Source of the DNA: Candidatus Kryptoniota bacterium
GTDB lineage: Bacteria; Bacteroidota; Ignavibacteria; Kryptoniales; JAKASW01
Length of the DNA stretch: 52,924 nucleotides
Reading direction: 5' to 3'
NCBI GenBank assembly: GCA_024641705.1
Contig: JAHECO010000026.1
Coordinates: 1 to 52,924 of the forward strand
Shown: positions 1 through 52,924 of the stretch, piece after piece
Layout: every line of letters begins with the position of its first letter
Position numbering within the stretch: the stretch's first letter is position 1
Position numbers and translations under genes: made by a program
Notes under the pieces: generated by a model
Databases searched by the model: none
What the model was told of the DNA's origin: nothing
Seen by the model: only the letters and a program-made list of their open reading frames with translations

Positions 1-104
1 GTCATTCTGAAGGAGCGGAGCGACTGAAGAATCCACTTATTCGTTCTGAAAAATGGATGCTTCACTTCGTTCAGCATGACAGACAAGACTTTCTGGACAG
101 CCTC
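1..104 (+). mobile_element. Partial MITE-like palindromic element (left end outside the window)
   Basis: The segment closely matches 6607-6710. It starts GTCATTCTGAAGGAGCGGAG and has an internal right arm TTCAGCATGAC, so the core is an imperfect inverted repeat. It ends GGACAGCCTC at 104, the same terminal sequence as the complete 129-bp copy and the right end of the IS at 6885-8652. The left ~25 bp, which should begin GAGGTTGTCC, lies outside the window. The right flank here is not the DUF559-type repeat that flanks the other copy, so this is an independent insertion. The core resembles a palindrome I recall as widespread in environmental genomes (memory, not a search). Confidence 0.75.
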
Positions 105-304
105 CAGCCTCACGAGTTAGACCTCGTCTCGCGTCACGAGCGTCGGACGAAGAGAGCCGTAAAGCTCAACGGCACGCCGAGCCATTCGGAACCGCTAGGC
201 GTTCTAACTCTCGGATCGGCACGGCCGGGTGACGGTTGTGCAGTCATTGTCGAAAGAGAACGGTAATTTTGGCAGGGTAGCCGGTGCCAACCGGTTGATA
301 GGGA

Positions 305-354
305 GACATAAGTCAGACAGCCATGGACTGTTATGTCCCAGCATCTTGGGCATT
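305..354 (+). promoter_or_regulatory. Cluster of hairpins in the leader of the polysaccharide operon
   Basis: GACATAAGTC (305-314) pairs with GACTGTTATGTC (326-337) apart from one bulged base, giving a long dyad. It is followed at once by CCCA...TGGG and GGGA...TCCC hairpins. Further upstream, 276-281 reads GGTAGC inside a CCGGT/ACCGG hairpin; GGTAGC is the core of the ops element used by RfaH. The rest of 105-472 has a loose GAGTTAGA/TCTAACTC inverted repeat (114-121 / 204-211) and no credible gene. These could be operators, an attenuator or a pause site for the NusG-like protein encoded downstream; function is inference. Confidence 0.4.
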
Positions 355-416
355 TGTCGGGATGATTTCCCGCACAAATTCACGAAAACATAACAATCTG
401 CTGTGCTTAAATGCAC

Positions 417-445
417 TTGACTGGCTTTGCGCAAAACATTAACTT
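417..445 (+). promoter_or_regulatory. Possible sigma70-like promoter before the wzc-like gene
   Basis: TTGACT (417-422) is followed after exactly 17 bp by TAACTT (440-445). The -35 is good but the -10 is weak. Transcription would start near 452, leaving a short leader before the GGAG ribosome site at 464-467 and the TTG start at 473. A promoter farther upstream, giving a long structured leader, is equally possible. Confidence 0.3.
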
Positions 446-472
446 TTTTCGCTAACAACTAATGGAGAAGCT

Positions 473-2890
473 TTGAGTTCCGATAACGGCAGCAACGGAT
501 TCGGCAACGGCGTTGGGAGTAACGGTAACGGCTCGCCGCACAACGGCAGCCTCTTTGGCCGCACTGAGGAGCAGGAGATATCTCTCCAGGATATTCTTGA
601 GAAGATCTACAGAAGGAAGACATCTGTAATCCTGATCTTCGCAATTGTGGTAGTGCTTACCGCTCTGTACACTTTCCTTTCGCGTCCAACTTATCAAGCT
701 ACGGCACAAGTTCTGATCCAGAAGAACAAGAGCGCCTCCGGCTCGATACTCAGCGGAATGAGCGACTTTCTCCAACCGTTCCAGTCGGACGAACGCCGGA
801 TAACAAATGAGATGGACATCCTCCAGACAAATCTTCTGAGGACAAACGTCGCCAAGGAGTTGATACAGAATCCGATGGTAACCGTCGCGGGTAAGTCCGA
901 TAGCATGGAGATTATCACCAGATCAATGACGAGTCTTCAGAAGGCTCGTGAAAAGGGCGCAGATAATCTAACGCTCCTTGATGTTGTCAAAGCGAGCCTT
1001 AAGAATCAGGTCGATTTCTCCAACGACAGGAACTCTGATATCATAAGCATTTCGGTCAAGTCGCATTCTCCAGAGGAAGCGTCACGGATTGCCAATGTTT
1101 ACTCCAAGCAGTACTACGACCTGAATTTGAGTTCGAGCCGCAATATGGCCACGAACGTCCGGGAGTTCCTTGGAGGGCAGCTGGCCGATACGCGGCAGCA
1201 GCTCGATGCCGCCGAGACGAACCTCCAGAATTATATGCAGGCTCAGGGCATTGTCTCCCTCGACGACGAGGCAAAACAGCTTATAGAGGTCATGAGCACG
1301 TTCCAGGCCCAGCGCGACGATGTTGTAGTACAGATGAAGTCGCAGCAGCAGGTCCTCGACGCGTACAACGCCCAGCTGGCAAAACTGGAACCGTTGATGT
1401 CTTCGAGTGTTTCGGAGGCTGTGGATCCCTACATTACGCTCCTGCAGCAGCAGATAGCGAAGCTTGAAGTGAACCGCGACGTTGCAATAGCTCAGAATCC
1501 AATGGTCGCCGATAGGCAGGTGTACAACCAGATAATCGCTCAAACAGACTCCCAGATAACGGAACTGAGAAGGAAGCTGAAGGGCAAGACTACTCAGCTT
1601 CTGAACGCGCAGGTGATGGCTACCGGCAGCCCGCAAGGGATGGGGCAGGGAAACGGCAATTACGATCCTACAGGGTACTACAAGGAATTGAGGCTCAGGA
1701 TCCTCCAGCAGGAGATTGCTCTGGGCTCCACCGAGGCTCAGAAGAAGGAGCTCGACAGGGTAGTGCAGCAATACGACGGCGATTTCTCGAGGATCCCCAA
1801 GCAGTACATTGAGCTGGCTAAACTTGACAGGACGGAGAAGAGCCGGGAGAAACTTTTCCTCCTTATCCAGGACAGTTACCAGCAGGCTCAGATCGCCGAG
1901 CAGTCTCAGTTTGGTTATGTGCAGATAGTCGATCCGGCTGTTCCACCGCAGAAGCCGGTGAGCCCCAAAGTCCCGCTGAATCTCACGCTGGGAATTTTGC
2001 TCGGCCTGGCACTCGGTGTCGGCTGGGTCTTTGTCCTCGATTATATGGACAGGAGTATTAAATCCCCCGAAGATCTTGAGAAGAAGGGATTGAATGTCCT
2101 TGCTTCCATTCCAATCATGACCGGAACGAACGCGCAGGGGAAAGAGATTATAGGCGAGGAGAGGGTAATGAAGGACGGTGTCTCCGTTCCACTGCGCCTC
2201 ATAACTTTTCACAAACCGTCGGATCCTATTTCCGAAGCTTATCGTTCATTGAGGACCGCCATTCAGTATTCCAGGATCGACAAGCCTTTAAAATCGCTCC
2301 TTGTCGTCAGTGCACTGCCAAAAGAGGGGAAATCGACGACCACTGCCAATATAGCGGTGACCTTCGCGAAGGCGGGATTGAAAACTCTCTTGATAGACGC
2401 TGATCTCAGAAGACCGATACAGCACAGGCTCTTCAACTACGACAGAAAGCCAGGCCTGATCGAATACCTTAAGGGTGAGATTGATCTGAATACGGCGGTA
2501 AGAAAGACTTTTGTGGAGAACCTGTTCCTTCTTCCGACTGGTTCGTTGCCTCCGAATCCATCTGAAGTCCTCGGTTCGGACGCGATGAAGAGCTCGATGG
2601 AGATTTTTAAGGCAAGCTTCGATTTCGTGATCTTCGACTCACCGCCGGTCGTGGCCGTTACAGACGGCGTTATACTTTCAAAGCTCACCGACGGCGTCGT
2701 TTTTGTGACCCTTGCTAACAGGACAGAAGTTGATGTTCTTGAGAAGGCATACTCGACGCTGAAACAAGTCAAGGCCGGGATCATCGGTGTTATCCTGAAC
2801 GAATTCGATGTGACGAGGGCTTACGGTGCCTATTACAGGTATTACAGATATTATCATTACTACGGACACAAGGAGGAAAAAGGAGCTTGA
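473..2890 (+). CDS. Wzc-like polysaccharide co-polymerase with C-terminal BY-kinase domain
   Basis: An inner-membrane chain-length/export regulator and autophosphorylating tyrosine kinase for polysaccharide assembly. The 805-residue protein has an N-terminal Wzz domain: TM1 at about 51-69, a long periplasmic coiled-coil region, and TM2 at about 502-525. A cytoplasmic ATPase follows with Walker A (PKEGKSTT, near 616), Walker A' (LLIDADLRRP, near 640) and Walker B (FVIFDSPP, near 718). The C-terminus (784-797) carries nine tyrosines, the usual autophosphorylation cluster. Length and order fit the fused (proteobacterial/FCB) Wzc type. The start is TTG at 473 with GGAG 5 bp upstream; the ATG at 463 runs straight into a stop. 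It is the first gene of the locus and overlaps the next by 4 bp. No Wza or Wzb is seen in the window. Confidence 0.93.
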   Translation: MSSDNGSNGFGNGVGSNGNGSPHNGSLFGRTEEQEISLQDILEKIYRRKTSVILIFAIVVVLTALYTFLSRPTYQATAQVLIQKNKSASGSILSGMSDFLQPFQSDERRITNEMDILQTNLLRTNVAKELIQNPMVTVAGKSDSMEIITRSMTSLQKAREKGADNLTLLDVVKASLKNQVDFSNDRNSDIISISVKSHSPEEASRIANVYSKQYYDLNLSSSRNMATNVREFLGGQLADTRQQLDAAETNLQNYMQAQGIVSLDDEAKQLIEVMSTFQAQRDDVVVQMKSQQQVLDAYNAQLAKLEPLMSSSVSEAVDPYITLLQQQIAKLEVNRDVAIAQNPMVADRQVYNQIIAQTDSQITELRRKLKGKTTQLLNAQVMATGSPQGMGQGNGNYDPTGYYKELRLRILQQEIALGSTEAQKKELDRVVQQYDGDFSRIPKQYIELAKLDRTEKSREKLFLLIQDSYQQAQIAEQSQFGYVQIVDPAVPPQKPVSPKVPLNLTLGILLGLALGVGWVFVLDYMDRSIKSPEDLEKKGLNVLASIPIMTGTNAQGKEIIGEERVMKDGVSVPLRLITFHKPSDPISEAYRSLRTAIQYSRIDKPLKSLLVVSALPKEGKSTTTANIAVTFAKAGLKTLLIDADLRRPIQHRLFNYDRKPGLIEYLKGEIDLNTAVRKTFVENLFLLPTGSLPPNPSEVLGSDAMKSSMEIFKASFDFVIFDSPPVVAVTDGVILSKLTDGVVFVTLANRTEVDVLEKAYSTLKQVKAGIIGVILNEFDVTRAYGAYYRYYRYYHYYGHKEEKGA

Positions 2891-3492
2891 GCGGTCTTAT
2901 TTCCGCCTCGCCGTCCGGCATGCCGGCAGGGCGGAGATCGTGGCACGTCATATACGTGAAAGCACGACATGAAAAGCGGGCGCATTCCGACCTCGCGGAA
3001 CGCGGCATCGAATCCTATCTCCCGCTTCGCAAGGAACTCCATGAGTGGAGCGACAGGAAGAAATGGGTTGAAGTCCCGCTCTTCTCCTCCTATGTCTTCG
3101 TAAGGACGCTTCCTGAAGAGTTCGGCAGGGTCTATTTGACGAGCGGTTTTGTAAAGTTTGTCAGCTCGAACGGCAAGCCTAGCGTTATTCCTGATAACCA
3201 GGTCGACGATATCCGCAGAATTGTGGAGTACTATTCGGCCAACGTTGAAGTCCTGGACGCCAGTTACTGCGGCCATGAAGCCGAGATAGTAGCGGGCCCT
3301 TTGGCGGGGCTCCGCGGCGAGATCGTCGATGTGTTGAACCGAAAGAGTTTCGTTATCAGGGTCGAAGGGCTCGACAAACTGTTGAGCGTAAACGTGCCTG
3401 TTTCGGCGGTTAAGCTGATCGGAAAGCCTGCCGCGGGAGGCACACCTCATCCGGCTTATCCCGAGGCTGGCGTTACTTCAGCAACAAGTTAG
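2887..3492 (+). CDS. NusG paralogue (RfaH/UpxY/LoaP-like) antiterminator
   Basis: A specialised NusG-family factor that binds RNA polymerase and helps it read through long polysaccharide operons. The 201-residue protein has an NGN domain from about residue 17 (SWHVIYVKARHEKRA) to 115 and a KOW domain near 137-165 (GPLAGLRGEIVDV). The start is TTG, overlapping the wzc stop by 4 bp, with AGGAG just upstream. The first ~16 residues look disordered, so the NGN domain may start slightly later. Position as second gene of a long sugar operon is typical of UpxY in Bacteroides-like loci. The specific target site is not known; see the hairpin/GGTAGC leader at 276-354. Confidence 0.9.
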   Translation: MSGLISASPSGMPAGRRSWHVIYVKARHEKRAHSDLAERGIESYLPLRKELHEWSDRKKWVEVPLFSSYVFVRTLPEEFGRVYLTSGFVKFVSSNGKPSVIPDNQVDDIRRIVEYYSANVEVLDASYCGHEAEIVAGPLAGLRGEIVDVLNRKSFVIRVEGLDKLLSVNVPVSAVKLIGKPAAGGTPHPAYPEAGVTSATS

Positions 3493-3561
3493 GTAAATAG
3501 TTCTCGCGCCGTAGGCTTTTTTTCCTCCTCCGCGAGCGCTCAGTGCATTTATCGCAAATAG

Positions 3562-3726
3562 CTGATAGCGTTCAGCGGTCAGCGTACAGATTCAATCGCC
3601 ACCGGTCAGATGGGACTGAGATGGCGGAGCCATGTTAAGGGGTCCGTGGTTCTGGGTCCGTTGTCGCTGGTCCTTAGTCCTTGGTTCGTAGTTCGTGGTT
3701 CTGGGTCCTTAGTTCTTGGTCACGGG
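3562..3726 (-). repeat. Degenerate heptanucleotide repeat tracts (left arm of S23 unit 1)
   Basis: The ~310-bp gap 3493-3806 has no gene apart from the start region of the next one. At 3562-3590 there is a short run in 7-bp steps (AGCTGAT AGCGTTC AGCGGTC). From 3641 to about 3726 there are about a dozen 7-mers of the type TCCGTGG, TTCTGGG, TCCTTAG, TTCGTAG. Read on the minus strand these are ACCAMGR, the same family that lies in plus orientation after the next gene. GGTCCGTGGT (3641-3650) and GTTCTTGGTC (3712-3721) are exact reverse complements of 4210-4219 and 4216-4225. Confidence 0.85.
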
Positions 3727-3806
3727 CTGTTGGGCCCCGGTCTTAATTCAAACACGACAGACTCAGGACACTTGTTGGGTGGGTAAGTTTGGGAAAGGGG
3801 GATAGG

Positions 3807-4181
3807 ATGAAAATCGAGAGGTTTGAGGAAATTGAGTCTTGGAAAGAGGCGAGGGCGTTGACGAATAACGTGTATACGATAAGTCTACAATCGAAGTTTT
3901 CTAAGGATTACGGGCTCAAGGATCAGATGCAGCGCGCCGCAGTTTCCATTATGGCCAACATTGCGGAGGGGTTCGATGCAGGATCGGACAAAGGCTTTAT
4001 CAACTTCCTGAATTTCGCTTACCGATCTGCCTCGGAAGTCCAATCGCTTTTCTACGTTGCCCTTGATCAGAAATATGTCCCGGAGACCTGCTTCCACCAG
4101 AATTACGATCAAGCTGCCAAAGTGAAGCGCCTAATCGGAGGCTTGATCAAGTATCTGAAATCCTCCGGCCCAAAGCGCTGA
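3807..4181 (+). CDS. Four-helix-bundle protein, S23/IVS family (copy 1)
   Basis: A small helical protein of the family encoded by intervening sequences in some 23S rRNA genes and related to Avd of diversity-generating retroelements; its biochemical role is not settled. The 124-residue sequence has the family hallmark AAVSIMANIAEGFD near the middle and the F-N-F-L-N-F-A-Y-R segment. I chose ATG at 3807 (GGGGGATAGG just upstream) over the in-frame TTG at 3789. The gene stands alone between inverted heptad-repeat tracts (3641-3726 and 4203-4240), so its transcript could fold as a long stem with the gene in the loop. Confidence 0.88.
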   Translation: MKIERFEEIESWKEARALTNNVYTISLQSKFSKDYGLKDQMQRAAVSIMANIAEGFDAGSDKGFINFLNFAYRSASEVQSLFYVALDQKYVPETCFHQNYDQAAKVKRLIGGLIKYLKSSGPKR

Positions 4182-4202
4182 ACACTGCCTCATTCATCAA
4201 GA

Positions 4203-4243
4203 ACGACGTACCACGGACCAAGAACCCGGAACCCCGAACCACT
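4203..4243 (+). repeat. Heptanucleotide repeat tract (right arm of S23 unit 1)
   Basis: Seven-base units of the ACCAMGR type (ACCACGG, ACCAAGA, ACCCGGA, ACCCCGA) follow the four-helix-bundle gene, inverted relative to 3641-3726. Confidence 0.85.
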
Positions 4244-4250
4244 TTTACAC

Positions 4251-4457
4251 ATGACTAATAATATAAAAATAATGAGCCTGACCGATTTCTCTGCTGATCG
4301 AAGCGAGAGAGAATATTGGAGTTCGAAGTCTATCGAGGAGAGGCTTGAGGCTGTGGAAGTGCTTAGAGCGCGCCGGGTCAAGATCTACGGGAAGAAGAGA
4401 GGAAATGGAGTTATCAGAGGACTTCGAAGAGTTCTTCGGATTACTAAACTCGCATAA
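4251..4457 (+). CDS. Small partner protein of a nucleotidyltransferase
   Basis: A 68-residue protein with the segment EREYWSSKSIEERLEAVEVLR. It resembles the short helical ORFs (EYW...PEERL..VE.LR) that often precede MNT-like nucleotidyltransferase genes, probably a paired toxin-antitoxin-like module; this is from memory of the family. The last ~17 residues overlap the next reading frame and are basic. The next gene starts inside it at 4405, an overlap of ~53 bp. A frameshift that extended the true C-terminus cannot be excluded. Confidence 0.6.
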   Translation: MTNNIKIMSLTDFSADRSEREYWSSKSIEERLEAVEVLRARRVKIYGKKRGNGVIRGLRRVLRITKLA

Positions 4458-4845
4458 CGCTCGATATTTGGTGGTGGGTGGTTATGCGTTTGCGGTTCAC
4501 GGCAGACCGCGGTACACCGGGGATATTGACATATTCCTGGATTCAAGTGAGGGCAACGCTCGCAAGATCATTAAAGTCCTTGACGAATTTGGCTTTGGCG
4601 AGGCGGACATTACCGTCAGCGACCTGACGAAACCGGACCAGGTTATTCAACTTGGGAATCCTCCTTTTAGAATAGACCTCCTTACATCAATCTCCGGTAT
4701 CACCTTTTCGCAAGCCTGGAAGAGTAAGGTGTCCGGCAAGTACGGTAAGCAAATTGTGTCTTTCATTGGCAAAGCTGATCTCATAAAGAACAAGAGGGCT
4801 TCGGGTCGGAAGAAAGATCTTCTCGACCTCGACGATCTCGAATGA
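4405..4845 (+). CDS. Nucleotidyltransferase (MNT/AbiEii-like fold)
   Basis: A 146-residue pol-beta-superfamily nucleotidyltransferase. The motif VVGGYAFAVHGRPRYTGDID (about residues 21-40) gives the GG helix-turn and the D-x-D metal ligands, followed by FRIDLLTSISG with the third acidic residue. I chose ATG at 4405, preceded by AGAGAGGAA, over the upstream in-frame start at 4345. Proteins of this type often act as antitoxin or toxin nucleotidyltransferases. It sits with the small gene upstream between two heptad-repeat tracts (4203-4243 and 4883-4987). Confidence 0.8.
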   Translation: MELSEDFEEFFGLLNSHNARYLVVGGYAFAVHGRPRYTGDIDIFLDSSEGNARKIIKVLDEFGFGEADITVSDLTKPDQVIQLGNPPFRIDLLTSISGITFSQAWKSKVSGKYGKQIVSFIGKADLIKNKRASGRKKDLLDLDDLE

Positions 4846-4882
4846 ACCGACTGTTCCCGGAATTTTCTCATTCTGCACGACG

Positions 4883-4987
4883 CACCAAGAACCAAGAACT
4901 ACGGACCTCGGACCACGAACACCAGCACATAGACCACGGACCAAAAACAACGGACCAAGAACTACAGACCAAGAACCAAGAACCCGG
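4883..4987 (+). repeat. Long heptanucleotide repeat tract
   Basis: About 15 seven-base units in register, such as ACCAAGA, ACTACGG, ACCTCGG, ACCACGG and ACCAAAA (consensus ACCAMGR), run to 3 bp before the ATG of the next gene. The tract therefore replaces the normal ribosome-binding region of dprE1, which has no clear Shine-Dalgarno sequence. Confidence 0.9.
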
Positions 4988-4990
4988 CTC

Positions 4991-6319
4991 ATGCTGACCT
5001 CAGGGTGGGGACAATATCCAACGATCGATGCACAATGGCGGAGCTTCGATAGTGAAAAACAATTACAGAAAATTCTCGAGTCCCTCCCGCACGGGAAATC
5101 TGCGATCGCCCGCGGGCTCGGCCGCTCATACGGAGACAGCTCCCTCGCGGAGACTCTGCTATCGACAAGAAGGCTCAACAGGTTTATCTCCTTCGACGAT
5201 GCAACCGGCGAGCTCGTCTGCGAGTCGGGCGTTAGCCTCGCCGAGATACTCGAAGTTTTCGTACCGCGCGGATGGTTCCTGCCGGTTACTCCGGGCACAA
5301 AGTTCGTCACCGTCGGCGGGGCAATCGCGAGCGACGTCCACGGCAAAAACCACCACAAGGATGGAAGCTTCAGCAATCATGTCAATTGGCTCGATGTCCT
5401 TCTCGCTGATGGCACCGTCGTCAGGTGCTCAGCAACGCAAAACACAGAGTTATTTCTTGCCACCTGCGCCGGCTACGGCCTGACGGGAATTATCCTTCAA
5501 GCAGCCATCAGGTTGAAGAATATTGAGACGGCGTATATCAGGCAGAAGACTGTAAAGGCAAAGAATCTTGGAGAGGCTCTCTCAGCATTCAATGAATATC
5601 CCGGCTGGACTTACTCGGTCGCCTGGATCGATTGTCTTTCCCGCGGAGCTAAACTGGGACGAAGCGTTCTCATGCTTGGCGAACATGCGTCGAAGGAAGA
5701 GGTGCCCAGGGCACACGATCCGCTCACACATGAGCGCGGGAGAAAATTCTCGGTCCCGGTTGATTTTCCTTCTTTTGCATTGAGTACTTTAACTGTGCGC
5801 GCGTTCAACAGCCTCTACTACACAAAAGCCTCCGTGTCTTCAAGTGATGCCGTGATTGACTACGAGCCCTTCTTCTATCCTCTCGACTCCATCAAGAACT
5901 GGAACCGTATTTATGGCAAGCGCGGCTTCGTCCAGTACCAGGTTGTACTTCCAAAGGAAGCGGGCCGGGAAGGCCTTACAAAGATTCTCGAACGGATTTC
6001 AGCCGCAGGGCGAGGTTCCTTTCTGGCAGTCTTGAAACTCTTCGGAAAAGAGGATGGTCCCTACCTTTCGTTCGCGAAAGAAGGTTACACGCTCGCGCTC
6101 GATTTCGCGGTGACCGCCGGATTGCTGAAAGAACTCGAAGAGCTTGATGTGCTTGTGAAAGATTTCGGCGGCCGGATTTATCCGACCAAGGATGCCCGCA
6201 TGAGCCCTGAAATGATGAAATCAGGTTACCCGAAACTGGACAGCTTCAGGAGCGTCCGTGAGAAAGTTGATCCCGGTCGCCGGTTCTCCTCCCTGCAGAG
6301 TAGGCGCCTTGCGATTTGA
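4991..6319 (+). CDS. dprE1: DprE1-like FAD-dependent oxidase
   Basis: Predicted FAD-linked oxidase that oxidises C2 of a polyprenyl-phosphate pentose to the keto intermediate (DprE1 step of decaprenyl-phospho-arabinose synthesis, by family). The 442-residue protein has the FAD_binding_4 fold: RGLGRSYGDSSLA near 41-53, TPGTKFVTVGGAIASDVHGK near 99-118 (VHGK is the family FAD-contact segment), and a C-terminal half ending YPTKDARMSP...SGYPKLDSF, as in DprE1. Its reductase partner, dprE2-like, lies at 9260 beyond a ~2.9 kb insertion zone. The start is ATG right after heptad repeats, without a clear ribosome site. No phosphoribosyltransferase (DprP/UbiA-like) is seen. Confidence 0.85.
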   Translation: MLTSGWGQYPTIDAQWRSFDSEKQLQKILESLPHGKSAIARGLGRSYGDSSLAETLLSTRRLNRFISFDDATGELVCESGVSLAEILEVFVPRGWFLPVTPGTKFVTVGGAIASDVHGKNHHKDGSFSNHVNWLDVLLADGTVVRCSATQNTELFLATCAGYGLTGIILQAAIRLKNIETAYIRQKTVKAKNLGEALSAFNEYPGWTYSVAWIDCLSRGAKLGRSVLMLGEHASKEEVPRAHDPLTHERGRKFSVPVDFPSFALSTLTVRAFNSLYYTKASVSSSDAVIDYEPFFYPLDSIKNWNRIYGKRGFVQYQVVLPKEAGREGLTKILERISAAGRGSFLAVLKLFGKEDGPYLSFAKEGYTLALDFAVTAGLLKELEELDVLVKDFGGRIYPTKDARMSPEMMKSGYPKLDSFRSVREKVDPGRRFSSLQSRRLAI

Positions 6320-6402
6320 GTCAACTATTCCTCTTGCACAGTGAAGAGAGTCGTAAGGATCTAGCAAGCTTAATTCGGCAAATGGTGCAAAATCAAGGAG
6401 CA

Positions 6403-6581
6403 AGCTTTCTAAGCTCCCCTCCTTATCGAAGGAGGGGTTAGGGATGGTTGAAGAGTGTGTATTGATGAAAGAGAAACGCACCACCCCTTAATCCCCTCCT
6501 CTGTTAGGAGGGGAACCCAGGAGTTTGATTATGAGGTTCGATTGTAAATGGTGCAAATTCCGGCGGCAAGTTTTCCGGGCT
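6403..6581 (+). repeat. Repeat unit 1 of the DUF559-type array (intact hairpin)
   Basis: The unit has AAGCT, then a hairpin with CCCCTCCTT/AAGGAGGGG arms (6416-6437), TTAGGGATGGTTG, an internal ~37 bp, CACCACCCC, a second hairpin with CCCCTCCT/AGGAGGGG arms (6493-6513), and a tail ending GCAAGTTTTCCGGGCT. The same order recurs at 6711-6884 and, with a gene inside, at 8653-9210. The inner ~37 bp matches the two ends of the DUF559 gene region joined together, so the unit looks like an internal-deletion derivative. Bases 6320-6402 carry nothing recognisable apart from a partial copy of the unit's tail. Confidence 0.75.
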
Positions 6582-6710
6582 GAGGTTGTCCCAAAACAAG
6601 GAAAATGTCATTCTGAAGGAGCGGAGCGACTGAAGAATCCACTTATTCGTTCTGAAAAATGGATACTTCACTTCGTTCAGCATGACAGACAAGACTTTTT
6701 GGACAGCCTC
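6582..6710 (+). mobile_element. Complete 129-bp MITE with IS1182-like ends
   Basis: The left end GAGGTTGTCC (6582) and right end GGACAGCCTC (6701-6710) are inverted repeats that match the ends of the IS at 6885-8652. The core (6607-6685) is the GTCATTCTGAAGG... palindrome also seen at 1-80. The element sits exactly where the first hairpin of the repeat unit should be: upstream base context GGGCT, downstream TTAGGGGTGG. It has no coding capacity and would rely on the neighbouring transposase. Confidence 0.8.
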
Positions 6711-6884
6711 TTAGGGGTGGTTGAAGAGTGTGTATTGATGAAAGAGAAATGCACCACCCCTCCGCCTACGCCAAGGCTTCGGCGGACAGGTCAATCCCGT
6801 CCTCTGTTAGGAGGGGAACCCGAGGGTTGAATATCGAGGCGAGTACATGGCGAGGATTTCTGGCGGGAAAGATCTTCTCAAGCT
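6711..6884 (+). repeat. Repeat unit 2 of the DUF559-type array (hairpin replaced by the MITE)
   Basis: It begins TTAGGGGTGGTTG and continues AAGAGTGTGTATTGATGAAAG as in unit 1, then CACCACCCC, a CCGCC/GGCGG hairpin (6769-6786 region), a second hairpin with AGGAGGGG arm (6793-6813) and a tail ending TCTCAAGCT at 6884. The tail matches the one at 9110-9170. Confidence 0.75.
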
Positions 6885-8652
6885 GAGGTTGTCCAAAAAG
6901 AATGAGGTGGGGATGAACCGAATAGGTATTAGCGTCGTCAAATGAGGAAAAAGGGAAGACAGGTATCATGGAACAGCCGGAAGAGGAGAGGACATTGTTC
7001 GGGGAAGAAGCGAAGGAGGAGAAGCGGAAGAGAAAGAAAGGGGAGCCGGTGTTTAAGCGATACGAGCAGAACCAGGTAATGCTATTACCACCGAGCCTGG
7101 AGGAACTAATACCAGAGAAGCATCTGGTGAGAGTAGTAAACGAGACGATAGAAGGGCTGAACATGAAGGCGCTGATATCGACATACGAAGGAGGTGGAAC
7201 AAGCGCATATCATCCATTAATGATGCTGAAGGTACTTGTGTACGCGTATGTATCGAAGATATATTCATCGAGGATGATAGCGAAGGCGCTAAGGGAGGAT
7301 GTGAACTTCATGTGGTTGTCGGGGATGAATCGGCCGGACTTCAGAACAATAAATGGATTTCGGAGCGGACGGTTGAAGAAGGTGATAGATGAAGTATTCG
7401 GGACAATGACGTTGTTCTTGATGGAACACGGGTACGTGGATTTAGGGAGATATTTTGTGGATGGGACGAAAGTAAGGGCTGACAACAACAAGCACAAGGT
7501 AGTATGGAAAAAGAACACGAAGAGGTATAAGCAGAAGGTAGAGGAAAAGATAAAGGGATTACTGAAAGAGATAGAGGAAGTAAACCGGGAAGAGAACGAG
7601 CGATACGGTGATAGAGACCTTGAGGAGCTTGGAGAAGGGACGGATTTGACAACCGAGGATGTGAAGGAGCAGATCAAGAAGATAAACGAAATAATCAAGA
7701 AGGCGCCGAAGGACAATAAGAAGAAGGCTAAAGCGGTAAGAGAAATCGAGGCAAAACTGGCTCCAAAGCTTGAGAGATATGAAGAACAGGAGAAGACATT
7801 AGCGGGTCGAAACAGTTATGCGAAGACCGACACAGATGCGACGGTGTTCATGATGAAGGATGGGCAGCTGCTGCCTGCATACAACGTTATCATAGGTACA
7901 CAGAAGCAGTTCATACTCAATTACAATTTTCACCAGAGGAAAGCGTCCGAGAGCGATGCACTGAAGGAACACTTGCGACACGGCAAAAAGATAATGGGCC
8001 GGTATCCGTCAGTGGTTGTAGGAGACAGCGCGTATGGGAGCGAAGAGAACTATGCGTTTCTGGAGGAAGAGAAGATCGGCAGTTATCTCAAGTACAATAC
8101 ATACCATATCGAGAAGACGAGGAAGTACAGAGACAATCCGTACCGGAAGGAGAATTTCCAATACGACCGGGAGACAGACACATACAGATGTCCGCAGGGA
8201 CGGAGCGTGAATTTCAAAGAGACGAGAGAAGTAAAAACGGATAATGGGTACAAGACAGAGGTTAGGATTTATCAATGCGTGGATTGCACGAACTGCCCCG
8301 TCGGTGAGATGTGCAAGCGAGGAGCGGGTAATCGGATGATCCAGATAAATCGAACATTGGACGCATACCGAGCTCAGGCAAAGCTCAACCTTGAATCAGA
8401 AAAAGGTATCGCCTTGCGCAAGCAACGAGGAATCGATGTCGAGCCTGTTTTCGCAGACATAAAGTTGAACCAGAACTACCGAAGGTTCAGGCTAAGAGGT
8501 CAAGAGAAAGTGAAGGTGGAGATGGGACTTCTGAGCATGGCACACAACACAAAGAAGATCGCCTCATCCACCGAGTAAGCTAAACAACTTCCCATGAAAT
8601 CGCCCTATGCATCCTCGTCCGTAATCCTCAAACCTTGTTATTGGACAGCCTC
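6885..8652 (+). mobile_element. IS1182-family insertion sequence, 1768 bp
   Basis: The ends GAGGTTGTCCAA (6885) and TTGGACAGCCTC (8641-8652) are imperfect inverted repeats around an intact DDE transposase. Size fits the family (about 1.7-1.9 kb). No direct target duplication is visible. Instead, the element stands between AAGCT and TTAGGGGTGG and takes the place of the 22-bp hairpin present in the intact repeat copies. Confidence 0.88.
6968..8578 (+). CDS. IS1182-family DDE transposase
   Basis: A 536-residue transposase. It has an N-terminal DUF772-type helical domain (YHPLMMLKVLVYAYVSKIYSSR, near 80-101). The DDE catalytic core is split by a charged coiled-coil insertion: first Asp in YFVDGTKVRADNN (near 165), second Asp in VVVGDSAYGSEENY (near 352), Glu in RGIDVEPVFADIKLNQNYRR (near 495). 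A Zn-ribbon-like C-V-D-C-x2-C-P-x4-M-C lies near 440. It looks complete with no frameshift. AT-rich, lysine/glutamate-heavy codon use differs from the neighbours, consistent with recent arrival. Confidence 0.93.
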   Translation: MEQPEEERTLFGEEAKEEKRKRKKGEPVFKRYEQNQVMLLPPSLEELIPEKHLVRVVNETIEGLNMKALISTYEGGGTSAYHPLMMLKVLVYAYVSKIYSSRMIAKALREDVNFMWLSGMNRPDFRTINGFRSGRLKKVIDEVFGTMTLFLMEHGYVDLGRYFVDGTKVRADNNKHKVVWKKNTKRYKQKVEEKIKGLLKEIEEVNREENERYGDRDLEELGEGTDLTTEDVKEQIKKINEIIKKAPKDNKKKAKAVREIEAKLAPKLERYEEQEKTLAGRNSYAKTDTDATVFMMKDGQLLPAYNVIIGTQKQFILNYNFHQRKASESDALKEHLRHGKKIMGRYPSVVVGDSAYGSEENYAFLEEEKIGSYLKYNTYHIEKTRKYRDNPYRKENFQYDRETDTYRCPQGRSVNFKETREVKTDNGYKTEVRIYQCVDCTNCPVGEMCKRGAGNRMIQINRTLDAYRAQAKLNLESEKGIALRKQRGIDVEPVFADIKLNQNYRRFRLRGQEKVKVEMGLLSMAHNTKKIASSTE

Positions 8653-8662
8653 TTAGGGGTGG

Positions 8663-9034
8663 TTGGCTAACTTGAAGAGTATATTTAACAAGATTGAGTT
8701 AAAGAGCAGGAGGTCATATCTCCGCAAAAACATGACCAAGGCGGAGATTGTACTTTGGTCCCGCCTCAAGAATAGCCAACTGGGTGGTTTGAAATTCAGA
8801 AGGCAGGCCAGCATAGCGAATTACATCGTAGATTTCTATTGTCCGTCGAGGAAGCTGGCGGTTGAGCTCGATGGTGATGTTCACGGTCATCCGTCGCGTG
8901 TGGACTCAGATCTAAAACGGCAAGCGGATATTGAGAGCCTTGGCGTCGCCGTCGTTCGCTTCACAAATTCCGAAGTGATGCAAAATACCGAGAGCGTGTT
9001 GCAAAAGATTCTGGATGAGGCAGGTGTTGAATAG
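8663..9034 (+). CDS. DUF559 domain protein (Vsr/endonuclease-like)
   Basis: A 123-residue protein of the DUF559 family, related to very-short-patch-repair endonucleases: NMTKAEIVLWSRLKN, then LGGLKFRRQ, then YIVDFYCPSRKLAVELDGDVH with the predicted catalytic D...E-x-D (PD-(D/E)xK-like), and GVAVVRFTNSEV. It starts at TTG 8663 (or TTG 8672). Both lie in the repeat arm TTAGGGGTGGTTG, whose AGGGGTGG would act as ribosome site. The gene is followed directly by ACCACCTCT, the inverse of that arm, so it sits inside an inverted repeat. Its real substrate is not known. Confidence 0.85.
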   Translation: MANLKSIFNKIELKSRRSYLRKNMTKAEIVLWSRLKNSQLGGLKFRRQASIANYIVDFYCPSRKLAVELDGDVHGHPSRVDSDLKRQADIESLGVAVVRFTNSEVMQNTESVLQKILDEAGVE

Positions 9035-9038
9035 AAAG

Positions 9039-9206
9039 AACCACCTCTCCGCCTACGCTTAGCTTCGGCGGACAAGTTTATCCTCTCCTTAGTGAGGAGG
9101 GGGACCCGAGGGTTGAATATTCAGGTGAGCGCGCGATGAGGATATCTAGCGGGAATGATTCTCCTAAGCTCCCCTCCTTATCAAAGGAGGGGTTAGGGGT
9201 GGTTGA
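9039..9206 (+). repeat. Right flank of the DUF559 gene and intact hairpin of unit 4
   Basis: It reads ACCACCTCT, a CCGCC/GGCGG hairpin, a hairpin at 9082-9102 (CTCCTTAGTGAGGAG), GACCCGAGGGTTGAATAT as in unit 2, the tail ending CTAAGCT, and an intact CCCCTCCTT/AAGGAGGGG hairpin (9171-9192) followed by TTAGGGGTGGTTG. This last copy shows what the site looks like without an insertion. Confidence 0.75.
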
Positions 9207-9259
9207 AAACACGCCGCGTCAATGAGTTGAGCGTCACTTCAAAGTTTGGGTCCTAGACA

Positions 9260-9994
9260 TTGAATAAATCGCTTCTCATCCTGGGTGCTTCCAGCGACAT
9301 CGCCCGCGCGATCGCGCGCAAGTTCGCCTCCGAAGGCTGGGACCTCCTCCTCGCCGGCCGCGATACCGAATCGCTCTCGAAAGACGCCGCCGATCTGAAA
9401 CTTAGATACAAAGTGAATGTCGAGGCCTTGAGATTTGATGCCGTCGATTTCGACTCACATCAAAAGTTTTGGGATGGCATTGACCCGAAGCCTTTGGCTA
9501 TCGCCTGCGTCTTCGGTTACCTCGGCGATCAAAAAATCAGTGAAAGAGATTGGACAGAGGCAAAGAGGGCGATTGACACAAATTTTACCGGTGCCGTCTC
9601 TATACTGAACATCGCGGCAAACTATTATGAGTCTCAGAAGAGCGGTGCCATCATTGGTATCAGCTCCGTCGCGGGCGACCGCGGACGCATGAGCAATTAT
9701 ATCTACGGTTCCGCGAAGGCCGGGTTCACCGCGTATCTCTCCGGATTGAGAAGTCGTCTCTCGAAGTCCCGGGTGCATGTCCTGACCGTCAAGCCGGGTT
9801 TTGTCGCGACGAAGATGACGGAGAACTTGAAGCTGCCCGGCCTGCTCACCGCGCAACCTGACAAGGTCGCGGACGATATCTTCCGTGCTTACAGAACCGG
9901 CAGGCCTGTGGTCTACACAAGGTGGTTCTGGAGATGGATTATGTTGCTGATAATTCACATTCCGGAGAGAATGTTTCTGAAACTGAAGCTGTGA
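9260..9994 (+). CDS. dprE2: DprE2-like short-chain reductase
   Basis: Predicted NAD(P)H-dependent reductase completing the 2-epimerisation begun by DprE1 (keto intermediate to arabinose configuration, by family). The 244-residue SDR has GASSDIARAIA near 8-18, the Ser of GISSVAGDRG near 133 and the Y-x3-K pair (Y149-K153 in YGSAKAG). The C-terminal tail FWRWIMLLIIHIPERMF is hydrophobic/amphipathic and typical of the DprE2 group. The start codon is TTG at 9260. The last 28 codons recur three times downstream, each in frame and diverged (10068, 12460, 14567). It is separated from dprE1 by the IS/MITE/DUF559 array. Confidence 0.85.
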   Translation: MNKSLLILGASSDIARAIARKFASEGWDLLLAGRDTESLSKDAADLKLRYKVNVEALRFDAVDFDSHQKFWDGIDPKPLAIACVFGYLGDQKISERDWTEAKRAIDTNFTGAVSILNIAANYYESQKSGAIIGISSVAGDRGRMSNYIYGSAKAGFTAYLSGLRSRLSKSRVHVLTVKPGFVATKMTENLKLPGLLTAQPDKVADDIFRAYRTGRPVVYTRWFWRWIMLLIIHIPERMFLKLKL

Positions 9995-10016
9995 CTATGC
10001 ACCTGTGAACTATGAG

Positions 10017-10067
10017 CAATGGACTAAGGACCACGGACTCCGAACCAAGAACTACGAACCAGAGAAC
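10017..10067 (+). repeat. Heptanucleotide repeat tract
   Basis: ACTAAGG, ACCACGG, ACTCCGA, ACCAAGA, ACTACGA and ACCAGAG in register, running straight into the second dprE2 tail. Confidence 0.88.
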
Positions 10068-10151
10068 GTTTACACGAGATGGTTCTGGAAGTGGATTATG
10101 CTTGTGATAATTCATTTGCCTGAACGGATATTCCAGAAACTGAGACTCTGA
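10068..10151 (+). pseudogene. dprE2 C-terminal fragment, copy 2
   Basis: It encodes VYTRWFWKWIMLVIIHLPER followed by IFQKLRL and a stop, aligning without gaps to the last 27 residues of the gene ending at 9994. Similarity runs on past the stop (TGACTATGC.CCTG.GAACTATGAGC). There are many synonymous differences, so this is not a fresh duplication. It has no start codon or upstream coding part; heptads abut it. Confidence 0.88.
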
Positions 10152-10184
10152 CTATGCGCCTGCGAACTATGAGCCATCCAATAA

Positions 10185-10248
10185 GGACTATGGACCTCCA
10201 ACCAAGGACCAAGAACCACGCACCATGAACCAAGGACTAAGGAACCCG
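10185..10248 (+). repeat. Heptanucleotide repeat tract before the orphan hicB
   Basis: ACCTCCA, ACCAAGG, ACCAAGA, ACCACGC, ACCATGA, ACCAAGG and ACTAAGG run up to CCCG and the hicB ATG. In the sister copy at 14223 the same CCCG-ATG is preceded by the end of a hicA gene. Confidence 0.88.
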
Positions 10249-10458
10249 ATGCATAAATATGAGTTGCTAATTTACTGGAGCCAGGAAGATTCGGCGTTTG
10301 TTGTTGAGGTACCTGAACTCCCGGGGTGCATGTCAGATGGTGCCACCTATGCCGAAGCCTTGAAAAACGCGCAGGTTGCCATAGATGAATGGATTGAGAC
10401 GGCTAAGGGCCTGGGAAGAGAAATCCCTCGAGCTAAAGGGAAACTAGCATACGCGTAG
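10249..10458 (+). CDS. HicB-family antitoxin (orphan copy)
   Basis: A 69-residue partial-RNase-H-fold HicB: MHKYELLIYWSQEDSAFVVE, PELPGCMSDG, then an amphipathic helix. HicB normally binds and silences the HicA mRNA-interferase. I chose ATG at 10249 because the upstream in-frame ATG (10225) lies in repeat DNA and the copy at 14223 starts at the same place. The two proteins differ at only 5 of 69 positions. No hicA stands upstream here. There is no DNA-binding C-terminus, so it is the short type. Confidence 0.85.
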   Translation: MHKYELLIYWSQEDSAFVVEVPELPGCMSDGATYAEALKNAQVAIDEWIETAKGLGREIPRAKGKLAYA

Positions 10459-10506
10459 GTTTCGGCAGGGTCTGAGCCATGAGTTGCTGGCTCCCAGCTA
10501 TTTCAA

Positions 10507-10561
10507 GGTCGAGCGCTTTAGCCTGCGGTCCGTCCATCTGAAGAACGGACGGGCCGGATCT
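10507..10561 (+). repeat. Palindromic repeat, GGTCCGTCC family, copy 1
   Basis: GGTCGAGCGCTTTAGCCTGC is followed by a hairpin GGTCCGTCC...GGACGGGCC and GGATCT. Copies lie at 11039-11093 and 12321-12376. The loops differ, but both arms are kept. Confidence 0.8.
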
Positions 10562-10737
10562 GCGACTCCGAACCCTGGATTCCAAACATTGAGACTTTTT
10601 CAGTTTTGCGCCATTCGGCATAACAAATTTTCCCGCTGCGGAAATGTATCGCAAAAGTGAAGTTCACGCGATATTTTGAAGAAATGCGACGCCGCCCTGA
10701 CCGTGCGGTCATTCAGTTAGAGTGAATAGAACACATT

Positions 10738-10935
10738 ATGAAGATAAAATACTTTCAGGACACTGATACACTATACATCGAGTTTCGTGAAACAGAGACC
10801 GCGGAGACCAGAGATTTGGATGAAGACACGTTGCTTGACATTGACAAAGAGGGAAATATCCGTTCAATCACCGTCGAACACGCCAGGGAGCGGACGAACA
10901 TTCCTCAGTTTTCATTTGAGCAGATAGCTGCCTGA
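10738..10935 (+). CDS. DUF2283 protein
   Basis: A 65-residue protein matching the DUF2283 family: MKIKYFQDTDTLYIEFRE at the N-terminus and DLDEDTLLDIDKEGNIRSIT in the middle. Such small beta-rich proteins of unknown function are often found beside toxin-antitoxin genes. It stands alone here between palindromic repeats. ATG at 10738 has no strong ribosome site. Confidence 0.85.
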   Translation: MKIKYFQDTDTLYIEFRETETAETRDLDEDTLLDIDKEGNIRSITVEHARERTNIPQFSFEQIAA

Positions 10936-11038
10936 CCGCAAACCCCAGGCCCTGGACCTTTTTAACTATACGCTGAGCTTACCCCGCTCGATGAGTTGAG
11001 CGATTGATCGCGAGATCCGGCCACGCAAAAATGGGACG

Positions 11039-11093
11039 GGTCGAGTGCTTTAGCCTGCGGTCCGTCCATGTAGAAATCCGACGGGCCGGATCT
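11039..11093 (+). repeat. Palindromic repeat, GGTCCGTCC family, copy 2
   Basis: This 55-bp copy of the 10507 element has the same GCGGTCCGTCC and GACGGGCCGGATCT arms. The rest of the gene-free stretch 10936-11263 holds a related ACCCCGCTCGATGAGTTGAG segment (near 10980) and short TGAGTCT/GAACTAAG-like remnants of heptads, with no gene. Confidence 0.8.
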
Positions 11094-11263
11094 TCGAGTT
11101 CGAACTAAGAGTCTCGGGCCCGGAACCGAATTGCCGTGTACAACTGAGTGATCACCGCTGGCATGTGCGAGCCATCGGCTTCTAGTCTTTTGACTTTCGA
11201 TACTACATACTTTTGTCCACGAGCAGGGTCGAGACATCAGAAAGCCTCGGGAAGGAGAAGAAA

Positions 11264-11329
11264 ATGACGTACAAAGTAGTGATAACATATGATGCTGAGT
11301 ATGAAGGATATGTGGTGGATCATCTATGA
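11264..11329 (+). pseudogene. hicB remnant (N-terminal 21 codons)
   Basis: It has a good ribosome site (GAAGGAGAAG) and ATG, then MTYKVVITYDAEYEGYVVDHL and a stop. This is the first strand-turn-strand of a HicB fold, cut just before the expected PELPGC motif. The sequence after the break (CTATGACCTATGAGC) resembles the repeat words around other junctions, so it looks truncated by repeat-associated rearrangement. Confidence 0.65.
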
Positions 11330-11417
11330 CCTATGAGCTGAATTGCCACGAGCCAAATGATCCCTGAACTGTTTTCCTATGAGCCATTAACTATTTCAAC
11401 TCCGAACCCCTAAAGCG

Positions 11418-11846
11418 ATGCCTGATACGCAAAAGCTGGATATTATTGAAACGCAGATCGCGATAGCCCGGACTTTGGAGTCCGAGCAGTCTGTCGCTGT
11501 CGGTTACGTCTTCGGTTCCTTCGGCACCGCGGGATTCAATTCGGAAAGTGATATCGATATCGGAATTCTTTTAGATGGTGAGGCTGAATACTTGTCTTTT
11601 GAAGCGCAGCTCGAGTTAAAGCAGAAGCTTGAAGAAGCGGTGGGACGGGAAGTGGATCTTGTGCTTCTCGGGGCAGCCTCGCCGATACTAGGCATGCAGG
11701 TTCTCCGGCACGGAAGAAAGGTATTTGAAAGGGATGCTCGGCCAGCCGAGGAATTCTTCGTCAGGACCATAGAACGGTACGCGGACCTGAAGAAAGTCAG
11801 GCGTGAGGCAGAAGCGCGCGTACTCGAAGGAAAGATCTATGGTTGA
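11418..11846 (+). CDS. mntA: MntA-like nucleotidyltransferase antitoxin
   Basis: A 142-residue MNT-domain protein with the full GSX10DXD motif (GSFGTAGFNSESDID, about residues 33-47) and a third acidic site in REVDLVLL. MntA antitoxins adenylylate a tyrosine of their HepT partner and so block its RNase activity (known for the family). The downstream hepT gene overlaps by 8 bp, the usual tight coupling. The gene is flanked by repeat-rich DNA and has no strong ribosome site. Confidence 0.9.
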   Translation: MPDTQKLDIIETQIAIARTLESEQSVAVGYVFGSFGTAGFNSESDIDIGILLDGEAEYLSFEAQLELKQKLEEAVGREVDLVLLGAASPILGMQVLRHGRKVFERDARPAEEFFVRTIERYADLKKVRREAEARVLEGKIYG

Positions 11847-12261
11847 CGCCGATGTAATCATGGCGAAGGTCGGCGTAGTGAAGCGCTGTTTAGTGAGGAT
11901 AAAGGAAGCCACCGGTCTCAGGCCTGAAGGCCTGGAGGATATGAATAGTCAAGATGTATTCGTTCTTAATCTTCAGCGTGCAATCCAGGCTGCCATAGAT
12001 CTTGCTGCGCATGTGGTCGCTTCGGAGGGATACGGAATTCCCCAGGATTTGAAAGATAGTTTCAGCCTGTTGAGGAACGCCGGTGTGATATCCGCGGATA
12101 TCTCGTCAAGAATGCAGAAAATGGTCGGCTTTAGGAACATTGCCGTTCATGAGTATCAAAGCCTGAACCTGGACATCTTGAAGAACATACTTGCGAGCCG
12201 TCTGGGTGATATCGAGGAATTCTATTCAGCAGTCATCAGGCATTTCAACCTTGCCGGTTAG
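11839..12261 (+). CDS. hepT: HepT-like HEPN toxin (DUF86)
   Basis: A 140-residue all-helical HEPN ribonuclease toxin. It keeps the complete RX4HXY motif, RNIAVHEY (R99, H104, Y106): R and H are the predicted RNase residues and Y is the residue modified by MntA. I chose ATG at 11839 over the upstream in-frame start at 11803 because it is the normal DUF86 start. Both partners look intact, unlike most other toxin-antitoxin pieces nearby. Confidence 0.9.
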   Translation: MVDADVIMAKVGVVKRCLVRIKEATGLRPEGLEDMNSQDVFVLNLQRAIQAAIDLAAHVVASEGYGIPQDLKDSFSLLRNAGVISADISSRMQKMVGFRNIAVHEYQSLNLDILKNILASRLGDIEEFYSAVIRHFNLAG

Positions 12262-12320
12262 CAGCGTGTTCACCCTCGATCCACGAGTCCGGAACGATGC
12301 GCCACGAAGCCGCGCCTATC

Positions 12321-12376
12321 GAGCCGAGCGCTTCATCGCGAGGTCCGTCCGTGTGAAGATCGGACGGGTCGGATCT
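12321..12376 (+). repeat. Palindromic repeat, GGTCCGTCC family, copy 3
   Basis: GAGCCGAGCGCTTCATCGCG followed by the GGTCCGTCC...GGACGGGTC hairpin and GGATCT, the same layout as copies 1 and 2. Confidence 0.78.
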
Positions 12377-12427
12377 TCGACTGGCAGCGAAGGTCTCTGC
12401 CCAGTGCACTTTGCCTGCTCATGAATG

Positions 12428-12459
12428 ACTCGGAACCACGGACTACGAACGAAGGACCG
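12428..12459 (+). repeat. Heptanucleotide repeat tract
   Basis: ACTCGGA, ACCACGG, ACTACGA and ACGAAGG in register, joined directly to the third dprE2 tail. Confidence 0.85.
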
Positions 12460-12543
12460 TTTTATTAAGAGTGGCTCTGGAGGTGGATAATGTTGGCAAT
12501 TATCCATGTCCCTGAGAGAATTTTCCAGAAATTCCGACTGTGA
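12460..12543 (+). pseudogene. dprE2 C-terminal fragment, copy 3
   Basis: It encodes WLWRWIMLAIIHVPERIFQK followed by FRL and a stop (12472-12543). The first four codons are decayed, but the homology starts at the same point as in the other copies, right after heptads. It is gap-free against the tail of the gene ending at 9994. Confidence 0.87.
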
Positions 12544-12570
12544 CTCAGCGCCCTTTTGTGATAGAGCTTG

Positions 12571-12603
12571 GACAAAGGACTAAGAACTACGAACGAAGGA
12601 CCG
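12571..12603 (+). repeat. Heptanucleotide repeat tract
   Basis: ACAAAGG, ACTAAGA, ACTACGA and ACGAAGG, nearly the same string as 12428-12459, upstream of a hicB gene. Confidence 0.85.
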
Positions 12604-12613
12604 ATTTTATACA

Positions 12614-12874
12614 ATGATGCGAAGAAGGTTTGCTTCGAAGAGAGACTACCACATCAACATATTTTACAGTGAGGAAGACGGTGGCTATGTAGCGGACATT
12701 CCGGATTTGGCTTACTGCTCAGCTTTTGGTGGGACCCCGGATGAAGCCTTAGAGGAGGTCCTTCGCGCAAAAGAGGTTTGGTTGGCCTCCGCCCGAAAGA
12801 ACAAGAAGCCTATACCGGAGCCTAAATATAGACCGCTGTTTTACCAATTGAAGCATTCGGTTGGAAGGCGATGA
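12614..12874 (+). CDS. HicB-family protein (divergent)
   Basis: An 86-residue HicB-like protein: YHINIFYSEEDGGYVADIPD, then a helix EALEEVLRAKEVWLASARK and PIPEPKYRPLFY. It is closest in form to the longer stand-alone HicB group. The usual PELPGC is changed to DLAYCSAFGG. It stands as an orphan, with heptads upstream and no hicA partner. ATG at 12614 follows repeat DNA. Confidence 0.8.
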   Translation: MMRRRFASKRDYHINIFYSEEDGGYVADIPDLAYCSAFGGTPDEALEEVLRAKEVWLASARKNKKPIPEPKYRPLFYQLKHSVGRR

Positions 12875-12933
12875 CGTGTTGCTCCTGAAGGTCGATCTCA
12901 GAACCACGAGCCACGAACCCTCTGCACCATGTG

Positions 12934-13001
12934 CCCCGCGAACAACGGGGCTCTCTGCTCGGAGTTTACCCCGCTGATAGCGAGGCGCTTTGCCTGTTCA
13001 C
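12934..13001 (+). repeat. 68-bp double-hairpin repeat, copy a
   Basis: CCCCG...CGGGG and CCCCGC...GCGAGG hairpins in tandem. It matches 13995-14062 at 67 of 68 positions. Within the gene-free stretch 12875-13192 it is bordered by heptads on both sides (ACCACGA near 12903; 13004-13052). The remaining purine-rich bases to 13192 show nothing recognisable. Confidence 0.85.
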
Positions 13002-13003
13002 CG

Positions 13004-13052
13004 CGAACTCCGAACCAAGGACCAAGAACCCTGAACCAAGGACCACGAACTT
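13004..13052 (+). repeat. Heptanucleotide repeat tract
   Basis: ACTCCGA, ACCAAGG, ACCAAGA, ACCCTGA, ACCAAGG and ACCACGA in register, abutting the 68-bp repeat. Confidence 0.88.
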
Positions 13053-13192
13053 GAAAGAGGACAAATGAGAAAGGGAGACTGGGGGATCGGGAGAAGTCGG
13101 AAGAGCGGCACTGAGGAGTTGAGAGGATGGGAAGATAAGAAGCAGTATGTTGATTAGGGATTTCCGTAAGTTGTTGGGTACGGGCCGCGAAA

Positions 13193-13444
13193 ATGGGTAA
13201 ATACGATAAGCTGCACTCGAAGATACTCGAAGGAACTTCCGATGCTAATATACGGTTCGATGAATTGTGTCAGTTACTGGTTAGATTAGGCTTTCAAGAA
13301 CGAATTCGGGGCAGTCATCACATTTTTAGAAACCAGGATGTGGAAGAGAAGATAAATCTGCAGCGAGATGGAGACAAGGCGAAAGTCTACCAAGTACGCC
13401 AGGTTCGTCATATGATTCTGAAGTATGGACTGAGGTTATCATGA
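13193..13444 (+). CDS. hicA: HicA-family mRNA interferase toxin
   Basis: An 83-residue dsRBD-fold toxin that cleaves mRNA. The N-terminal helix includes FDELCQLLVRLGF. The catalytic region is GSHHIFRN with the key His, followed by KINLQRDGDKAKVYQVRQVR. It looks complete. The hicB partner overlaps its stop (ATGA). This is the only intact HicA/HicB pair in the window. Confidence 0.9.
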   Translation: MGKYDKLHSKILEGTSDANIRFDELCQLLVRLGFQERIRGSHHIFRNQDVEEKINLQRDGDKAKVYQVRQVRHMILKYGLRLS

Positions 13445-13668
13445 AAAGAGCTGGGATCATGAAATACGAGATAATTTTGTATTGGAGCGGCGAAGACAAT
13501 GTGTTTGTTGCTGAAATTCCTGAGTTGCCGGGTTGCATGGCACACGGGGATACTGAAGAAAAAGCCCTGAAGAGTGTCAAGGAAGCGGCCCGCCTGTGGA
13601 TTGATGTTGCAAAGGAATTCGGAGATCCCGTGCCGCAACCCAAGGGAAAGCGACTGATGTTGGCTTAG
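13441..13668 (+). CDS. hicB: HicB-family antitoxin (paired with hicA)
   Basis: A 75-residue HicB: MKYEIILYWSGEDNVFVAE, IPELPGCMAHGD, a helix, and a VPQPKGKRLML end. ATG at 13441 overlaps the hicA stop; ATG at 13459 is an alternative. It neutralises HicA by direct binding (family knowledge). It is homologous to the copies at 10249 and 14223 but clearly diverged from them. Confidence 0.9.
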   Translation: MKRAGIMKYEIILYWSGEDNVFVAEIPELPGCMAHGDTEEKALKSVKEAARLWIDVAKEFGDPVPQPKGKRLMLA

Positions 13669-13700
13669 ACTGTCAGCAAATTCGTCTGGGCGTTTGTACA

Positions 13701-13889
13701 TTGCCCCGCTCAACTGCTAGGACACTTGCGGGGATGGGATGTAAAGTTCTGGACATAAGAGGCCATTGGTTGGGAGGTGCGAAATATGAGGACGATTCCA
13801 GGTTTGGTCAAATTCAGAAGGCGATTTTCATCACAAGCGACACGGGCTTCGGAAGCATACTGAAATTTCCTTTGGGAACTCACTATGGG
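13701..13889 (+). pseudogene. DUF5615 (PIN-like) gene fragment
   Basis: The translated segment LPRSTARTLAGMGCKVLDIR, then DDSRFGQIQKAIFITSDTGF and LKFPLGTHYG, matches the body of DUF5615 PIN-like proteins (DENLP...ARxLxxxGHdV..., ITxDxDFG, PPGSHxG). The N-terminal MxFLxDEN part is lost or frameshifted (a faint trace at 13678-13700). The 3' end runs straight into heptad repeats at 13897, so it is broken on both sides. Confidence 0.6.
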
Positions 13890-13896
13890 TTGCCCC

Positions 13897-13927
13897 GGAC
13901 TACGGACTACGAACTCCGAACCAGATT
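13897..13927 (+). repeat. Heptanucleotide repeat tract
   Basis: ACTACGG, ACTACGA, ACTCCGA and ACCAGAT, fused to the end of the broken DUF5615 frame. Confidence 0.83.
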
Positions 13928-13981
13928 GCTATGAACTATTCCTACCGCGAACACCGAACCTCAAACGCCCAGTTCACTCCA

Positions 13982-14062
13982 TGCGGGGAGTTTACCCCGC
14001 GAACAACGGGGCTCTCTGCTCGGAGTTTACCCCGCTGATAGCGGGGCGCTTTGCCTGTTCAC
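13982..14062 (+). repeat. 68-bp double-hairpin repeat, copy b, with an extra hairpin
   Basis: An added GCGGGG...CCCCGC hairpin (13984-14000) precedes the 68-bp unit 13995-14062. Here the second hairpin is perfect (CCCCGC...GCGGGG). One mismatch separates it from copy a at 12934. Heptad-like ACGACGAACCATGAACTAAG follows. Confidence 0.85.
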
Positions 14063-14083
14063 GACGAACCATGAACTAAGAAC

Positions 14084-14230
14084 GGTTTCATAATTTTCCT
14101 CAGGCATGGGGTCGTAGAGATAATAAACCTGCAGCCGCTTGGAGATGGTAAAGCAAAGGTGTATCAGGCGAGACAAGTGCGGAGTGTATTGCTGAAGTAC
14201 AAGCTTCACAAGGAGGAGCCCGATGCATAA
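14084..14230 (+). pseudogene. hicA fragment (C-terminal half)
   Basis: An open frame encoding FLRHGVVEIINLQPLGDGKA and then KVYQARQVRSVLLKYKL, the second half of a HicA. The start, first helix and the catalytic His are missing. The break at ~14084 abuts heptad-type sequence. The fragment ends by overlapping the downstream hicB by 8 bp, so the original hicA-hicB coupling is kept. Confidence 0.78.
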
Positions 14231-14432
14231 ATATGAGTTGCTAATTTACTGGAGCCAGGAAGATTCGGCGTTTGTTGTTGAGGTACCTGAACTTCCGGGG
14301 TGCATGTCAGATGGTGCCACCTATGCCGAAGCCGTGAAGAACGCACAGGTGGCGATAAACGAATGGATTGAGACTGCCAGGGACTTGGGAAGAGATATTC
14401 CGCGGGCGAAAGGGAAATTGGCATACGCTTAG
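14223..14432 (+). CDS. HicB-family antitoxin (copy behind a broken hicA)
   Basis: A 69-residue HicB, 64 of 69 residues identical to the copy at 10249, with almost identical DNA over the first ~118 bp and similar DNA after the stop (TCTGAGCCATGAG). AAGGAGGAGCCCG gives a strong ribosome site. Its toxin gene upstream is truncated, so it is probably free of its original role. Confidence 0.87.
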   Translation: MHKYELLIYWSQEDSAFVVEVPELPGCMSDGATYAEAVKNAQVAINEWIETARDLGRDIPRAKGKLAYA

Positions 14433-14532
14433 GCATCGACGGGTTCTGAGCCATGAGCTACTCGCTATCAGCTATTTCAACCACGAACCAGGATCACTCC
14501 GCTCTTTCCCCTGTGCTCTCTGCCTTTGGCCT

Positions 14533-14566
14533 GGACCACGGACTCCGAACCAAGAACTAAGAACCC
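14533..14566 (+). repeat. Heptanucleotide repeat tract
   Basis: ACCACGG, ACTCCGA, ACCAAGA and ACTAAGA, joined to the fourth dprE2 tail. Confidence 0.86.
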
Positions 14567-14650
14567 CTTCAAACGAAATGGTTCTGGAAATTCATAATGC
14601 TCGTGATCATCCACGTTCCCGAGCGCATCTTCCAGAAGGTCAAAATTTAA
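14567..14650 (+). pseudogene. dprE2 C-terminal fragment, copy 4
   Basis: It encodes LQTKWFWKFIMLVIIHVPER followed by IFQKVKI and a TAA stop. Gap-free alignment to the other three tails starts at the same codon, again immediately after heptads. It is GC-richer at third positions than copies 2 and 3, consistent with a different donor history. Confidence 0.87.
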
Positions 14651-14967
14651 GATTCCAGTGGCGAGCTTGAACGCCAAAAGGTCGCGAGCTTGTCTCCTCG
14701 GTTCCTTCTGGTTCCATTGTGCGTCTCGTCAGGACGGTGCCGAGCCAGGCGATGATGGAAGGCCCGGCGTCAGAAGTAAGCGTTCAGGCTCAAAGTCGTG
14801 GGGCCTTTGCAATGGATCCTGGAGCGGGAATGTTCTGAGCTTGGGACTAGCCGTCGAGTCAAGTCCGACATATCTCGTCGGGGATTGCCGATGAAGATGC
14901 CATACAAGCTCCACGCTTTTTCACTTGATCGAATCTTAATCTAACTCATAGAGTGAAAGGAGGAATA
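14651..14967 (+). other. Gene-free stretch before the sugar operon
   Basis: I see no credible gene, heptads or palindromic repeats here. Open frames have no family resemblance. The last ~80 bp are AT-richer and may hold the operon promoter, but no clear -35/-10 pair can be named. AAAGGAGGAA at 14957-14966 is the ribosome site of the next gene. Confidence 0.5.
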
Positions 14968-15558
14968 GTGTCACTTCCGCCCAATTTTTTGGAGCAAAGG
15001 GTGCAGGAATCTATGTCGATAGGGAAAAGCATACATGCCTTTGCGGACAGGTTGGACGATGCTGCGACATTAATAGCGGCTGCGTTTGAGCGTGGAAACA
15101 AGCTTTTGTTCTGTGGCAACGGCGGCAGTGCAGCGGAAGCCCAGCACATGGCGGCTGAGTATGTGAGTAGTCTGCGTCACCAGTTGAGGCGAAGGTCCCT
15201 TCCGGCAATTGCGTTGACCACAGACACCTCGTTTTTGACCGCCTCAGGGAATGATTACGGTTTTGAGACTATTTTCCAAAGGCAGATCGAGTCTTTGGGT
15301 GAGAAGGGCGACGTTCTCATAGGAATCTCGACAAGTGGCAATTCCACTAATGTTCTGCTCGGAATAGAGAAGGCACGGGAAAACGGCTTGAAAGTAATAG
15401 GACTGACGGGCAGGACCGGGGGAAAAATGAAAGGGCTGGCGGATATACTGTTCGACATACCCTCGGATGAAACCATGAGGATTCAGGAGTGGCACACTTT
15501 TATCGAACACACAATTGTTGAACTAGTCGAGTACAAATTGTTTGGAGTGTTATCATGA
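14968..15558 (+). CDS. GmhA-like SIS-domain sugar-phosphate isomerase
   Basis: A 196-residue SIS protein of the GmhA/DiaA group; GmhA converts sedoheptulose 7-phosphate to a heptose 7-phosphate. It has FCGNGGSAAEAQHMAAEYV (sugar-phosphate loop plus the conserved acidic residue), GISTSGNSTNVL and EWHTFIEHTIVELVE with the conserved His. I chose GTG at 14968, directly behind AAAGGAGGAA, rather than GTG 14953, which would sit on that ribosome site. It is the first gene of a run in which most stops overlap the next start. Here it could supply a heptose or act on a related ketose for the NeuB-like branch. Confidence 0.88.
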   Translation: MSLPPNFLEQRVQESMSIGKSIHAFADRLDDAATLIAAAFERGNKLLFCGNGGSAAEAQHMAAEYVSSLRHQLRRRSLPAIALTTDTSFLTASGNDYGFETIFQRQIESLGEKGDVLIGISTSGNSTNVLLGIEKARENGLKVIGLTGRTGGKMKGLADILFDIPSDETMRIQEWHTFIEHTIVELVEYKLFGVLS

Positions 15559-16283
15559 GGCACGGGAAAGCCGTTCTGATTATTCAAGCCCGGATGGGGT
15601 CCACACGTCTCCCCGGGAAATCAATGATGCCACTGGCAGGTAAACCTCTTATAGAGCAAATCATTCTAAGGGTGAAGCGAGCCAAGAGTGTGGATCCCAT
15701 TGTACTTGCGACTACTGAAAAACCTCAGGACGATGTGCTCTGCGAGGTCGCCAGGAGAAATGCCACCCAAGTATTTCGAGGCGCCGAAAGCGATCTCGTT
15801 GACAGATACTACAAGGCGGCTTTGCAGTTCGGAGCTGATTTTATTGTAAGACTTCCGGGGGACAATCCGGTAGTCGAGCCGGCAGAAATCGATCGCATAG
15901 TCCATCGTTATCTTGAATCTGCGGACGACTTTTCTGCGAATACTCACAATATCTTGAATAATGATTACCCGGATGGCTTGGGGGCCGAAGTGTTTTCAAC
16001 TCTAAGTCTGAAGGAAATCTGGGGGACTGTCAGTGATCCGAGAAATCGTGAACACCCGCACACAAATTACTATGAACATCCTGAAAAATATAAGATCGGC
16101 ACTGTAAGATGCCCCGAAGAGTTCCGTAGGCCCGACTTAAGACTCGATGTGAACACGTTAGAGGACTATGAGTTCCTTGCGGAGCTATACTCGGACTTGT
16201 TTCCGGTGAATCCCGATTTCCATATTACTGATATTATATCGTGGTACGATTCGGTTTATAAACACTCCAGAAAGGAGAAATAA
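15555..16283 (+). CDS. SpsF-like cytidylyltransferase
   Basis: A 242-residue nucleotidyltransferase of the SpsF/CMP-sugar-synthetase group. The N-terminal IIQARMGSTRLPGKSMMPLA is the nucleotide-binding signature; LPGDNPVVEPAEIDRI carries the metal-binding Asp. The DVNTLEDYEFL end is typical of SpsF. It probably activates the acidic sugar made by the next gene as its CMP derivative. ATGA overlap with the upstream gene. Confidence 0.85.
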   Translation: MRHGKAVLIIQARMGSTRLPGKSMMPLAGKPLIEQIILRVKRAKSVDPIVLATTEKPQDDVLCEVARRNATQVFRGAESDLVDRYYKAALQFGADFIVRLPGDNPVVEPAEIDRIVHRYLESADDFSANTHNILNNDYPDGLGAEVFSTLSLKEIWGTVSDPRNREHPHTNYYEHPEKYKIGTVRCPEEFRRPDLRLDVNTLEDYEFLAELYSDLFPVNPDFHITDIISWYDSVYKHSRKEK

Positions 16284-16287
16284 ATAA

Positions 16288-17139
16288 ATGGCTGAAGATT
16301 CCCCGTTCATTGTCGCAGAGATCGGCATTAATCACAATGGTGATCTCGGAATCGCCAAGAGTTTGATAGACTTGGCGAAGGATGCAGGATGCAATGCGGT
16401 AAAATTCCAAAAGAGGACAATAGAAATAGTCTATTCGCCTGAAATGCTCGCCGCCCCGAGGGAAAGCCCCTGGGGAACCACTACTCGGCAACAGAAAGAA
16501 GGTTTGGAGTTCGGTAAGAAGGAATATGATGAGATAGATCTCTATTGCAGGAAGGTTGGGATTGATTGGTTCGCTTCTGCATGGGATATCCCGAGCCAGG
16601 ATTTCCTCAGACAATATGACGTTAAGTATAACAAGATCGCAAGTGCAATGCTCACGCACTGGGACTTCACCGAATACGTGGCTAAGGAGAGAAAACAGAC
16701 GTTTGTCTCCACCGGCATGAGCACGATTGAAGAAATAGACAAAGCCGTCGGGATATTCAGGAAGCACAACTGCCCGTTCGTCTTGATGCACACCGTGTCG
16801 ACCTATCCTTGCAAGGATGAAGAGTGTAACATACTCATGGTGAAAACACTTAAAGACAAATATGGCTGCCGTGTCGGCTACAGCGGTCATGAGGTCGGAG
16901 TGCTCCCGTCGGTTCTCGCTGCAGTAATGGGCGCCGAAGTGCTGGAAAGGCATATCACATTGGACCGAGCTATGTATGGTAGCGACCAGGCAGCTTCACT
17001 CGAAAGAAGAGGATTGGAGATATTGGTGAGAGACAGTCGCCATGCAAAGTCAATCCTTGGATCGGGAGTTAAGACCATTTCTGACGCAGAGAAAGCTGTC
17101 GCAAAGAAGCTCCGGTACTTCAGGGGCAATGTGTCATGA
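16288..17139 (+). CDS. NeuB/SpsE-like PEP-dependent nonulosonate synthase, without SAF domain
   Basis: A 283-residue TIM-barrel synthase that by family condenses phosphoenolpyruvate with an aldose to give a 2-keto-3-deoxy acid. It has VAEIGINHNGD, AVKFQKR, STGMSTIEEID, GYSGHE and ERHITLD, all NeuB core motifs. The usual C-terminal SAF (antifreeze-like) domain of ~60 residues is absent; the protein stops after the barrel and a helix. GGAGAAA lies before the ATG. It overlaps the next gene by 4 bp. Confidence 0.87.
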   Translation: MAEDSPFIVAEIGINHNGDLGIAKSLIDLAKDAGCNAVKFQKRTIEIVYSPEMLAAPRESPWGTTTRQQKEGLEFGKKEYDEIDLYCRKVGIDWFASAWDIPSQDFLRQYDVKYNKIASAMLTHWDFTEYVAKERKQTFVSTGMSTIEEIDKAVGIFRKHNCPFVLMHTVSTYPCKDEECNILMVKTLKDKYGCRVGYSGHEVGVLPSVLAAVMGAEVLERHITLDRAMYGSDQAASLERRGLEILVRDSRHAKSILGSGVKTISDAEKAVAKKLRYFRGNVS

Positions 17140-17444
17140 TAGTCTGTTTCGATATCGACGGGACGATTTGCAGTAACACCGAGGGTGAGTACGAGAAGGC
17201 CGAAGTGAGACCTGAAGTCGTGGCTATATTGAATCGTCTCTACGACGAAGGCAATACCATATACTTGTACACTGCGCGCGGCTCTACAACGGGAATCGAC
17301 TGGCGGAATTTGACGGAAGATCAGTTGAAGAGCTGGGGCGTAAGATTTCATCGCGTGTTTTTCGGCAAACCGACTGCGGATTTGTACGTAGATGATAAGT
17401 GTGTAAATGTAAATGATTGGCTCAAAAAGGAGAAAACTCATTGA
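17136..17444 (+). CDS. Small HAD-family phosphatase (capsule type)
   Basis: A 102-residue minimal HAD protein: MIVCFDIDGTICSN (motif I, nucleophile Asp), YLYTARGS (motif II-like), KPTADLYVDDKCVN (motif III/IV). Short HADs of this kind occur in capsule loci and probably remove a phosphate from a sugar intermediate, perhaps the product of the adjacent NeuB-like enzyme. It overlaps both neighbours by 4 bp. Confidence 0.82.
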   Translation: MIVCFDIDGTICSNTEGEYEKAEVRPEVVAILNRLYDEGNTIYLYTARGSTTGIDWRNLTEDQLKSWGVRFHRVFFGKPTADLYVDDKCVNVNDWLKKEKTH

Positions 17445-18430
17445 AGACGTCGCTGGAAAGACAGGTATGGGTGAATGGAGAATTCGTACCTGAAAGCGAG
17501 GCAAAGGTTTCCATCTATGATTCGGCATTGATGTATGGGGATATGGTCTTTGAGATGACTCGCTCATTCAATAAGAAGCAGTTCAAATTGAGAGAACATC
17601 TTGAGAGACTTTACGCCGGCATCAAGATACTGCGGATTCCCCTGGAGATGTCGCTGGAGGAGATGCAGCGGAAGATCGAAGAGACCATCGAGGTAAATGA
17701 CCCTCTCTTCGAAAAGGATGACGAGCACCGCATGATGTTTGAGGTGTCGCGAGGCCCCCTTGGGTTGTATCACGGCGTGAAAGGCATTCACAAAGGACCC
17801 ACGGTCGTCATTGCAGATTTCCCTCTCAGGTGGACAGTTTCAAGCATGGGCCACCTTTTTGACAAGGGCATCAACGCGGTTATTCCATCCCAGCGCGCGA
17901 TCCCGGGGTGGCTTCTTGATCCAAAAATTAAAAACAGAAGCAGGCTCTTCTACATGATGGCTAATATAGAGGTTGCGAGCTACGAAGGAGAAGATAATTG
18001 GGCCTTGCTTCTCGATCCGGACGGCTACGTCGCGGAAGGGACAGGCGACAATTTTTTTATTGTAAAGGATGGCGTGATAATTACACCTGAGGGGAGAAAC
18101 ATACTTCGCGGAGTTAGCCGCGCCTATATCTTCGAATTAGCTAAGCAGTTGTCGATTCGGTGTTTTGAAAAGAATATTGAAGTGTATGATGTACATACGG
18201 CGGATGAAGCCTTCATGACTGGAACGCCGTTTTGTTTGCTTCCCGTGACCTCTCTGAACAGGGTGAAGATTCGTGAGGGCAAAATCGGGAAGATTACTAA
18301 ATCACTTCTTGACAGGTGGAGTGCGAATGTCGGTGTGAACGTGGTTAAGCAAATAAAGAAATGGTCGGAGAACCCCAGCGTTCCACCCGGGTCCACGACA
18401 CCGTACTCCTTCAAGGCGAAGGCAAAATGA
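17441..18430 (+). CDS. Class IV aminotransferase (IlvE / D-amino-acid aminotransferase fold)
   Basis: A 329-residue PLP enzyme of fold type IV: WVNGEFVPESEAKVSIYD, then LMYGDMVFEMTR, the PLP lysine in DPKIKNRSRL (about K164) and GYVAEGTGDNFFIVKDG with the conserved Glu. I chose TTG at 17441 (AAAAAGGAGAAA upstream, 4-bp overlap with the HAD stop) over 17417. The fold normally acts on amino acids or 2-keto acids. Inside a NeuB-type sugar operon it could transaminate a 2-keto acid or make an amino-acid substituent of the glycan. The exact substrate cannot be read from sequence. Confidence 0.85.
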   Translation: MKTSLERQVWVNGEFVPESEAKVSIYDSALMYGDMVFEMTRSFNKKQFKLREHLERLYAGIKILRIPLEMSLEEMQRKIEETIEVNDPLFEKDDEHRMMFEVSRGPLGLYHGVKGIHKGPTVVIADFPLRWTVSSMGHLFDKGINAVIPSQRAIPGWLLDPKIKNRSRLFYMMANIEVASYEGEDNWALLLDPDGYVAEGTGDNFFIVKDGVIITPEGRNILRGVSRAYIFELAKQLSIRCFEKNIEVYDVHTADEAFMTGTPFCLLPVTSLNRVKIREGKIGKITKSLLDRWSANVGVNVVKQIKKWSENPSVPPGSTTPYSFKAKAK

Positions 18431-19263
18431 GAAACATCGGGATTATGCAGGGAAGGCTGTCATCGCCCCTCAACGGCAAAATACAGTCCTTTCCGAAAGC
18501 GACCTGGAGAGAGGAATTTTTCAAGGCAAAGGAGTGCGGTTTTGGCCACATCGAGTGGATTTTTGAAAGTGATGAATGGGAGAAGAACCCGATCTCTTCA
18601 CAGGCCGGTATCGATGAAATTGAGGCCACCAAATCAGAGACAGGTGTCCAAATCGTATCGGTTTGCGCTGACTACTTCATGGACATACCATATCTGACTG
18701 CCGATGGGGAGCATCGTAAGGAACTCGCTGACAGGCTAAGGTGGCTCGTGGATCAGGCGAAGAAGATTGGAGCCCGTTTCATCGATTTGCCTTTTGTGGA
18801 CTCATCGCGGATCGAGTCAGAAGCAGCCTTTCCGTCCGTCAAGGAGTTCCTTACCCCTGCGATTGAGACCGCACAGAAGAACAACATTGCGCTGGCACTC
18901 GAAACGTCATTGCCGCCCAAATCTTTCAAGGATTTATTGCTGTTCATTAACCATCCGTTTGTGAAGGCAAACTATGATACTGGCAACAGTTCCGGGATCG
19001 GGTACAATTGCAGAGATGAATTGCGGAGCTATGGTAGGCACATAAGGACAGTGCATATCAAGGATCGTCTGCTGAACGACGGGACCAAGTCGTTGGGCTC
19101 CGGGAGTGCGGATTTTGATGCTTTCTTCGGCGAGTTGTCCGGGCTGGACTTCGATGGGCCAATCGTTTTGCAGGCGGCCAGGGAAGAAGAAGGAAAAGAA
19201 ATCGATACTGCCATCAAGAACAGACGCTTTGTCGAGCAATATCTCGAGAGGTTCGGTATCTGA
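18427..19263 (+). CDS. TIM-barrel sugar phosphate isomerase/epimerase
   Basis: A 278-residue protein of the AP-endonuclease-2/xylose-isomerase-like family. It opens MRNIGIMQGRLSSP, has FGHIEWIFE, LALETSLPP, KANYDTGNSSG (metal ligands) and RTVHIKDRLL, all usual positions for the metal-binding Glu/Asp/His residues. I chose ATG at 18427, overlapping the previous stop, over the upstream start at 18361. It probably isomerises or epimerises a keto sugar of the pathway. Confidence 0.85.
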   Translation: MRNIGIMQGRLSSPLNGKIQSFPKATWREEFFKAKECGFGHIEWIFESDEWEKNPISSQAGIDEIEATKSETGVQIVSVCADYFMDIPYLTADGEHRKELADRLRWLVDQAKKIGARFIDLPFVDSSRIESEAAFPSVKEFLTPAIETAQKNNIALALETSLPPKSFKDLLLFINHPFVKANYDTGNSSGIGYNCRDELRSYGRHIRTVHIKDRLLNDGTKSLGSGSADFDAFFGELSGLDFDGPIVLQAAREEEGKEIDTAIKNRRFVEQYLERFGI

Positions 19264-20042
19264 TGGATCTCGGGCTGCGCGGAAAGGTCGTGCTGATTGC
19301 AGGATCCAGCTACGGCCTTGGAAAGGCTGTTGCGGAGGGATTCCTCGGTGAAGGAGCAAATGTCGTTCTCACGGGAAGAGACAGGGCCCAGCTTGAGGAG
19401 ACGGAATCGTTTTTAAGTACTACCTGTGGTAATTCCGCCCGGATAATGTCTTATCCGGGAGATCTGACGAAACTTGATACGATAAGAGCATGCCTGAATT
19501 CTGTTCTGGAGCACTTAGGCAGAATTGACGTTCTTGTGGCTAACATTGGCTCTGGGGCGGGTTCTCGAGCATGGAATATTCCGGAAGATGATTGGGATGC
19601 AATGTTTGAAAAGAACTTCGATGGTGCGAGAAGAATAACCACTGAAGTTCTGGGTGCGATGGTCAATCAAGGTGGTGGGTCTGTTGTGTTCGTCAGTTCA
19701 ATTGCTGGGGTTGAAACAATTGGAGCACCGATTCATTACAGCGTTGCAAAGGCAGCTCTTATTGCCTATGCGAAGAACCTTTCAAGGAAAGTGGCTGAGA
19801 ACAATATTCGTGTGAATACAGTGGCTCCGGGAAATATCCTGTTCGAGAAGGGTACATGGGATCGTAAGCTGAAAGATGACAAAGATGGAGTGCTGGCGAT
19901 GTTGCGTGCGACAGTACCGCAGAACCGTTTTGCGACGCCCAGGGAGATATCCGATTTCATCGTGTTTGTCGCATCCGAAAGAGCGTCGTTCATGACGGGG
20001 TCCTGCATAATTGTTGATGGGGGGCAAACGGCAACCATCTGA
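19263..20042 (+). CDS. SDR-family oxidoreductase
   Basis: A 259-residue classical short-chain dehydrogenase: GSSYGLGKAVAEGF (cofactor loop), VANIGSGAG, SSIAGVETIG with the catalytic Ser, and YSVAKAAL with Y-x3-K. Its start overlaps the previous stop by 1 bp. Probably a keto-sugar reductase acting with the next SDR. Confidence 0.88.
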   Translation: MDLGLRGKVVLIAGSSYGLGKAVAEGFLGEGANVVLTGRDRAQLEETESFLSTTCGNSARIMSYPGDLTKLDTIRACLNSVLEHLGRIDVLVANIGSGAGSRAWNIPEDDWDAMFEKNFDGARRITTEVLGAMVNQGGGSVVFVSSIAGVETIGAPIHYSVAKAALIAYAKNLSRKVAENNIRVNTVAPGNILFEKGTWDRKLKDDKDGVLAMLRATVPQNRFATPREISDFIVFVASERASFMTGSCIIVDGGQTATI

Positions 20043-20056
20043 ACGCTGGAGAGATT

Positions 20057-20890
20057 ATGGGAGATACATCGGATCTTTTCAAATTAGCCGGTAGAGTTGC
20101 AATCATAACCGGAGGTGCCGGCTTCCTGGGAAGCAAACACGCTGAAGCCTTGTCGGAGTTCGGATGCAACACGGTTCTCATCGACGTGAACGCGGAACGG
20201 GTAAGGCTTGAAGCCAAAAGAATCGGCGACGCGTGTGGAACGACTTCCATCGGGATAGACTGCGACATCACCAACAAGACACAATTGGAGAAGGGACGAG
20301 AGTTTATTCTGCAGAAGTTCGGGCGAGTGGATATACTAATAAACAACGCGGCCATAGACCCCAAGGTCGATGACTCCGGCGAGAACTTTTCATTCGGCAG
20401 ACTTGAATATTTCTCTCTTGATCAATGGAGCCTCGAGCTCTCGGTGGGGCTCACCGGCTCCTTCCTCTGTGCTCAGGTCTTTGGTTCCCAAATGGCAAAA
20501 GCCGGGAAGGGAGTTATAATCAATATTTCTTCGGACCTTGGAATTATAGCCCCTGACCAAAGGCTGTACAGGAAACTCGGGCTGCCTGAAGAAAAACAAC
20601 CGGCTAAGCCCGTGACATACTCTGTAATTAAACACGGCCTCATCGGTTTAACAAAGTATCTCTCCACCTATTGGGGGGACAGGGGCGTACGTACAAATAC
20701 ATTGTGTCCCGGCGGAGTGTACAATAATCAACCCGAGGAGTTCGTGGAAAGAATCTCGAGCCTCATCCCGCTCGGTCGAATGGCAACGCGGGATGAATAC
20801 AAAGCGGCGATCGTCTTTCTTGCCAGTGACGCATCGTCTTACATGAACGGAAGCACACTGGTGCTGGATGGAGGCAGAACGATTTGGTAA
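20057..20890 (+). CDS. SDR-family oxidoreductase
   Basis: A 277-residue SDR: TGGAGFLGSKHAEAL, NNAAIDPK, NISSDLGIIAPDQRLYRKLG, YSVIKHGLIG and a C-terminal YMNGSTLVLDGG. The ~15-residue insertion between the Ser motif and the Tyr motif is seen in SDRs of nonulosonate/legionaminic loci (recalled, not searched). AGAGATT precedes the ATG. Confidence 0.86.
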   Translation: MGDTSDLFKLAGRVAIITGGAGFLGSKHAEALSEFGCNTVLIDVNAERVRLEAKRIGDACGTTSIGIDCDITNKTQLEKGREFILQKFGRVDILINNAAIDPKVDDSGENFSFGRLEYFSLDQWSLELSVGLTGSFLCAQVFGSQMAKAGKGVIINISSDLGIIAPDQRLYRKLGLPEEKQPAKPVTYSVIKHGLIGLTKYLSTYWGDRGVRTNTLCPGGVYNNQPEEFVERISSLIPLGRMATRDEYKAAIVFLASDASSYMNGSTLVLDGGRTIW

Positions 20891-21927
20891 ATCCTCCGAG
20901 CGCGAAAATTTCGGTCAAGCGAACAATTCTCCCAATCAAGGAATTCCACGACGTCTCCACCCCCTCTGTGACACTTTCCCGGTTTCAGTTCGAGAAGGTC
21001 GCTCTCTTCAATGCAAAAGTTGAAAAAGGAGAAATCCAGTTTGAGGAAACTCCCTGCCTCTGTGGTTCCCTAGAGTTTGACCTGATCGCTTCCGTGGACA
21101 GCAGATCATTTAAGCAAGACACAGTTATTTGCAGGGGCTGCGGTCTGATTCAGCTCAACCCCAGAATGACCGAAGATGAGTATAAGAAGTTCTATTCTTC
21201 GGATTTGTATCGGGAAACTTATGAGGGAGCGGCCTTTAGCCCGGCACTTTATCAATCTCGGTATGTCGACGCCACCGGCCGGCATATTCACAACGAGCTG
21301 GTAAAGCACAAGACGATTGATCGAGCATGCTCAGTTGCTGAGATCGGAGCAGGAGGAGGATGGAATCTTCTCCCGTTTATGAAGAAAGGCGCTACCGTTG
21401 TCGGCTTCGATTACAGTCGGAATCTTGTCGGGTTGGGTACCCAACACGGGATCGGAATGAAACTTGGAGGAGTTGAAGAAATGGACGACAAATATGATGT
21501 GATAGTCGTCAACCATGTACTCGAACATTTCCTCGACCCAATAGCTTCCTTGAAACGTCTGGTCGAACACCTGAGGCCCGACGGTGTTATATATATAGCC
21601 GTCCCCAACTTCTTGAATTTCAGCGGTCGTCAGTTCCAAAATGCTCACACATACTGCTTTACCCCGAGAACGTTCAAGCACTATTGCTCTAAAGGGGGGC
21701 TGAGTCTATTGGAATTTGGAAGCGCTCAGAAAATACATATGTTTGGAATTTTTAACATCAGCGCTGACAAAAGGGAAAAGTACGACCTTTCCGGTCACTA
21801 CCGTGAAATGGTCAGGTTCTTCAGAAGGCAAACTTTTCGAGGTCGGACCGCCGCTTTCCTGAAAAGCGCACACTTGTATAATGGGCTACGGCAATTATAC
21901 GGCTTTGGAAAGAAGTTCGCCGGATAA
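20884..21927 (+). CDS. Class I SAM-dependent methyltransferase with Cys-rich N-terminus
   Basis: A 347-residue protein. Residues ~58-60 (CLC) and ~85-88 (CRGC) form a likely zinc knuckle, then an AdoMet domain: VAEIGAGGGWNLLPF (motif I), VVGFDYS, VIVVNHVLEHFLDP and RPDGVIYIAVPN. This layout matches C-methyltransferase-like and related proteins of sugar loci. TTG at 20884 overlaps the SDR stop by 7 bp. The C-terminal ~90 residues are basic and helical. Confidence 0.8.
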   Translation: MVNPPSAKISVKRTILPIKEFHDVSTPSVTLSRFQFEKVALFNAKVEKGEIQFEETPCLCGSLEFDLIASVDSRSFKQDTVICRGCGLIQLNPRMTEDEYKKFYSSDLYRETYEGAAFSPALYQSRYVDATGRHIHNELVKHKTIDRACSVAEIGAGGGWNLLPFMKKGATVVGFDYSRNLVGLGTQHGIGMKLGGVEEMDDKYDVIVVNHVLEHFLDPIASLKRLVEHLRPDGVIYIAVPNFLNFSGRQFQNAHTYCFTPRTFKHYCSKGGLSLLEFGSAQKIHMFGIFNISADKREKYDLSGHYREMVRFFRRQTFRGRTAAFLKSAHLYNGLRQLYGFGKKFAG

Positions 21928-21928
21928 G

Positions 21929-23692
21929 ATGTTCCTCGCAACCACGGCAATCGAGTCCTTCTGGGATAAATCGCAAAGTATGCTCTTTCTCGGAGAATGG
22001 TGTAAACTGTTCGAAGCTAGGGCGCATTGGGAGCCACTGGACTACGAGGTCCTTCCATATCACTGGCGGGATCGAGCGAAACTCAAGAGTGATTACCAGT
22101 ATCTTGACAGAGTCTACGAGGTTTACATGAATGAACTCTCGTCGATTCTGAACAACACGCTGAATGTTGATTATCCGGTTCGCTACTGGCGTGTCCTCGT
22201 GGGCTGGTGGCTGAAGCTGTTTATCGAGATCTTGTTTGACAGGTACTCGAATGTCGTAGGGGCGGCGGATAAATTCGGCGCACTTGAAACGTGGATTACA
22301 CCGGGTCAGCAGTATGTTGGCTCTGCGGCCCGCGACCTAGAAGGTTTTATCGCCTCTATTGTGGGCGACAGATACAACCTGTTCCTGTTCAGTCGAATTA
22401 TAGAGATACTCAAGAAGGTCCCGTTCCAGTATAGATCATATCCCGATGAGGCTACGAAGAATGCTCCCGTTTCGGGCTTGTCCGCCGTCAAATGGACCAG
22501 GCACAAAGTCAATAACATCATGTTTCGCTCGCTGAAACATTTGGTCGGTGACCGCGATGTCTTTTTCTACCGAAGCCACATCAACCGTCTGGCTCTTCTG
22601 CTAATGAATCTGAAGTTGAATCAGGTCCCTACCCCTGGAGGTTACTATGTGCCCAGGGAAGATCTGTCTCCCGATTTAGACTTAAGGGGACGTGTCGGTA
22701 TTTCAGCGGGGATCGACGAATTTACTTCTGTGTTGGATAAACTTGTGTTCGAGTCGATACCGCTGGCCTACCTTGAAGGTTATCATCAGTATTCGAACCT
22801 GGCGCAAGCCACATTTCCTGAGGCGTGCGGGACAATTTGCACTGCAAATGCTCATCTTTCTGACGATCTCTTTAAGTTCTGGGCCGCCGGCAGAATGACA
22901 AAGGGAAGCAAACTTGCGATTGCCCAGCATGGCGGGAACTACGGATCGGGCCTGTTCAGCAGTCAGGAAGACTTCGAACTGAAGATTGCAGACACCTTTT
23001 TCACCTGGGGTTGGAACGGCGGTGAAAAGACGGTACCGATGGGTTCTTCAAAGCTTCTCGAAGCCAAACGAAAGAAGCAAAGAGGAAAGGGTGTTATTTA
23101 CTGGAACCTGAACTCATGCCCGCGATATTCTTACAGACTCTTCTCAATTCCGTTTGGACCCACCTGGCAGGAGTACATCGATCTCCAGATAAGATTTGCG
23201 CAGAGGCTCCCGGTGCATGTGAGAAAGAAAATTGTGTGTCGGCCGTATTCCAGTAACTATGGGTGGCTCGAAGCTGATAGGATAAGGGAGAAGGTAGGAG
23301 ATGTGAAGTTCGATCTTTCGGGGAAACGTTGGGGCAAGGCATTGAACGAGGCCAGCATAGTCCTGGAAACGACGAACCTGACTACACTTTTGGAGTCGCT
23401 GGCAGCTGACGTTCCGACGATTCTTCTCATGTCACGAGACACCTGGGAAGTAAACGATAACGCGAGACCCTATTTCGATATGCTTCAGGAGGCCGGGATC
23501 TTTTTTGATAATTATGAAGAAGCTGCCGGGAAGCTTGTTTCGATTCATGCGGATCCATCAGAGTGGTGGTCGGACCGGAAAGTGCAGAATGCCAGGGAAG
23601 CATTCTGCACTCGCTTTGCATTCACCTCCGAACATTGGATAGCACAACTCACTTCTGAGTTGGCTAAAATCAACGGGTATCAAACGAACTGA
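21929..23692 (+). CDS. LIC12162-family putative transferase
   Basis: A 587-residue protein of the family named after a Leptospira LPS-locus gene. It starts MFLATTAIESFWDKSQSMLF, continues LGEWCKLFE and has the family-type features QHGGNYGSG, TFFTWGWNG and ETTNLTTLLESLAADVPTIL, the last like the donor-binding region of GT-B enzymes. I chose ATG at 21929 over the in-frame ATG at 21881, which lies inside the previous gene. It probably transfers the unusual sugar made by this operon. The function of the family is not proven. Confidence 0.85.
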   Translation: MFLATTAIESFWDKSQSMLFLGEWCKLFEARAHWEPLDYEVLPYHWRDRAKLKSDYQYLDRVYEVYMNELSSILNNTLNVDYPVRYWRVLVGWWLKLFIEILFDRYSNVVGAADKFGALETWITPGQQYVGSAARDLEGFIASIVGDRYNLFLFSRIIEILKKVPFQYRSYPDEATKNAPVSGLSAVKWTRHKVNNIMFRSLKHLVGDRDVFFYRSHINRLALLLMNLKLNQVPTPGGYYVPREDLSPDLDLRGRVGISAGIDEFTSVLDKLVFESIPLAYLEGYHQYSNLAQATFPEACGTICTANAHLSDDLFKFWAAGRMTKGSKLAIAQHGGNYGSGLFSSQEDFELKIADTFFTWGWNGGEKTVPMGSSKLLEAKRKKQRGKGVIYWNLNSCPRYSYRLFSIPFGPTWQEYIDLQIRFAQRLPVHVRKKIVCRPYSSNYGWLEADRIREKVGDVKFDLSGKRWGKALNEASIVLETTNLTTLLESLAADVPTILLMSRDTWEVNDNARPYFDMLQEAGIFFDNYEEAAGKLVSIHADPSEWWSDRKVQNAREAFCTRFAFTSEHWIAQLTSELAKINGYQTN

Positions 23693-24000
23693 CTCAGCGC
23701 GTGGCGAATTCACGGCGGAATTTCCGCTTTCTGTATCAACCATATCTTTACTTAAGGGCTGTTGTCGGACCGGGGTCTTAACCCTTCCTTCTCTCTTTGG
23801 GAGTCGACTCCTGTCAAGTGGAATAATATACGAGTGGCTGCAGGTAGCCGGGTACAAGAACGGCTTGTCTTCCGGGCTTGATACCTTGCCATCATCATGG
23901 CTCAGTGCATTACCAAGGCAGACTTCACGCGGCGGCGAAGCCGGACTATCCGCTGTCTGGATCTTACTGCAATTGACGAGATACTGAAGAGCACGCATTC
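23693..24000 (+). other. Gene-free stretch between the transferase and the flippase
   Basis: No start-to-stop frame here looks like a protein family. It has no heptads and no strong hairpin or T-run that would mark a terminator. The composition is coding-like in places (near 23815-24000), so it may be a decayed gene end. The next gene's TTG at 24001 has only a weak GAAGAG ribosome site. Confidence 0.4.
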
Positions 24001-25536
24001 TTGGAAAAGAAGATCGATTCATTAAGAAAGAGATATTCGTTCAAGTTAGCCGCAAACTTGACAGGTTTGCCCATTTCGCTTGTTGCTCAATCTCTGATCG
24101 CAAGGGGGCTTGGACCCATCAGTTACGGAGACTTCAACTTCCTGAGTAATTTCTTCAACCAGGCTGTGGGCCTGTTTGACAACGGAACGTCGATAAGTTT
24201 TTACACCAAGCTCTCTCAAAGACAAAATGAGAAAGGCATAGTGAAGTTCTATTGGTCCTTCACTATCATCATATCGGTACTGCTTGCTGTTCTTTTGGCT
24301 CTGATCATTGTTCTGAAGAAGGGGGATCTCCTATTTCCCGGGCAGCAGATGAAGTTTGTGGGGTTGGCACTCATTTGGGGAATGCTCACATGGTTTTCCC
24401 AGATAATCTCGAAGATGATAGACGCTTACGGCCTTACGACCGGCGGGGAAGTGATAAGGGCGGCGCAGAAGGTGTTCTCTTTGGTGCTGATCCTGGGTTT
24501 GTTCTACACGAAGATTCTGGACCTGACGAGTTTCTTCTTTTACAACTATGTCATCATTCTGGCGTTATGCCTGGGGTGGGTCTATATCCTGAAGAAGAAC
24601 AACATCCCTTTGGTGCCCCGGGTCAGTCTGGGCAGAGATCAAGTGAAGGCATACGCCAGGGAGTTCTATCACTATTCCGCCCCGTTGATCACGTATTCGT
24701 TGGTAAGCATGCTGGTGGGCATGTTCGATCTTTGGCTCCTCCAGAAATTTGCAGGCTCCCTCCAGCAGGGGTTCTTTGCCTTGTCCTTCAGGGTTTCTGC
24801 TATTTGTCTCCTGTTTACGACCGCCATGACTCCTCTTCTCATGAGAGAGTTCTCCGTCGCTTTTGGCTCGAACAATCTTCCCGAGATGAGAAAGCTGTTC
24901 AGCAGGTACGTACCGTTATTATATACGATAGCCGCCGTCCTCTCGGTCTTTCTGGCCGTACAGGCCAATGAAGCGACTCTTATTTTCGGTGGTAAGGCCT
25001 TCCAGGAAGCCAGCCTGCCAATGGCGCTGATGGTTCTGTATCCGATACACCAGACGTACGGGCAACTAAGCGGTTCGGTTTTTTATGCCAGTGGGCAAAC
25101 ACGTCTGTATAGAAACATCGGGATTATCATGATGCTGGTCGGGATTGTGGTTTCATTTGTGCTGTTGGCCCCGCGTTCACTGGACGGGCTTGATTTAGGC
25201 TCTCTTGGTCTGGCAATCAAGATGCTTGCTGTGCAGTTCATCTGGGTCAATATCCAGCTCTTCTTCAATGCAAGGTTTCTCTCGCTGAGCTTCAGGAAAT
25301 ACTTCCTCCACCAGCTGCTTACTGTCGGATTGTTGGGAGTTATCGCATTTGCCAGCAAAACAGTGCTTGATTTCATCCCGGTGGATTTGTTCTTTTCCTT
25401 CATTCTGAGCGGTCTGTTGTACATAGCGATCACAGCAACAGTATTCTTCCTTTTTCCACAGATAAATTCCATAAGCAGAGACGAACAAAGACGTTTTCTG
25501 GCAGCGATTTCGAAAAAAATTCTACGGACAACATAA
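24001..25536 (+). CDS. Wzx-like polysaccharide flippase (MOP superfamily)
   Basis: A 511-residue polytopic membrane protein, about 12-14 hydrophobic segments, that by family moves the lipid-linked repeat unit across the inner membrane. The N-terminal KLAANLTGLPISLVAQSLIA, then RGLGPISYGDFNF, is the usual Wzx opening. Later SMLVGMFDLWLLQKFAG and FALSFRVSAICLLF follow the second bundle. The start is TTG 24001, which is tentative. Confidence 0.85.
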   Translation: MEKKIDSLRKRYSFKLAANLTGLPISLVAQSLIARGLGPISYGDFNFLSNFFNQAVGLFDNGTSISFYTKLSQRQNEKGIVKFYWSFTIIISVLLAVLLALIIVLKKGDLLFPGQQMKFVGLALIWGMLTWFSQIISKMIDAYGLTTGGEVIRAAQKVFSLVLILGLFYTKILDLTSFFFYNYVIILALCLGWVYILKKNNIPLVPRVSLGRDQVKAYAREFYHYSAPLITYSLVSMLVGMFDLWLLQKFAGSLQQGFFALSFRVSAICLLFTTAMTPLLMREFSVAFGSNNLPEMRKLFSRYVPLLYTIAAVLSVFLAVQANEATLIFGGKAFQEASLPMALMVLYPIHQTYGQLSGSVFYASGQTRLYRNIGIIMMLVGIVVSFVLLAPRSLDGLDLGSLGLAIKMLAVQFIWVNIQLFFNARFLSLSFRKYFLHQLLTVGLLGVIAFASKTVLDFIPVDLFFSFILSGLLYIAITATVFFLFPQINSISRDEQRRFLAAISKKILRTT

Positions 25537-25537
25537 T

Positions 25538-26281
25538 ATGAAGAACTCAGTTACGATAGGTTCATGGATTACGCTAAACCATTCTTCCATTGCCGAGATT
25601 ATGGCGGGTGCCGGGTTCGACTGGCTTTGTATCGACCTGGAACACTCAGTTACTGATTATTTTGAGGCGCAGCAATTGATAGCTACAGTCCGATCGAAGG
25701 GACTTAAGTCTTTTGTAAGGGTCGGCGAGAACAATTCGAGGATCATTAAAAGAGTTCTCGATGCCGGTGCCGACGGGGTGATCGTCCCGATGGTTTGCAC
25801 GAAAGATGACGCGCTGAAAGCGGTCGATTCGGTGAAGTATCCGCCGGTTGGAAAAAGGGGCGTAGGTCTAGCGAGGGCGCAGCAGTTCGGATTCGGTTTC
25901 GAGGAGTATGCCGCTCGCGTGAATAGCGACACAAAAATAATTGCACAGATAGAGCACATAGATGCAATAAAGAACCTGGAGGCCATCCTGAGCGTTGAAG
26001 GAATTGACGGCACCATCATAGGTCCGTACGATCTGTCAGGCTCACTCGGCAAGCCGGGCAGGTACGACGATGACGATGTAAGAAAGGCGATCGCACAGTA
26101 CGAGGACGTCACGAAACGCTACAACAAGCTGGTCGGGTTCCACGTGATTCAGCCGGACTACAATCTGGTGCTCGAGAAGATGAGCAAAGGCTATAACTTC
26201 ATAGCGTTTTCTCTCGATACGCTCTTCCTTGGAACCCTTTGCCGCAATCAGATGAAGTCATTGAAGGAGAAAATGAATTGA
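25538..26281 (+). CDS. HpcH/HpaI-type class II pyruvate aldolase
   Basis: A 247-residue aldolase: GFDWLCIDLEHS, RVGENNSRIIKRVLDAGADG, AQIEHIDAIKNLEAIL (metal Glu) and GTIIGPYDLSGSLGKP (metal Asp). The family joins pyruvate to aldehydes to give 2-keto-3-deoxy-4-hydroxy acids, or the reverse. Immediately downstream is a CMP-Kdo-synthetase-like gene with a 4-bp overlap. Together they could make and activate a 3-deoxy-ulosonic acid without the PEP-dependent KdsA route. The direction of the reaction is inference. Confidence 0.87.
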   Translation: MKNSVTIGSWITLNHSSIAEIMAGAGFDWLCIDLEHSVTDYFEAQQLIATVRSKGLKSFVRVGENNSRIIKRVLDAGADGVIVPMVCTKDDALKAVDSVKYPPVGKRGVGLARAQQFGFGFEEYAARVNSDTKIIAQIEHIDAIKNLEAILSVEGIDGTIIGPYDLSGSLGKPGRYDDDDVRKAIAQYEDVTKRYNKLVGFHVIQPDYNLVLEKMSKGYNFIAFSLDTLFLGTLCRNQMKSLKEKMN

Positions 26282-27054
26282 ACATTATCGGAATCATTCC
26301 GGCCCGTCTGGCATCCACAAGGTTTCCCAATAAGCCTCTGGCAAAGATACTCGGAATGCCGATGATCGGACACGTGGCCCTGAGGAGTAAGATGTGCCGC
26401 GACCTGTCCGAAGTCTACATAGCCACTTGCGACAAGGAGATCGCCGATTATGCAGGGACCATCGGGATCAAGGCCGTCATGACTGCCGACACTCATGAAA
26501 GGGCATCCGACAGGACCGCAGAGGCGCTGCTCAAGGTAGAGAAAGAGACCAGCCGGAAGGTGGACATAGTGGTCATGATCCAGGGGGATGAGCCGATGGT
26601 TACGCCGGAGATGATCTCTGCCGCCGTGAAGCCTCTGCTCGACGACAGTGAGATCAAGGTCTCCAACCTGATGGCGACCCTGAATTCGAGGGAAGAACAT
26701 GAGGACCCGAACGAAGTGAAGGTGGTGGTCGACAAGCAGGGATTTGCCATGTATTTTTCGCGCGAGCCTATCCCGTCCAGGAAGAAAGGGGCCAAAGACG
26801 TCCCGATGCTGAAGCAGGTCTGCATCATCCCGTTCGAGAGAGATTTTCTCCTGAAGTACAACGGGATGGAACAGACGCCGCTGGAGAAAGTGGAATCCGT
26901 GGATATGAACAGGATCCTCGAGAACGGGCTTAAAGTGAAGATGGTCTTCACGGGCTCCACGACTTATTCGGTCGATACCCAGGAAGACCTGAAGAACGTC
27001 GAGGAGGCCATGCGGAATGATTCGTTGCTGAAGACATATCAGGCGTCGAGATGA
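26278..27054 (+). CDS. KdsB-like CMP-ulosonate cytidylyltransferase
   Basis: A 258-residue nucleotidyltransferase: IGIIPARLASTRFPNKPLAK, then VVMIQGDEPMVTPEMI, AMYFSREPIPSRK and VDTQEDLKNVEEAM, all KdsB hallmarks. I chose TTG at 26278 (GGAGAAAATGAA upstream, ATTGA overlap with the aldolase stop) because MNIIGIIPAR is the normal N-terminus. No KdsA, KdsD or KdsC stands beside it, so the sugar need not be Kdo itself. Confidence 0.85.
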   Translation: MNIIGIIPARLASTRFPNKPLAKILGMPMIGHVALRSKMCRDLSEVYIATCDKEIADYAGTIGIKAVMTADTHERASDRTAEALLKVEKETSRKVDIVVMIQGDEPMVTPEMISAAVKPLLDDSEIKVSNLMATLNSREEHEDPNEVKVVVDKQGFAMYFSREPIPSRKKGAKDVPMLKQVCIIPFERDFLLKYNGMEQTPLEKVESVDMNRILENGLKVKMVFTGSTTYSVDTQEDLKNVEEAMRNDSLLKTYQASR

Positions 27055-28031
27055 AAGAGGAAGAGATACGCAAGAGAGAGGTATTCAACAAATACCTTGA
27101 GCTCTCCGCAAAGGACGTTGAAGTATTTTTCAAGGATAAATCCAGGTTTTCCCGGATCGACTGCCCGGCCTGCGGTTCACGAGAGCTTGATAAAGCACTG
27201 GAGAAGAACGGGTTCAGCTACTACTCATGCAGGAAGTGCGATACTCTTTTCGTAAACCCGCGGCCGCCTCTCGATATGTTTGAGGCTTTCTATGCGAACT
27301 CACCCTCGACGACGTTCTGGGTGAAGGAGTTCTTCACACCCGTGGCGGAAGCCAGGCGCGAGAAGATTTTCAAGCCCAGGGCGGAATTCATCTCCAAAAT
27401 GCTCGACGGCAAACGGAATCTGGCGATAGGAGATATTGGCGCCGGATTCGGGTTGTTTCTCGAGGAACTAGGAAAAATCAGGGACGGCGATAAGTTGGTG
27501 GCCATCGAACCTTCCGCGGAGATGGCGGATATTTGCAGGGGCAAAGGGCTGCAGGTCGCGAACAAGTTGTTGGAGACGGTGGACCCGCGGGAATATCAGT
27601 TCGACGTCCTGACATCGTTTGAGTTGTTCGAACACTTGTACAATCCTGAGGAGTTTCTTTCAAGAGCGTTTAACCTTCTCAAGCCTTCGGGGATCTTCGT
27701 CTTTACCACTTTAAGCGGGCTTGGGTTCGACATACAGGTGCTTTGGGAAAGATCAAAGAGTGTAACGCCTCCGCATCACCTCAACTTTTTCAATCCGTGG
27801 TCGATCAGAACCCTTCTCAAGAAGACCGGCTTTCAGGTGGTTGAGGTTTCGACCCCGGGGGCGCTTGACTGGGACATCGTGGAAGGCGGCTTTACGCACG
27901 AAGGTGTTTCGCCCGGCAGATTCTTTGAGACCGTCTCGAAGTACGGAACTCATGATGCCAAGGCAAGCCTCCAATCCTGGATATCGGACAACGGTTTGAG
28001 CTCGCATATGCGGGTGGTCGTTAAGAAGTAG
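27051..28031 (+). CDS. SAM-dependent methyltransferase with zinc-ribbon N-terminus
   Basis: A 326-residue protein. CPACGSRE and [16 protein letters not shown] form a C4 zinc ribbon (about 38-68). The AdoMet domain has [47 protein letters not shown] and [10 protein letters not shown]. It resembles the protein at 20884 in layout but not closely in sequence. ATGA overlap with the KdsB-like gene. Confidence 0.83.
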
Positions 28032-28038
28032 AACAATC

Positions 28039-28629
28039 GTGGCTGTATCTCGGGAAATTCGCGCCTGGACCGATTCTCTTGTCTCGAAGATGCCGGGGAG
28101 ACTTGGAAGGGATGTCAGGCGGAAGTATTACCGGAGAAGACTGTCAAGTTGCGGAGACAATCTGTCGCTCGGGGTGAACTGCACGATAGGCAACCCCGGT
28201 GCCATAGAGATCGGCAACGACTGCGTCTGCTTTGGATATGATTTCCTTCTTGCTCATAACGGCGGAGAGTTGATAATAGGCGACAATGTATCGGTCAACT
28301 ATAACGTGATGCTGAACGCATCGGATCAGGGAAAGATCCACATTGGGCGCGGAGTATTGATTGCGTCGAACGTGGTTTTGAGGTCAAGCAATCACATATT
28401 CGATTCTGTTGATGTGCCAATCAGGGCACAGGGACACAGACCCGGCCTCATAACGATCGGTGATGACGTCTGGATCGGCTCCAACGCCGTCGTTCTCCCC
28501 AATGTCACTGTCGGCAATGGGGCGATTATTGCAGCCGGGGCTGTAGTAACAAAAGATGTTGAACCTTTTGCCGTGGTTGCCGGAGTACCTGCGGTGAAGA
28601 TCAGGTCAAGAATCCGGGGCACAGATTGA
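28039..28629 (+). CDS. Left-handed beta-helix acyltransferase
   Basis: A 196-residue hexapeptide-repeat protein of the WbbJ/maltose-O-acetyltransferase type: a short basic N-terminal helix, coils built on IGN..., [20 protein letters not shown] and [20 protein letters not shown], with a conserved His in SSNHIFD. It would add an O- or N-acetyl (or other acyl) group to a sugar. The start is GTG 28039; the ribosome site is weak. Confidence 0.85.
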
Positions 28630-28651
28630 GCTTAAGAAAGGGAGGCCGGAA

Positions 28652-30430
28652 TTGAAGAACACTGCTAATATCGAGAATGTGGCGATCGTCTTCGGCAAGG
28701 ACGAAGAGAACTCATTCAATAGATATACCTTCCCCATCCTGGGAAGACCCGTCGCAAGCTACCCCCTTCTTGCGGCGCTTCATGCGGACAAGATCGATTC
28801 GGTTTACCTATCTTCCGATTCTCCACAGCTGCTGAACCTTGGCAGGAATATGACGGGTGTGACTGTTCTTGAACGGAAGAAATCACAGCCGACTCTGACG
28901 GAAGAAGTCCGTCACGCCGTGGACCTTGTGTCCAAACAGTTAGGATACAAGCCCCAGACGGTGACGATTCTTCTTGCGAATTCTCCTTGTATCGACTCTG
29001 CCAATATCGATGATGCGATTTCATTCCTGGAAAAGAAAACAGAGTTTGACTCGGTCGCGACGGCGATGCACAGAGCCGAATTCAATCCGATGAGGATATT
29101 CTCCCTCGACGCGTCGGGCAATCTGACGAGAAACGGGTCCGTGCAGGAATATTCCGGCGATGCATATTTCCTGGACAGGCGGGTAATGGTCGTCAGAACC
29201 GGAACCCTTGTTGCTTCCGGTGTCAACAACAACTATTTCGAAGGTTTGCTCGGAAAGCATATTCACCCAATAATGCAGCAGGACGGCATATGGGATATAG
29301 ATTACGTGTGGCAGGTCCCGATTGTCGAACGGTGGCTCCGACAGAACGGATTCACCGATTCTCAGACGCCGTACGACAGGAAAGAGAGCGCTTCGACTCT
29401 CTCTTTTCTCAGCACGGGTCGCGATAAGAAACCGGTATCCGGGAAGGTCTACAAGGCACTCATTACCACCGTCCCCTTTGGCGCGGTGGATCCTACTCCC
29501 ATAAAACTTCTCGAGGCAACACCGAACGTCGAGTATGTGATCAATCCGATCGGCAGAAAGCTGAAGGAGATTGAACTTGCCGAGCTGGTGAAGGAATTCG
29601 ACATTATCATAGCCGGAACAGAGCCTATAACACGAAAGGTGATGGAAAACGGGCGCAATCTGAAATTAATATCCAGAGTCGGAATCGGCCTGGACAGTGT
29701 TGACCTTGCGGCTGCCAGGGAGCTCGGCATTGCGGTCACTTACACACCCGATGCACCTTCTCCGGCTGTCGCGGAATTGACGGTTGCACACATGATCAAC
29801 ATGTTGCGGCGCGTCCCCCTGGTAGACAGGAAGCTGCGTTCCGGGATATGGCAGCGTATTCACGGCGAGCGCCTCGCCAATATGACGATCGGGATTGTAG
29901 GGACAGGCAGGGTCGGCAGCAGGGTCCTTCGACACCTGCAGGGGTTCGGCCCTCGAAGGATCATGGTCAACGATCTGAAGCCGGATTTCAACCTATACGA
30001 GATGTATCACGCAGAGTTCGCAGAGAAGGAATCTATCTACCGTGAGGCCGACATCATCACACTTCACATCCCGCTCACCCCGCTAACGCGTAACCTGATC
30101 TCGAAGCAGCAAATGGATACGATGAAGAAGGGGGTCTTCCTCATCAATACTTCGAGGGGCGGCATCGTGAACGAACACGACCTCTATGCCGCCCTGTCAG
30201 GCGATCATATTGCCGGTGCGGCAATCGATACGTTTGAAAGTGAACCTTACACCGGGAACCTCATTGAACTTGATAACTGCTACCTGAGCTGTCATATGGG
30301 CTCGATGACCAACGACTGCAGAGCGGCAATGGAAATCCAGGCGACCGAAGAGGCCTGCAGGTTCGTCCGCAATGAGCCGCTGAGACAGCCTGTACCCGAT
30401 GAAGAATACGAATTTGCACTTGTGAAGTGA
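28652..30430 (+). CDS. Fusion: NeuA-like cytidylyltransferase domain plus D-2-hydroxyacid dehydrogenase
   Basis: A 592-residue two-domain protein. Residues 1-~230 follow an acylneuraminate cytidylyltransferase (FPILGRPVASYPLLAAL, SVYLSSDSPQLLNLG, TILLANSPCIDSANIDDAIS, YFLDRRVMVV). However, the canonical ARGGSKG/RKN nucleotide loop is replaced by GKDEENSFNRY. Residues ~265-592 are a phosphoglycerate-dehydrogenase-like enzyme: GIVGTGRVGSRVLRHL, catalytic Arg in NTSRGGIVNE (near 500), Glu in DTFESEP (near 529), His in SCHMGS (near 548). GGGAGG precedes the TTG. It could oxidise/reduce and bind an ulosonic acid; the first domain may be inactive or regulatory. Confidence 0.85.
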   Translation: MKNTANIENVAIVFGKDEENSFNRYTFPILGRPVASYPLLAALHADKIDSVYLSSDSPQLLNLGRNMTGVTVLERKKSQPTLTEEVRHAVDLVSKQLGYKPQTVTILLANSPCIDSANIDDAISFLEKKTEFDSVATAMHRAEFNPMRIFSLDASGNLTRNGSVQEYSGDAYFLDRRVMVVRTGTLVASGVNNNYFEGLLGKHIHPIMQQDGIWDIDYVWQVPIVERWLRQNGFTDSQTPYDRKESASTLSFLSTGRDKKPVSGKVYKALITTVPFGAVDPTPIKLLEATPNVEYVINPIGRKLKEIELAELVKEFDIIIAGTEPITRKVMENGRNLKLISRVGIGLDSVDLAAARELGIAVTYTPDAPSPAVAELTVAHMINMLRRVPLVDRKLRSGIWQRIHGERLANMTIGIVGTGRVGSRVLRHLQGFGPRRIMVNDLKPDFNLYEMYHAEFAEKESIYREADIITLHIPLTPLTRNLISKQQMDTMKKGVFLINTSRGGIVNEHDLYAALSGDHIAGAAIDTFESEPYTGNLIELDNCYLSCHMGSMTNDCRAAMEIQATEEACRFVRNEPLRQPVPDEEYEFALVK

Positions 30431-30455
30431 TTCAGGAGGCTGCGTTCATAATTCC

Positions 30456-31361
30456 ATGAAGACCGTTGTTTTTGGCGGATCCGGGTTCCTCGGCAGTCAT
30501 GTGGCCGATGCCCTCACTGAAAGAGGACATGAAGTCTGCGTTTTTGACAGGGTGGAATCGACATACCGCAAGGATAACCAGCATATGATTGTGGGAAATA
30601 TCCTTGACGAGGAGCAGGTCCACGAAGCCATCAGAGGGGCAGACTACGTCTATCATTTTGCCGGTATCGCCGATATCAGGAAAGCCAACGAATATCCCGT
30701 CGACACCGTGAAATACAATATTCTCGGGACAACGAATATCCTTGATGCATGCGTGAAGCACAGCGTCAGGAGATTCATGTTCGCGAGCACGATTTACGTG
30801 TACAGCGAGCATGGCGGGTTCTACAGGGCGAGCAAGCAGGCATGCGAGCTGCTGATCGAGAGTTACAGCAGGATACACGGCCTGAAGTTCTCCGTACTTA
30901 GATTCGGTTCCTTATACGGAAGGCGGGCAAATGAGTTCAACTTCATTCATAATGCAATCGTGCAGGCGATCACCGAGAAGAAGATCGTCAGGAAAGGCGA
31001 CGGCAACGAAGTCAGAGACTACGTCAATGTGCTCGATGCTGCGGCGGCATGCGTCGACATCCTGGACCGAGAGTTTGAAAATTCATATGTCATGATCACC
31101 GGTACGCAAACGATGAGGGTAAGGGAAATACTTGAAATGATCCGTGAGATGCTCAATGGAGAGATAGAAATCGAGTATGTGTCGGACCGGCTGGAGGAGC
31201 ATTACGAGATTGCCCCTTACAACTTCAGGCCGAAGGTCGCCAGGAAGTATGTTCCCAAGTACTACCATGACCTCGGTCAGGGCATTCTTGATTGTATATA
31301 TGATGTCTACCAGTTGTCGTCCCTTGATAAAGGCGAGAGGCAAACCGGATCCGGCAGTTGA
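30456..31361 (+). CDS. NAD-dependent epimerase/dehydratase (extended SDR)
   Basis: A 301-residue sugar-nucleotide enzyme: FGGSGFLGSHVADAL, YVYHFAGIADIRKANEYP, ASTIYVYSEHGGFYRASKQA (Ser/Thr and Y-x3-K) and RDYVNVLDAA. It is a little shorter than GalE. The C-terminal region VARKYVPKYYHDLGQGI is unusual. It probably epimerises or reduces a nucleotide-activated sugar of this branch. Confidence 0.85.
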   Translation: MKTVVFGGSGFLGSHVADALTERGHEVCVFDRVESTYRKDNQHMIVGNILDEEQVHEAIRGADYVYHFAGIADIRKANEYPVDTVKYNILGTTNILDACVKHSVRRFMFASTIYVYSEHGGFYRASKQACELLIESYSRIHGLKFSVLRFGSLYGRRANEFNFIHNAIVQAITEKKIVRKGDGNEVRDYVNVLDAAAACVDILDREFENSYVMITGTQTMRVREILEMIREMLNGEIEIEYVSDRLEEHYEIAPYNFRPKVARKYVPKYYHDLGQGILDCIYDVYQLSSLDKGERQTGSGS

Positions 31362-31387
31362 GCCGGCCCCCCGGAAGAGGGTCCGCG

Positions 31388-32047
31388 TTGAAGAATCGAA
31401 AGCAGCTGAAAACGATTGTGTTTGATTTTGATGGCGTCATCCTTGAATCCGTCGACATCAAAACCCGGGCGTTTGCAGATATCTACCGGGGATACGGTGA
31501 AGGGGTAGTTCAGAAAGTGACGCGATACCACGAGGCTCACGGAGGTATTGCCCGATTTGAGAAGTTCAAATATTTTCACAAAGAGTTCCTGGGAGTCGAC
31601 CTTTCCAGGGAGGAGATAGAGAGTCTGGCGCTGCAGTTTCGCGAGCGGGTCTTTCAAAGAATGCTGGAGGCTCATTTTGTGCCGGGGGCATTTGAATTCC
31701 TCAGAGAGCACTCCGGGGACTACGACTGCTATATCTCGTCCGGGACGCCCGAGGAAGAAATGAGGGAGATTGCAAGGTTGAGAGGTCTCGATAAGTTCTT
31801 CATCGGCATATTCGGTTCTCCTGCATCGAAGTCGGAACACCTTGAACGCATAATGAAGGGCCGCGGTTACCGACCTGCGGAGGTTGTTTTCGTGGGGGAT
31901 TCAGGCTCCGACAAGATTGCTGCTATGAATGCGGGAGTGACTTTCATCGCAAGGGTGAACGGCCTATCCGAACTCAAACACGAACTGCACGTGATGCCCG
32001 ATCTGCGAAATCTTGGGAAATACCTGGAGGAGAATCTCGGTGATTGA
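31388..32047 (+). CDS. HAD-family phosphatase
   Basis: A 219-residue HAD hydrolase of the beta-phosphoglucomutase/Gph type: TIVFDFDGVILES (nucleophile Asp), YISSGTPEEEM (motif II), a conserved Lys near FGSPASKSEHL, and VVFVGDSGSDKIAAMNAGV (motif IV). I chose TTG at 31388 behind GAAGAGGG, over TTG 31358. It overlaps the next gene by 8 bp. Likely a sugar-phosphate phosphatase. Confidence 0.83.
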   Translation: MKNRKQLKTIVFDFDGVILESVDIKTRAFADIYRGYGEGVVQKVTRYHEAHGGIARFEKFKYFHKEFLGVDLSREEIESLALQFRERVFQRMLEAHFVPGAFEFLREHSGDYDCYISSGTPEEEMREIARLRGLDKFFIGIFGSPASKSEHLERIMKGRGYRPAEVVFVGDSGSDKIAAMNAGVTFIARVNGLSELKHELHVMPDLRNLGKYLEENLGD

Positions 32048-32852
32048 GCTGACTGAGAACGGGAAATTGGATTTCGGAAAGGGGATTCCGTACAGTGGGC
32101 CCGATTCGCGGATTCTTTCTTCACATCGAGAACTTGGAACCGAATACGATGTTCTAATCTTCACCGACTCAAAAGGAGGTACCCATACAACGGCCGAGTG
32201 GCCGACATGGACCGAGCTTGTGATCGAAAGGCTCGAAGAGCGCGGCCTGACATACCTGTTTATTTGCAGACCTAAAGAGATAACCATCTTCTTCACTCTC
32301 ATGAATTTTCTGAAGGGGAATGCGATTTCTTTCAAATACCTCGTTACCAATCTCGGCTTTGTGGATTTTACGCCAAAGAAGATAGAGTTCATGCACGATA
32401 TCATTGCACAGAACCCTTTTCCCGACAATCTCCAAAACCTGAAGTTCAAAGTTTTGGGCAAGTACAAATTAAGCGATGGCCAGTTGGCCGATCTATACAC
32501 ATTCGATTATGGTGACGTCGAATCATTAATAGCCCGGGAAATCGAGAGCAGGTTTGATTATTCGCTTCTCCTGGGATGCCTGGAATTCTCAAGTGAAATC
32601 AAGATAGAGCGGCAGAGACCGCCCGCTTTCTTTGAGCAGCTCAAGAGATCCAACAGTTTTATTTTCAATATTGCCCAGCGATCTAGCTCCATTCACTATA
32701 TACAACCTTTGAAATACCAACTCCCGGGTCTCCCGCTAATGTCCTACGATGCGGTCCATTTCACTGAAGCAGGTCACTCTGTGAACTTCGAAATCATAAA
32801 GCCGCTTGTCGATAGTTATATAATCGGCCACAGCCAGAGACGTGGAATCTAA
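32040..32852 (+). CDS. SGNH/GDSL-like hydrolase-fold protein
   Basis: A 270-residue protein with a possible SGNH frame: IFTDSKGGTH near the N-terminus (candidate Ser block) and YDAVHFTEAGHSVN near the C-terminus (D-x-x-H block). These would form an esterase or acyltransferase triad. The middle is unfamiliar. It starts at GTG 32040, behind GGAGGAGA and overlapping the HAD stop. If active it may add or remove O-acyl groups on the glycan. Confidence 0.55.
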   Translation: MIELTENGKLDFGKGIPYSGPDSRILSSHRELGTEYDVLIFTDSKGGTHTTAEWPTWTELVIERLEERGLTYLFICRPKEITIFFTLMNFLKGNAISFKYLVTNLGFVDFTPKKIEFMHDIIAQNPFPDNLQNLKFKVLGKYKLSDGQLADLYTFDYGDVESLIAREIESRFDYSLLLGCLEFSSEIKIERQRPPAFFEQLKRSNSFIFNIAQRSSSIHYIQPLKYQLPGLPLMSYDAVHFTEAGHSVNFEIIKPLVDSYIIGHSQRRGI

Positions 32853-34626
32853 CACAGGGAAGCGGAGGATCCTGATTCTCCATCCGGACCTAAAAACTCA
32901 CTCGAGGTACGCAGGCAATAGCGACGCCGTTCTGCTTTTTGAACCGCGCGCATTCAATGGTCTGGTGGATAGCTTGCGCAGAGACTACTCCGACTTTGTG
33001 GACGGCATAAGCCTGAAATATCGGGACAACATAGACTGGTGGGTGACATCGGTTGCGAGCCGGGATACCGTACAAAGCAAAGCGTATCTGAATCTGGCAT
33101 ACCTTTTATATCTTGGGTCTCTGCTCTCAAACGGGACCCAAATTGACGTGATTGTCTGCGGATCAAGAGGGCTGAAAAGATCGATCGACAGCCTCCTTCG
33201 CGACAGGAGGATTTCGGGAATAGAAATCGACCTCGTTCGGGATAGGGGGCTGCGCAACATGATAAAGAGAAGCTTGCTTGTCCACCTGGTTCGAGTCGTA
33301 AAGTTCGTCCTCGACACTTTCAGAAAGGAGTTGTCGGCTCGGGCTTCGAGGGCGGAAGGCCGGCGTCCCGATTTTAAACATCCATTGCTGTTGGCAGACA
33401 TTTTCATCCTGGACGGCACTTTCAAGGGCGACCGATTTGAAGACAGGTATTATAATGACTTTCCGGATGCGCTTGCAGAAATGAACTTTGCGTATCTCCC
33501 TACGCTCTGCATAACGAAAGAATACCGGAGCGTCTTTTCGAAAATGCGTTCCTCCAAACACCCGTTCCTGATAAAAGAGGATTTTCTCACTGCCGGGGAC
33601 TATCTGTGGACTATGCTTCATGTTGTAAGAGGTGCCCTGCTCCCGAAATATTATCACAAATTCAGGGATCTCGACGTGTACCCGATTTTCAACGAGGACT
33701 TCCTGGAAAATCTCTCGACGAGCTCGTTCGAGGCGCTCCTCGGCTTCAGATTGATCAAGAGGCTCAGAGAAAGGAAAGTTCGAATCGGGTTGTTGCTGGA
33801 TTGGTTTGAAAACCAGAACGTGGATAAATCGCTGAACCTTGCAATACACAAGTTCCATCCGGAGACCAGGTCTCTAGGATACCAGGCATTTAACGTATCT
33901 TCAAATTACCTTTGCGTCCAACCGACGGCGGTCGAACAGAATGCAGGAGTCATCCCGGACATAGTTGCGGTCTCCGGAAAAGCCAAGACGAATTACCTGA
34001 AGGAGCTTAATAGTAACCTCGAGGTTGTGGTGGCACCGGCTTTCAGGTTCAAGCATGTCTGGAAAGCAAATGAGACGCGGAAAGGCGGGGATCTTTCCGT
34101 ACAGGTGAGCCTGCCGATGATGCTCCCGGACTCCCTGGAGATCCTGAAAGTTTTGCGCTCGATTCGGGCCAGGCTCCCTTCCAGCATAAAGTTCGCCGTC
34201 AAGATACATCCGGTGACCGATCGGAAGAAGGTCGAATCGTTTCTCAGTTCGAATCAGATGGACACAATACCGGTGTGGACCGACTCTTTCGAAGAGTGTT
34301 TGAAGCGGACCTCGGTGCTGGTGTCGAGTACCTCCAGCGTGATAATGGAGGCGATCACTAAGGGAGTGCCCGCCATAGTTATAGGGAGCCAATCGCAGAT
34401 TACGCACAACCCGATACCGCCGGGACTCGATCAGAAGATGTGGGCGCTTTGCTATACGGCCGACGAGGTCGCCGAGAAAATCCGGTTCTACTCCGGACTG
34501 GATGACGAGTCGAGGGCCGGGCTTGCGAAGATCGGGGAGAAAATCAAAGAGGAATACTTCGAGCCCGTAACCGCGGAATCAGTCTCGGGTTTCACGTCTC
34601 TTCTGCAACGGATGATGTTGAATTAA
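32842..34626 (+). CDS. Putative GT-B-type glycosyltransferase
   Basis: A 594-residue protein. The C-terminal third has the GT-B donor-site look of CMP-sugar or polysialyl/Kdo-type transferases: KFAVKIHPVTDRKKV, TDSFEECLKRTSVLVSSTSS and VIMEAITKGVPAIVIGS. The N-terminal part (about 1-330) carries no motif I know. GTG at 32842 overlaps the SGNH-like stop. Given two CMP-transferase genes upstream, a CMP-ulosonate donor is plausible. Overall layout recalls the LIC12162-type protein at 21929, but the similarity is weak. Confidence 0.65.
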   Translation: MESNTGKRRILILHPDLKTHSRYAGNSDAVLLFEPRAFNGLVDSLRRDYSDFVDGISLKYRDNIDWWVTSVASRDTVQSKAYLNLAYLLYLGSLLSNGTQIDVIVCGSRGLKRSIDSLLRDRRISGIEIDLVRDRGLRNMIKRSLLVHLVRVVKFVLDTFRKELSARASRAEGRRPDFKHPLLLADIFILDGTFKGDRFEDRYYNDFPDALAEMNFAYLPTLCITKEYRSVFSKMRSSKHPFLIKEDFLTAGDYLWTMLHVVRGALLPKYYHKFRDLDVYPIFNEDFLENLSTSSFEALLGFRLIKRLRERKVRIGLLLDWFENQNVDKSLNLAIHKFHPETRSLGYQAFNVSSNYLCVQPTAVEQNAGVIPDIVAVSGKAKTNYLKELNSNLEVVVAPAFRFKHVWKANETRKGGDLSVQVSLPMMLPDSLEILKVLRSIRARLPSSIKFAVKIHPVTDRKKVESFLSSNQMDTIPVWTDSFEECLKRTSVLVSSTSSVIMEAITKGVPAIVIGSQSQITHNPIPPGLDQKMWALCYTADEVAEKIRFYSGLDDESRAGLAKIGEKIKEEYFEPVTAESVSGFTSLLQRMMLN

Positions 34627-34637
34627 GAGGGAACGCA

Positions 34638-35969
34638 GTGTTTTTATTGAAGGACAATCTTGGCCGCATAGGGAAAAGCGTGAAACGTTTCACTTTCCTC
34701 GTTTGCCTGTCGCTGTTCCTCCCTGCCGGATTTGGATACCATGTTGGGATGGCGTTCGTCATTGACCGTCGGCTCCTGTTGCTTCTCGCAATCGCGACCC
34801 TGCTTATGAAGAAAAGCGTTGGGACCGGCGATCACCGATACAGGAAGTATTTCGTTCTCTATGCTCTCGTGGCTTCCGTCAGCGTATTTTTTGCCGCGTC
34901 GTTATCTGTGTCCGTGCTCAATCTTATTCAGTTTCTGGCATTTTCCGTCGTGATGGGTATCCTCGTGTGGGAAAAGTTTGACGTCGATGATTTCAGATAT
35001 TTCATAAACGCTTTGATATTTACCTATTCTTGCCTGGCGGTGCTTGTCATCTCCGAGCGAATTGCAGGGACGACATGGTACTATAATTTATTTGCCGCCA
35101 ATATCAACTTGTATAACCCAAATTACATGCCTGGAGTAGAGAACTTACGGCTGGGTGTGAGGGCCCAGGGGCCATTTCTGCATCCCATATTTGCCAGCAT
35201 CGAGTTTGCGGCAATTTCTGCGATGATTCTGGTGAGGCTGTTCTTCGACAGGAAGAACCGGCTCAAACTGGAGATAATGCTCCTCCTGAACCTGGCGGCC
35301 ATCTACAGCACTTCATCAAGAGGGGGGATGGTTAGTTTTGTGGCGGCTGCCATGTTCGTGTTCCTGCTTACATTTCGCATCCGGGTGAGCAGGAGGGCCA
35401 TCGTTTCGGTGTTGGCGGCATTTATTTTGCTCCTCGCCGCTGTCCCGACTGTTCGTCAGAACCTCTTTGTCCTTGCCGTCGGAGGTTTCTTCCCGGAACT
35501 GCTGACAGCGAGTCAATACCAGAAGACTGAAGCACAAAACCTGCAAGGGAGGCTCGAAGATATGCAGATCGTTATGAGGCATGTTGGCAGTTTCGGTCTC
35601 CTGGGCATAGGACAGGGAATGATGTCCAACAACTTGAAGGCCGCAGCTGTTTTCGGCGGAGGAAGACTATCATCTCTGATCGGAGTGTATCCCTATTATT
35701 TGACCATTCTTATCGACAACGGGGTACTGGGTTTGGCTTTGTTCCTCCTGTTCCTGGGATTTTGTTTCGTCAAGCTTCTCAAGCTGTTCAGGCGAAAGGT
35801 CATGATTATCAGTCCGACAGCGCTGATGGTGCTCGGCTACCTGACCGCTTGCCTGGTCGGGTGGGCATCCGTGAACACCCCGCTGGAAGGGTTCGTCATT
35901 TTCCCTCTGCTGGCGTTCGTAAAATTTGAGGCGGCTTCGCGCACGCACGATTCCTCGGCACTTGTATGA
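34638..35969 (+). CDS. O-antigen polymerase/ligase (Wzy/WaaL-like)
   Basis: A 443-residue polytopic membrane protein with ~11 hydrophobic segments and a large central periplasmic loop (about 260-320). LNLAAIYSTSSRGGMVSFVAA is the Wzy_C signature and RLEDMQIVMRHVGSFGLLGI follows it. It polymerises repeat units or ligates the glycan to its acceptor; sequence cannot decide. GTG start with AGAGGGA upstream. Confidence 0.87.
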   Translation: MFLLKDNLGRIGKSVKRFTFLVCLSLFLPAGFGYHVGMAFVIDRRLLLLLAIATLLMKKSVGTGDHRYRKYFVLYALVASVSVFFAASLSVSVLNLIQFLAFSVVMGILVWEKFDVDDFRYFINALIFTYSCLAVLVISERIAGTTWYYNLFAANINLYNPNYMPGVENLRLGVRAQGPFLHPIFASIEFAAISAMILVRLFFDRKNRLKLEIMLLLNLAAIYSTSSRGGMVSFVAAAMFVFLLTFRIRVSRRAIVSVLAAFILLLAAVPTVRQNLFVLAVGGFFPELLTASQYQKTEAQNLQGRLEDMQIVMRHVGSFGLLGIGQGMMSNNLKAAAVFGGGRLSSLIGVYPYYLTILIDNGVLGLALFLLFLGFCFVKLLKLFRRKVMIISPTALMVLGYLTACLVGWASVNTPLEGFVIFPLLAFVKFEAASRTHDSSALV

Positions 35970-36007
35970 ATTTATGACTGTGTATTCATCCCGAAGGGGT
36001 TTTCTAA

Positions 36008-36964
36008 ATGAGGTCGGTGAGCTTTAGTGTCGTTATATGCACGCTGCGGAATTTTGACGGGCTGCGTGCCTGCATTGATTCAATATTTGCACAGACGCTT
36101 CCTCCCGCACAGCTGATAGTTGTTCACGCCGGAAGTGACGAGGGAGTTGAAAGATATGTAACAGGGCTCAGTCCTCTTCATCCAGAATGCGACATCGTTT
36201 ACAGAAAAGCACAGCCGTCGCTTGTCGTTCAGAGAAACATCGGAATCGATGCGGCCTCGCGCGATGTAGTCTTCTTCATTGACGATGATGCAGTGCTGGA
36301 TGCGAGCTATTTCTCTGAAGTGATGAAGTATTACTCTCATAACTGGGATCAGAACCTCGGTGGGGTGCAGGGGACGGTGGTGAATTATAAGCAGATCAGG
36401 GAGAACCCCAATACTCTTTTTCGAAAACTTTTTTTCCTGTCCTCTCTCAACGGCAGGGGGATATTGCGGAAATCCGGATATCCGTCGTTTCTTAATTACG
36501 CCGCCGTTCCGACTTCAGTTGAGGTGTTCAACGGCTGCATGATGAGTTTCAAACGGGAGATCCTGCAAAAGGAAAGGTTCGACTTAAATCTGAAGGACCA
36601 TTGGTGGGGCGATGATTTCGATGTTTCTTACAGGATTTCCCGGAATCACAGGCTCGTCCAGATTCCCAGCGCGCTTATGTTTCACGAGGGCTCGTCCATC
36701 AGCAATGAAGGTCTTCTCAAATTCTGGAGGATGAAAGTTGCAAACAGAGACTATTTCTTCCGAAAGTTCTTTGCGCACAATCCTCTGAATTGGTTCTACT
36801 ACTACGCGGCCCGGGTTGGCGAAATCCTGCTTGTCCTGAACCACTGCCGTAAGTCAAAGTCGCTGAATGCGCTCAGGGGATTCCGTGAGGGCATGCAGGT
36901 TGCGAACAAGAGGCTGGCGATCGAGAAGGACCGAGGCGGGGTCGTTGAAGGACCGCGCGCATAG
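36008..36964 (+). CDS. Family 2 glycosyltransferase
   Basis: A 318-residue GT-A enzyme: VSFSVVICTLRNFDGLRACI, QRNIGIDAASRDVVFFIDDD (D-x-D, about 85-98), then FNGCMMSFKREIL and DHWWGDDFDVSYRISR (acceptor/catalytic region). The C-terminal helix AHNPLNWFYYYAARVGEILLV may sit at the membrane. GAAGGGG precedes the ATG at some distance. Confidence 0.9.
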   Translation: MRSVSFSVVICTLRNFDGLRACIDSIFAQTLPPAQLIVVHAGSDEGVERYVTGLSPLHPECDIVYRKAQPSLVVQRNIGIDAASRDVVFFIDDDAVLDASYFSEVMKYYSHNWDQNLGGVQGTVVNYKQIRENPNTLFRKLFFLSSLNGRGILRKSGYPSFLNYAAVPTSVEVFNGCMMSFKREILQKERFDLNLKDHWWGDDFDVSYRISRNHRLVQIPSALMFHEGSSISNEGLLKFWRMKVANRDYFFRKFFAHNPLNWFYYYAARVGEILLVLNHCRKSKSLNALRGFREGMQVANKRLAIEKDRGGVVEGPRA

Positions 36965-37017
36965 GCGATATCAAAACTTTAAACCGAACGGTAATTGCAG
37001 ATTAGAAAGAATTTCGC

Positions 37018-37917
37018 ATGAAGAAAATCTATATCGCCGGTTGCGGCGGGATGCTCGGCGAGGCATTCTACAAGCAGTTCAAACAGGATTACACTCTCAA
37101 GTGTTCAGACATCGACGTCAACGAGGAATGGCTGGAGTATTTGGATTTCAGGAATTTCGACGAGTACAGGGAACAGGTCATGAAATTCAAACCGGACTAC
37201 CTGTTCCATCTGGGGGCCTACACCGATTTAGAGTTTTGCGAGTTGAACCAGGATGACACCTACCGTACCAATACACTTGCCGTTGAAAATGCCGTTCTGC
37301 TCGCCAACGAACTAGACATACCGCTTCTGTACATCAGCACCGCGGGAATCTTCGACGGGAAGAAGGAGTTTTACGACGACTGGGACGATCCCAATCCGAT
37401 CGGATGTTACGCCCGTTCCAAATATGCCGGTGAGTTGTATGTCAGGGAAAACGCAAGAAGGTATCTGGTCTGCCGGGCCGGGTGGATGATGGGCGCCGGC
37501 CCCCGGAAGGACAAGAAGTTCATTCAGAAACTCATGAAGCAGATCAAGGACGGGAAGAGAGAGCTGCATATCGTCAACGACAAGGACGGCACTCCGACTT
37601 ACACGCATGATTTTGCGAGAAACGTGAAGCTCCTCATCTCGAAAGAATACTGGGGTCTATACAACATGGTCTGTGAGGGCCAGACGAGCAGACTGGAGAT
37701 AGCCACCGAATTGGTGCGACAGTTGAAGATGGAGGGGGTTATACGGATCACGGAAGTGACTTCTGATTACTTTAAGAAGGAGTACTTTGCGGAAAGACCG
37801 GCATCCGAGAGACTGGTGAACAAGAAGCTGAACCTGAGGGGGCTGGGCATCATGAGAGACTGGAAGGTCGCCTTGCAGGAGTACCTGGGCGATTACTATT
37901 CGGGATATTTGTCGTAG
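37018..37917 (+). CDS. RmlD-like sugar reductase (extended SDR)
   Basis: A 299-residue protein like dTDP-4-dehydrorhamnose reductase: YIAGCGGMLGEAFYKQ, YLFHLGAYTDLEFCELNQDD, YISTAGIFDGKKEFYDDWDD, CYARSKYAGE (Y-x3-K) and IVNDKDGTPTYTHDFA. No RmlA, B or C gene is adjacent, so its substrate may be another 4-keto nucleotide sugar. Confidence 0.85.
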   Translation: MKKIYIAGCGGMLGEAFYKQFKQDYTLKCSDIDVNEEWLEYLDFRNFDEYREQVMKFKPDYLFHLGAYTDLEFCELNQDDTYRTNTLAVENAVLLANELDIPLLYISTAGIFDGKKEFYDDWDDPNPIGCYARSKYAGELYVRENARRYLVCRAGWMMGAGPRKDKKFIQKLMKQIKDGKRELHIVNDKDGTPTYTHDFARNVKLLISKEYWGLYNMVCEGQTSRLEIATELVRQLKMEGVIRITEVTSDYFKKEYFAERPASERLVNKKLNLRGLGIMRDWKVALQEYLGDYYSGYLS

Positions 37918-37975
37918 CCAAAGAGACGGAAATGACAGCCTATTGTGCCATACCGGTTTGCCCTGTGAGCGCTGA

Positions 37976-39265
37976 ATGAAGATACTTCTCGTTAACACGT
38001 ACCATTACATGCGCAGCGGAGATTGTGCCTATAATTTCAGGCTGGCTGATTTACTCCGGTCGAAAGGTCATGAGGTTTTCTTCTTCGCGATGAAACACCC
38101 GCTCAACCAACCGTGCGCACAGGAAAAGTATTTCGTCGATTACATCGACTACGCTGAATTGAACGGCAGGAAGAATCTGAAGAACGGACTGCAAGTCCTC
38201 TCGAGGTCCATCTATTACGGCAAAGCCAGGAGTAACATCAGGGCCCTGTTCGAAGACCTGAAGCCGGATATCGTACACATTCAGAACCTGCACGCGCACA
38301 TAACCCCGTCCATCCTGTTTGAGGTCAAGAAATTCGGCTTGCCTGTGTTTTGGACGGTTCATGATTACAAACTTGTCTGTCCTAATTCATACAACGTCAT
38401 CGATCGGACCGGGGAGATTTGCGAAGCGTGCAACGGTGGGGCCTTCTACCACGCCGTCCTCAACAGGTGCAAGAAGAACTCGCTGGCTGCCAGCTTTACT
38501 GCGAGCGCTGAAGCCTACGTCCACAGTCTCCTCCGGATCCGGAATCTCGTCGACAAATTCATTTCCCCCAGTGCGTTTCTCGCAGAGAAGCTTCTGAGCA
38601 ATGGATTCGAAGGGAGTAAAGTCGAACACCTGCCTCTCTTCCTCCCCCCTGAGTACTTCGATTATACTCCGGGAAATGAGGACTATGTCCTGTTCTTCGG
38701 CAGGCTGGAGAAGACCAAAGGGATTTCGACTCTCCTGAAGGCGGCCGGGATGGCCCGTGGAGTCAGGGTGGTTATTGCAGGCAGATCGACACCGGATTTT
38801 CAGGAGGATTACCGCCGGTTCGGACATGGCAATGTCCGCTTCGTGGGATTTCAATCCGGTAATGAGCTTAGGACACTGGTGAAGAACTCGGCTGCTGTGG
38901 TTGTACCGTCCATCTGGTACGAGAATCAGCCGTTCAGCATTCTTGAGTCGTTCGCATTCGGAAAACCAGTGATAGCCTCGGACCTGGGAGGGATCAAGGA
39001 ACTGATCGGCAATAACGAGAGAGGGATTCTTTTCCCGCGGAATGAGGAGAGTGCCCTTTCGGATGCCATGACTAGGCTTACCACCGATTCCGGGCTGGCT
39101 GCCCGGACGGGGCTTAACGCTTTCAAGTATGCGAAGGAATACCACGACCAGGTCTACCACTACGAACACCTTATAAGGATTTATGAAGGCGTCCGTCCAC
39201 TGTCTCCGGCCGAACGGCACTGGGAAGAAGCCGGATTTGAAGAGCGGGTCGGTTCCGGAGGATGA
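37976..39265 (+). CDS. Family 4 glycosyltransferase
   Basis: A 429-residue GT-B enzyme. The N-terminal half has LVNTYHYMRSGDCAYNFRLA and DIVHIQNLHAHITPSIL, with a Cys-rich loop (CPNSYNVIDRTGEICEACNG) common in this subgroup. The C-terminal half has VLFFGRLEKTKGISTLLKA and PSIWYENQPFSILESFAFGK, the E-x7-E donor motif. Moderate confidence on sugar: unknown. Confidence 0.9.
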   Translation: MKILLVNTYHYMRSGDCAYNFRLADLLRSKGHEVFFFAMKHPLNQPCAQEKYFVDYIDYAELNGRKNLKNGLQVLSRSIYYGKARSNIRALFEDLKPDIVHIQNLHAHITPSILFEVKKFGLPVFWTVHDYKLVCPNSYNVIDRTGEICEACNGGAFYHAVLNRCKKNSLAASFTASAEAYVHSLLRIRNLVDKFISPSAFLAEKLLSNGFEGSKVEHLPLFLPPEYFDYTPGNEDYVLFFGRLEKTKGISTLLKAAGMARGVRVVIAGRSTPDFQEDYRRFGHGNVRFVGFQSGNELRTLVKNSAAVVVPSIWYENQPFSILESFAFGKPVIASDLGGIKELIGNNERGILFPRNEESALSDAMTRLTTDSGLAARTGLNAFKYAKEYHDQVYHYEHLIRIYEGVRPLSPAERHWEEAGFEERVGSGG

Positions 39266-39383
39266 CCGGCAAGCGCGCCGCTGCCTGAGATGAGGGCAGC
39301 ATGGACGTCCCGGCATCTGTTCCGCGCTAATCGCAGAGCTTAAACACTTTGTCTTAAAAACTACACGAATACGGAGGATTTTA

Positions 39384-40385
39384 GTGAACACTTCATTAGT
39401 CACAGGCTGTTCAGGTTTTATCGGGTCTCATGCAGCTGAAGAACTCTTAAAGATGGGACATAAAGTGGTCGGCCTCGACGACCTCTCAGGTGGTTTCACC
39501 GACAATAACCCGGCTGGTATGGAGTTTCACGAAGGCTCTGTCTGCGACCGGGTTCTTGTCGACCGGCTTTTCAAGGAATACAAATTTGATTTCGTGTTCC
39601 ATCTTGCCGCTTATGCAGCCGAAGGGCTGAGTCATTTCATAAAGGTGTTCAACTACAACAACAATCTTATCGGCAGCATGAACCTGATCAACTCCTCCAT
39701 CAATAGCGGTACGGTGAAGTGCTTCGTTTACACTTCTTCCATTGCCGTATATGGCAAGGGGCAGTTACCCATGAAGGAGGACACTGTGCCGATGCCTGAG
39801 GATTCATACGGGATAGCAAAGCTCGCCGTCGAGTATGACCTGAAGGCATCACACGAGATGTTCGGGCTCGACTATATTGTCTTTCGGCCGCACAACGTGT
39901 ACGGCGAGCGCCAGAACATAGGCGACAAGTACAGAAACGTTATCGGCATATTCATGAATCAGATATTGCAAGGGCAGCCGATGACCATATTCGGCGACGG
40001 AACTCAGACCAGGGCATTCAGTTACATCGATGACATAGCCCCGGTGATAGCCCGGTCGGCGGAGGTCCCGCAAGCTTATGACAACGTCTTCAACCTGGGG
40101 GCCGATGTCCCGTACACGGTCAATGAGCTCGCAGAGACCGTTGCGAAAGTGATGGGAGTCGAGCCGCAAATACGCCATCTGGAGCCGCGTAAAGAGGTGG
40201 TACATGCGTTTTCCGATCACTCCAAAATCAAGCGGATTCTCGGCGATGCAGGCCATTCAACTGACCTGACAGAGGGCCTCAGTCGCATGGCGGCATGGGT
40301 AAAGACTCACGGCGCCAGGAAGGCGTCTCTATTCAAGAACATAGAAGTATCCAAGAACCTTCCTCCATCATGGCTTGCGGACTGA
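39384..40385 (+). CDS. UDP-glucose-4-epimerase-like NAD-dependent epimerase
   Basis: A 333-residue extended SDR: TGCSGFIGSHAAEELLKMGH, FVFHLAAYAAEGLSHF, YTSSIAVYGKGQLPM, DSYGIAKLAVEYD (Y-x3-K) and FRPHNVYGERQNIGDKYRNV. GTG start at 39384 behind ACGGAGGATTTTA. GalE/WbpP-like in frame; the likely product is an epimerised UDP-sugar. Confidence 0.88.
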   Translation: MNTSLVTGCSGFIGSHAAEELLKMGHKVVGLDDLSGGFTDNNPAGMEFHEGSVCDRVLVDRLFKEYKFDFVFHLAAYAAEGLSHFIKVFNYNNNLIGSMNLINSSINSGTVKCFVYTSSIAVYGKGQLPMKEDTVPMPEDSYGIAKLAVEYDLKASHEMFGLDYIVFRPHNVYGERQNIGDKYRNVIGIFMNQILQGQPMTIFGDGTQTRAFSYIDDIAPVIARSAEVPQAYDNVFNLGADVPYTVNELAETVAKVMGVEPQIRHLEPRKEVVHAFSDHSKIKRILGDAGHSTDLTEGLSRMAAWVKTHGARKASLFKNIEVSKNLPPSWLAD

Positions 40386-40389
40386 AGCG

Positions 40390-41547
40390 ATGAAAATTGC
40401 GTTCATCGGTTCAAGAGGAATTCCGCACAGCTACGCGAGCGCCGAACAGTTGGTGCGTTACCTGGGTGCCCATCTGGTTTCCAAAGGACATGAGTTCACT
40501 GTCTATTGTCACGCGAACGAATTCAAAACGGACCGGGATCCGTACTACAGGGGAATCAGAAGAGTCTTCATACCGACGGTCAGGCACAAGATATTCGGTC
40601 AGGCGGTTCATGCGGCGCTCTCCTCCATTCACGCCGTCTTTCAGGACTACGACCTCATACATTATCAGTGCCTTAACAACTCGTTTCAGAGCATCATCCC
40701 GTTCATTTTCGGGAAACGAATTGTTACAAATGTCGACGGACAGATCTGGGATGATCCGAAATGGCCGAATCACTTCAGGCAGGTCTTTTTCAGGTCGGCA
40801 GCTCGCGCCGCCATCCTCGTCTCGAAGGAAATAGTCACCGATGCGATCGGTATCCGTGATATTTACCTCAACGACTATAACAAGAAATCTGCGGTTATTG
40901 AATATGGCGCGGAGATCGTAAACAGCAAGAACCCGTCGGTGGTCGAGAAGTATGGACTCAAACCCAAGCAATATTATTTTGTTGCGGCCCGCCTGGCTAT
41001 GAGCAATTCTACCGACGTGATCGTCGAAGCATTCAAAAGGTCCAGGTCAGGGAGGGTTCTTGCCATCGCGGGTTCCTCCAGCTTCGGCGGAGAATGGCTC
41101 ACGAGGCTCAAATCGGGGGCGGGATCAAACGTGAAATTCCTGGGGAACGTATCCGATCAGGACGATCTCAACGAGTTGTACTGCAATGCTTACGCCTACC
41201 TTCACGGCGCGAGTCTGGGCGGAACAAACTCGGCGCTTCTTCGCCCTCTGGGAAGCGGTCTGCCGTGTCTTGTGCTGGACACGGTCTACAACCGCGAGGT
41301 GATCCAGATGAATGACGGCACAAGCTGCGGACTCGTCTGGCAGAGGACTCCCGAGTCGCTGGCTGGATTCATCAACCTGATTGACGCCGATGAGTTTCTT
41401 GCGGGCAGATTGGGCGGGCTCGGCCAGAAGAGAATCCAGGAAGCCTTCACGTGGGATCGCATTTGTCGTCAATACGAGCAGTTCTATCAGGGAGTCCTTG
41501 AGGGTCAGAATATCGATTCGCTGAGCGAACGCGTGGCAGGATGTTGA
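40390..41547 (+). CDS. Glycosyltransferase with DUF1972-type N-terminus
   Basis: A 385-residue GT-B (family 4-like) enzyme. IAFIGSRGIPHSYASAEQLV is the DUF1972 opening found in rhamnosyl- and related transferases, here with SYASAEQ in place of the more common YGGFE. VAARLAMSNSTDVIVEAFK and YAYLHGASLGGTNSALLRPL lie at the donor site. I chose ATG at 40390 over TTG 40375. Confidence 0.88.
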   Translation: MKIAFIGSRGIPHSYASAEQLVRYLGAHLVSKGHEFTVYCHANEFKTDRDPYYRGIRRVFIPTVRHKIFGQAVHAALSSIHAVFQDYDLIHYQCLNNSFQSIIPFIFGKRIVTNVDGQIWDDPKWPNHFRQVFFRSAARAAILVSKEIVTDAIGIRDIYLNDYNKKSAVIEYGAEIVNSKNPSVVEKYGLKPKQYYFVAARLAMSNSTDVIVEAFKRSRSGRVLAIAGSSSFGGEWLTRLKSGAGSNVKFLGNVSDQDDLNELYCNAYAYLHGASLGGTNSALLRPLGSGLPCLVLDTVYNREVIQMNDGTSCGLVWQRTPESLAGFINLIDADEFLAGRLGGLGQKRIQEAFTWDRICRQYEQFYQGVLEGQNIDSLSERVAGC

Positions 41548-41666
41548 GCGCAGCCGAGCCGGTTTCCTGCCAAAATCCCTTTTTTTATGCCTCCCGGTGG
41601 ATTTGCGATTTGCCGGGGAAAGATGTTTTGGTGGAAATGCATGTGTAGATTAATCATTGGTTGGCA

Positions 41667-43100
41667 ATGATCTGGCGTTCTTCCTTTAACAGCGGTGTTG
41701 CTCGCATAGCAGATTTTCTTACCGCCTATTTCAGCCTGGCGCTTTCCTATGCGCTTGCAGGGATGCTGCATCATTTTTATCCCGTGCTACTTCCCGCGCG
41801 TCCAGTGCTCAAGATGTCGTACTTTGTTCTCGCGAGCATTTTCAGCCTTGTATACGTTCTCCTCTTTGAGTCCCAGAAGGCGTACAGCTATCAACGGTTC
41901 ACTTCGCTGATCTCCGAATATTCGATCATTGGAAGAGTTACAGCCGTAGCTTTGTTTGTCAACGTATTGATAGCTTTTATGTTCGGATATGACACTCAGT
42001 TGCGAAGGTCGTTCTTCGTCCTCACGTTTTTTGTTGCGCTTGGTGTGTTTCTGGTTGAAAAGACTTCCCTGTTTTACGTTGCCGCTTTTCTCCGGAAGAA
42101 AGGCAAGAACAGAAAACGCGTGTTGGTCATTGGGACCGGGACGCGCGCAAGACAATTCATATCCACTGTCTCCGACAATTTCTCCTGGGGGCTGGATATT
42201 GTAGGTTTGCTCACAGGTGATCCGGAGAAGGTTGGTCAAAAGTTCTACGGGGTAGAGGTTGTCGATACATTCTCGAATATTGAACGGGTTCTAAGGGTGA
42301 TAAATCCGGAAGAGATCATCATTACGATCTCTACCAGGCGCTTCGACCAGATTCGAGCGGTCTTTGAGGCCTGCGAACGCGAAGGGGTACAAATAAGATT
42401 GAATTCCGATTTCTTCGGCGAGATAACAAAGAAAGTAAGGGTAGATACTGTTTACGGCCTCAGCATCATAAGCTTCGACATGGTACAGGCGCCGCCCGTG
42501 CAGTTGTTCTTCAAGAGGCTGCTGGATATTGTCGGAGCTACTGTGGCTCTTCTGATTTTCTCCCCTTTTATGTTCGCAGCTGCCGTCGGGATCCTGTTGA
42601 CGGACGGTCGACCGGTATTTTACAGGTGGAATGTGATAGGTTTGAACAAGAAGCCTATAAAGAGTTGGAAATTCAGGACAATGGTGCGCAACGCGGACCA
42701 GCTGAAAGACATACTCCAAAAGCACAATGAAATGGATGGCCCGGTTTTCAAAATCAAGGACGATCCGCGGATCACTCCCTTCGGGCGCATACTCCGTAAG
42801 TTCAGTATAGATGAGACCCCGCAACTCATAAGTGTTCTTAAAGGGGACTTGAGCCTGGTCGGCCCCCGTCCTGCAGGTCCACACGAACTTGTCAGGTATG
42901 AGAGCTGGCACAGAAGGAAACTGAGTATAAAACCGGGGATCACTTGTCTTTGGCAGATAAACGGCCGGAACAAAATCAACAACTTTGACGAGTGGGTCAA
43001 GCTGGATCTTGAGTATATTGATAACTGGTCCATTTGGTTGGATCTCAAGATACTCATGAAAACAATCCCGGCAGTGCTCATGGGCAAAGGGGCCAGTTGA
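41667..43100 (+). CDS. Polyprenyl glycosylphosphotransferase (initiating enzyme, WcaJ/WbaP-like)
   Basis: A 477-residue membrane enzyme that starts the repeat unit by moving a sugar-1-phosphate to undecaprenyl phosphate. About five N-terminal membrane segments, a CoA-binding-like domain (RKRVLVIGTGTRARQF, near 150) and the C-terminal bac_transf domain: FFKRLLDIVGATVALLIFSP, KSWKFRTMVRNAD, FGRILRKFSIDETPQLISVL, SLVGPRPAGPHEL and KPGITCLWQINGRN. ATG at 41667 is preferred over TTG 41661. The gene stands apart with ~120 bp upstream, so it may have its own promoter. Confidence 0.92.
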   Translation: MIWRSSFNSGVARIADFLTAYFSLALSYALAGMLHHFYPVLLPARPVLKMSYFVLASIFSLVYVLLFESQKAYSYQRFTSLISEYSIIGRVTAVALFVNVLIAFMFGYDTQLRRSFFVLTFFVALGVFLVEKTSLFYVAAFLRKKGKNRKRVLVIGTGTRARQFISTVSDNFSWGLDIVGLLTGDPEKVGQKFYGVEVVDTFSNIERVLRVINPEEIIITISTRRFDQIRAVFEACEREGVQIRLNSDFFGEITKKVRVDTVYGLSIISFDMVQAPPVQLFFKRLLDIVGATVALLIFSPFMFAAAVGILLTDGRPVFYRWNVIGLNKKPIKSWKFRTMVRNADQLKDILQKHNEMDGPVFKIKDDPRITPFGRILRKFSIDETPQLISVLKGDLSLVGPRPAGPHELVRYESWHRRKLSIKPGITCLWQINGRNKINNFDEWVKLDLEYIDNWSIWLDLKILMKTIPAVLMGKGAS

Positions 43101-43186
43101 GCAGGGATAATCCCCTGTGGATTGACCCTGAAATCCGGCGCGTATTCGCCGAGCGATAGGCTTCTTCACCTAACAAGCGAGGGAAA

Positions 43187-44218
43187 ATGATAGTCGTTCG
43201 AACACCTTTTCGTCTGCCTCTCGGCGGTGGAGGTACCGATTTGCCGTCTTACTATAAGAAATATGAGGGGTTCCTTATTACGGCGGCAATAAATAAGTAC
43301 ATGTACATCAATCTTAATCTTCCCGCGATAGTGGATAAGATTAAGATTAACTACTCCAAGACGGAGATTGTTGGCGTCAACGAGATTGACAAGATTGACC
43401 ACAACATCGTCCGCGAGACGCTGAGATATCTGAAGGTGAAACAACCGCTCGAGATTCACTCGATGGCGGACTTGTCGGGCGGTACAGGTATGGGGTCGTC
43501 CAGCTCATACACGGTTGGTCTGTTGAAGGCACTTAACCTTATGCTGCGCCGCTACATCCCAGTTAAGGATCTTGCTGAAGAGGCCTGCAGAATTGAAATC
43601 GATCTCATCGGAAAGCCTATAGGTAAACAGGATCAGTATGCTGCAGCGTTTGGCGGAATCATTCAGATGGAAATCGATCAGCTCGGCTATGTCACCGTTA
43701 CTCCTCTTAATCTGGAGCACGAGGTTGTATATGAGCTGGAGAACAGGCTTTTGATGTTTTACACAGACATAGAAAGAGATGCTAACAAAATACTAGCAGA
43801 GCAAAGTGAGAAAATTGCCAAGGGTTCAAAGAGCGCCGAGACCGCAAAAAGACCAGACCAGGAGGGAAAAGCCGTCCAAGCGATGCACAAGATCAAAGAG
43901 ATCGGGCACGAGGTAAAGAAGTCCCTGGTTGAAGGTAATGTTGAACAGTTCGGCAGGTTGCTTAACGAACATTGGCTGGTCAAGAAGGGCATCTCGGACC
44001 GGATGAGCAGTGCAGAAATTGATAAGTGGTATGACCTTGCCATGGCCAATGGAGCGCTTGGGGGGAAGATCATGGGCGCGGGCGGCGGCGGCTTCTTCCT
44101 CTTCTGTGTTGGGAATGGAAAAAGGAAACACTTGAGGAAAACTCTTGAAAATGCTGGCCTGAAGTATATGAATTTCAAGTTCGACTGGGAAGGGAGTAAG
44201 GAGCTGGTGAATATATGA
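43187..44218 (+). CDS. hddA: HddA-like GHMP sugar kinase
   Basis: A 343-residue GHMP kinase of the D-glycero-alpha-D-manno-heptose-7-phosphate kinase type: IVVRTPFRLPLGGGGTDLPS, SGGTGMGSSSSYTVGLLKAL (ATP loop, about 99-118), GKQDQYAAAFGG and KIMGAGGGGFFLFC. By family it makes heptose 1,7-bisphosphate for GDP-heptose. An HddC-like gene follows at 46206, with a heptad/S23 insertion and an epimerase between. GCGAGGG precedes the ATG. Confidence 0.88.
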   Translation: MIVVRTPFRLPLGGGGTDLPSYYKKYEGFLITAAINKYMYINLNLPAIVDKIKINYSKTEIVGVNEIDKIDHNIVRETLRYLKVKQPLEIHSMADLSGGTGMGSSSSYTVGLLKALNLMLRRYIPVKDLAEEACRIEIDLIGKPIGKQDQYAAAFGGIIQMEIDQLGYVTVTPLNLEHEVVYELENRLLMFYTDIERDANKILAEQSEKIAKGSKSAETAKRPDQEGKAVQAMHKIKEIGHEVKKSLVEGNVEQFGRLLNEHWLVKKGISDRMSSAEIDKWYDLAMANGALGGKIMGAGGGGFFLFCVGNGKRKHLRKTLENAGLKYMNFKFDWEGSKELVNI

Positions 44219-44262
44219 GCAGAGGGCATGGAGCAGAGAGCAGAGGGCATAGGGCAATAGCG
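44219..44262 (+). repeat. Heptanucleotide repeat tract (left arm of S23 unit 2)
   Basis: It begins right after the hddA stop: AGCAGAG, GGCATGG, AGCAGAG, AGCAGAG, GGCATAG, GGCAAT in 7-bp steps. The consensus differs from that in the dprE region. GCATAGGGCA (44247-44256) is the exact reverse complement of 44704-44713 on the other side of the S23 gene. Confidence 0.87.
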
Positions 44263-44284
44263 ACGTGGGAGGAGAAATGGGAAA

Positions 44285-44638
44285 ATGGCGAAGTTTAGAT
44301 TTCAGGATTTGCAGATCTGGAAAGAGTCTATTGCAATCGCCGACGAGCTTCTTGATATTGCAGATCAACTTGAGGAGAAGAAATTATTTCGATTTGCCGA
44401 ACAACTGAGAGGGGCAGCGATGTCTATTAGTAATAATATTGCCGAAGGTTCAGGGTCGACATATAAGAACGATTTCAAACAATTTCTGAACATCGCGCGC
44501 AGGTCGACATTCGAAAACGCCAACATACTCATACTGTTGAACAAGCGTAGTTTATTGGAGGACGATCGTCTGAATCCACTTCTTGACAGACTGGACGTCC
44601 TCTCAAGGCAAATCACAACGTTTCAGAGGTCACTTTGA
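44285..44638 (+). CDS. Four-helix-bundle protein, S23/IVS family (copy 2)
   Basis: A 117-residue helical protein: FQDLQIWKESIAIADELLDI, then AAMSISNNIAEGSGSTYKND (family core) and FLNIARRSTFENANILILLN. It has clear family resemblance but low identity to the copies at 3807 and 45776, so these are not recent duplicates of each other. Stand-alone gene inside inverted heptad tracts; GGGAAA lies before the ATG. Confidence 0.9.
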   Translation: MAKFRFQDLQIWKESIAIADELLDIADQLEEKKLFRFAEQLRGAAMSISNNIAEGSGSTYKNDFKQFLNIARRSTFENANILILLNKRSLLEDDRLNPLLDRLDVLSRQITTFQRSL

Positions 44639-44683
44639 TGTTCTACAACTATCTCGGTATACTCTCCGCGCCCATTGTTCCGC

Positions 44684-44723
44684 ATGCTGCGCTCCATGCT
44701 CTATGCCCTATGCTCCTTGCAAG
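44684..44723 (-). repeat. Heptanucleotide repeat tract (right arm of S23 unit 2)
   Basis: GCATGCT, GCGCTCC, ATGCTCT, ATGCCCT and ATGCTCC in register; on the minus strand these read as the AGAGCAT/GGCATAG family of the left arm. Confidence 0.87.
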
Positions 44724-44753
44724 GAGATACTCGACTAACCCGGGAGCTTCAAG

Positions 44754-45689
44754 ATGAATCCCAGAGTCCTCATCACGGGAGTTGCCGGCTTTATAGGTTC
44801 CAATCTTGCTGACCGCCTTATCCAGAAGGGCTACAGAGTAATCGGAATCGACAACCTCGCTTACGGCGTGAAGGAACAGGTACCTGAAGGCGTGGAATTC
44901 CACCAGCTTGATATACGAGACAAATCCATTCATCCATTATTCCAACATTCCGATTATGTCTTTCACCTTGCTGCAAAAAACTGCATCAGCGATTGCCAGC
45001 TTGACCCTCTCGAGACTGCCGACATAAACGTCACGGGAACAATCAACGTGTTCGAGGCTTCCAGGCGCGGGGGAGTCAAGAAAGTGATCTACGCCGAATC
45101 TTCCGCTCTGTACGAGGGAAGCCCGGTCATGCCGACTCCGGAATCGGAAGTCAGGCCGGAGAGTTTCTATGCCCTCAGCAAGTTCGCCTCTATGTACTTC
45201 GCCGAGGGCTACGCGCGGCATTTCGGTCTCAAAACAACTGCATTAAGATATTTCTGTGCGTACGGTCCGAGACAGGATTACAGGCGTTCGATTCCTCCCG
45301 TCTTCAGCGCTTTTATCATCAAGCTTCTGAAAGGCGAGCAACCGGTCATTTACGGTTCCGGGGACAAACGGCGCGACTTCATACATGTCGATGACATAAA
45401 CGATTTCCATGAGATGTGCATTACCGATGAAAGGACGACCGGCAAAGTCTTCAACCTCGGCTCAGGACGGAACTATTCAATCAACGAAATATATGACACG
45501 ATCGCGTCTCTCCTCGGCTCTTCAGGGAAACCCGAGCACAAACCTGATCTACCCGGTGAAGCGCTGGAGACCCTGGCGGACATTTCCCTGGCGAAGGGAT
45601 TGGGCTGGCAACCCAGGGTTACCCTGGTCGAAGGGTTGAAGACATCTATAGCCTTTATTAAGAAAGAGCTCTCTAGTGGCAGGCTCTAG
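44754..45689 (+). CDS. NAD-dependent epimerase (UDP/GDP-sugar type)
   Basis: A 311-residue extended SDR: TGVAGFIGSNLADRLIQKGY, YVFHLAAKNCISDCQLDPLE, YAESSALYEGSPVMP, ESFYALSKFASMYFAE (Y-x3-K) and RYFCAYGPRQDYRRSIPPVF. It lies inside the heptose-type module, so it could act on a GDP-heptose. It is framed by heptad tracts belonging to the S23 genes on either side. Confidence 0.87.
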   Translation: MNPRVLITGVAGFIGSNLADRLIQKGYRVIGIDNLAYGVKEQVPEGVEFHQLDIRDKSIHPLFQHSDYVFHLAAKNCISDCQLDPLETADINVTGTINVFEASRRGGVKKVIYAESSALYEGSPVMPTPESEVRPESFYALSKFASMYFAEGYARHFGLKTTALRYFCAYGPRQDYRRSIPPVFSAFIIKLLKGEQPVIYGSGDKRRDFIHVDDINDFHEMCITDERTTGKVFNLGSGRNYSINEIYDTIASLLGSSGKPEHKPDLPGEALETLADISLAKGLGWQPRVTLVEGLKTSIAFIKKELSSGRL

Positions 45690-45702
45690 GTGGCAGAGGA
45701 AG

Positions 45703-45746
45703 AGGTTAGAAACCAGAAATTAGAAATGAGATGAAGAAATGAGAAA
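45703..45746 (+). repeat. Heptanucleotide repeat tract (left arm of S23 unit 3)
   Basis: AGAAACC, AGAAATT, AGAAATG and related purine-rich 7-mers. AGAAATTAGAAATGAG (45715-45730) is the perfect 16-base reverse complement of 46165-46180. Confidence 0.9.
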
Positions 45747-45775
45747 CGGCTGTCGAGAACGGGAAGAATGGGATT

Positions 45776-46150
45776 GTGGCAAAGTATAAAAGCTTTGAAG
45801 ATATGACGGTTTGGAAAGATTCCCAGGATCTTGCTAAACGGGTTTTCAATTGGTCGGAACACTTGCCAAGGAAGGAAGATTACGGCCTGACTTCTCAGGT
45901 CAGAAGAGCAGCACTCTCGGTTTCCGCGAATATCGCCGAAGGGTTTGGTCGTCATCATGTCGCGGACAAGTTGAACTTCTACTACAACGCGCGAGGTTCG
46001 CTCTATGAGACCCGGAGCCATCTTGCATACGCAAGACAAGTCGGATATCTCGAGGAAAACGTGTTGATCGAGCTCAATGAGTTGACTTCCAAGCTTACTG
46101 TCGAACTCGGGAAACTGATTTCTTCATTGACAGCCATGAAGACGAAATGA
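45776..46150 (+). CDS. Four-helix-bundle protein, S23/IVS family (copy 3)
   Basis: A 124-residue helical protein: YKSFEDMTVWKDSQDLAKRV, AALSVSANIAEGFGRHHVAD and ARGSLYETRSHLAYARQVGY. It starts at GTG 45776; GGGAAGAATGGG upstream is a weak ribosome site. It stands inside the clearest inverted pair of heptad tracts in the window (perfect 16-bp arms about 435 bp apart). Confidence 0.9.
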   Translation: MAKYKSFEDMTVWKDSQDLAKRVFNWSEHLPRKEDYGLTSQVRRAALSVSANIAEGFGRHHVADKLNFYYNARGSLYETRSHLAYARQVGYLEENVLIELNELTSKLTVELGKLISSLTAMKTK

Positions 46151-46157
46151 TACCGGT

Positions 46158-46192
46158 CTCATTACTCATTTCTAATTTCTTATTTCTATTCC
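46158..46192 (-). repeat. Heptanucleotide repeat tract (right arm of S23 unit 3)
   Basis: CTCATTA, CTCATTT, CTAATTT, CTTATTT and CTATTCC in register. CTCATTTCTAATTTCT (46165-46180) pairs perfectly with 45715-45730. Confidence 0.9.
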
Positions 46193-46205
46193 CTGAGGTA
46201 CGCCC

Positions 46206-46916
46206 TTGAAGGCGGTCATCCTCGCTGCCGGGAAGGGCGAGCGCTTACGTGGAGTAGTCGACGACGTGCCAAAACCGATGATCATATACAAGGGCAAGCC
46301 GATCCTCCAGCATAATATAGAGCTTTGCAAGGCTACCGGCATAGGCGAATTCTTCATTAATACCCATCATCTGCCCGAAGTGATACAGTCCTGCTTCGGC
46401 GATGGCTCAGCATTCGGGATCACAGTTCATTACTCGTTCGAGGAAGAAATTCTAGGAACTGCCGGAGCCCTCAATAGTTTTCGAGAGCAACTGATCGGTG
46501 AACCGTTCTTCGTCATCTATGGTGACAATTTTTCGCAATTCGATTTGTCCTCTCTGATTACTGAATTTCACAAGCACGATTGCATTGGTGTCATAGCATT
46601 CCATTACAGGGAAGATGTGTCCCAAAGCGGAGTCGGTGAGTTTGCCGCCGATGGAAGGATAAAACGCTTCGTTGAAAAACCGGGACCGGGTGAGAGCAAC
46701 AGCCATTGGGTGAATGCAGGGATCTATTACCTGAGCCCTGACATACTAGATTACATCCCGCCGGGCTTCGCCGATTTTGCGAAGGATATAATCCCCGCGC
46801 TCCTTGGTAGAGACGTCGCCCTGTACAGCGTCTGTTCGAAGACTGAGCTGAAGGCATTCGATACGCCTGAGATGCTTCGGGAGTCGCTCGGAGGAGAAAT
46901 TGAATCTAAAGGGTAA
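46206..46916 (+). CDS. hddC: HddC/RmlA-like sugar-1-phosphate nucleotidyltransferase
   Basis: A 236-residue nucleotidyltransferase: KAVILAAGKGERLRGVVDDV, then PKPMIIYKGKPILQH (NTP loop), FFVIYGDNFSQFD (metal Asp) and RFVEKPGPGESNSHWVNAGI. Size and context (hddA at 43187, SIS and transaldolase downstream) favour heptose-1-phosphate guanylyltransferase; the base used cannot be read from sequence. TTG start with TGAGGT upstream. Confidence 0.8.
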   Translation: MKAVILAAGKGERLRGVVDDVPKPMIIYKGKPILQHNIELCKATGIGEFFINTHHLPEVIQSCFGDGSAFGITVHYSFEEEILGTAGALNSFREQLIGEPFFVIYGDNFSQFDLSSLITEFHKHDCIGVIAFHYREDVSQSGVGEFAADGRIKRFVEKPGPGESNSHWVNAGIYYLSPDILDYIPPGFADFAKDIIPALLGRDVALYSVCSKTELKAFDTPEMLRESLGGEIESKG

Positions 46917-47742
46917 GAGCATATTGATAACGGGAGCCGGACGCGGGATCGGCCGCGCAATAGCTTTGGAGTGTGCCTCAGAAGGCGCAAACATCATTCT
47001 GCTCGCACGCACACATTCCGAACTGAGAAATACTGCTGCCGAGATTTCCCGGCTCGGCGGCGCATCGCTGATTTTCGTCTGCGACATTTCCTCTTCGTCG
47101 AAGGTGAACAAGGCCGTCTCTTCGGCGAAGAAGGAGTTCGGAGAGTTGGATGTGCTCGTCAACAATGCCGGGATCCAGCCGCCTATCGGTCCGTTTTCGG
47201 ATGCGGATCTTGGAGAGTGGAAGACAAATGTGACAGTCAACCTCTTCGGCACCGCTAATGTGATAGCGGCTGTTCTTCCCGGTATGATTGCCCGGAAGAA
47301 GGGGAAAATAATAAACCTTTCGGGCGGCGGCTCGGCATCGCCTCGTCCGAATTTCTCCGCGTATGCTGTTTCGAAAACCGCCATTGTACGGTTTACTGAG
47401 ATCCTTGCTATCGAGCTTCTTGACTCGCACATAGATGTCAACGCGATATCACCCGGCGCCGTGAACACGAAGATGCTGGATGAGGTCTTGCTCGCAGGTT
47501 CGCGGGCCGGAAATGAAGCGAAGGCTGCTCAGAAGAGAAGAGACGAGGGCGGAGATGATCCCCAGCTGGCGGCAGAGCTTGCCTGTTTCCTCGCCTCCGA
47601 CGAATCTGACAGGATAACGGGAAAACTCATAAGTGCCCGCTGGGATCCGTGGAGGGACACATCGTTCCGTGCTAAACTGCGATCTGACAAGGACTTCGCG
47701 ACGCTTCGGAGAATTGATGACAAATACTTTGGCAAGCGTTAA
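46900..47742 (+). CDS. SDR-family oxidoreductase
   Basis: A 280-residue classical SDR: KSILITGAGRGIGRAIALEC, VNNAGIQPPIGPF, NLSGGGSASPRPNFSAYAVS and KTAIVRFTEIL (Y-x3-K). TTG start behind GGAGGAG, overlapping hddC by 17 bp, so co-translated. The C-terminal part KLISARWDPWRD is like SDRs of sugar loci that act on nucleotide sugars rather than FabG. Confidence 0.87.
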   Translation: MNLKGKSILITGAGRGIGRAIALECASEGANIILLARTHSELRNTAAEISRLGGASLIFVCDISSSSKVNKAVSSAKKEFGELDVLVNNAGIQPPIGPFSDADLGEWKTNVTVNLFGTANVIAAVLPGMIARKKGKIINLSGGGSASPRPNFSAYAVSKTAIVRFTEILAIELLDSHIDVNAISPGAVNTKMLDEVLLAGSRAGNEAKAAQKRRDEGGDDPQLAAELACFLASDESDRITGKLISARWDPWRDTSFRAKLRSDKDFATLRRIDDKYFGKR

Positions 47743-47745
47743 GCT

Positions 47746-48777
47746 ATGAGAATCGCAATCATCGGCTGTGGACTAATCGGAAAGAAGAGGGCGCTTGCCC
47801 TCGATGCGGATGACACTCTCGTCGCGTGCTGCGATACCAACGAAGAATCCGCGAAGAAATTCTCGGACGAATTCAAGTGTAAACATTATACCGACTTCGG
47901 AAGGCTTGTATCTGAAAACAAGTTCGATGCAGCCGTGGTTGCCGTCGTAAACAAATACGCGAAGGAAATCGTCGTCGACATACTCAAGTCGGGCAGGCAT
48001 GTCCTGGCCGAGAAGCCTCTCGGCAGGAACGCGGCCGAATCTTCAGAAATGCTCGCCGTCCTTTCCTTCTCCCCCTCCCAAAGTCCCAAAGTCTCAAAGT
48101 CTCCCCATGCCCTTCTCCTGAAGACCGGCTTCAACCACAGGTTTCATCCCGCTATAAGAAAGGCGAAAGAGCTCTCCGACGCAGGAGCAATCGGAAAGAT
48201 ATTTAACATTCGTGCGGCGTACGGCCACGGCGGAAGACCGGGAATGGAGAAAGAGTGGCGCGCCTCGAAGGAGCTCTGCGGCGGCGGTGAACTGCTCGAT
48301 CAGGGAGTACACATTATCGACCTGGTGAGATGGTTCGGCGGAGAGGTGAAGGAGCTGACAGGAAATGTCGAAACGAAATTCTGGAAGATGGAAGTCGAAG
48401 ACAACGCTTACGTAATCGCGAAGACTGACCGGGATGTCACCGCCACATTTCACGTCAGCTGGACCAGCTGGAAGAACGTCTTCTCTTTCGAGATCTTCGG
48501 CACGGAGGGTTATCTCAAAATAAGCGGGCTTGGCGGAAGCTACGGCAACGAAACGCTCGAGATAGGGAAGCGGAAAAAGGAAGGCGGAAGGCCGGAGATA
48601 GAGGTTATTGAATATCCCCCCGAGGATGTCAGCTGGAAAGAAGAATGGAAAGAGTTTAAAAACGCTATCTTGGAGAATCGCGATCCTCTCGGGAATGGCC
48701 ATGATGGACTCCAGGCAAACAGGATGATCGAAGCTATTTACAGATCCAGCACGGAAAGGAGAACCGTAATTCCGTGA
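47746..48777 (+). CDS. Gfo/Idh/MocA-type sugar oxidoreductase
   Basis: A 343-residue NAD(P)-dependent enzyme: IAIIGCGLIGKKRALALDAD (Rossmann), HVLAEKPLGRNAAESSEML (the EKP catalytic Lys), FNHRFHPAIRKAKEL, GGGELLDQGVHIIDLVRWFG (catalytic Asp/His). Between the EKP helix and KTGFNHRF there is an in-frame, low-complexity insert, SPSQSPKVSKSPHA (about 107-121). It is encoded by near-perfect CCCAAAGT/CTCAAAGT repeats and is not expected in the family. The enzyme may tolerate it in a surface loop. Confidence 0.87.
   Translation: MRIAIIGCGLIGKKRALALDADDTLVACCDTNEESAKKFSDEFKCKHYTDFGRLVSENKFDAAVVAVVNKYAKEIVVDILKSGRHVLAEKPLGRNAAESSEMLAVLSFSPSQSPKVSKSPHALLLKTGFNHRFHPAIRKAKELSDAGAIGKIFNIRAAYGHGGRPGMEKEWRASKELCGGGELLDQGVHIIDLVRWFGGEVKELTGNVETKFWKMEVEDNAYVIAKTDRDVTATFHVSWTSWKNVFSFEIFGTEGYLKISGLGGSYGNETLEIGKRKKEGGRPEIEVIEYPPEDVSWKEEWKEFKNAILENRDPLGNGHDGLQANRMIEAIYRSSTERRTVIP
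48070..48107 (+). repeat. 8-bp direct repeats inside the Gfo/Idh gene
   Basis: CCTCCCAAAGTCCCAAAG, TCTCAAAG, TCTCCCC: a run of ~8-bp units, in frame, giving the S/P/K-rich loop. Confidence 0.8.
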
Positions 48778-48828
48778 ACCGTAAGATGGAATCATCGAAG
48801 GGAACCTGCATGTCAACTCCAAACGCTT

Positions 48829-48866
48829 CCTCTCCCTTGATGGGAGAGGATTGAGGTGAGGGTGAT
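48829..48866 (+). repeat. CCTCTCCC hairpin repeat
   Basis: CCTCTCCCTTGATGGGAGAGG is followed by a tail GATTGAGGTGAGGGTG. It has the same plan (hairpin plus G-rich TTRGGGTG-type tail) as the CCCCTCC/GGAGGGG units of the DUF559 array but differs in sequence. It resembles a hairpin I recall as common in many environmental genomes. The rest of 48778-48950 is featureless. Confidence 0.7.
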
Positions 48867-48950
48867 TCCGCGAATGAATTGCGTCACGACTCTTTTCTGG
48901 AGATCCTTACTTTTTTCTGGAGTGGTCTTCTACAATCGTGAGATGGACTT

Positions 48951-50123
48951 GTGAGGAAACGGATCGGCATACTGACCGGAGGCGGGGATGTAGCGCCGCT
49001 GAATGCGGTGATACAGTCGGCGTTCGAGCAGGGAACGGAATCGGGCGTAGAAGTTGTCGGCATCGTGGGAGGATGGCAGGGACTTCTTGATAGGGAGACC
49101 GTCGATCTCGGCCGGATCGGTCTCGACCCGAAGATTGGCGGAACCGTCCTTAGATCGTCCAGAGTGAACCTGGCGAACGTCCAGGATGCCCGCAGAAAAA
49201 TCACGGAGAGCCTTTCGGAGCTTCAATTGGACGGCCTGATAGTCATTGGGGGAGAAGACACGCTTTCCAATGCGTTTCACCTGAGGGATATCCCGCAGGT
49301 ACTCATTTCAAAGACCATAGACAATGACGTCGGCATCAACGAGCCGGGGAGGTTGGTGAACTACTTCACGCTCGGATATCCGACTGCCGCCGAGAAGATC
49401 GCTTCCTTTGTCAGTCTAAAGGAAGGACTCAGAACCACCGCGTATTCGCATGAGCGAATCATCGTTGTCGAATCGATGGGGATGCATGCCGGCTGGCTGG
49501 CTATTTCGTCGGCCATGGGACATCCGGATTTCATCATAATTCCGGAATTTCCGCTTGAGTATGAGAATCTGAAGGCGAAGGTGGCAAAGCGGTTCGGAAG
49601 TCAGCGGCATGTTATCATCGTTGTCTCCGAAGGATCCAAATGGTCCAATGGGAGATACATATCCGCTGACGAGGATGAAAGGGACGATTTTGGCCATCCG
49701 AAATTCAAGGGAGCCGCCGAAGCTCTTGCAAAGAGACTAAAAGCCGACCTCGTCCCATTCTTTAACACGAGGAATGTGAATTCGGTCAACCCCTCGTATC
49801 TTTACCGGTCGGGCAGGCCAAATCCTCTGGACCTCGATGCTGCGGAAACGCTGGGGAGAGATGCAGTCACGCTGATGTCGAAGAAGCTTTCTGAACCTGT
49901 GTTTCTTACATTGAAGGAGTCCGGTCGAGGGTTCGAATCGGAAGAATTTTCTCTGAAAGAATTGCGGGACATTGAAGGTTTTCACAGGTTTGTTGACAAT
50001 AGATACTATGATCCGGCGGAACTGCGGGTAACCACCGACGGAACCAATTACCTGGCAAAACTATCCGCAGACTTGGGCAGCCCCGTCTACGGATTTTCGC
50101 AAAACCATAAGGAGAGAAGATGA
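48951..50123 (+). CDS. Phosphofructokinase-family sugar-phosphate kinase, probably PPi-dependent
   Basis: A 390-residue PFK: RIGILTGGGDVAPLNAVIQS, VIGGEDTLSNAFHL (about 98-111), SKTIDNDVGINEPGR (about 120-134) and VESMGMHAGWLAISSAMGHP. ATP-dependent PFKs have GGDGS with Gly at the key site. Here GGEDT places Asp there and a Lys precedes TIDND, both marks of pyrophosphate-dependent enzymes. GTG start. It overlaps the SIS gene by 4 bp. In this setting it may phosphorylate sedoheptulose 7-phosphate as well as fructose 6-phosphate (inference). Confidence 0.85.
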   Translation: MRKRIGILTGGGDVAPLNAVIQSAFEQGTESGVEVVGIVGGWQGLLDRETVDLGRIGLDPKIGGTVLRSSRVNLANVQDARRKITESLSELQLDGLIVIGGEDTLSNAFHLRDIPQVLISKTIDNDVGINEPGRLVNYFTLGYPTAAEKIASFVSLKEGLRTTAYSHERIIVVESMGMHAGWLAISSAMGHPDFIIIPEFPLEYENLKAKVAKRFGSQRHVIIVVSEGSKWSNGRYISADEDERDDFGHPKFKGAAEALAKRLKADLVPFFNTRNVNSVNPSYLYRSGRPNPLDLDAAETLGRDAVTLMSKKLSEPVFLTLKESGRGFESEEFSLKELRDIEGFHRFVDNRYYDPAELRVTTDGTNYLAKLSADLGSPVYGFSQNHKERR

Positions 50124-50716
50124 CGTTTTCTGAGGAATTCTTAGCCGAGTGCGTTTCGGCGGTCAAAGGCATCCAAAGTGCTGACATTGAGAGAGTCGCC
50201 GAGGTCCTGTCAACGGTGAGGACCGGAGGGGGAAGACTTTTCATGATCGGCTCGGGAGGCGGTGCCGGTCACGCCTCGCATGCGACCTGCGACTTCCGGA
50301 AACTCTGCGACATCGAAACGTATGCGGCATACGACAATGTTTCAGAGCTCACTGCAAGGGTAAACGACGAGGGCTTCGACGTATCGATACTCAACTGGCT
50401 CAAGGTCAGCAGATTGAGATCGAGAGACTGTCTCTTCGTCTTTTCGGTCGGCGGGGGGAGTGAAGAGAAGAATATTAGCTCGAATCTCGTCCGCGCAGTG
50501 AAATACGCCAAGGAACTGGGGGCGAAAGTGGTAGGTGTCGTCGGAAAGGACGGAGGATATGCGAAGAAAGTCGGCGACGTGGTGATTGTTATCCCGACCG
50601 TGAACCCGTCGCACATAACTCCGATAACCGAAGGGTTCCAGGCCGTAGTGTGGCACCTCCTTGTTTCGCACCCGAAGCTCCAGGTCAATCCCACAAAATG
50701 GGAGTCGACCCGCTAA
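50120..50716 (+). CDS. SIS-domain sugar-phosphate isomerase (GmhA-like, second copy)
   Basis: A 198-residue SIS protein: LFMIGSGGGAGHASHATCDF, YDNVSELTARVNDEGFD, VFSVGGGSEEKNISSNLVRA and ITEGFQAVVWHLLVSHP. It differs clearly from the one at 14968: the GGSAAEAQH loop is replaced by GGGAGHASH and the GISTSGNS loop by SVGGGSEEKN. Similar SIS genes sit in heptose and other modified-sugar modules. ATGA overlap with the PFK-like gene. Confidence 0.83.
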   Translation: MTFSEEFLAECVSAVKGIQSADIERVAEVLSTVRTGGGRLFMIGSGGGAGHASHATCDFRKLCDIETYAAYDNVSELTARVNDEGFDVSILNWLKVSRLRSRDCLFVFSVGGGSEEKNISSNLVRAVKYAKELGAKVVGVVGKDGGYAKKVGDVVIVIPTVNPSHITPITEGFQAVVWHLLVSHPKLQVNPTKWESTR

Positions 50717-50791
50717 CCTCCTGGTTTGCATGTGCAACAACAATAGATGTGCTCGGGATACCCCGAAAAAACCAATGAAAGGAACAGAATC

Positions 50792-51526
50792 ATGAAGGAT
50801 TTGAAAATAAAAATATTCGCGGACGGTGCCGACAAGGCGGGGATCTTGGAAATGGCGAAGAACCCGGTAATATCCGGGTTCACAACTAATCCCACACTCA
50901 TGAAAAAAGCAGGGGTTAAGGATTATAAGTCCTTCGCCCAGGACGTTTTGAAAGAAATAACCGAGAAGCCTATTTCATTTGAAGTTTTTTCCGACGATTT
51001 CGACGAGATGGAAGGCCAGGCTCTCGAGATCGCTTCATGGGGAGACAACGTTTACGTGAAGATTCCGATCACGAACACCAAAGGAAAGTCGGCGGCGTCA
51101 CTCGTTGAGAAACTTGCGAAGCAGGGAGTGAAGGTGAACGTGACCGCCATGATGAACCTGCGGCAGGTCAGGGAAGTTGTCCCGGGAATGGTCCACGGAC
51201 CCGGTGGTTATGTATCGGTGTTCGCGGGCCGCGTCGCGGACTCTGGGCGTGATCCCGTGCCTGCTATGCACGACATTGTTGAATATCTGAAGCCCTATCC
51301 GGCAATAGAATTAATCTGGGCAAGTCCCCGCGAGGTATTGAACATCTTGCAGGCCGACCGGATCGGGTGCCATATAATTACGGTCACGAACGATCTGATA
51401 AAGAAAATGGGATTGTTCGGCAAGGACCTCGATGAGTATTCGCTCGACACGGTTAAGATGTTCTACAATGATGCGAAGGCCGCCGGATACACGCTCCCTG
51501 TGGTGAAGCAATCAGTGCGCCGCTGA
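50792..51526 (+). CDS. Transaldolase (small, TalC/FSA-like group)
   Basis: A 244-residue transaldolase: KIFADGADKAGILEMAKNPV, SGFTTNPTLMKKAGVKDY, WGDNVYVKIPITNTKG with the Schiff-base Lys (about K90), and VSVFAGRVADSGRDPVPAM. It makes sedoheptulose 7-phosphate or cleaves it, so it could feed the GmhA/HddA heptose route. ATG at 50792 with AAAGGAAC is preferred over the upstream ATG at 50747. Last gene before the terminator. Confidence 0.9.
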   Translation: MKDLKIKIFADGADKAGILEMAKNPVISGFTTNPTLMKKAGVKDYKSFAQDVLKEITEKPISFEVFSDDFDEMEGQALEIASWGDNVYVKIPITNTKGKSAASLVEKLAKQGVKVNVTAMMNLRQVREVVPGMVHGPGGYVSVFAGRVADSGRDPVPAMHDIVEYLKPYPAIELIWASPREVLNILQADRIGCHIITVTNDLIKKMGLFGKDLDEYSLDTVKMFYNDAKAAGYTLPVVKQSVRR

Positions 51527-51557
51527 AACGGTTTGACTCCAATTATCGCTGCTTGTT

Positions 51558-51588
51558 AGCCCTGTCCGCGGACGGGGCTTTCTTTTAA
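51558..51588 (+). terminator. Rho-independent terminator
   Basis: AGCCCTGTCCG/CGGACGGGGCT is a strong GC stem (51558-51579) with almost no loop, followed by TTCTTTT. It closes the long polysaccharide operon after the transaldolase. Confidence 0.85.
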
Positions 51589-51663
51589 TTACTCGGCTGG
51601 CAACTTGAACCGGCGTAGGGCCACGGATGCCACGCGTTTTCGTACGAATTACAAGTTGGGTAT

Positions 51664-52833
51664 ATGCATAGACGGCTAAAGCTAACCTTCTTTTTCCTCA
51701 TTCTAATAACGTCGGGGTCGTTTGCTCAGAATTATTCGATCCCCGTCGATAGCTGGATTTATCCTGCAATACAGCAGCTGCAGACCGGCGGCTATCTAAT
51801 GGACCTCAGTCCAGGATTCAAGCCTTACACCAGACGAGAAGTCGCGAAGTCGCTCAAGAACCTCCAGGACACACTACGGATGGCGACTCTGCCCGAAGCC
51901 GATAAATGGTTGATAGCTAAATTGGACGACGAGTTTTCATATGAGCTTAGTCTTGTTAAAGCCGAGAGCGCCTCACCCGACACGACCTTTACCGGGGGAA
52001 GATTTTCAGAAGAGGTGTTCCTGAATTTGGCCAAGGGACACTACGCCCCCTTCAAATACGCAGGCAAGCCCGAGTTTCGCCCCACGCTCAGATCTGAATT
52101 CGGATTCTCATTCGGAAACGATCTCACTCTGTATACTGATGCCACTATCGACCAAACGCTGAAAGACGATACGCTCTATAGCGGTTCGACAAAGTTTGGG
52201 CTCGACGCGCTCCATCAGCAGGCATACCTTCGCTACTCGAGCCGGTATATGGATTTCACTTTTGGCCGCGACTACCTGTCATGGGGATACGGTGACAACG
52301 GGAGCGTCCTCGTTTCTCCGACGGCCGGAGCGCTGGACATGGCGTCTCTCCTGGTGCGGACCAAAGTTGTGAAGTTCAACTGGTTCGTGGCTCAACTCAA
52401 TCCGATGCCGGAATTCACTCCCGATACTGCGAATTACGGCCCGTTTGGACCGGCTCCGACATTCGGCAAGCCGGACCCACCGGCAAACAGATATTTCACC
52501 GGTTCAAGATTCGAGTTTAATATTGCCGGTAAGGTTTTCGTCGGGGCGTACCAAGCGGCAGTCTTTGGCGGACCGGATGCCCCAATCGATCTTGAACTGA
52601 TAAATCCGCTCCGTGTCAATTTCGAAACCGCGGCTAACGAAAAGAAAGCTTCCAATAATTTCGTGGGTGCAGACGTTAGTGTATTCTGGCCGAAGAATTT
52701 CAATTTCTATAGTGACCTAATGATCGATGATTGGCAGGTCGACCATAAGACCAGGATAGACCTAAAGCCAAACCAGTACGCACTCAACCTGGGGGTTCGG
52801 GTTTGGCAGTGTAAATTAGTTTGTGGAAATTAA
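51664..52833 (+). pseudogene. Wzi-like capsule assembly outer-membrane protein, truncated by an IS
   Basis: It has a signal peptide (LKLTFFFLILITSGSFAQ) and the Wzi-family opening VPVDSWIYPAIQQLQTGGYL, then beta-strand-rich repeats and FGRDYLSWGYGDNGSVL, as in Wzi. Wzi helps attach or organise capsule at the cell surface. The frame stops after 389 residues. The last family-like residues are LNLGVRV (near 52800); the final ~9 residues (WQCKLVCGN) come from foreign DNA starting about 52805. A full family member would be clearly longer, so the 3' part lies beyond the IS, outside the window. It may still be transcribed. Confidence 0.75.
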
Positions 52834-52924
52834 AGAGGGTAAGGCGCATAATCCTTTAGGATAATTTTGAAACGAAAAAAGAAAGGAGTTATGCACCATG
52901 TACCCTGAAAACAACGAAGAGAAA
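52805..52924 (+). mobile_element. Left end of an insertion sequence (perhaps IS256-like), cut by the window edge
   Basis: From GGCAGTGTAAATTAGTTTGT onward the DNA becomes AT-rich and unlike the host gene. The GTGTAAATTAG...TTTGTGG word resembles ends of IS256-family elements (recall only). A ribosome site AAAGGAGTT and a start follow within 95 bp. Confidence 0.6.
52898..52924 (+). CDS. Transposase N-terminus (partial, 9 codons visible)
   Basis: ATG TAC CCT begins MYPENNEEK and runs off the window. GAAAGGAGTT lies 8-17 bp upstream. The earlier ATG at 52891 stops after five codons. Called a transposase only because of the IS-like end upstream; the residues alone prove nothing. Confidence 0.45.

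Follow-up and report, generated by a model that had tools for sequence, protein, structure and literature searches.

A rare fusion of a NeuA-like domain, probably a pseudo-cytidylyltransferase, with a D-2-hydroxyacid dehydrogenase in a bacterial carbohydrate locus

Introduction

CMP-sugar synthetases are known as parts of multidomain proteins, for example NeuA joined to an O-acetylhydrolase and animal CMAS with its HAD-like C-terminal domain. In both, the synthetase domain is active, unlike in the protein described here, where it probably is not. The closest described relatives of this domain are the NeuA/PseF enzymes (V. cholerae 6ifd/6ifi, A. caviae 9ftb), which share with residues 6-240 of the fusion protein the fold, the SP motif and a DxD near the domain end. 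However, the fusion protein lacks their G-S...P-x-K-N loop and RPxEL motif, is joined to a dehydrogenase and is probably non-catalytic in this half. KdsB, the CMP-Kdo synthetase, is a member of the same superfamily, and an intact KdsB is encoded three genes upstream of the fusion; structure alignments between KdsB and the fused domain give about 9-17% identity, and the conserved loop Lys is absent or replaced by Arg. In KdsB this Lys (K19) works together with two aspartates on CTP and Mg, and D219 is a Mg ligand (PMC3149649).

The closest relatives of the other half are phosphoglycerate dehydrogenase (PGDH, 1wwk) and glyoxylate reductase (2dbq), which have in common with it both Pfam domains, the NAD loop and the Arg/Glu/His triad. 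The fusion dehydrogenase differs in forming its own subfamily, which is tied to CMP-sugar clusters, and in carrying an extra N-terminal domain.

A functional parallel may be offered by GMPPA, which is non-catalytic, binds GDP-mannose and regulates GMPPB (PMC11228364). GMPPA is an inactive paralog with a nucleotidyltransferase fold that shares its pathway with an active one, as the fused domain would with a KdsB or NeuA-like enzyme. However, GMPPA belongs to a GDP-mannose system and is not fused to a dehydrogenase, and for the fusion the parallel rests on the co-encoded intact KdsB or NeuA-like gene. In openly licensed papers, no description was found of either the fusion or the gene set around it.

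The fusion gene and its orthologs

The window, that is, the whole stretch of DNA analyzed, is 52,924 nucleotides long, and its relevant features are listed in Table 1. A preliminary description had proposed that a NeuA-like domain is fused here to a D-2-hydroxyacid dehydrogenase, and Pfam bears this out, with CTP_transf_3 and both 2-Hacid domains found in a single protein.

Table 1. Features of the fusion gene and of the gene set around it (positions in the window; residues are those of the fusion protein)
Feature	Position	Strand	Details and basis
HpcH/HpaI class II aldolase	25538..26281	+	Family search; ortholog in L062 adjoins the fusion there
Intact KdsB-type CMP-sugar synthetase	26272..27054	+	Longest ORF from 26239; NF009905, 309.7 bits
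Shine-Dalgarno-like GGGAGG	28640..28645	+	6 nt 5' of the TTG start of the fusion; sequence
Fusion gene	28652..30430	+	592 aa, stop counted in the span; TTG start; frame open for 592 codons
N-terminal NeuA/CMP-sugar-synthetase-like domain, residues 1-238	28652..29365	+	Pfam CTP_transf_3, AF2 model, fold search, motif loss
Rewritten nucleotide loop, residues 15-33 (GKDEENSFNRYTFPILGRP)	28694..28750	+	Sequence comparison
Acidic pair D215-x-D217 (W-DID-Y), metal type, kept in N-terminal domain	29294..29302	+	Invariant in fusions
Variable linker, residues 239-266	29366..29449	+	Linker identity among fusions
C-terminal D-2-hydroxyacid dehydrogenase, residues 267-592	29450..30427	+	Pfam PF00389/PF02826, PDB homologs
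NAD-binding GTGRVG, residues 417-422	29900..29917	+	Sequence
Catalytic triad R502 (30155), E531 (30242), H548 (30293)	30155..30295	+	Invariant, 19 sequences
SDR/NAD-dependent epimerase of the set	30456..31361	+	Family search, locus comparison
HAD-family phosphatase of the set	31358..32047	+	Family search, locus comparison

Three such fusions are known, all of them from MAGs or drafts of separate lineages and 60-62% identical. One full-length ortholog (62%) is encoded by an Ignavibacteriales MAG, L021, and genome G036 has this protein too; the other (60%) is from L022, a MAG with the title Deltaproteobacteria. The linker region is variable, with 14-39% identity across residues 236-268 among the orthologs.

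The N-terminal domain

CTP_transf_3 was matched with E 4.3e-6 when the whole fusion protein was searched; the N half alone gave E 1.4e-6 and 28.7 bits, which is above the curated cut-off of 22.6. An AlphaFold2 model of residues 1-266, for which the input was 24 sequences, has a pLDDT of 88 (in a model of the full-length protein, the N half was poor, with a mean pLDDT of 74 and a pTM of 0.55). The top PDB matches of the N-half model in Foldseek are CMP-NeuAc synthetases (E 1.2e-16), the best fold match being V. cholerae NeuA (6ifi; VIA Z 23.7, 199 residues, rmsd 3.0), and the NeuA/CMP-sugar-synthetase fold spans about residues 7-238. Thus, the fold is kept, as had been proposed, and so is the SP motif.

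The motifs are another matter, and here too the preliminary description, which saw the nucleotide loop as lost, was correct. The nearest stand-alone relatives carry GRKGSxGFPGKN, RPPEL and CDRDSQGD, and their full loop, GRKGSxGFPGKNxxPILGRP, is the counterpart of fusion residues 15-33. In the alignment the three fusions have GKDEENSF-NRYT, GKKEKTNF-NRYT and AKEENLSF-NRFT instead, and the pattern (A/G)RxGSxxxPxKN is absent from all of them. An invariant basic residue, K16, occupies the position of the loop Arg, and R24, also invariant, lies at or next to that of the loop Lys. Since a one-residue gap fits either placement, the loop Lys-Asn, present in 21 of 21 stand-alone relatives, has become either Arg-Tyr/Phe or Tyr/Phe-Thr. 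R75 of RPxEL stays, whereas P, E and L are gone in all three fusions, together with about four residues after the motif. The R[DQ][SD] motif (CDRDSQGD in the sisters) has no counterpart in the aligned fusions and is probably lost; the acidic metal pair, D215 and D217, is invariant among them. When columns conserved in the stand-alone relatives (n = 33) are compared, the fusions keep 20, and eight are lost in all three, including the loop Ser, the loop Asn and P-E-L.

The domain is nevertheless not decaying freely. The differences at codon positions 1, 2 and 3 of the N-domain are 0.39-0.42, 0.22-0.27 and 0.65-0.68, and in both halves of the gene the second position changes far less than the third, which shows that the N-domain is still under selection.

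What this selection acts on can be viewed in several ways. The domain might merely stabilize or multimerize the dehydrogenase as a ligand-free, frozen remnant of an operon fusion. The N half does evolve faster than the C half (48-55% versus 67-74% identity among the fusions), and unfused orthologs show that the dehydrogenase manages without it. However, FNRxTFPILxRP, NSPCI and QQxGIWDIDYxWQ, which lie at the old pocket, are invariant across distant lineages, more than scaffolding would need, and so we consider this explanation unlikely. Ligand binding by the domain is possible.

Alternatively, the domain could be a working cytidylyltransferase with a new loop, in which case the protein would be bifunctional, with activation of a 2-keto sugar acid in one half and a redox step in the other. 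The retained DxD and SP motif would fit, K16 and R24 could substitute for the loop Arg and Lys, and the new loop has residues that do not vary among the three orthologs. On the other hand, every ortholog has lost the loop Ser, Asn and proline as well as P-E-L, with the deletion behind RPxEL, and every fusion locus encodes an intact synthetase, KdsB in the window and L021 and a NeuA-like enzyme in L022. The lost loop, the lost P-E-L and the role of the loop Lys in KdsB therefore make catalysis improbable, and an activating role for the fused domain, one of the options raised originally, is unlikely. The other option, a sensor or binder, is the one we favor: the fused domain is probably a pseudo-cytidylyltransferase that serves as a ligand-sensing or docking module.

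The C-terminal dehydrogenase

Both the catalytic and the NAD-binding domains are present in the C half (2-Hacid_dh_C, E 5.6e-49; 2-Hacid_dh, E 6.2e-25). R502, E531, H548, G417 and G419 are invariant across 19 homologs. As judged from these residues, the site of a D-2-hydroxyacid dehydrogenase is complete, in agreement with the triad and Rossmann loop (GTGRVG) noted at the outset.

The best equivalog model for this half is PGDH, with 217.7 bits, which might suggest a house-keeping 3-phosphoglycerate dehydrogenase of serine synthesis that has drifted into the locus. However, the score is far under the TIGR01327 cut-off of 454, the genome has its own SerA-like gene on another contig, C94 (525 aa, 31% identical), and orthologs of the dehydrogenase are placed in sugar clusters; we regard such an origin as very improbable.

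Distribution and origin

The fusion is present in two of 391 genomes of the class and in one of 395 genomes of the phylum to which the L022 genome belongs, and within the window's genus none of the 12 further genomes sampled has it. A scan of 84,980 species genomes returned two further fusions; it used short, near-exact peptide patterns and so finds close relatives only. The architecture is rare and is conserved in three distant bacteria, and the possibility that it is a common one can be set aside given its rarity among the class and phylum genomes.

The three fusions form one clade in the trees of both domains (SH-aLRT 93 for the C-terminal and 100 for the N-terminal domain). In the N-domain tree this clade sits on a long stem (1.45) next to intact stand-alone sisters. 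The trees give one origin of the fusion and fit a lateral spread after it. Phages, plasmids and viral contigs contain no full-length match, and an origin from a phage or plasmid was rejected.

The genome is a draft of 95 contigs, and a join error near 29400 had been a concern, but with two independent orthologs of full length and codon-level constraint in each half, an assembly or gene-calling artefact is practically ruled out.

The gene set around the fusion

The neighbors of the fusion are conserved along with it. Between the window and the L021/L062 fusion locus, the aldolase is 70% identical, KdsB 71%, the SDR epimerase 62% and the HAD phosphatase 47%. Core Kdo is probably not the task of the local KdsB, because the genome also encodes a canonical KdsB on contig C52 (40% identical to the local one and above the TIGR00466 cut-off) and a KdsA on contig C63. 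The intact local KdsB, and probably not the fused domain, would supply activation. In the L022 genome, an intact NeuA-like sister of the N-domain is located about 8.5 kb from the fusion.

The window encodes other sugar genes. The interval 14953-20890 has a SIS isomerase, a SpsF-like cytidylyltransferase, a NeuB/SpsE-type synthase, a class IV aminotransferase, a TIM-barrel isomerase and two SDRs, and this is possibly another nonulosonic-type CMP-sugar pathway. At 43187-51526, genes for a GHMP kinase, an NTP_transferase, a phosphofructokinase-like protein, a SIS protein and a transaldolase-like protein resemble a nucleotide-activated heptose route. A transposase-like ORF of 536 aa, called from reading the sequence, lies within the polysaccharide locus at 6968-8578. 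Two large proteins are encoded at 32842-34626 and 21881-23692, the first of which is a weak match to TIGR04326 (Leptospira-type surface carbohydrate biosynthesis). Relatives of these two proteins adjoin dehydrogenase orthologs in L066 and L118-L120, and for this reason they may be transferases for the sugar.

A recurring set near unfused dehydrogenases

Eighteen loci, two of which are fusions, were picked only for their similarity to the dehydrogenase half, and their neighbors within 7 kb were compared. The recurring set consists of an HpcH/HpaI aldolase, a KdsB or NeuA-like synthetase, the dehydrogenase, an SDR epimerase and a HAD phosphatase. The CMP-sugar synthetase and the SDR are each present in 13 of the 18 loci, the HAD protein in 11 and the aldolase in 10; the 15 control dehydrogenase loci contain none of the four. 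The Fisher p values for these markers against the controls range from 3e-5 to 5e-4 and are overstated, since some of the loci are related (L118/L119). One locus, L117, with an unfused ortholog of 59% identity, is without any marker gene.

Variants of the set exist. NeuA-like replaces KdsB in L124, L125 and L129, and genes for a DHQ-synthase-like cyclase, SIS and Gfo/Idh proteins are present in L121-L123. In these three (L121:2252-8556, L122:4267-9337 and L123:5971-14359), the dehydrogenase orthologs lie beside the cyclase, SIS and Gfo/Idh genes and a synthetase and/or aldolase gene, an arrangement that is possibly a cyclitol variant. Intact NeuA-like sisters of the N-domain also occur with radical SAM/SPASM, aminotransferase, sulfotransferase and SDR genes (L080:4499-10211 and L078:6705-13099); the L080 stretch has an Ldh_2-type dehydrogenase, and a D-2-hydroxyacid dehydrogenase was not seen in it.

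The order of the two halves in the fusion recurs among separate genes, as L122, L126 and L128 have a synthetase gene immediately 5' of the one for the dehydrogenase. In L054, unfused orthologs of both halves are present in one cluster. CMP-sugar synthetase genes are repeatedly found next to unfused dehydrogenase orthologs, and CMP-sugar-acid activation would therefore be linked with 2-hydroxyacid/2-ketoacid redox; the fusion is a pointer to this link, as the two are separate neighboring genes elsewhere. The original suggestion that the fusion joins activation to redox therefore holds in part: the gene context supports the link, but activation is assigned to the separate intact synthetase. The product of the set is probably a CMP-activated surface sugar of the ulosonic type.

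Predicted function

On balance, we lean towards an NAD-dependent D-2-hydroxyacid dehydrogenase of a CMP-activated ulosonic-type surface-sugar pathway that carries a pseudo-cytidylyltransferase in cis as a binding module. The pathway, the substrate, the ligand, the regulation and the sensing or docking role are what we infer. The ancestor of the N-domain would have been a NeuA-like synthetase, which is a separate gene in related clusters. Following a single fusion upstream of the dehydrogenase, the CTP loop would have been lost and the domain retained as a binding module. Going by what is known of these enzyme families, the aldolase would form a 2-keto acid for activation by KdsB, and the dehydrogenase would either provide a 2-keto acid, for example hydroxypyruvate, or modify an intermediate. 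The N-domain would most likely sense the sugar acid or a CMP-derivative and adjust the dehydrogenase accordingly; alternatively, it may dock the dehydrogenase to the catalytic KdsB/NeuA-type enzyme of the same locus.

A bolder version, which we put forward tentatively and with considerable doubt, is that the dead synthetase is an in-cis sensor of product or substrate, similar to GMPPA but acting on another class of enzyme, the dehydrogenase that feeds the pathway, and that the set is an undescribed CMP-ulosonic route in which a pyruvate- or hydroxypyruvate-type aldolase replaces the PEP-dependent NeuB/KdsA.

Conclusions

In conclusion, the finding points to a recurring gene set for an acidic surface sugar that we have not found described and whose enzymes are testable. 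Within it, the fusion would be a compact case of a domain that appears to have lost catalysis and yet is kept by selection beside its active relative.
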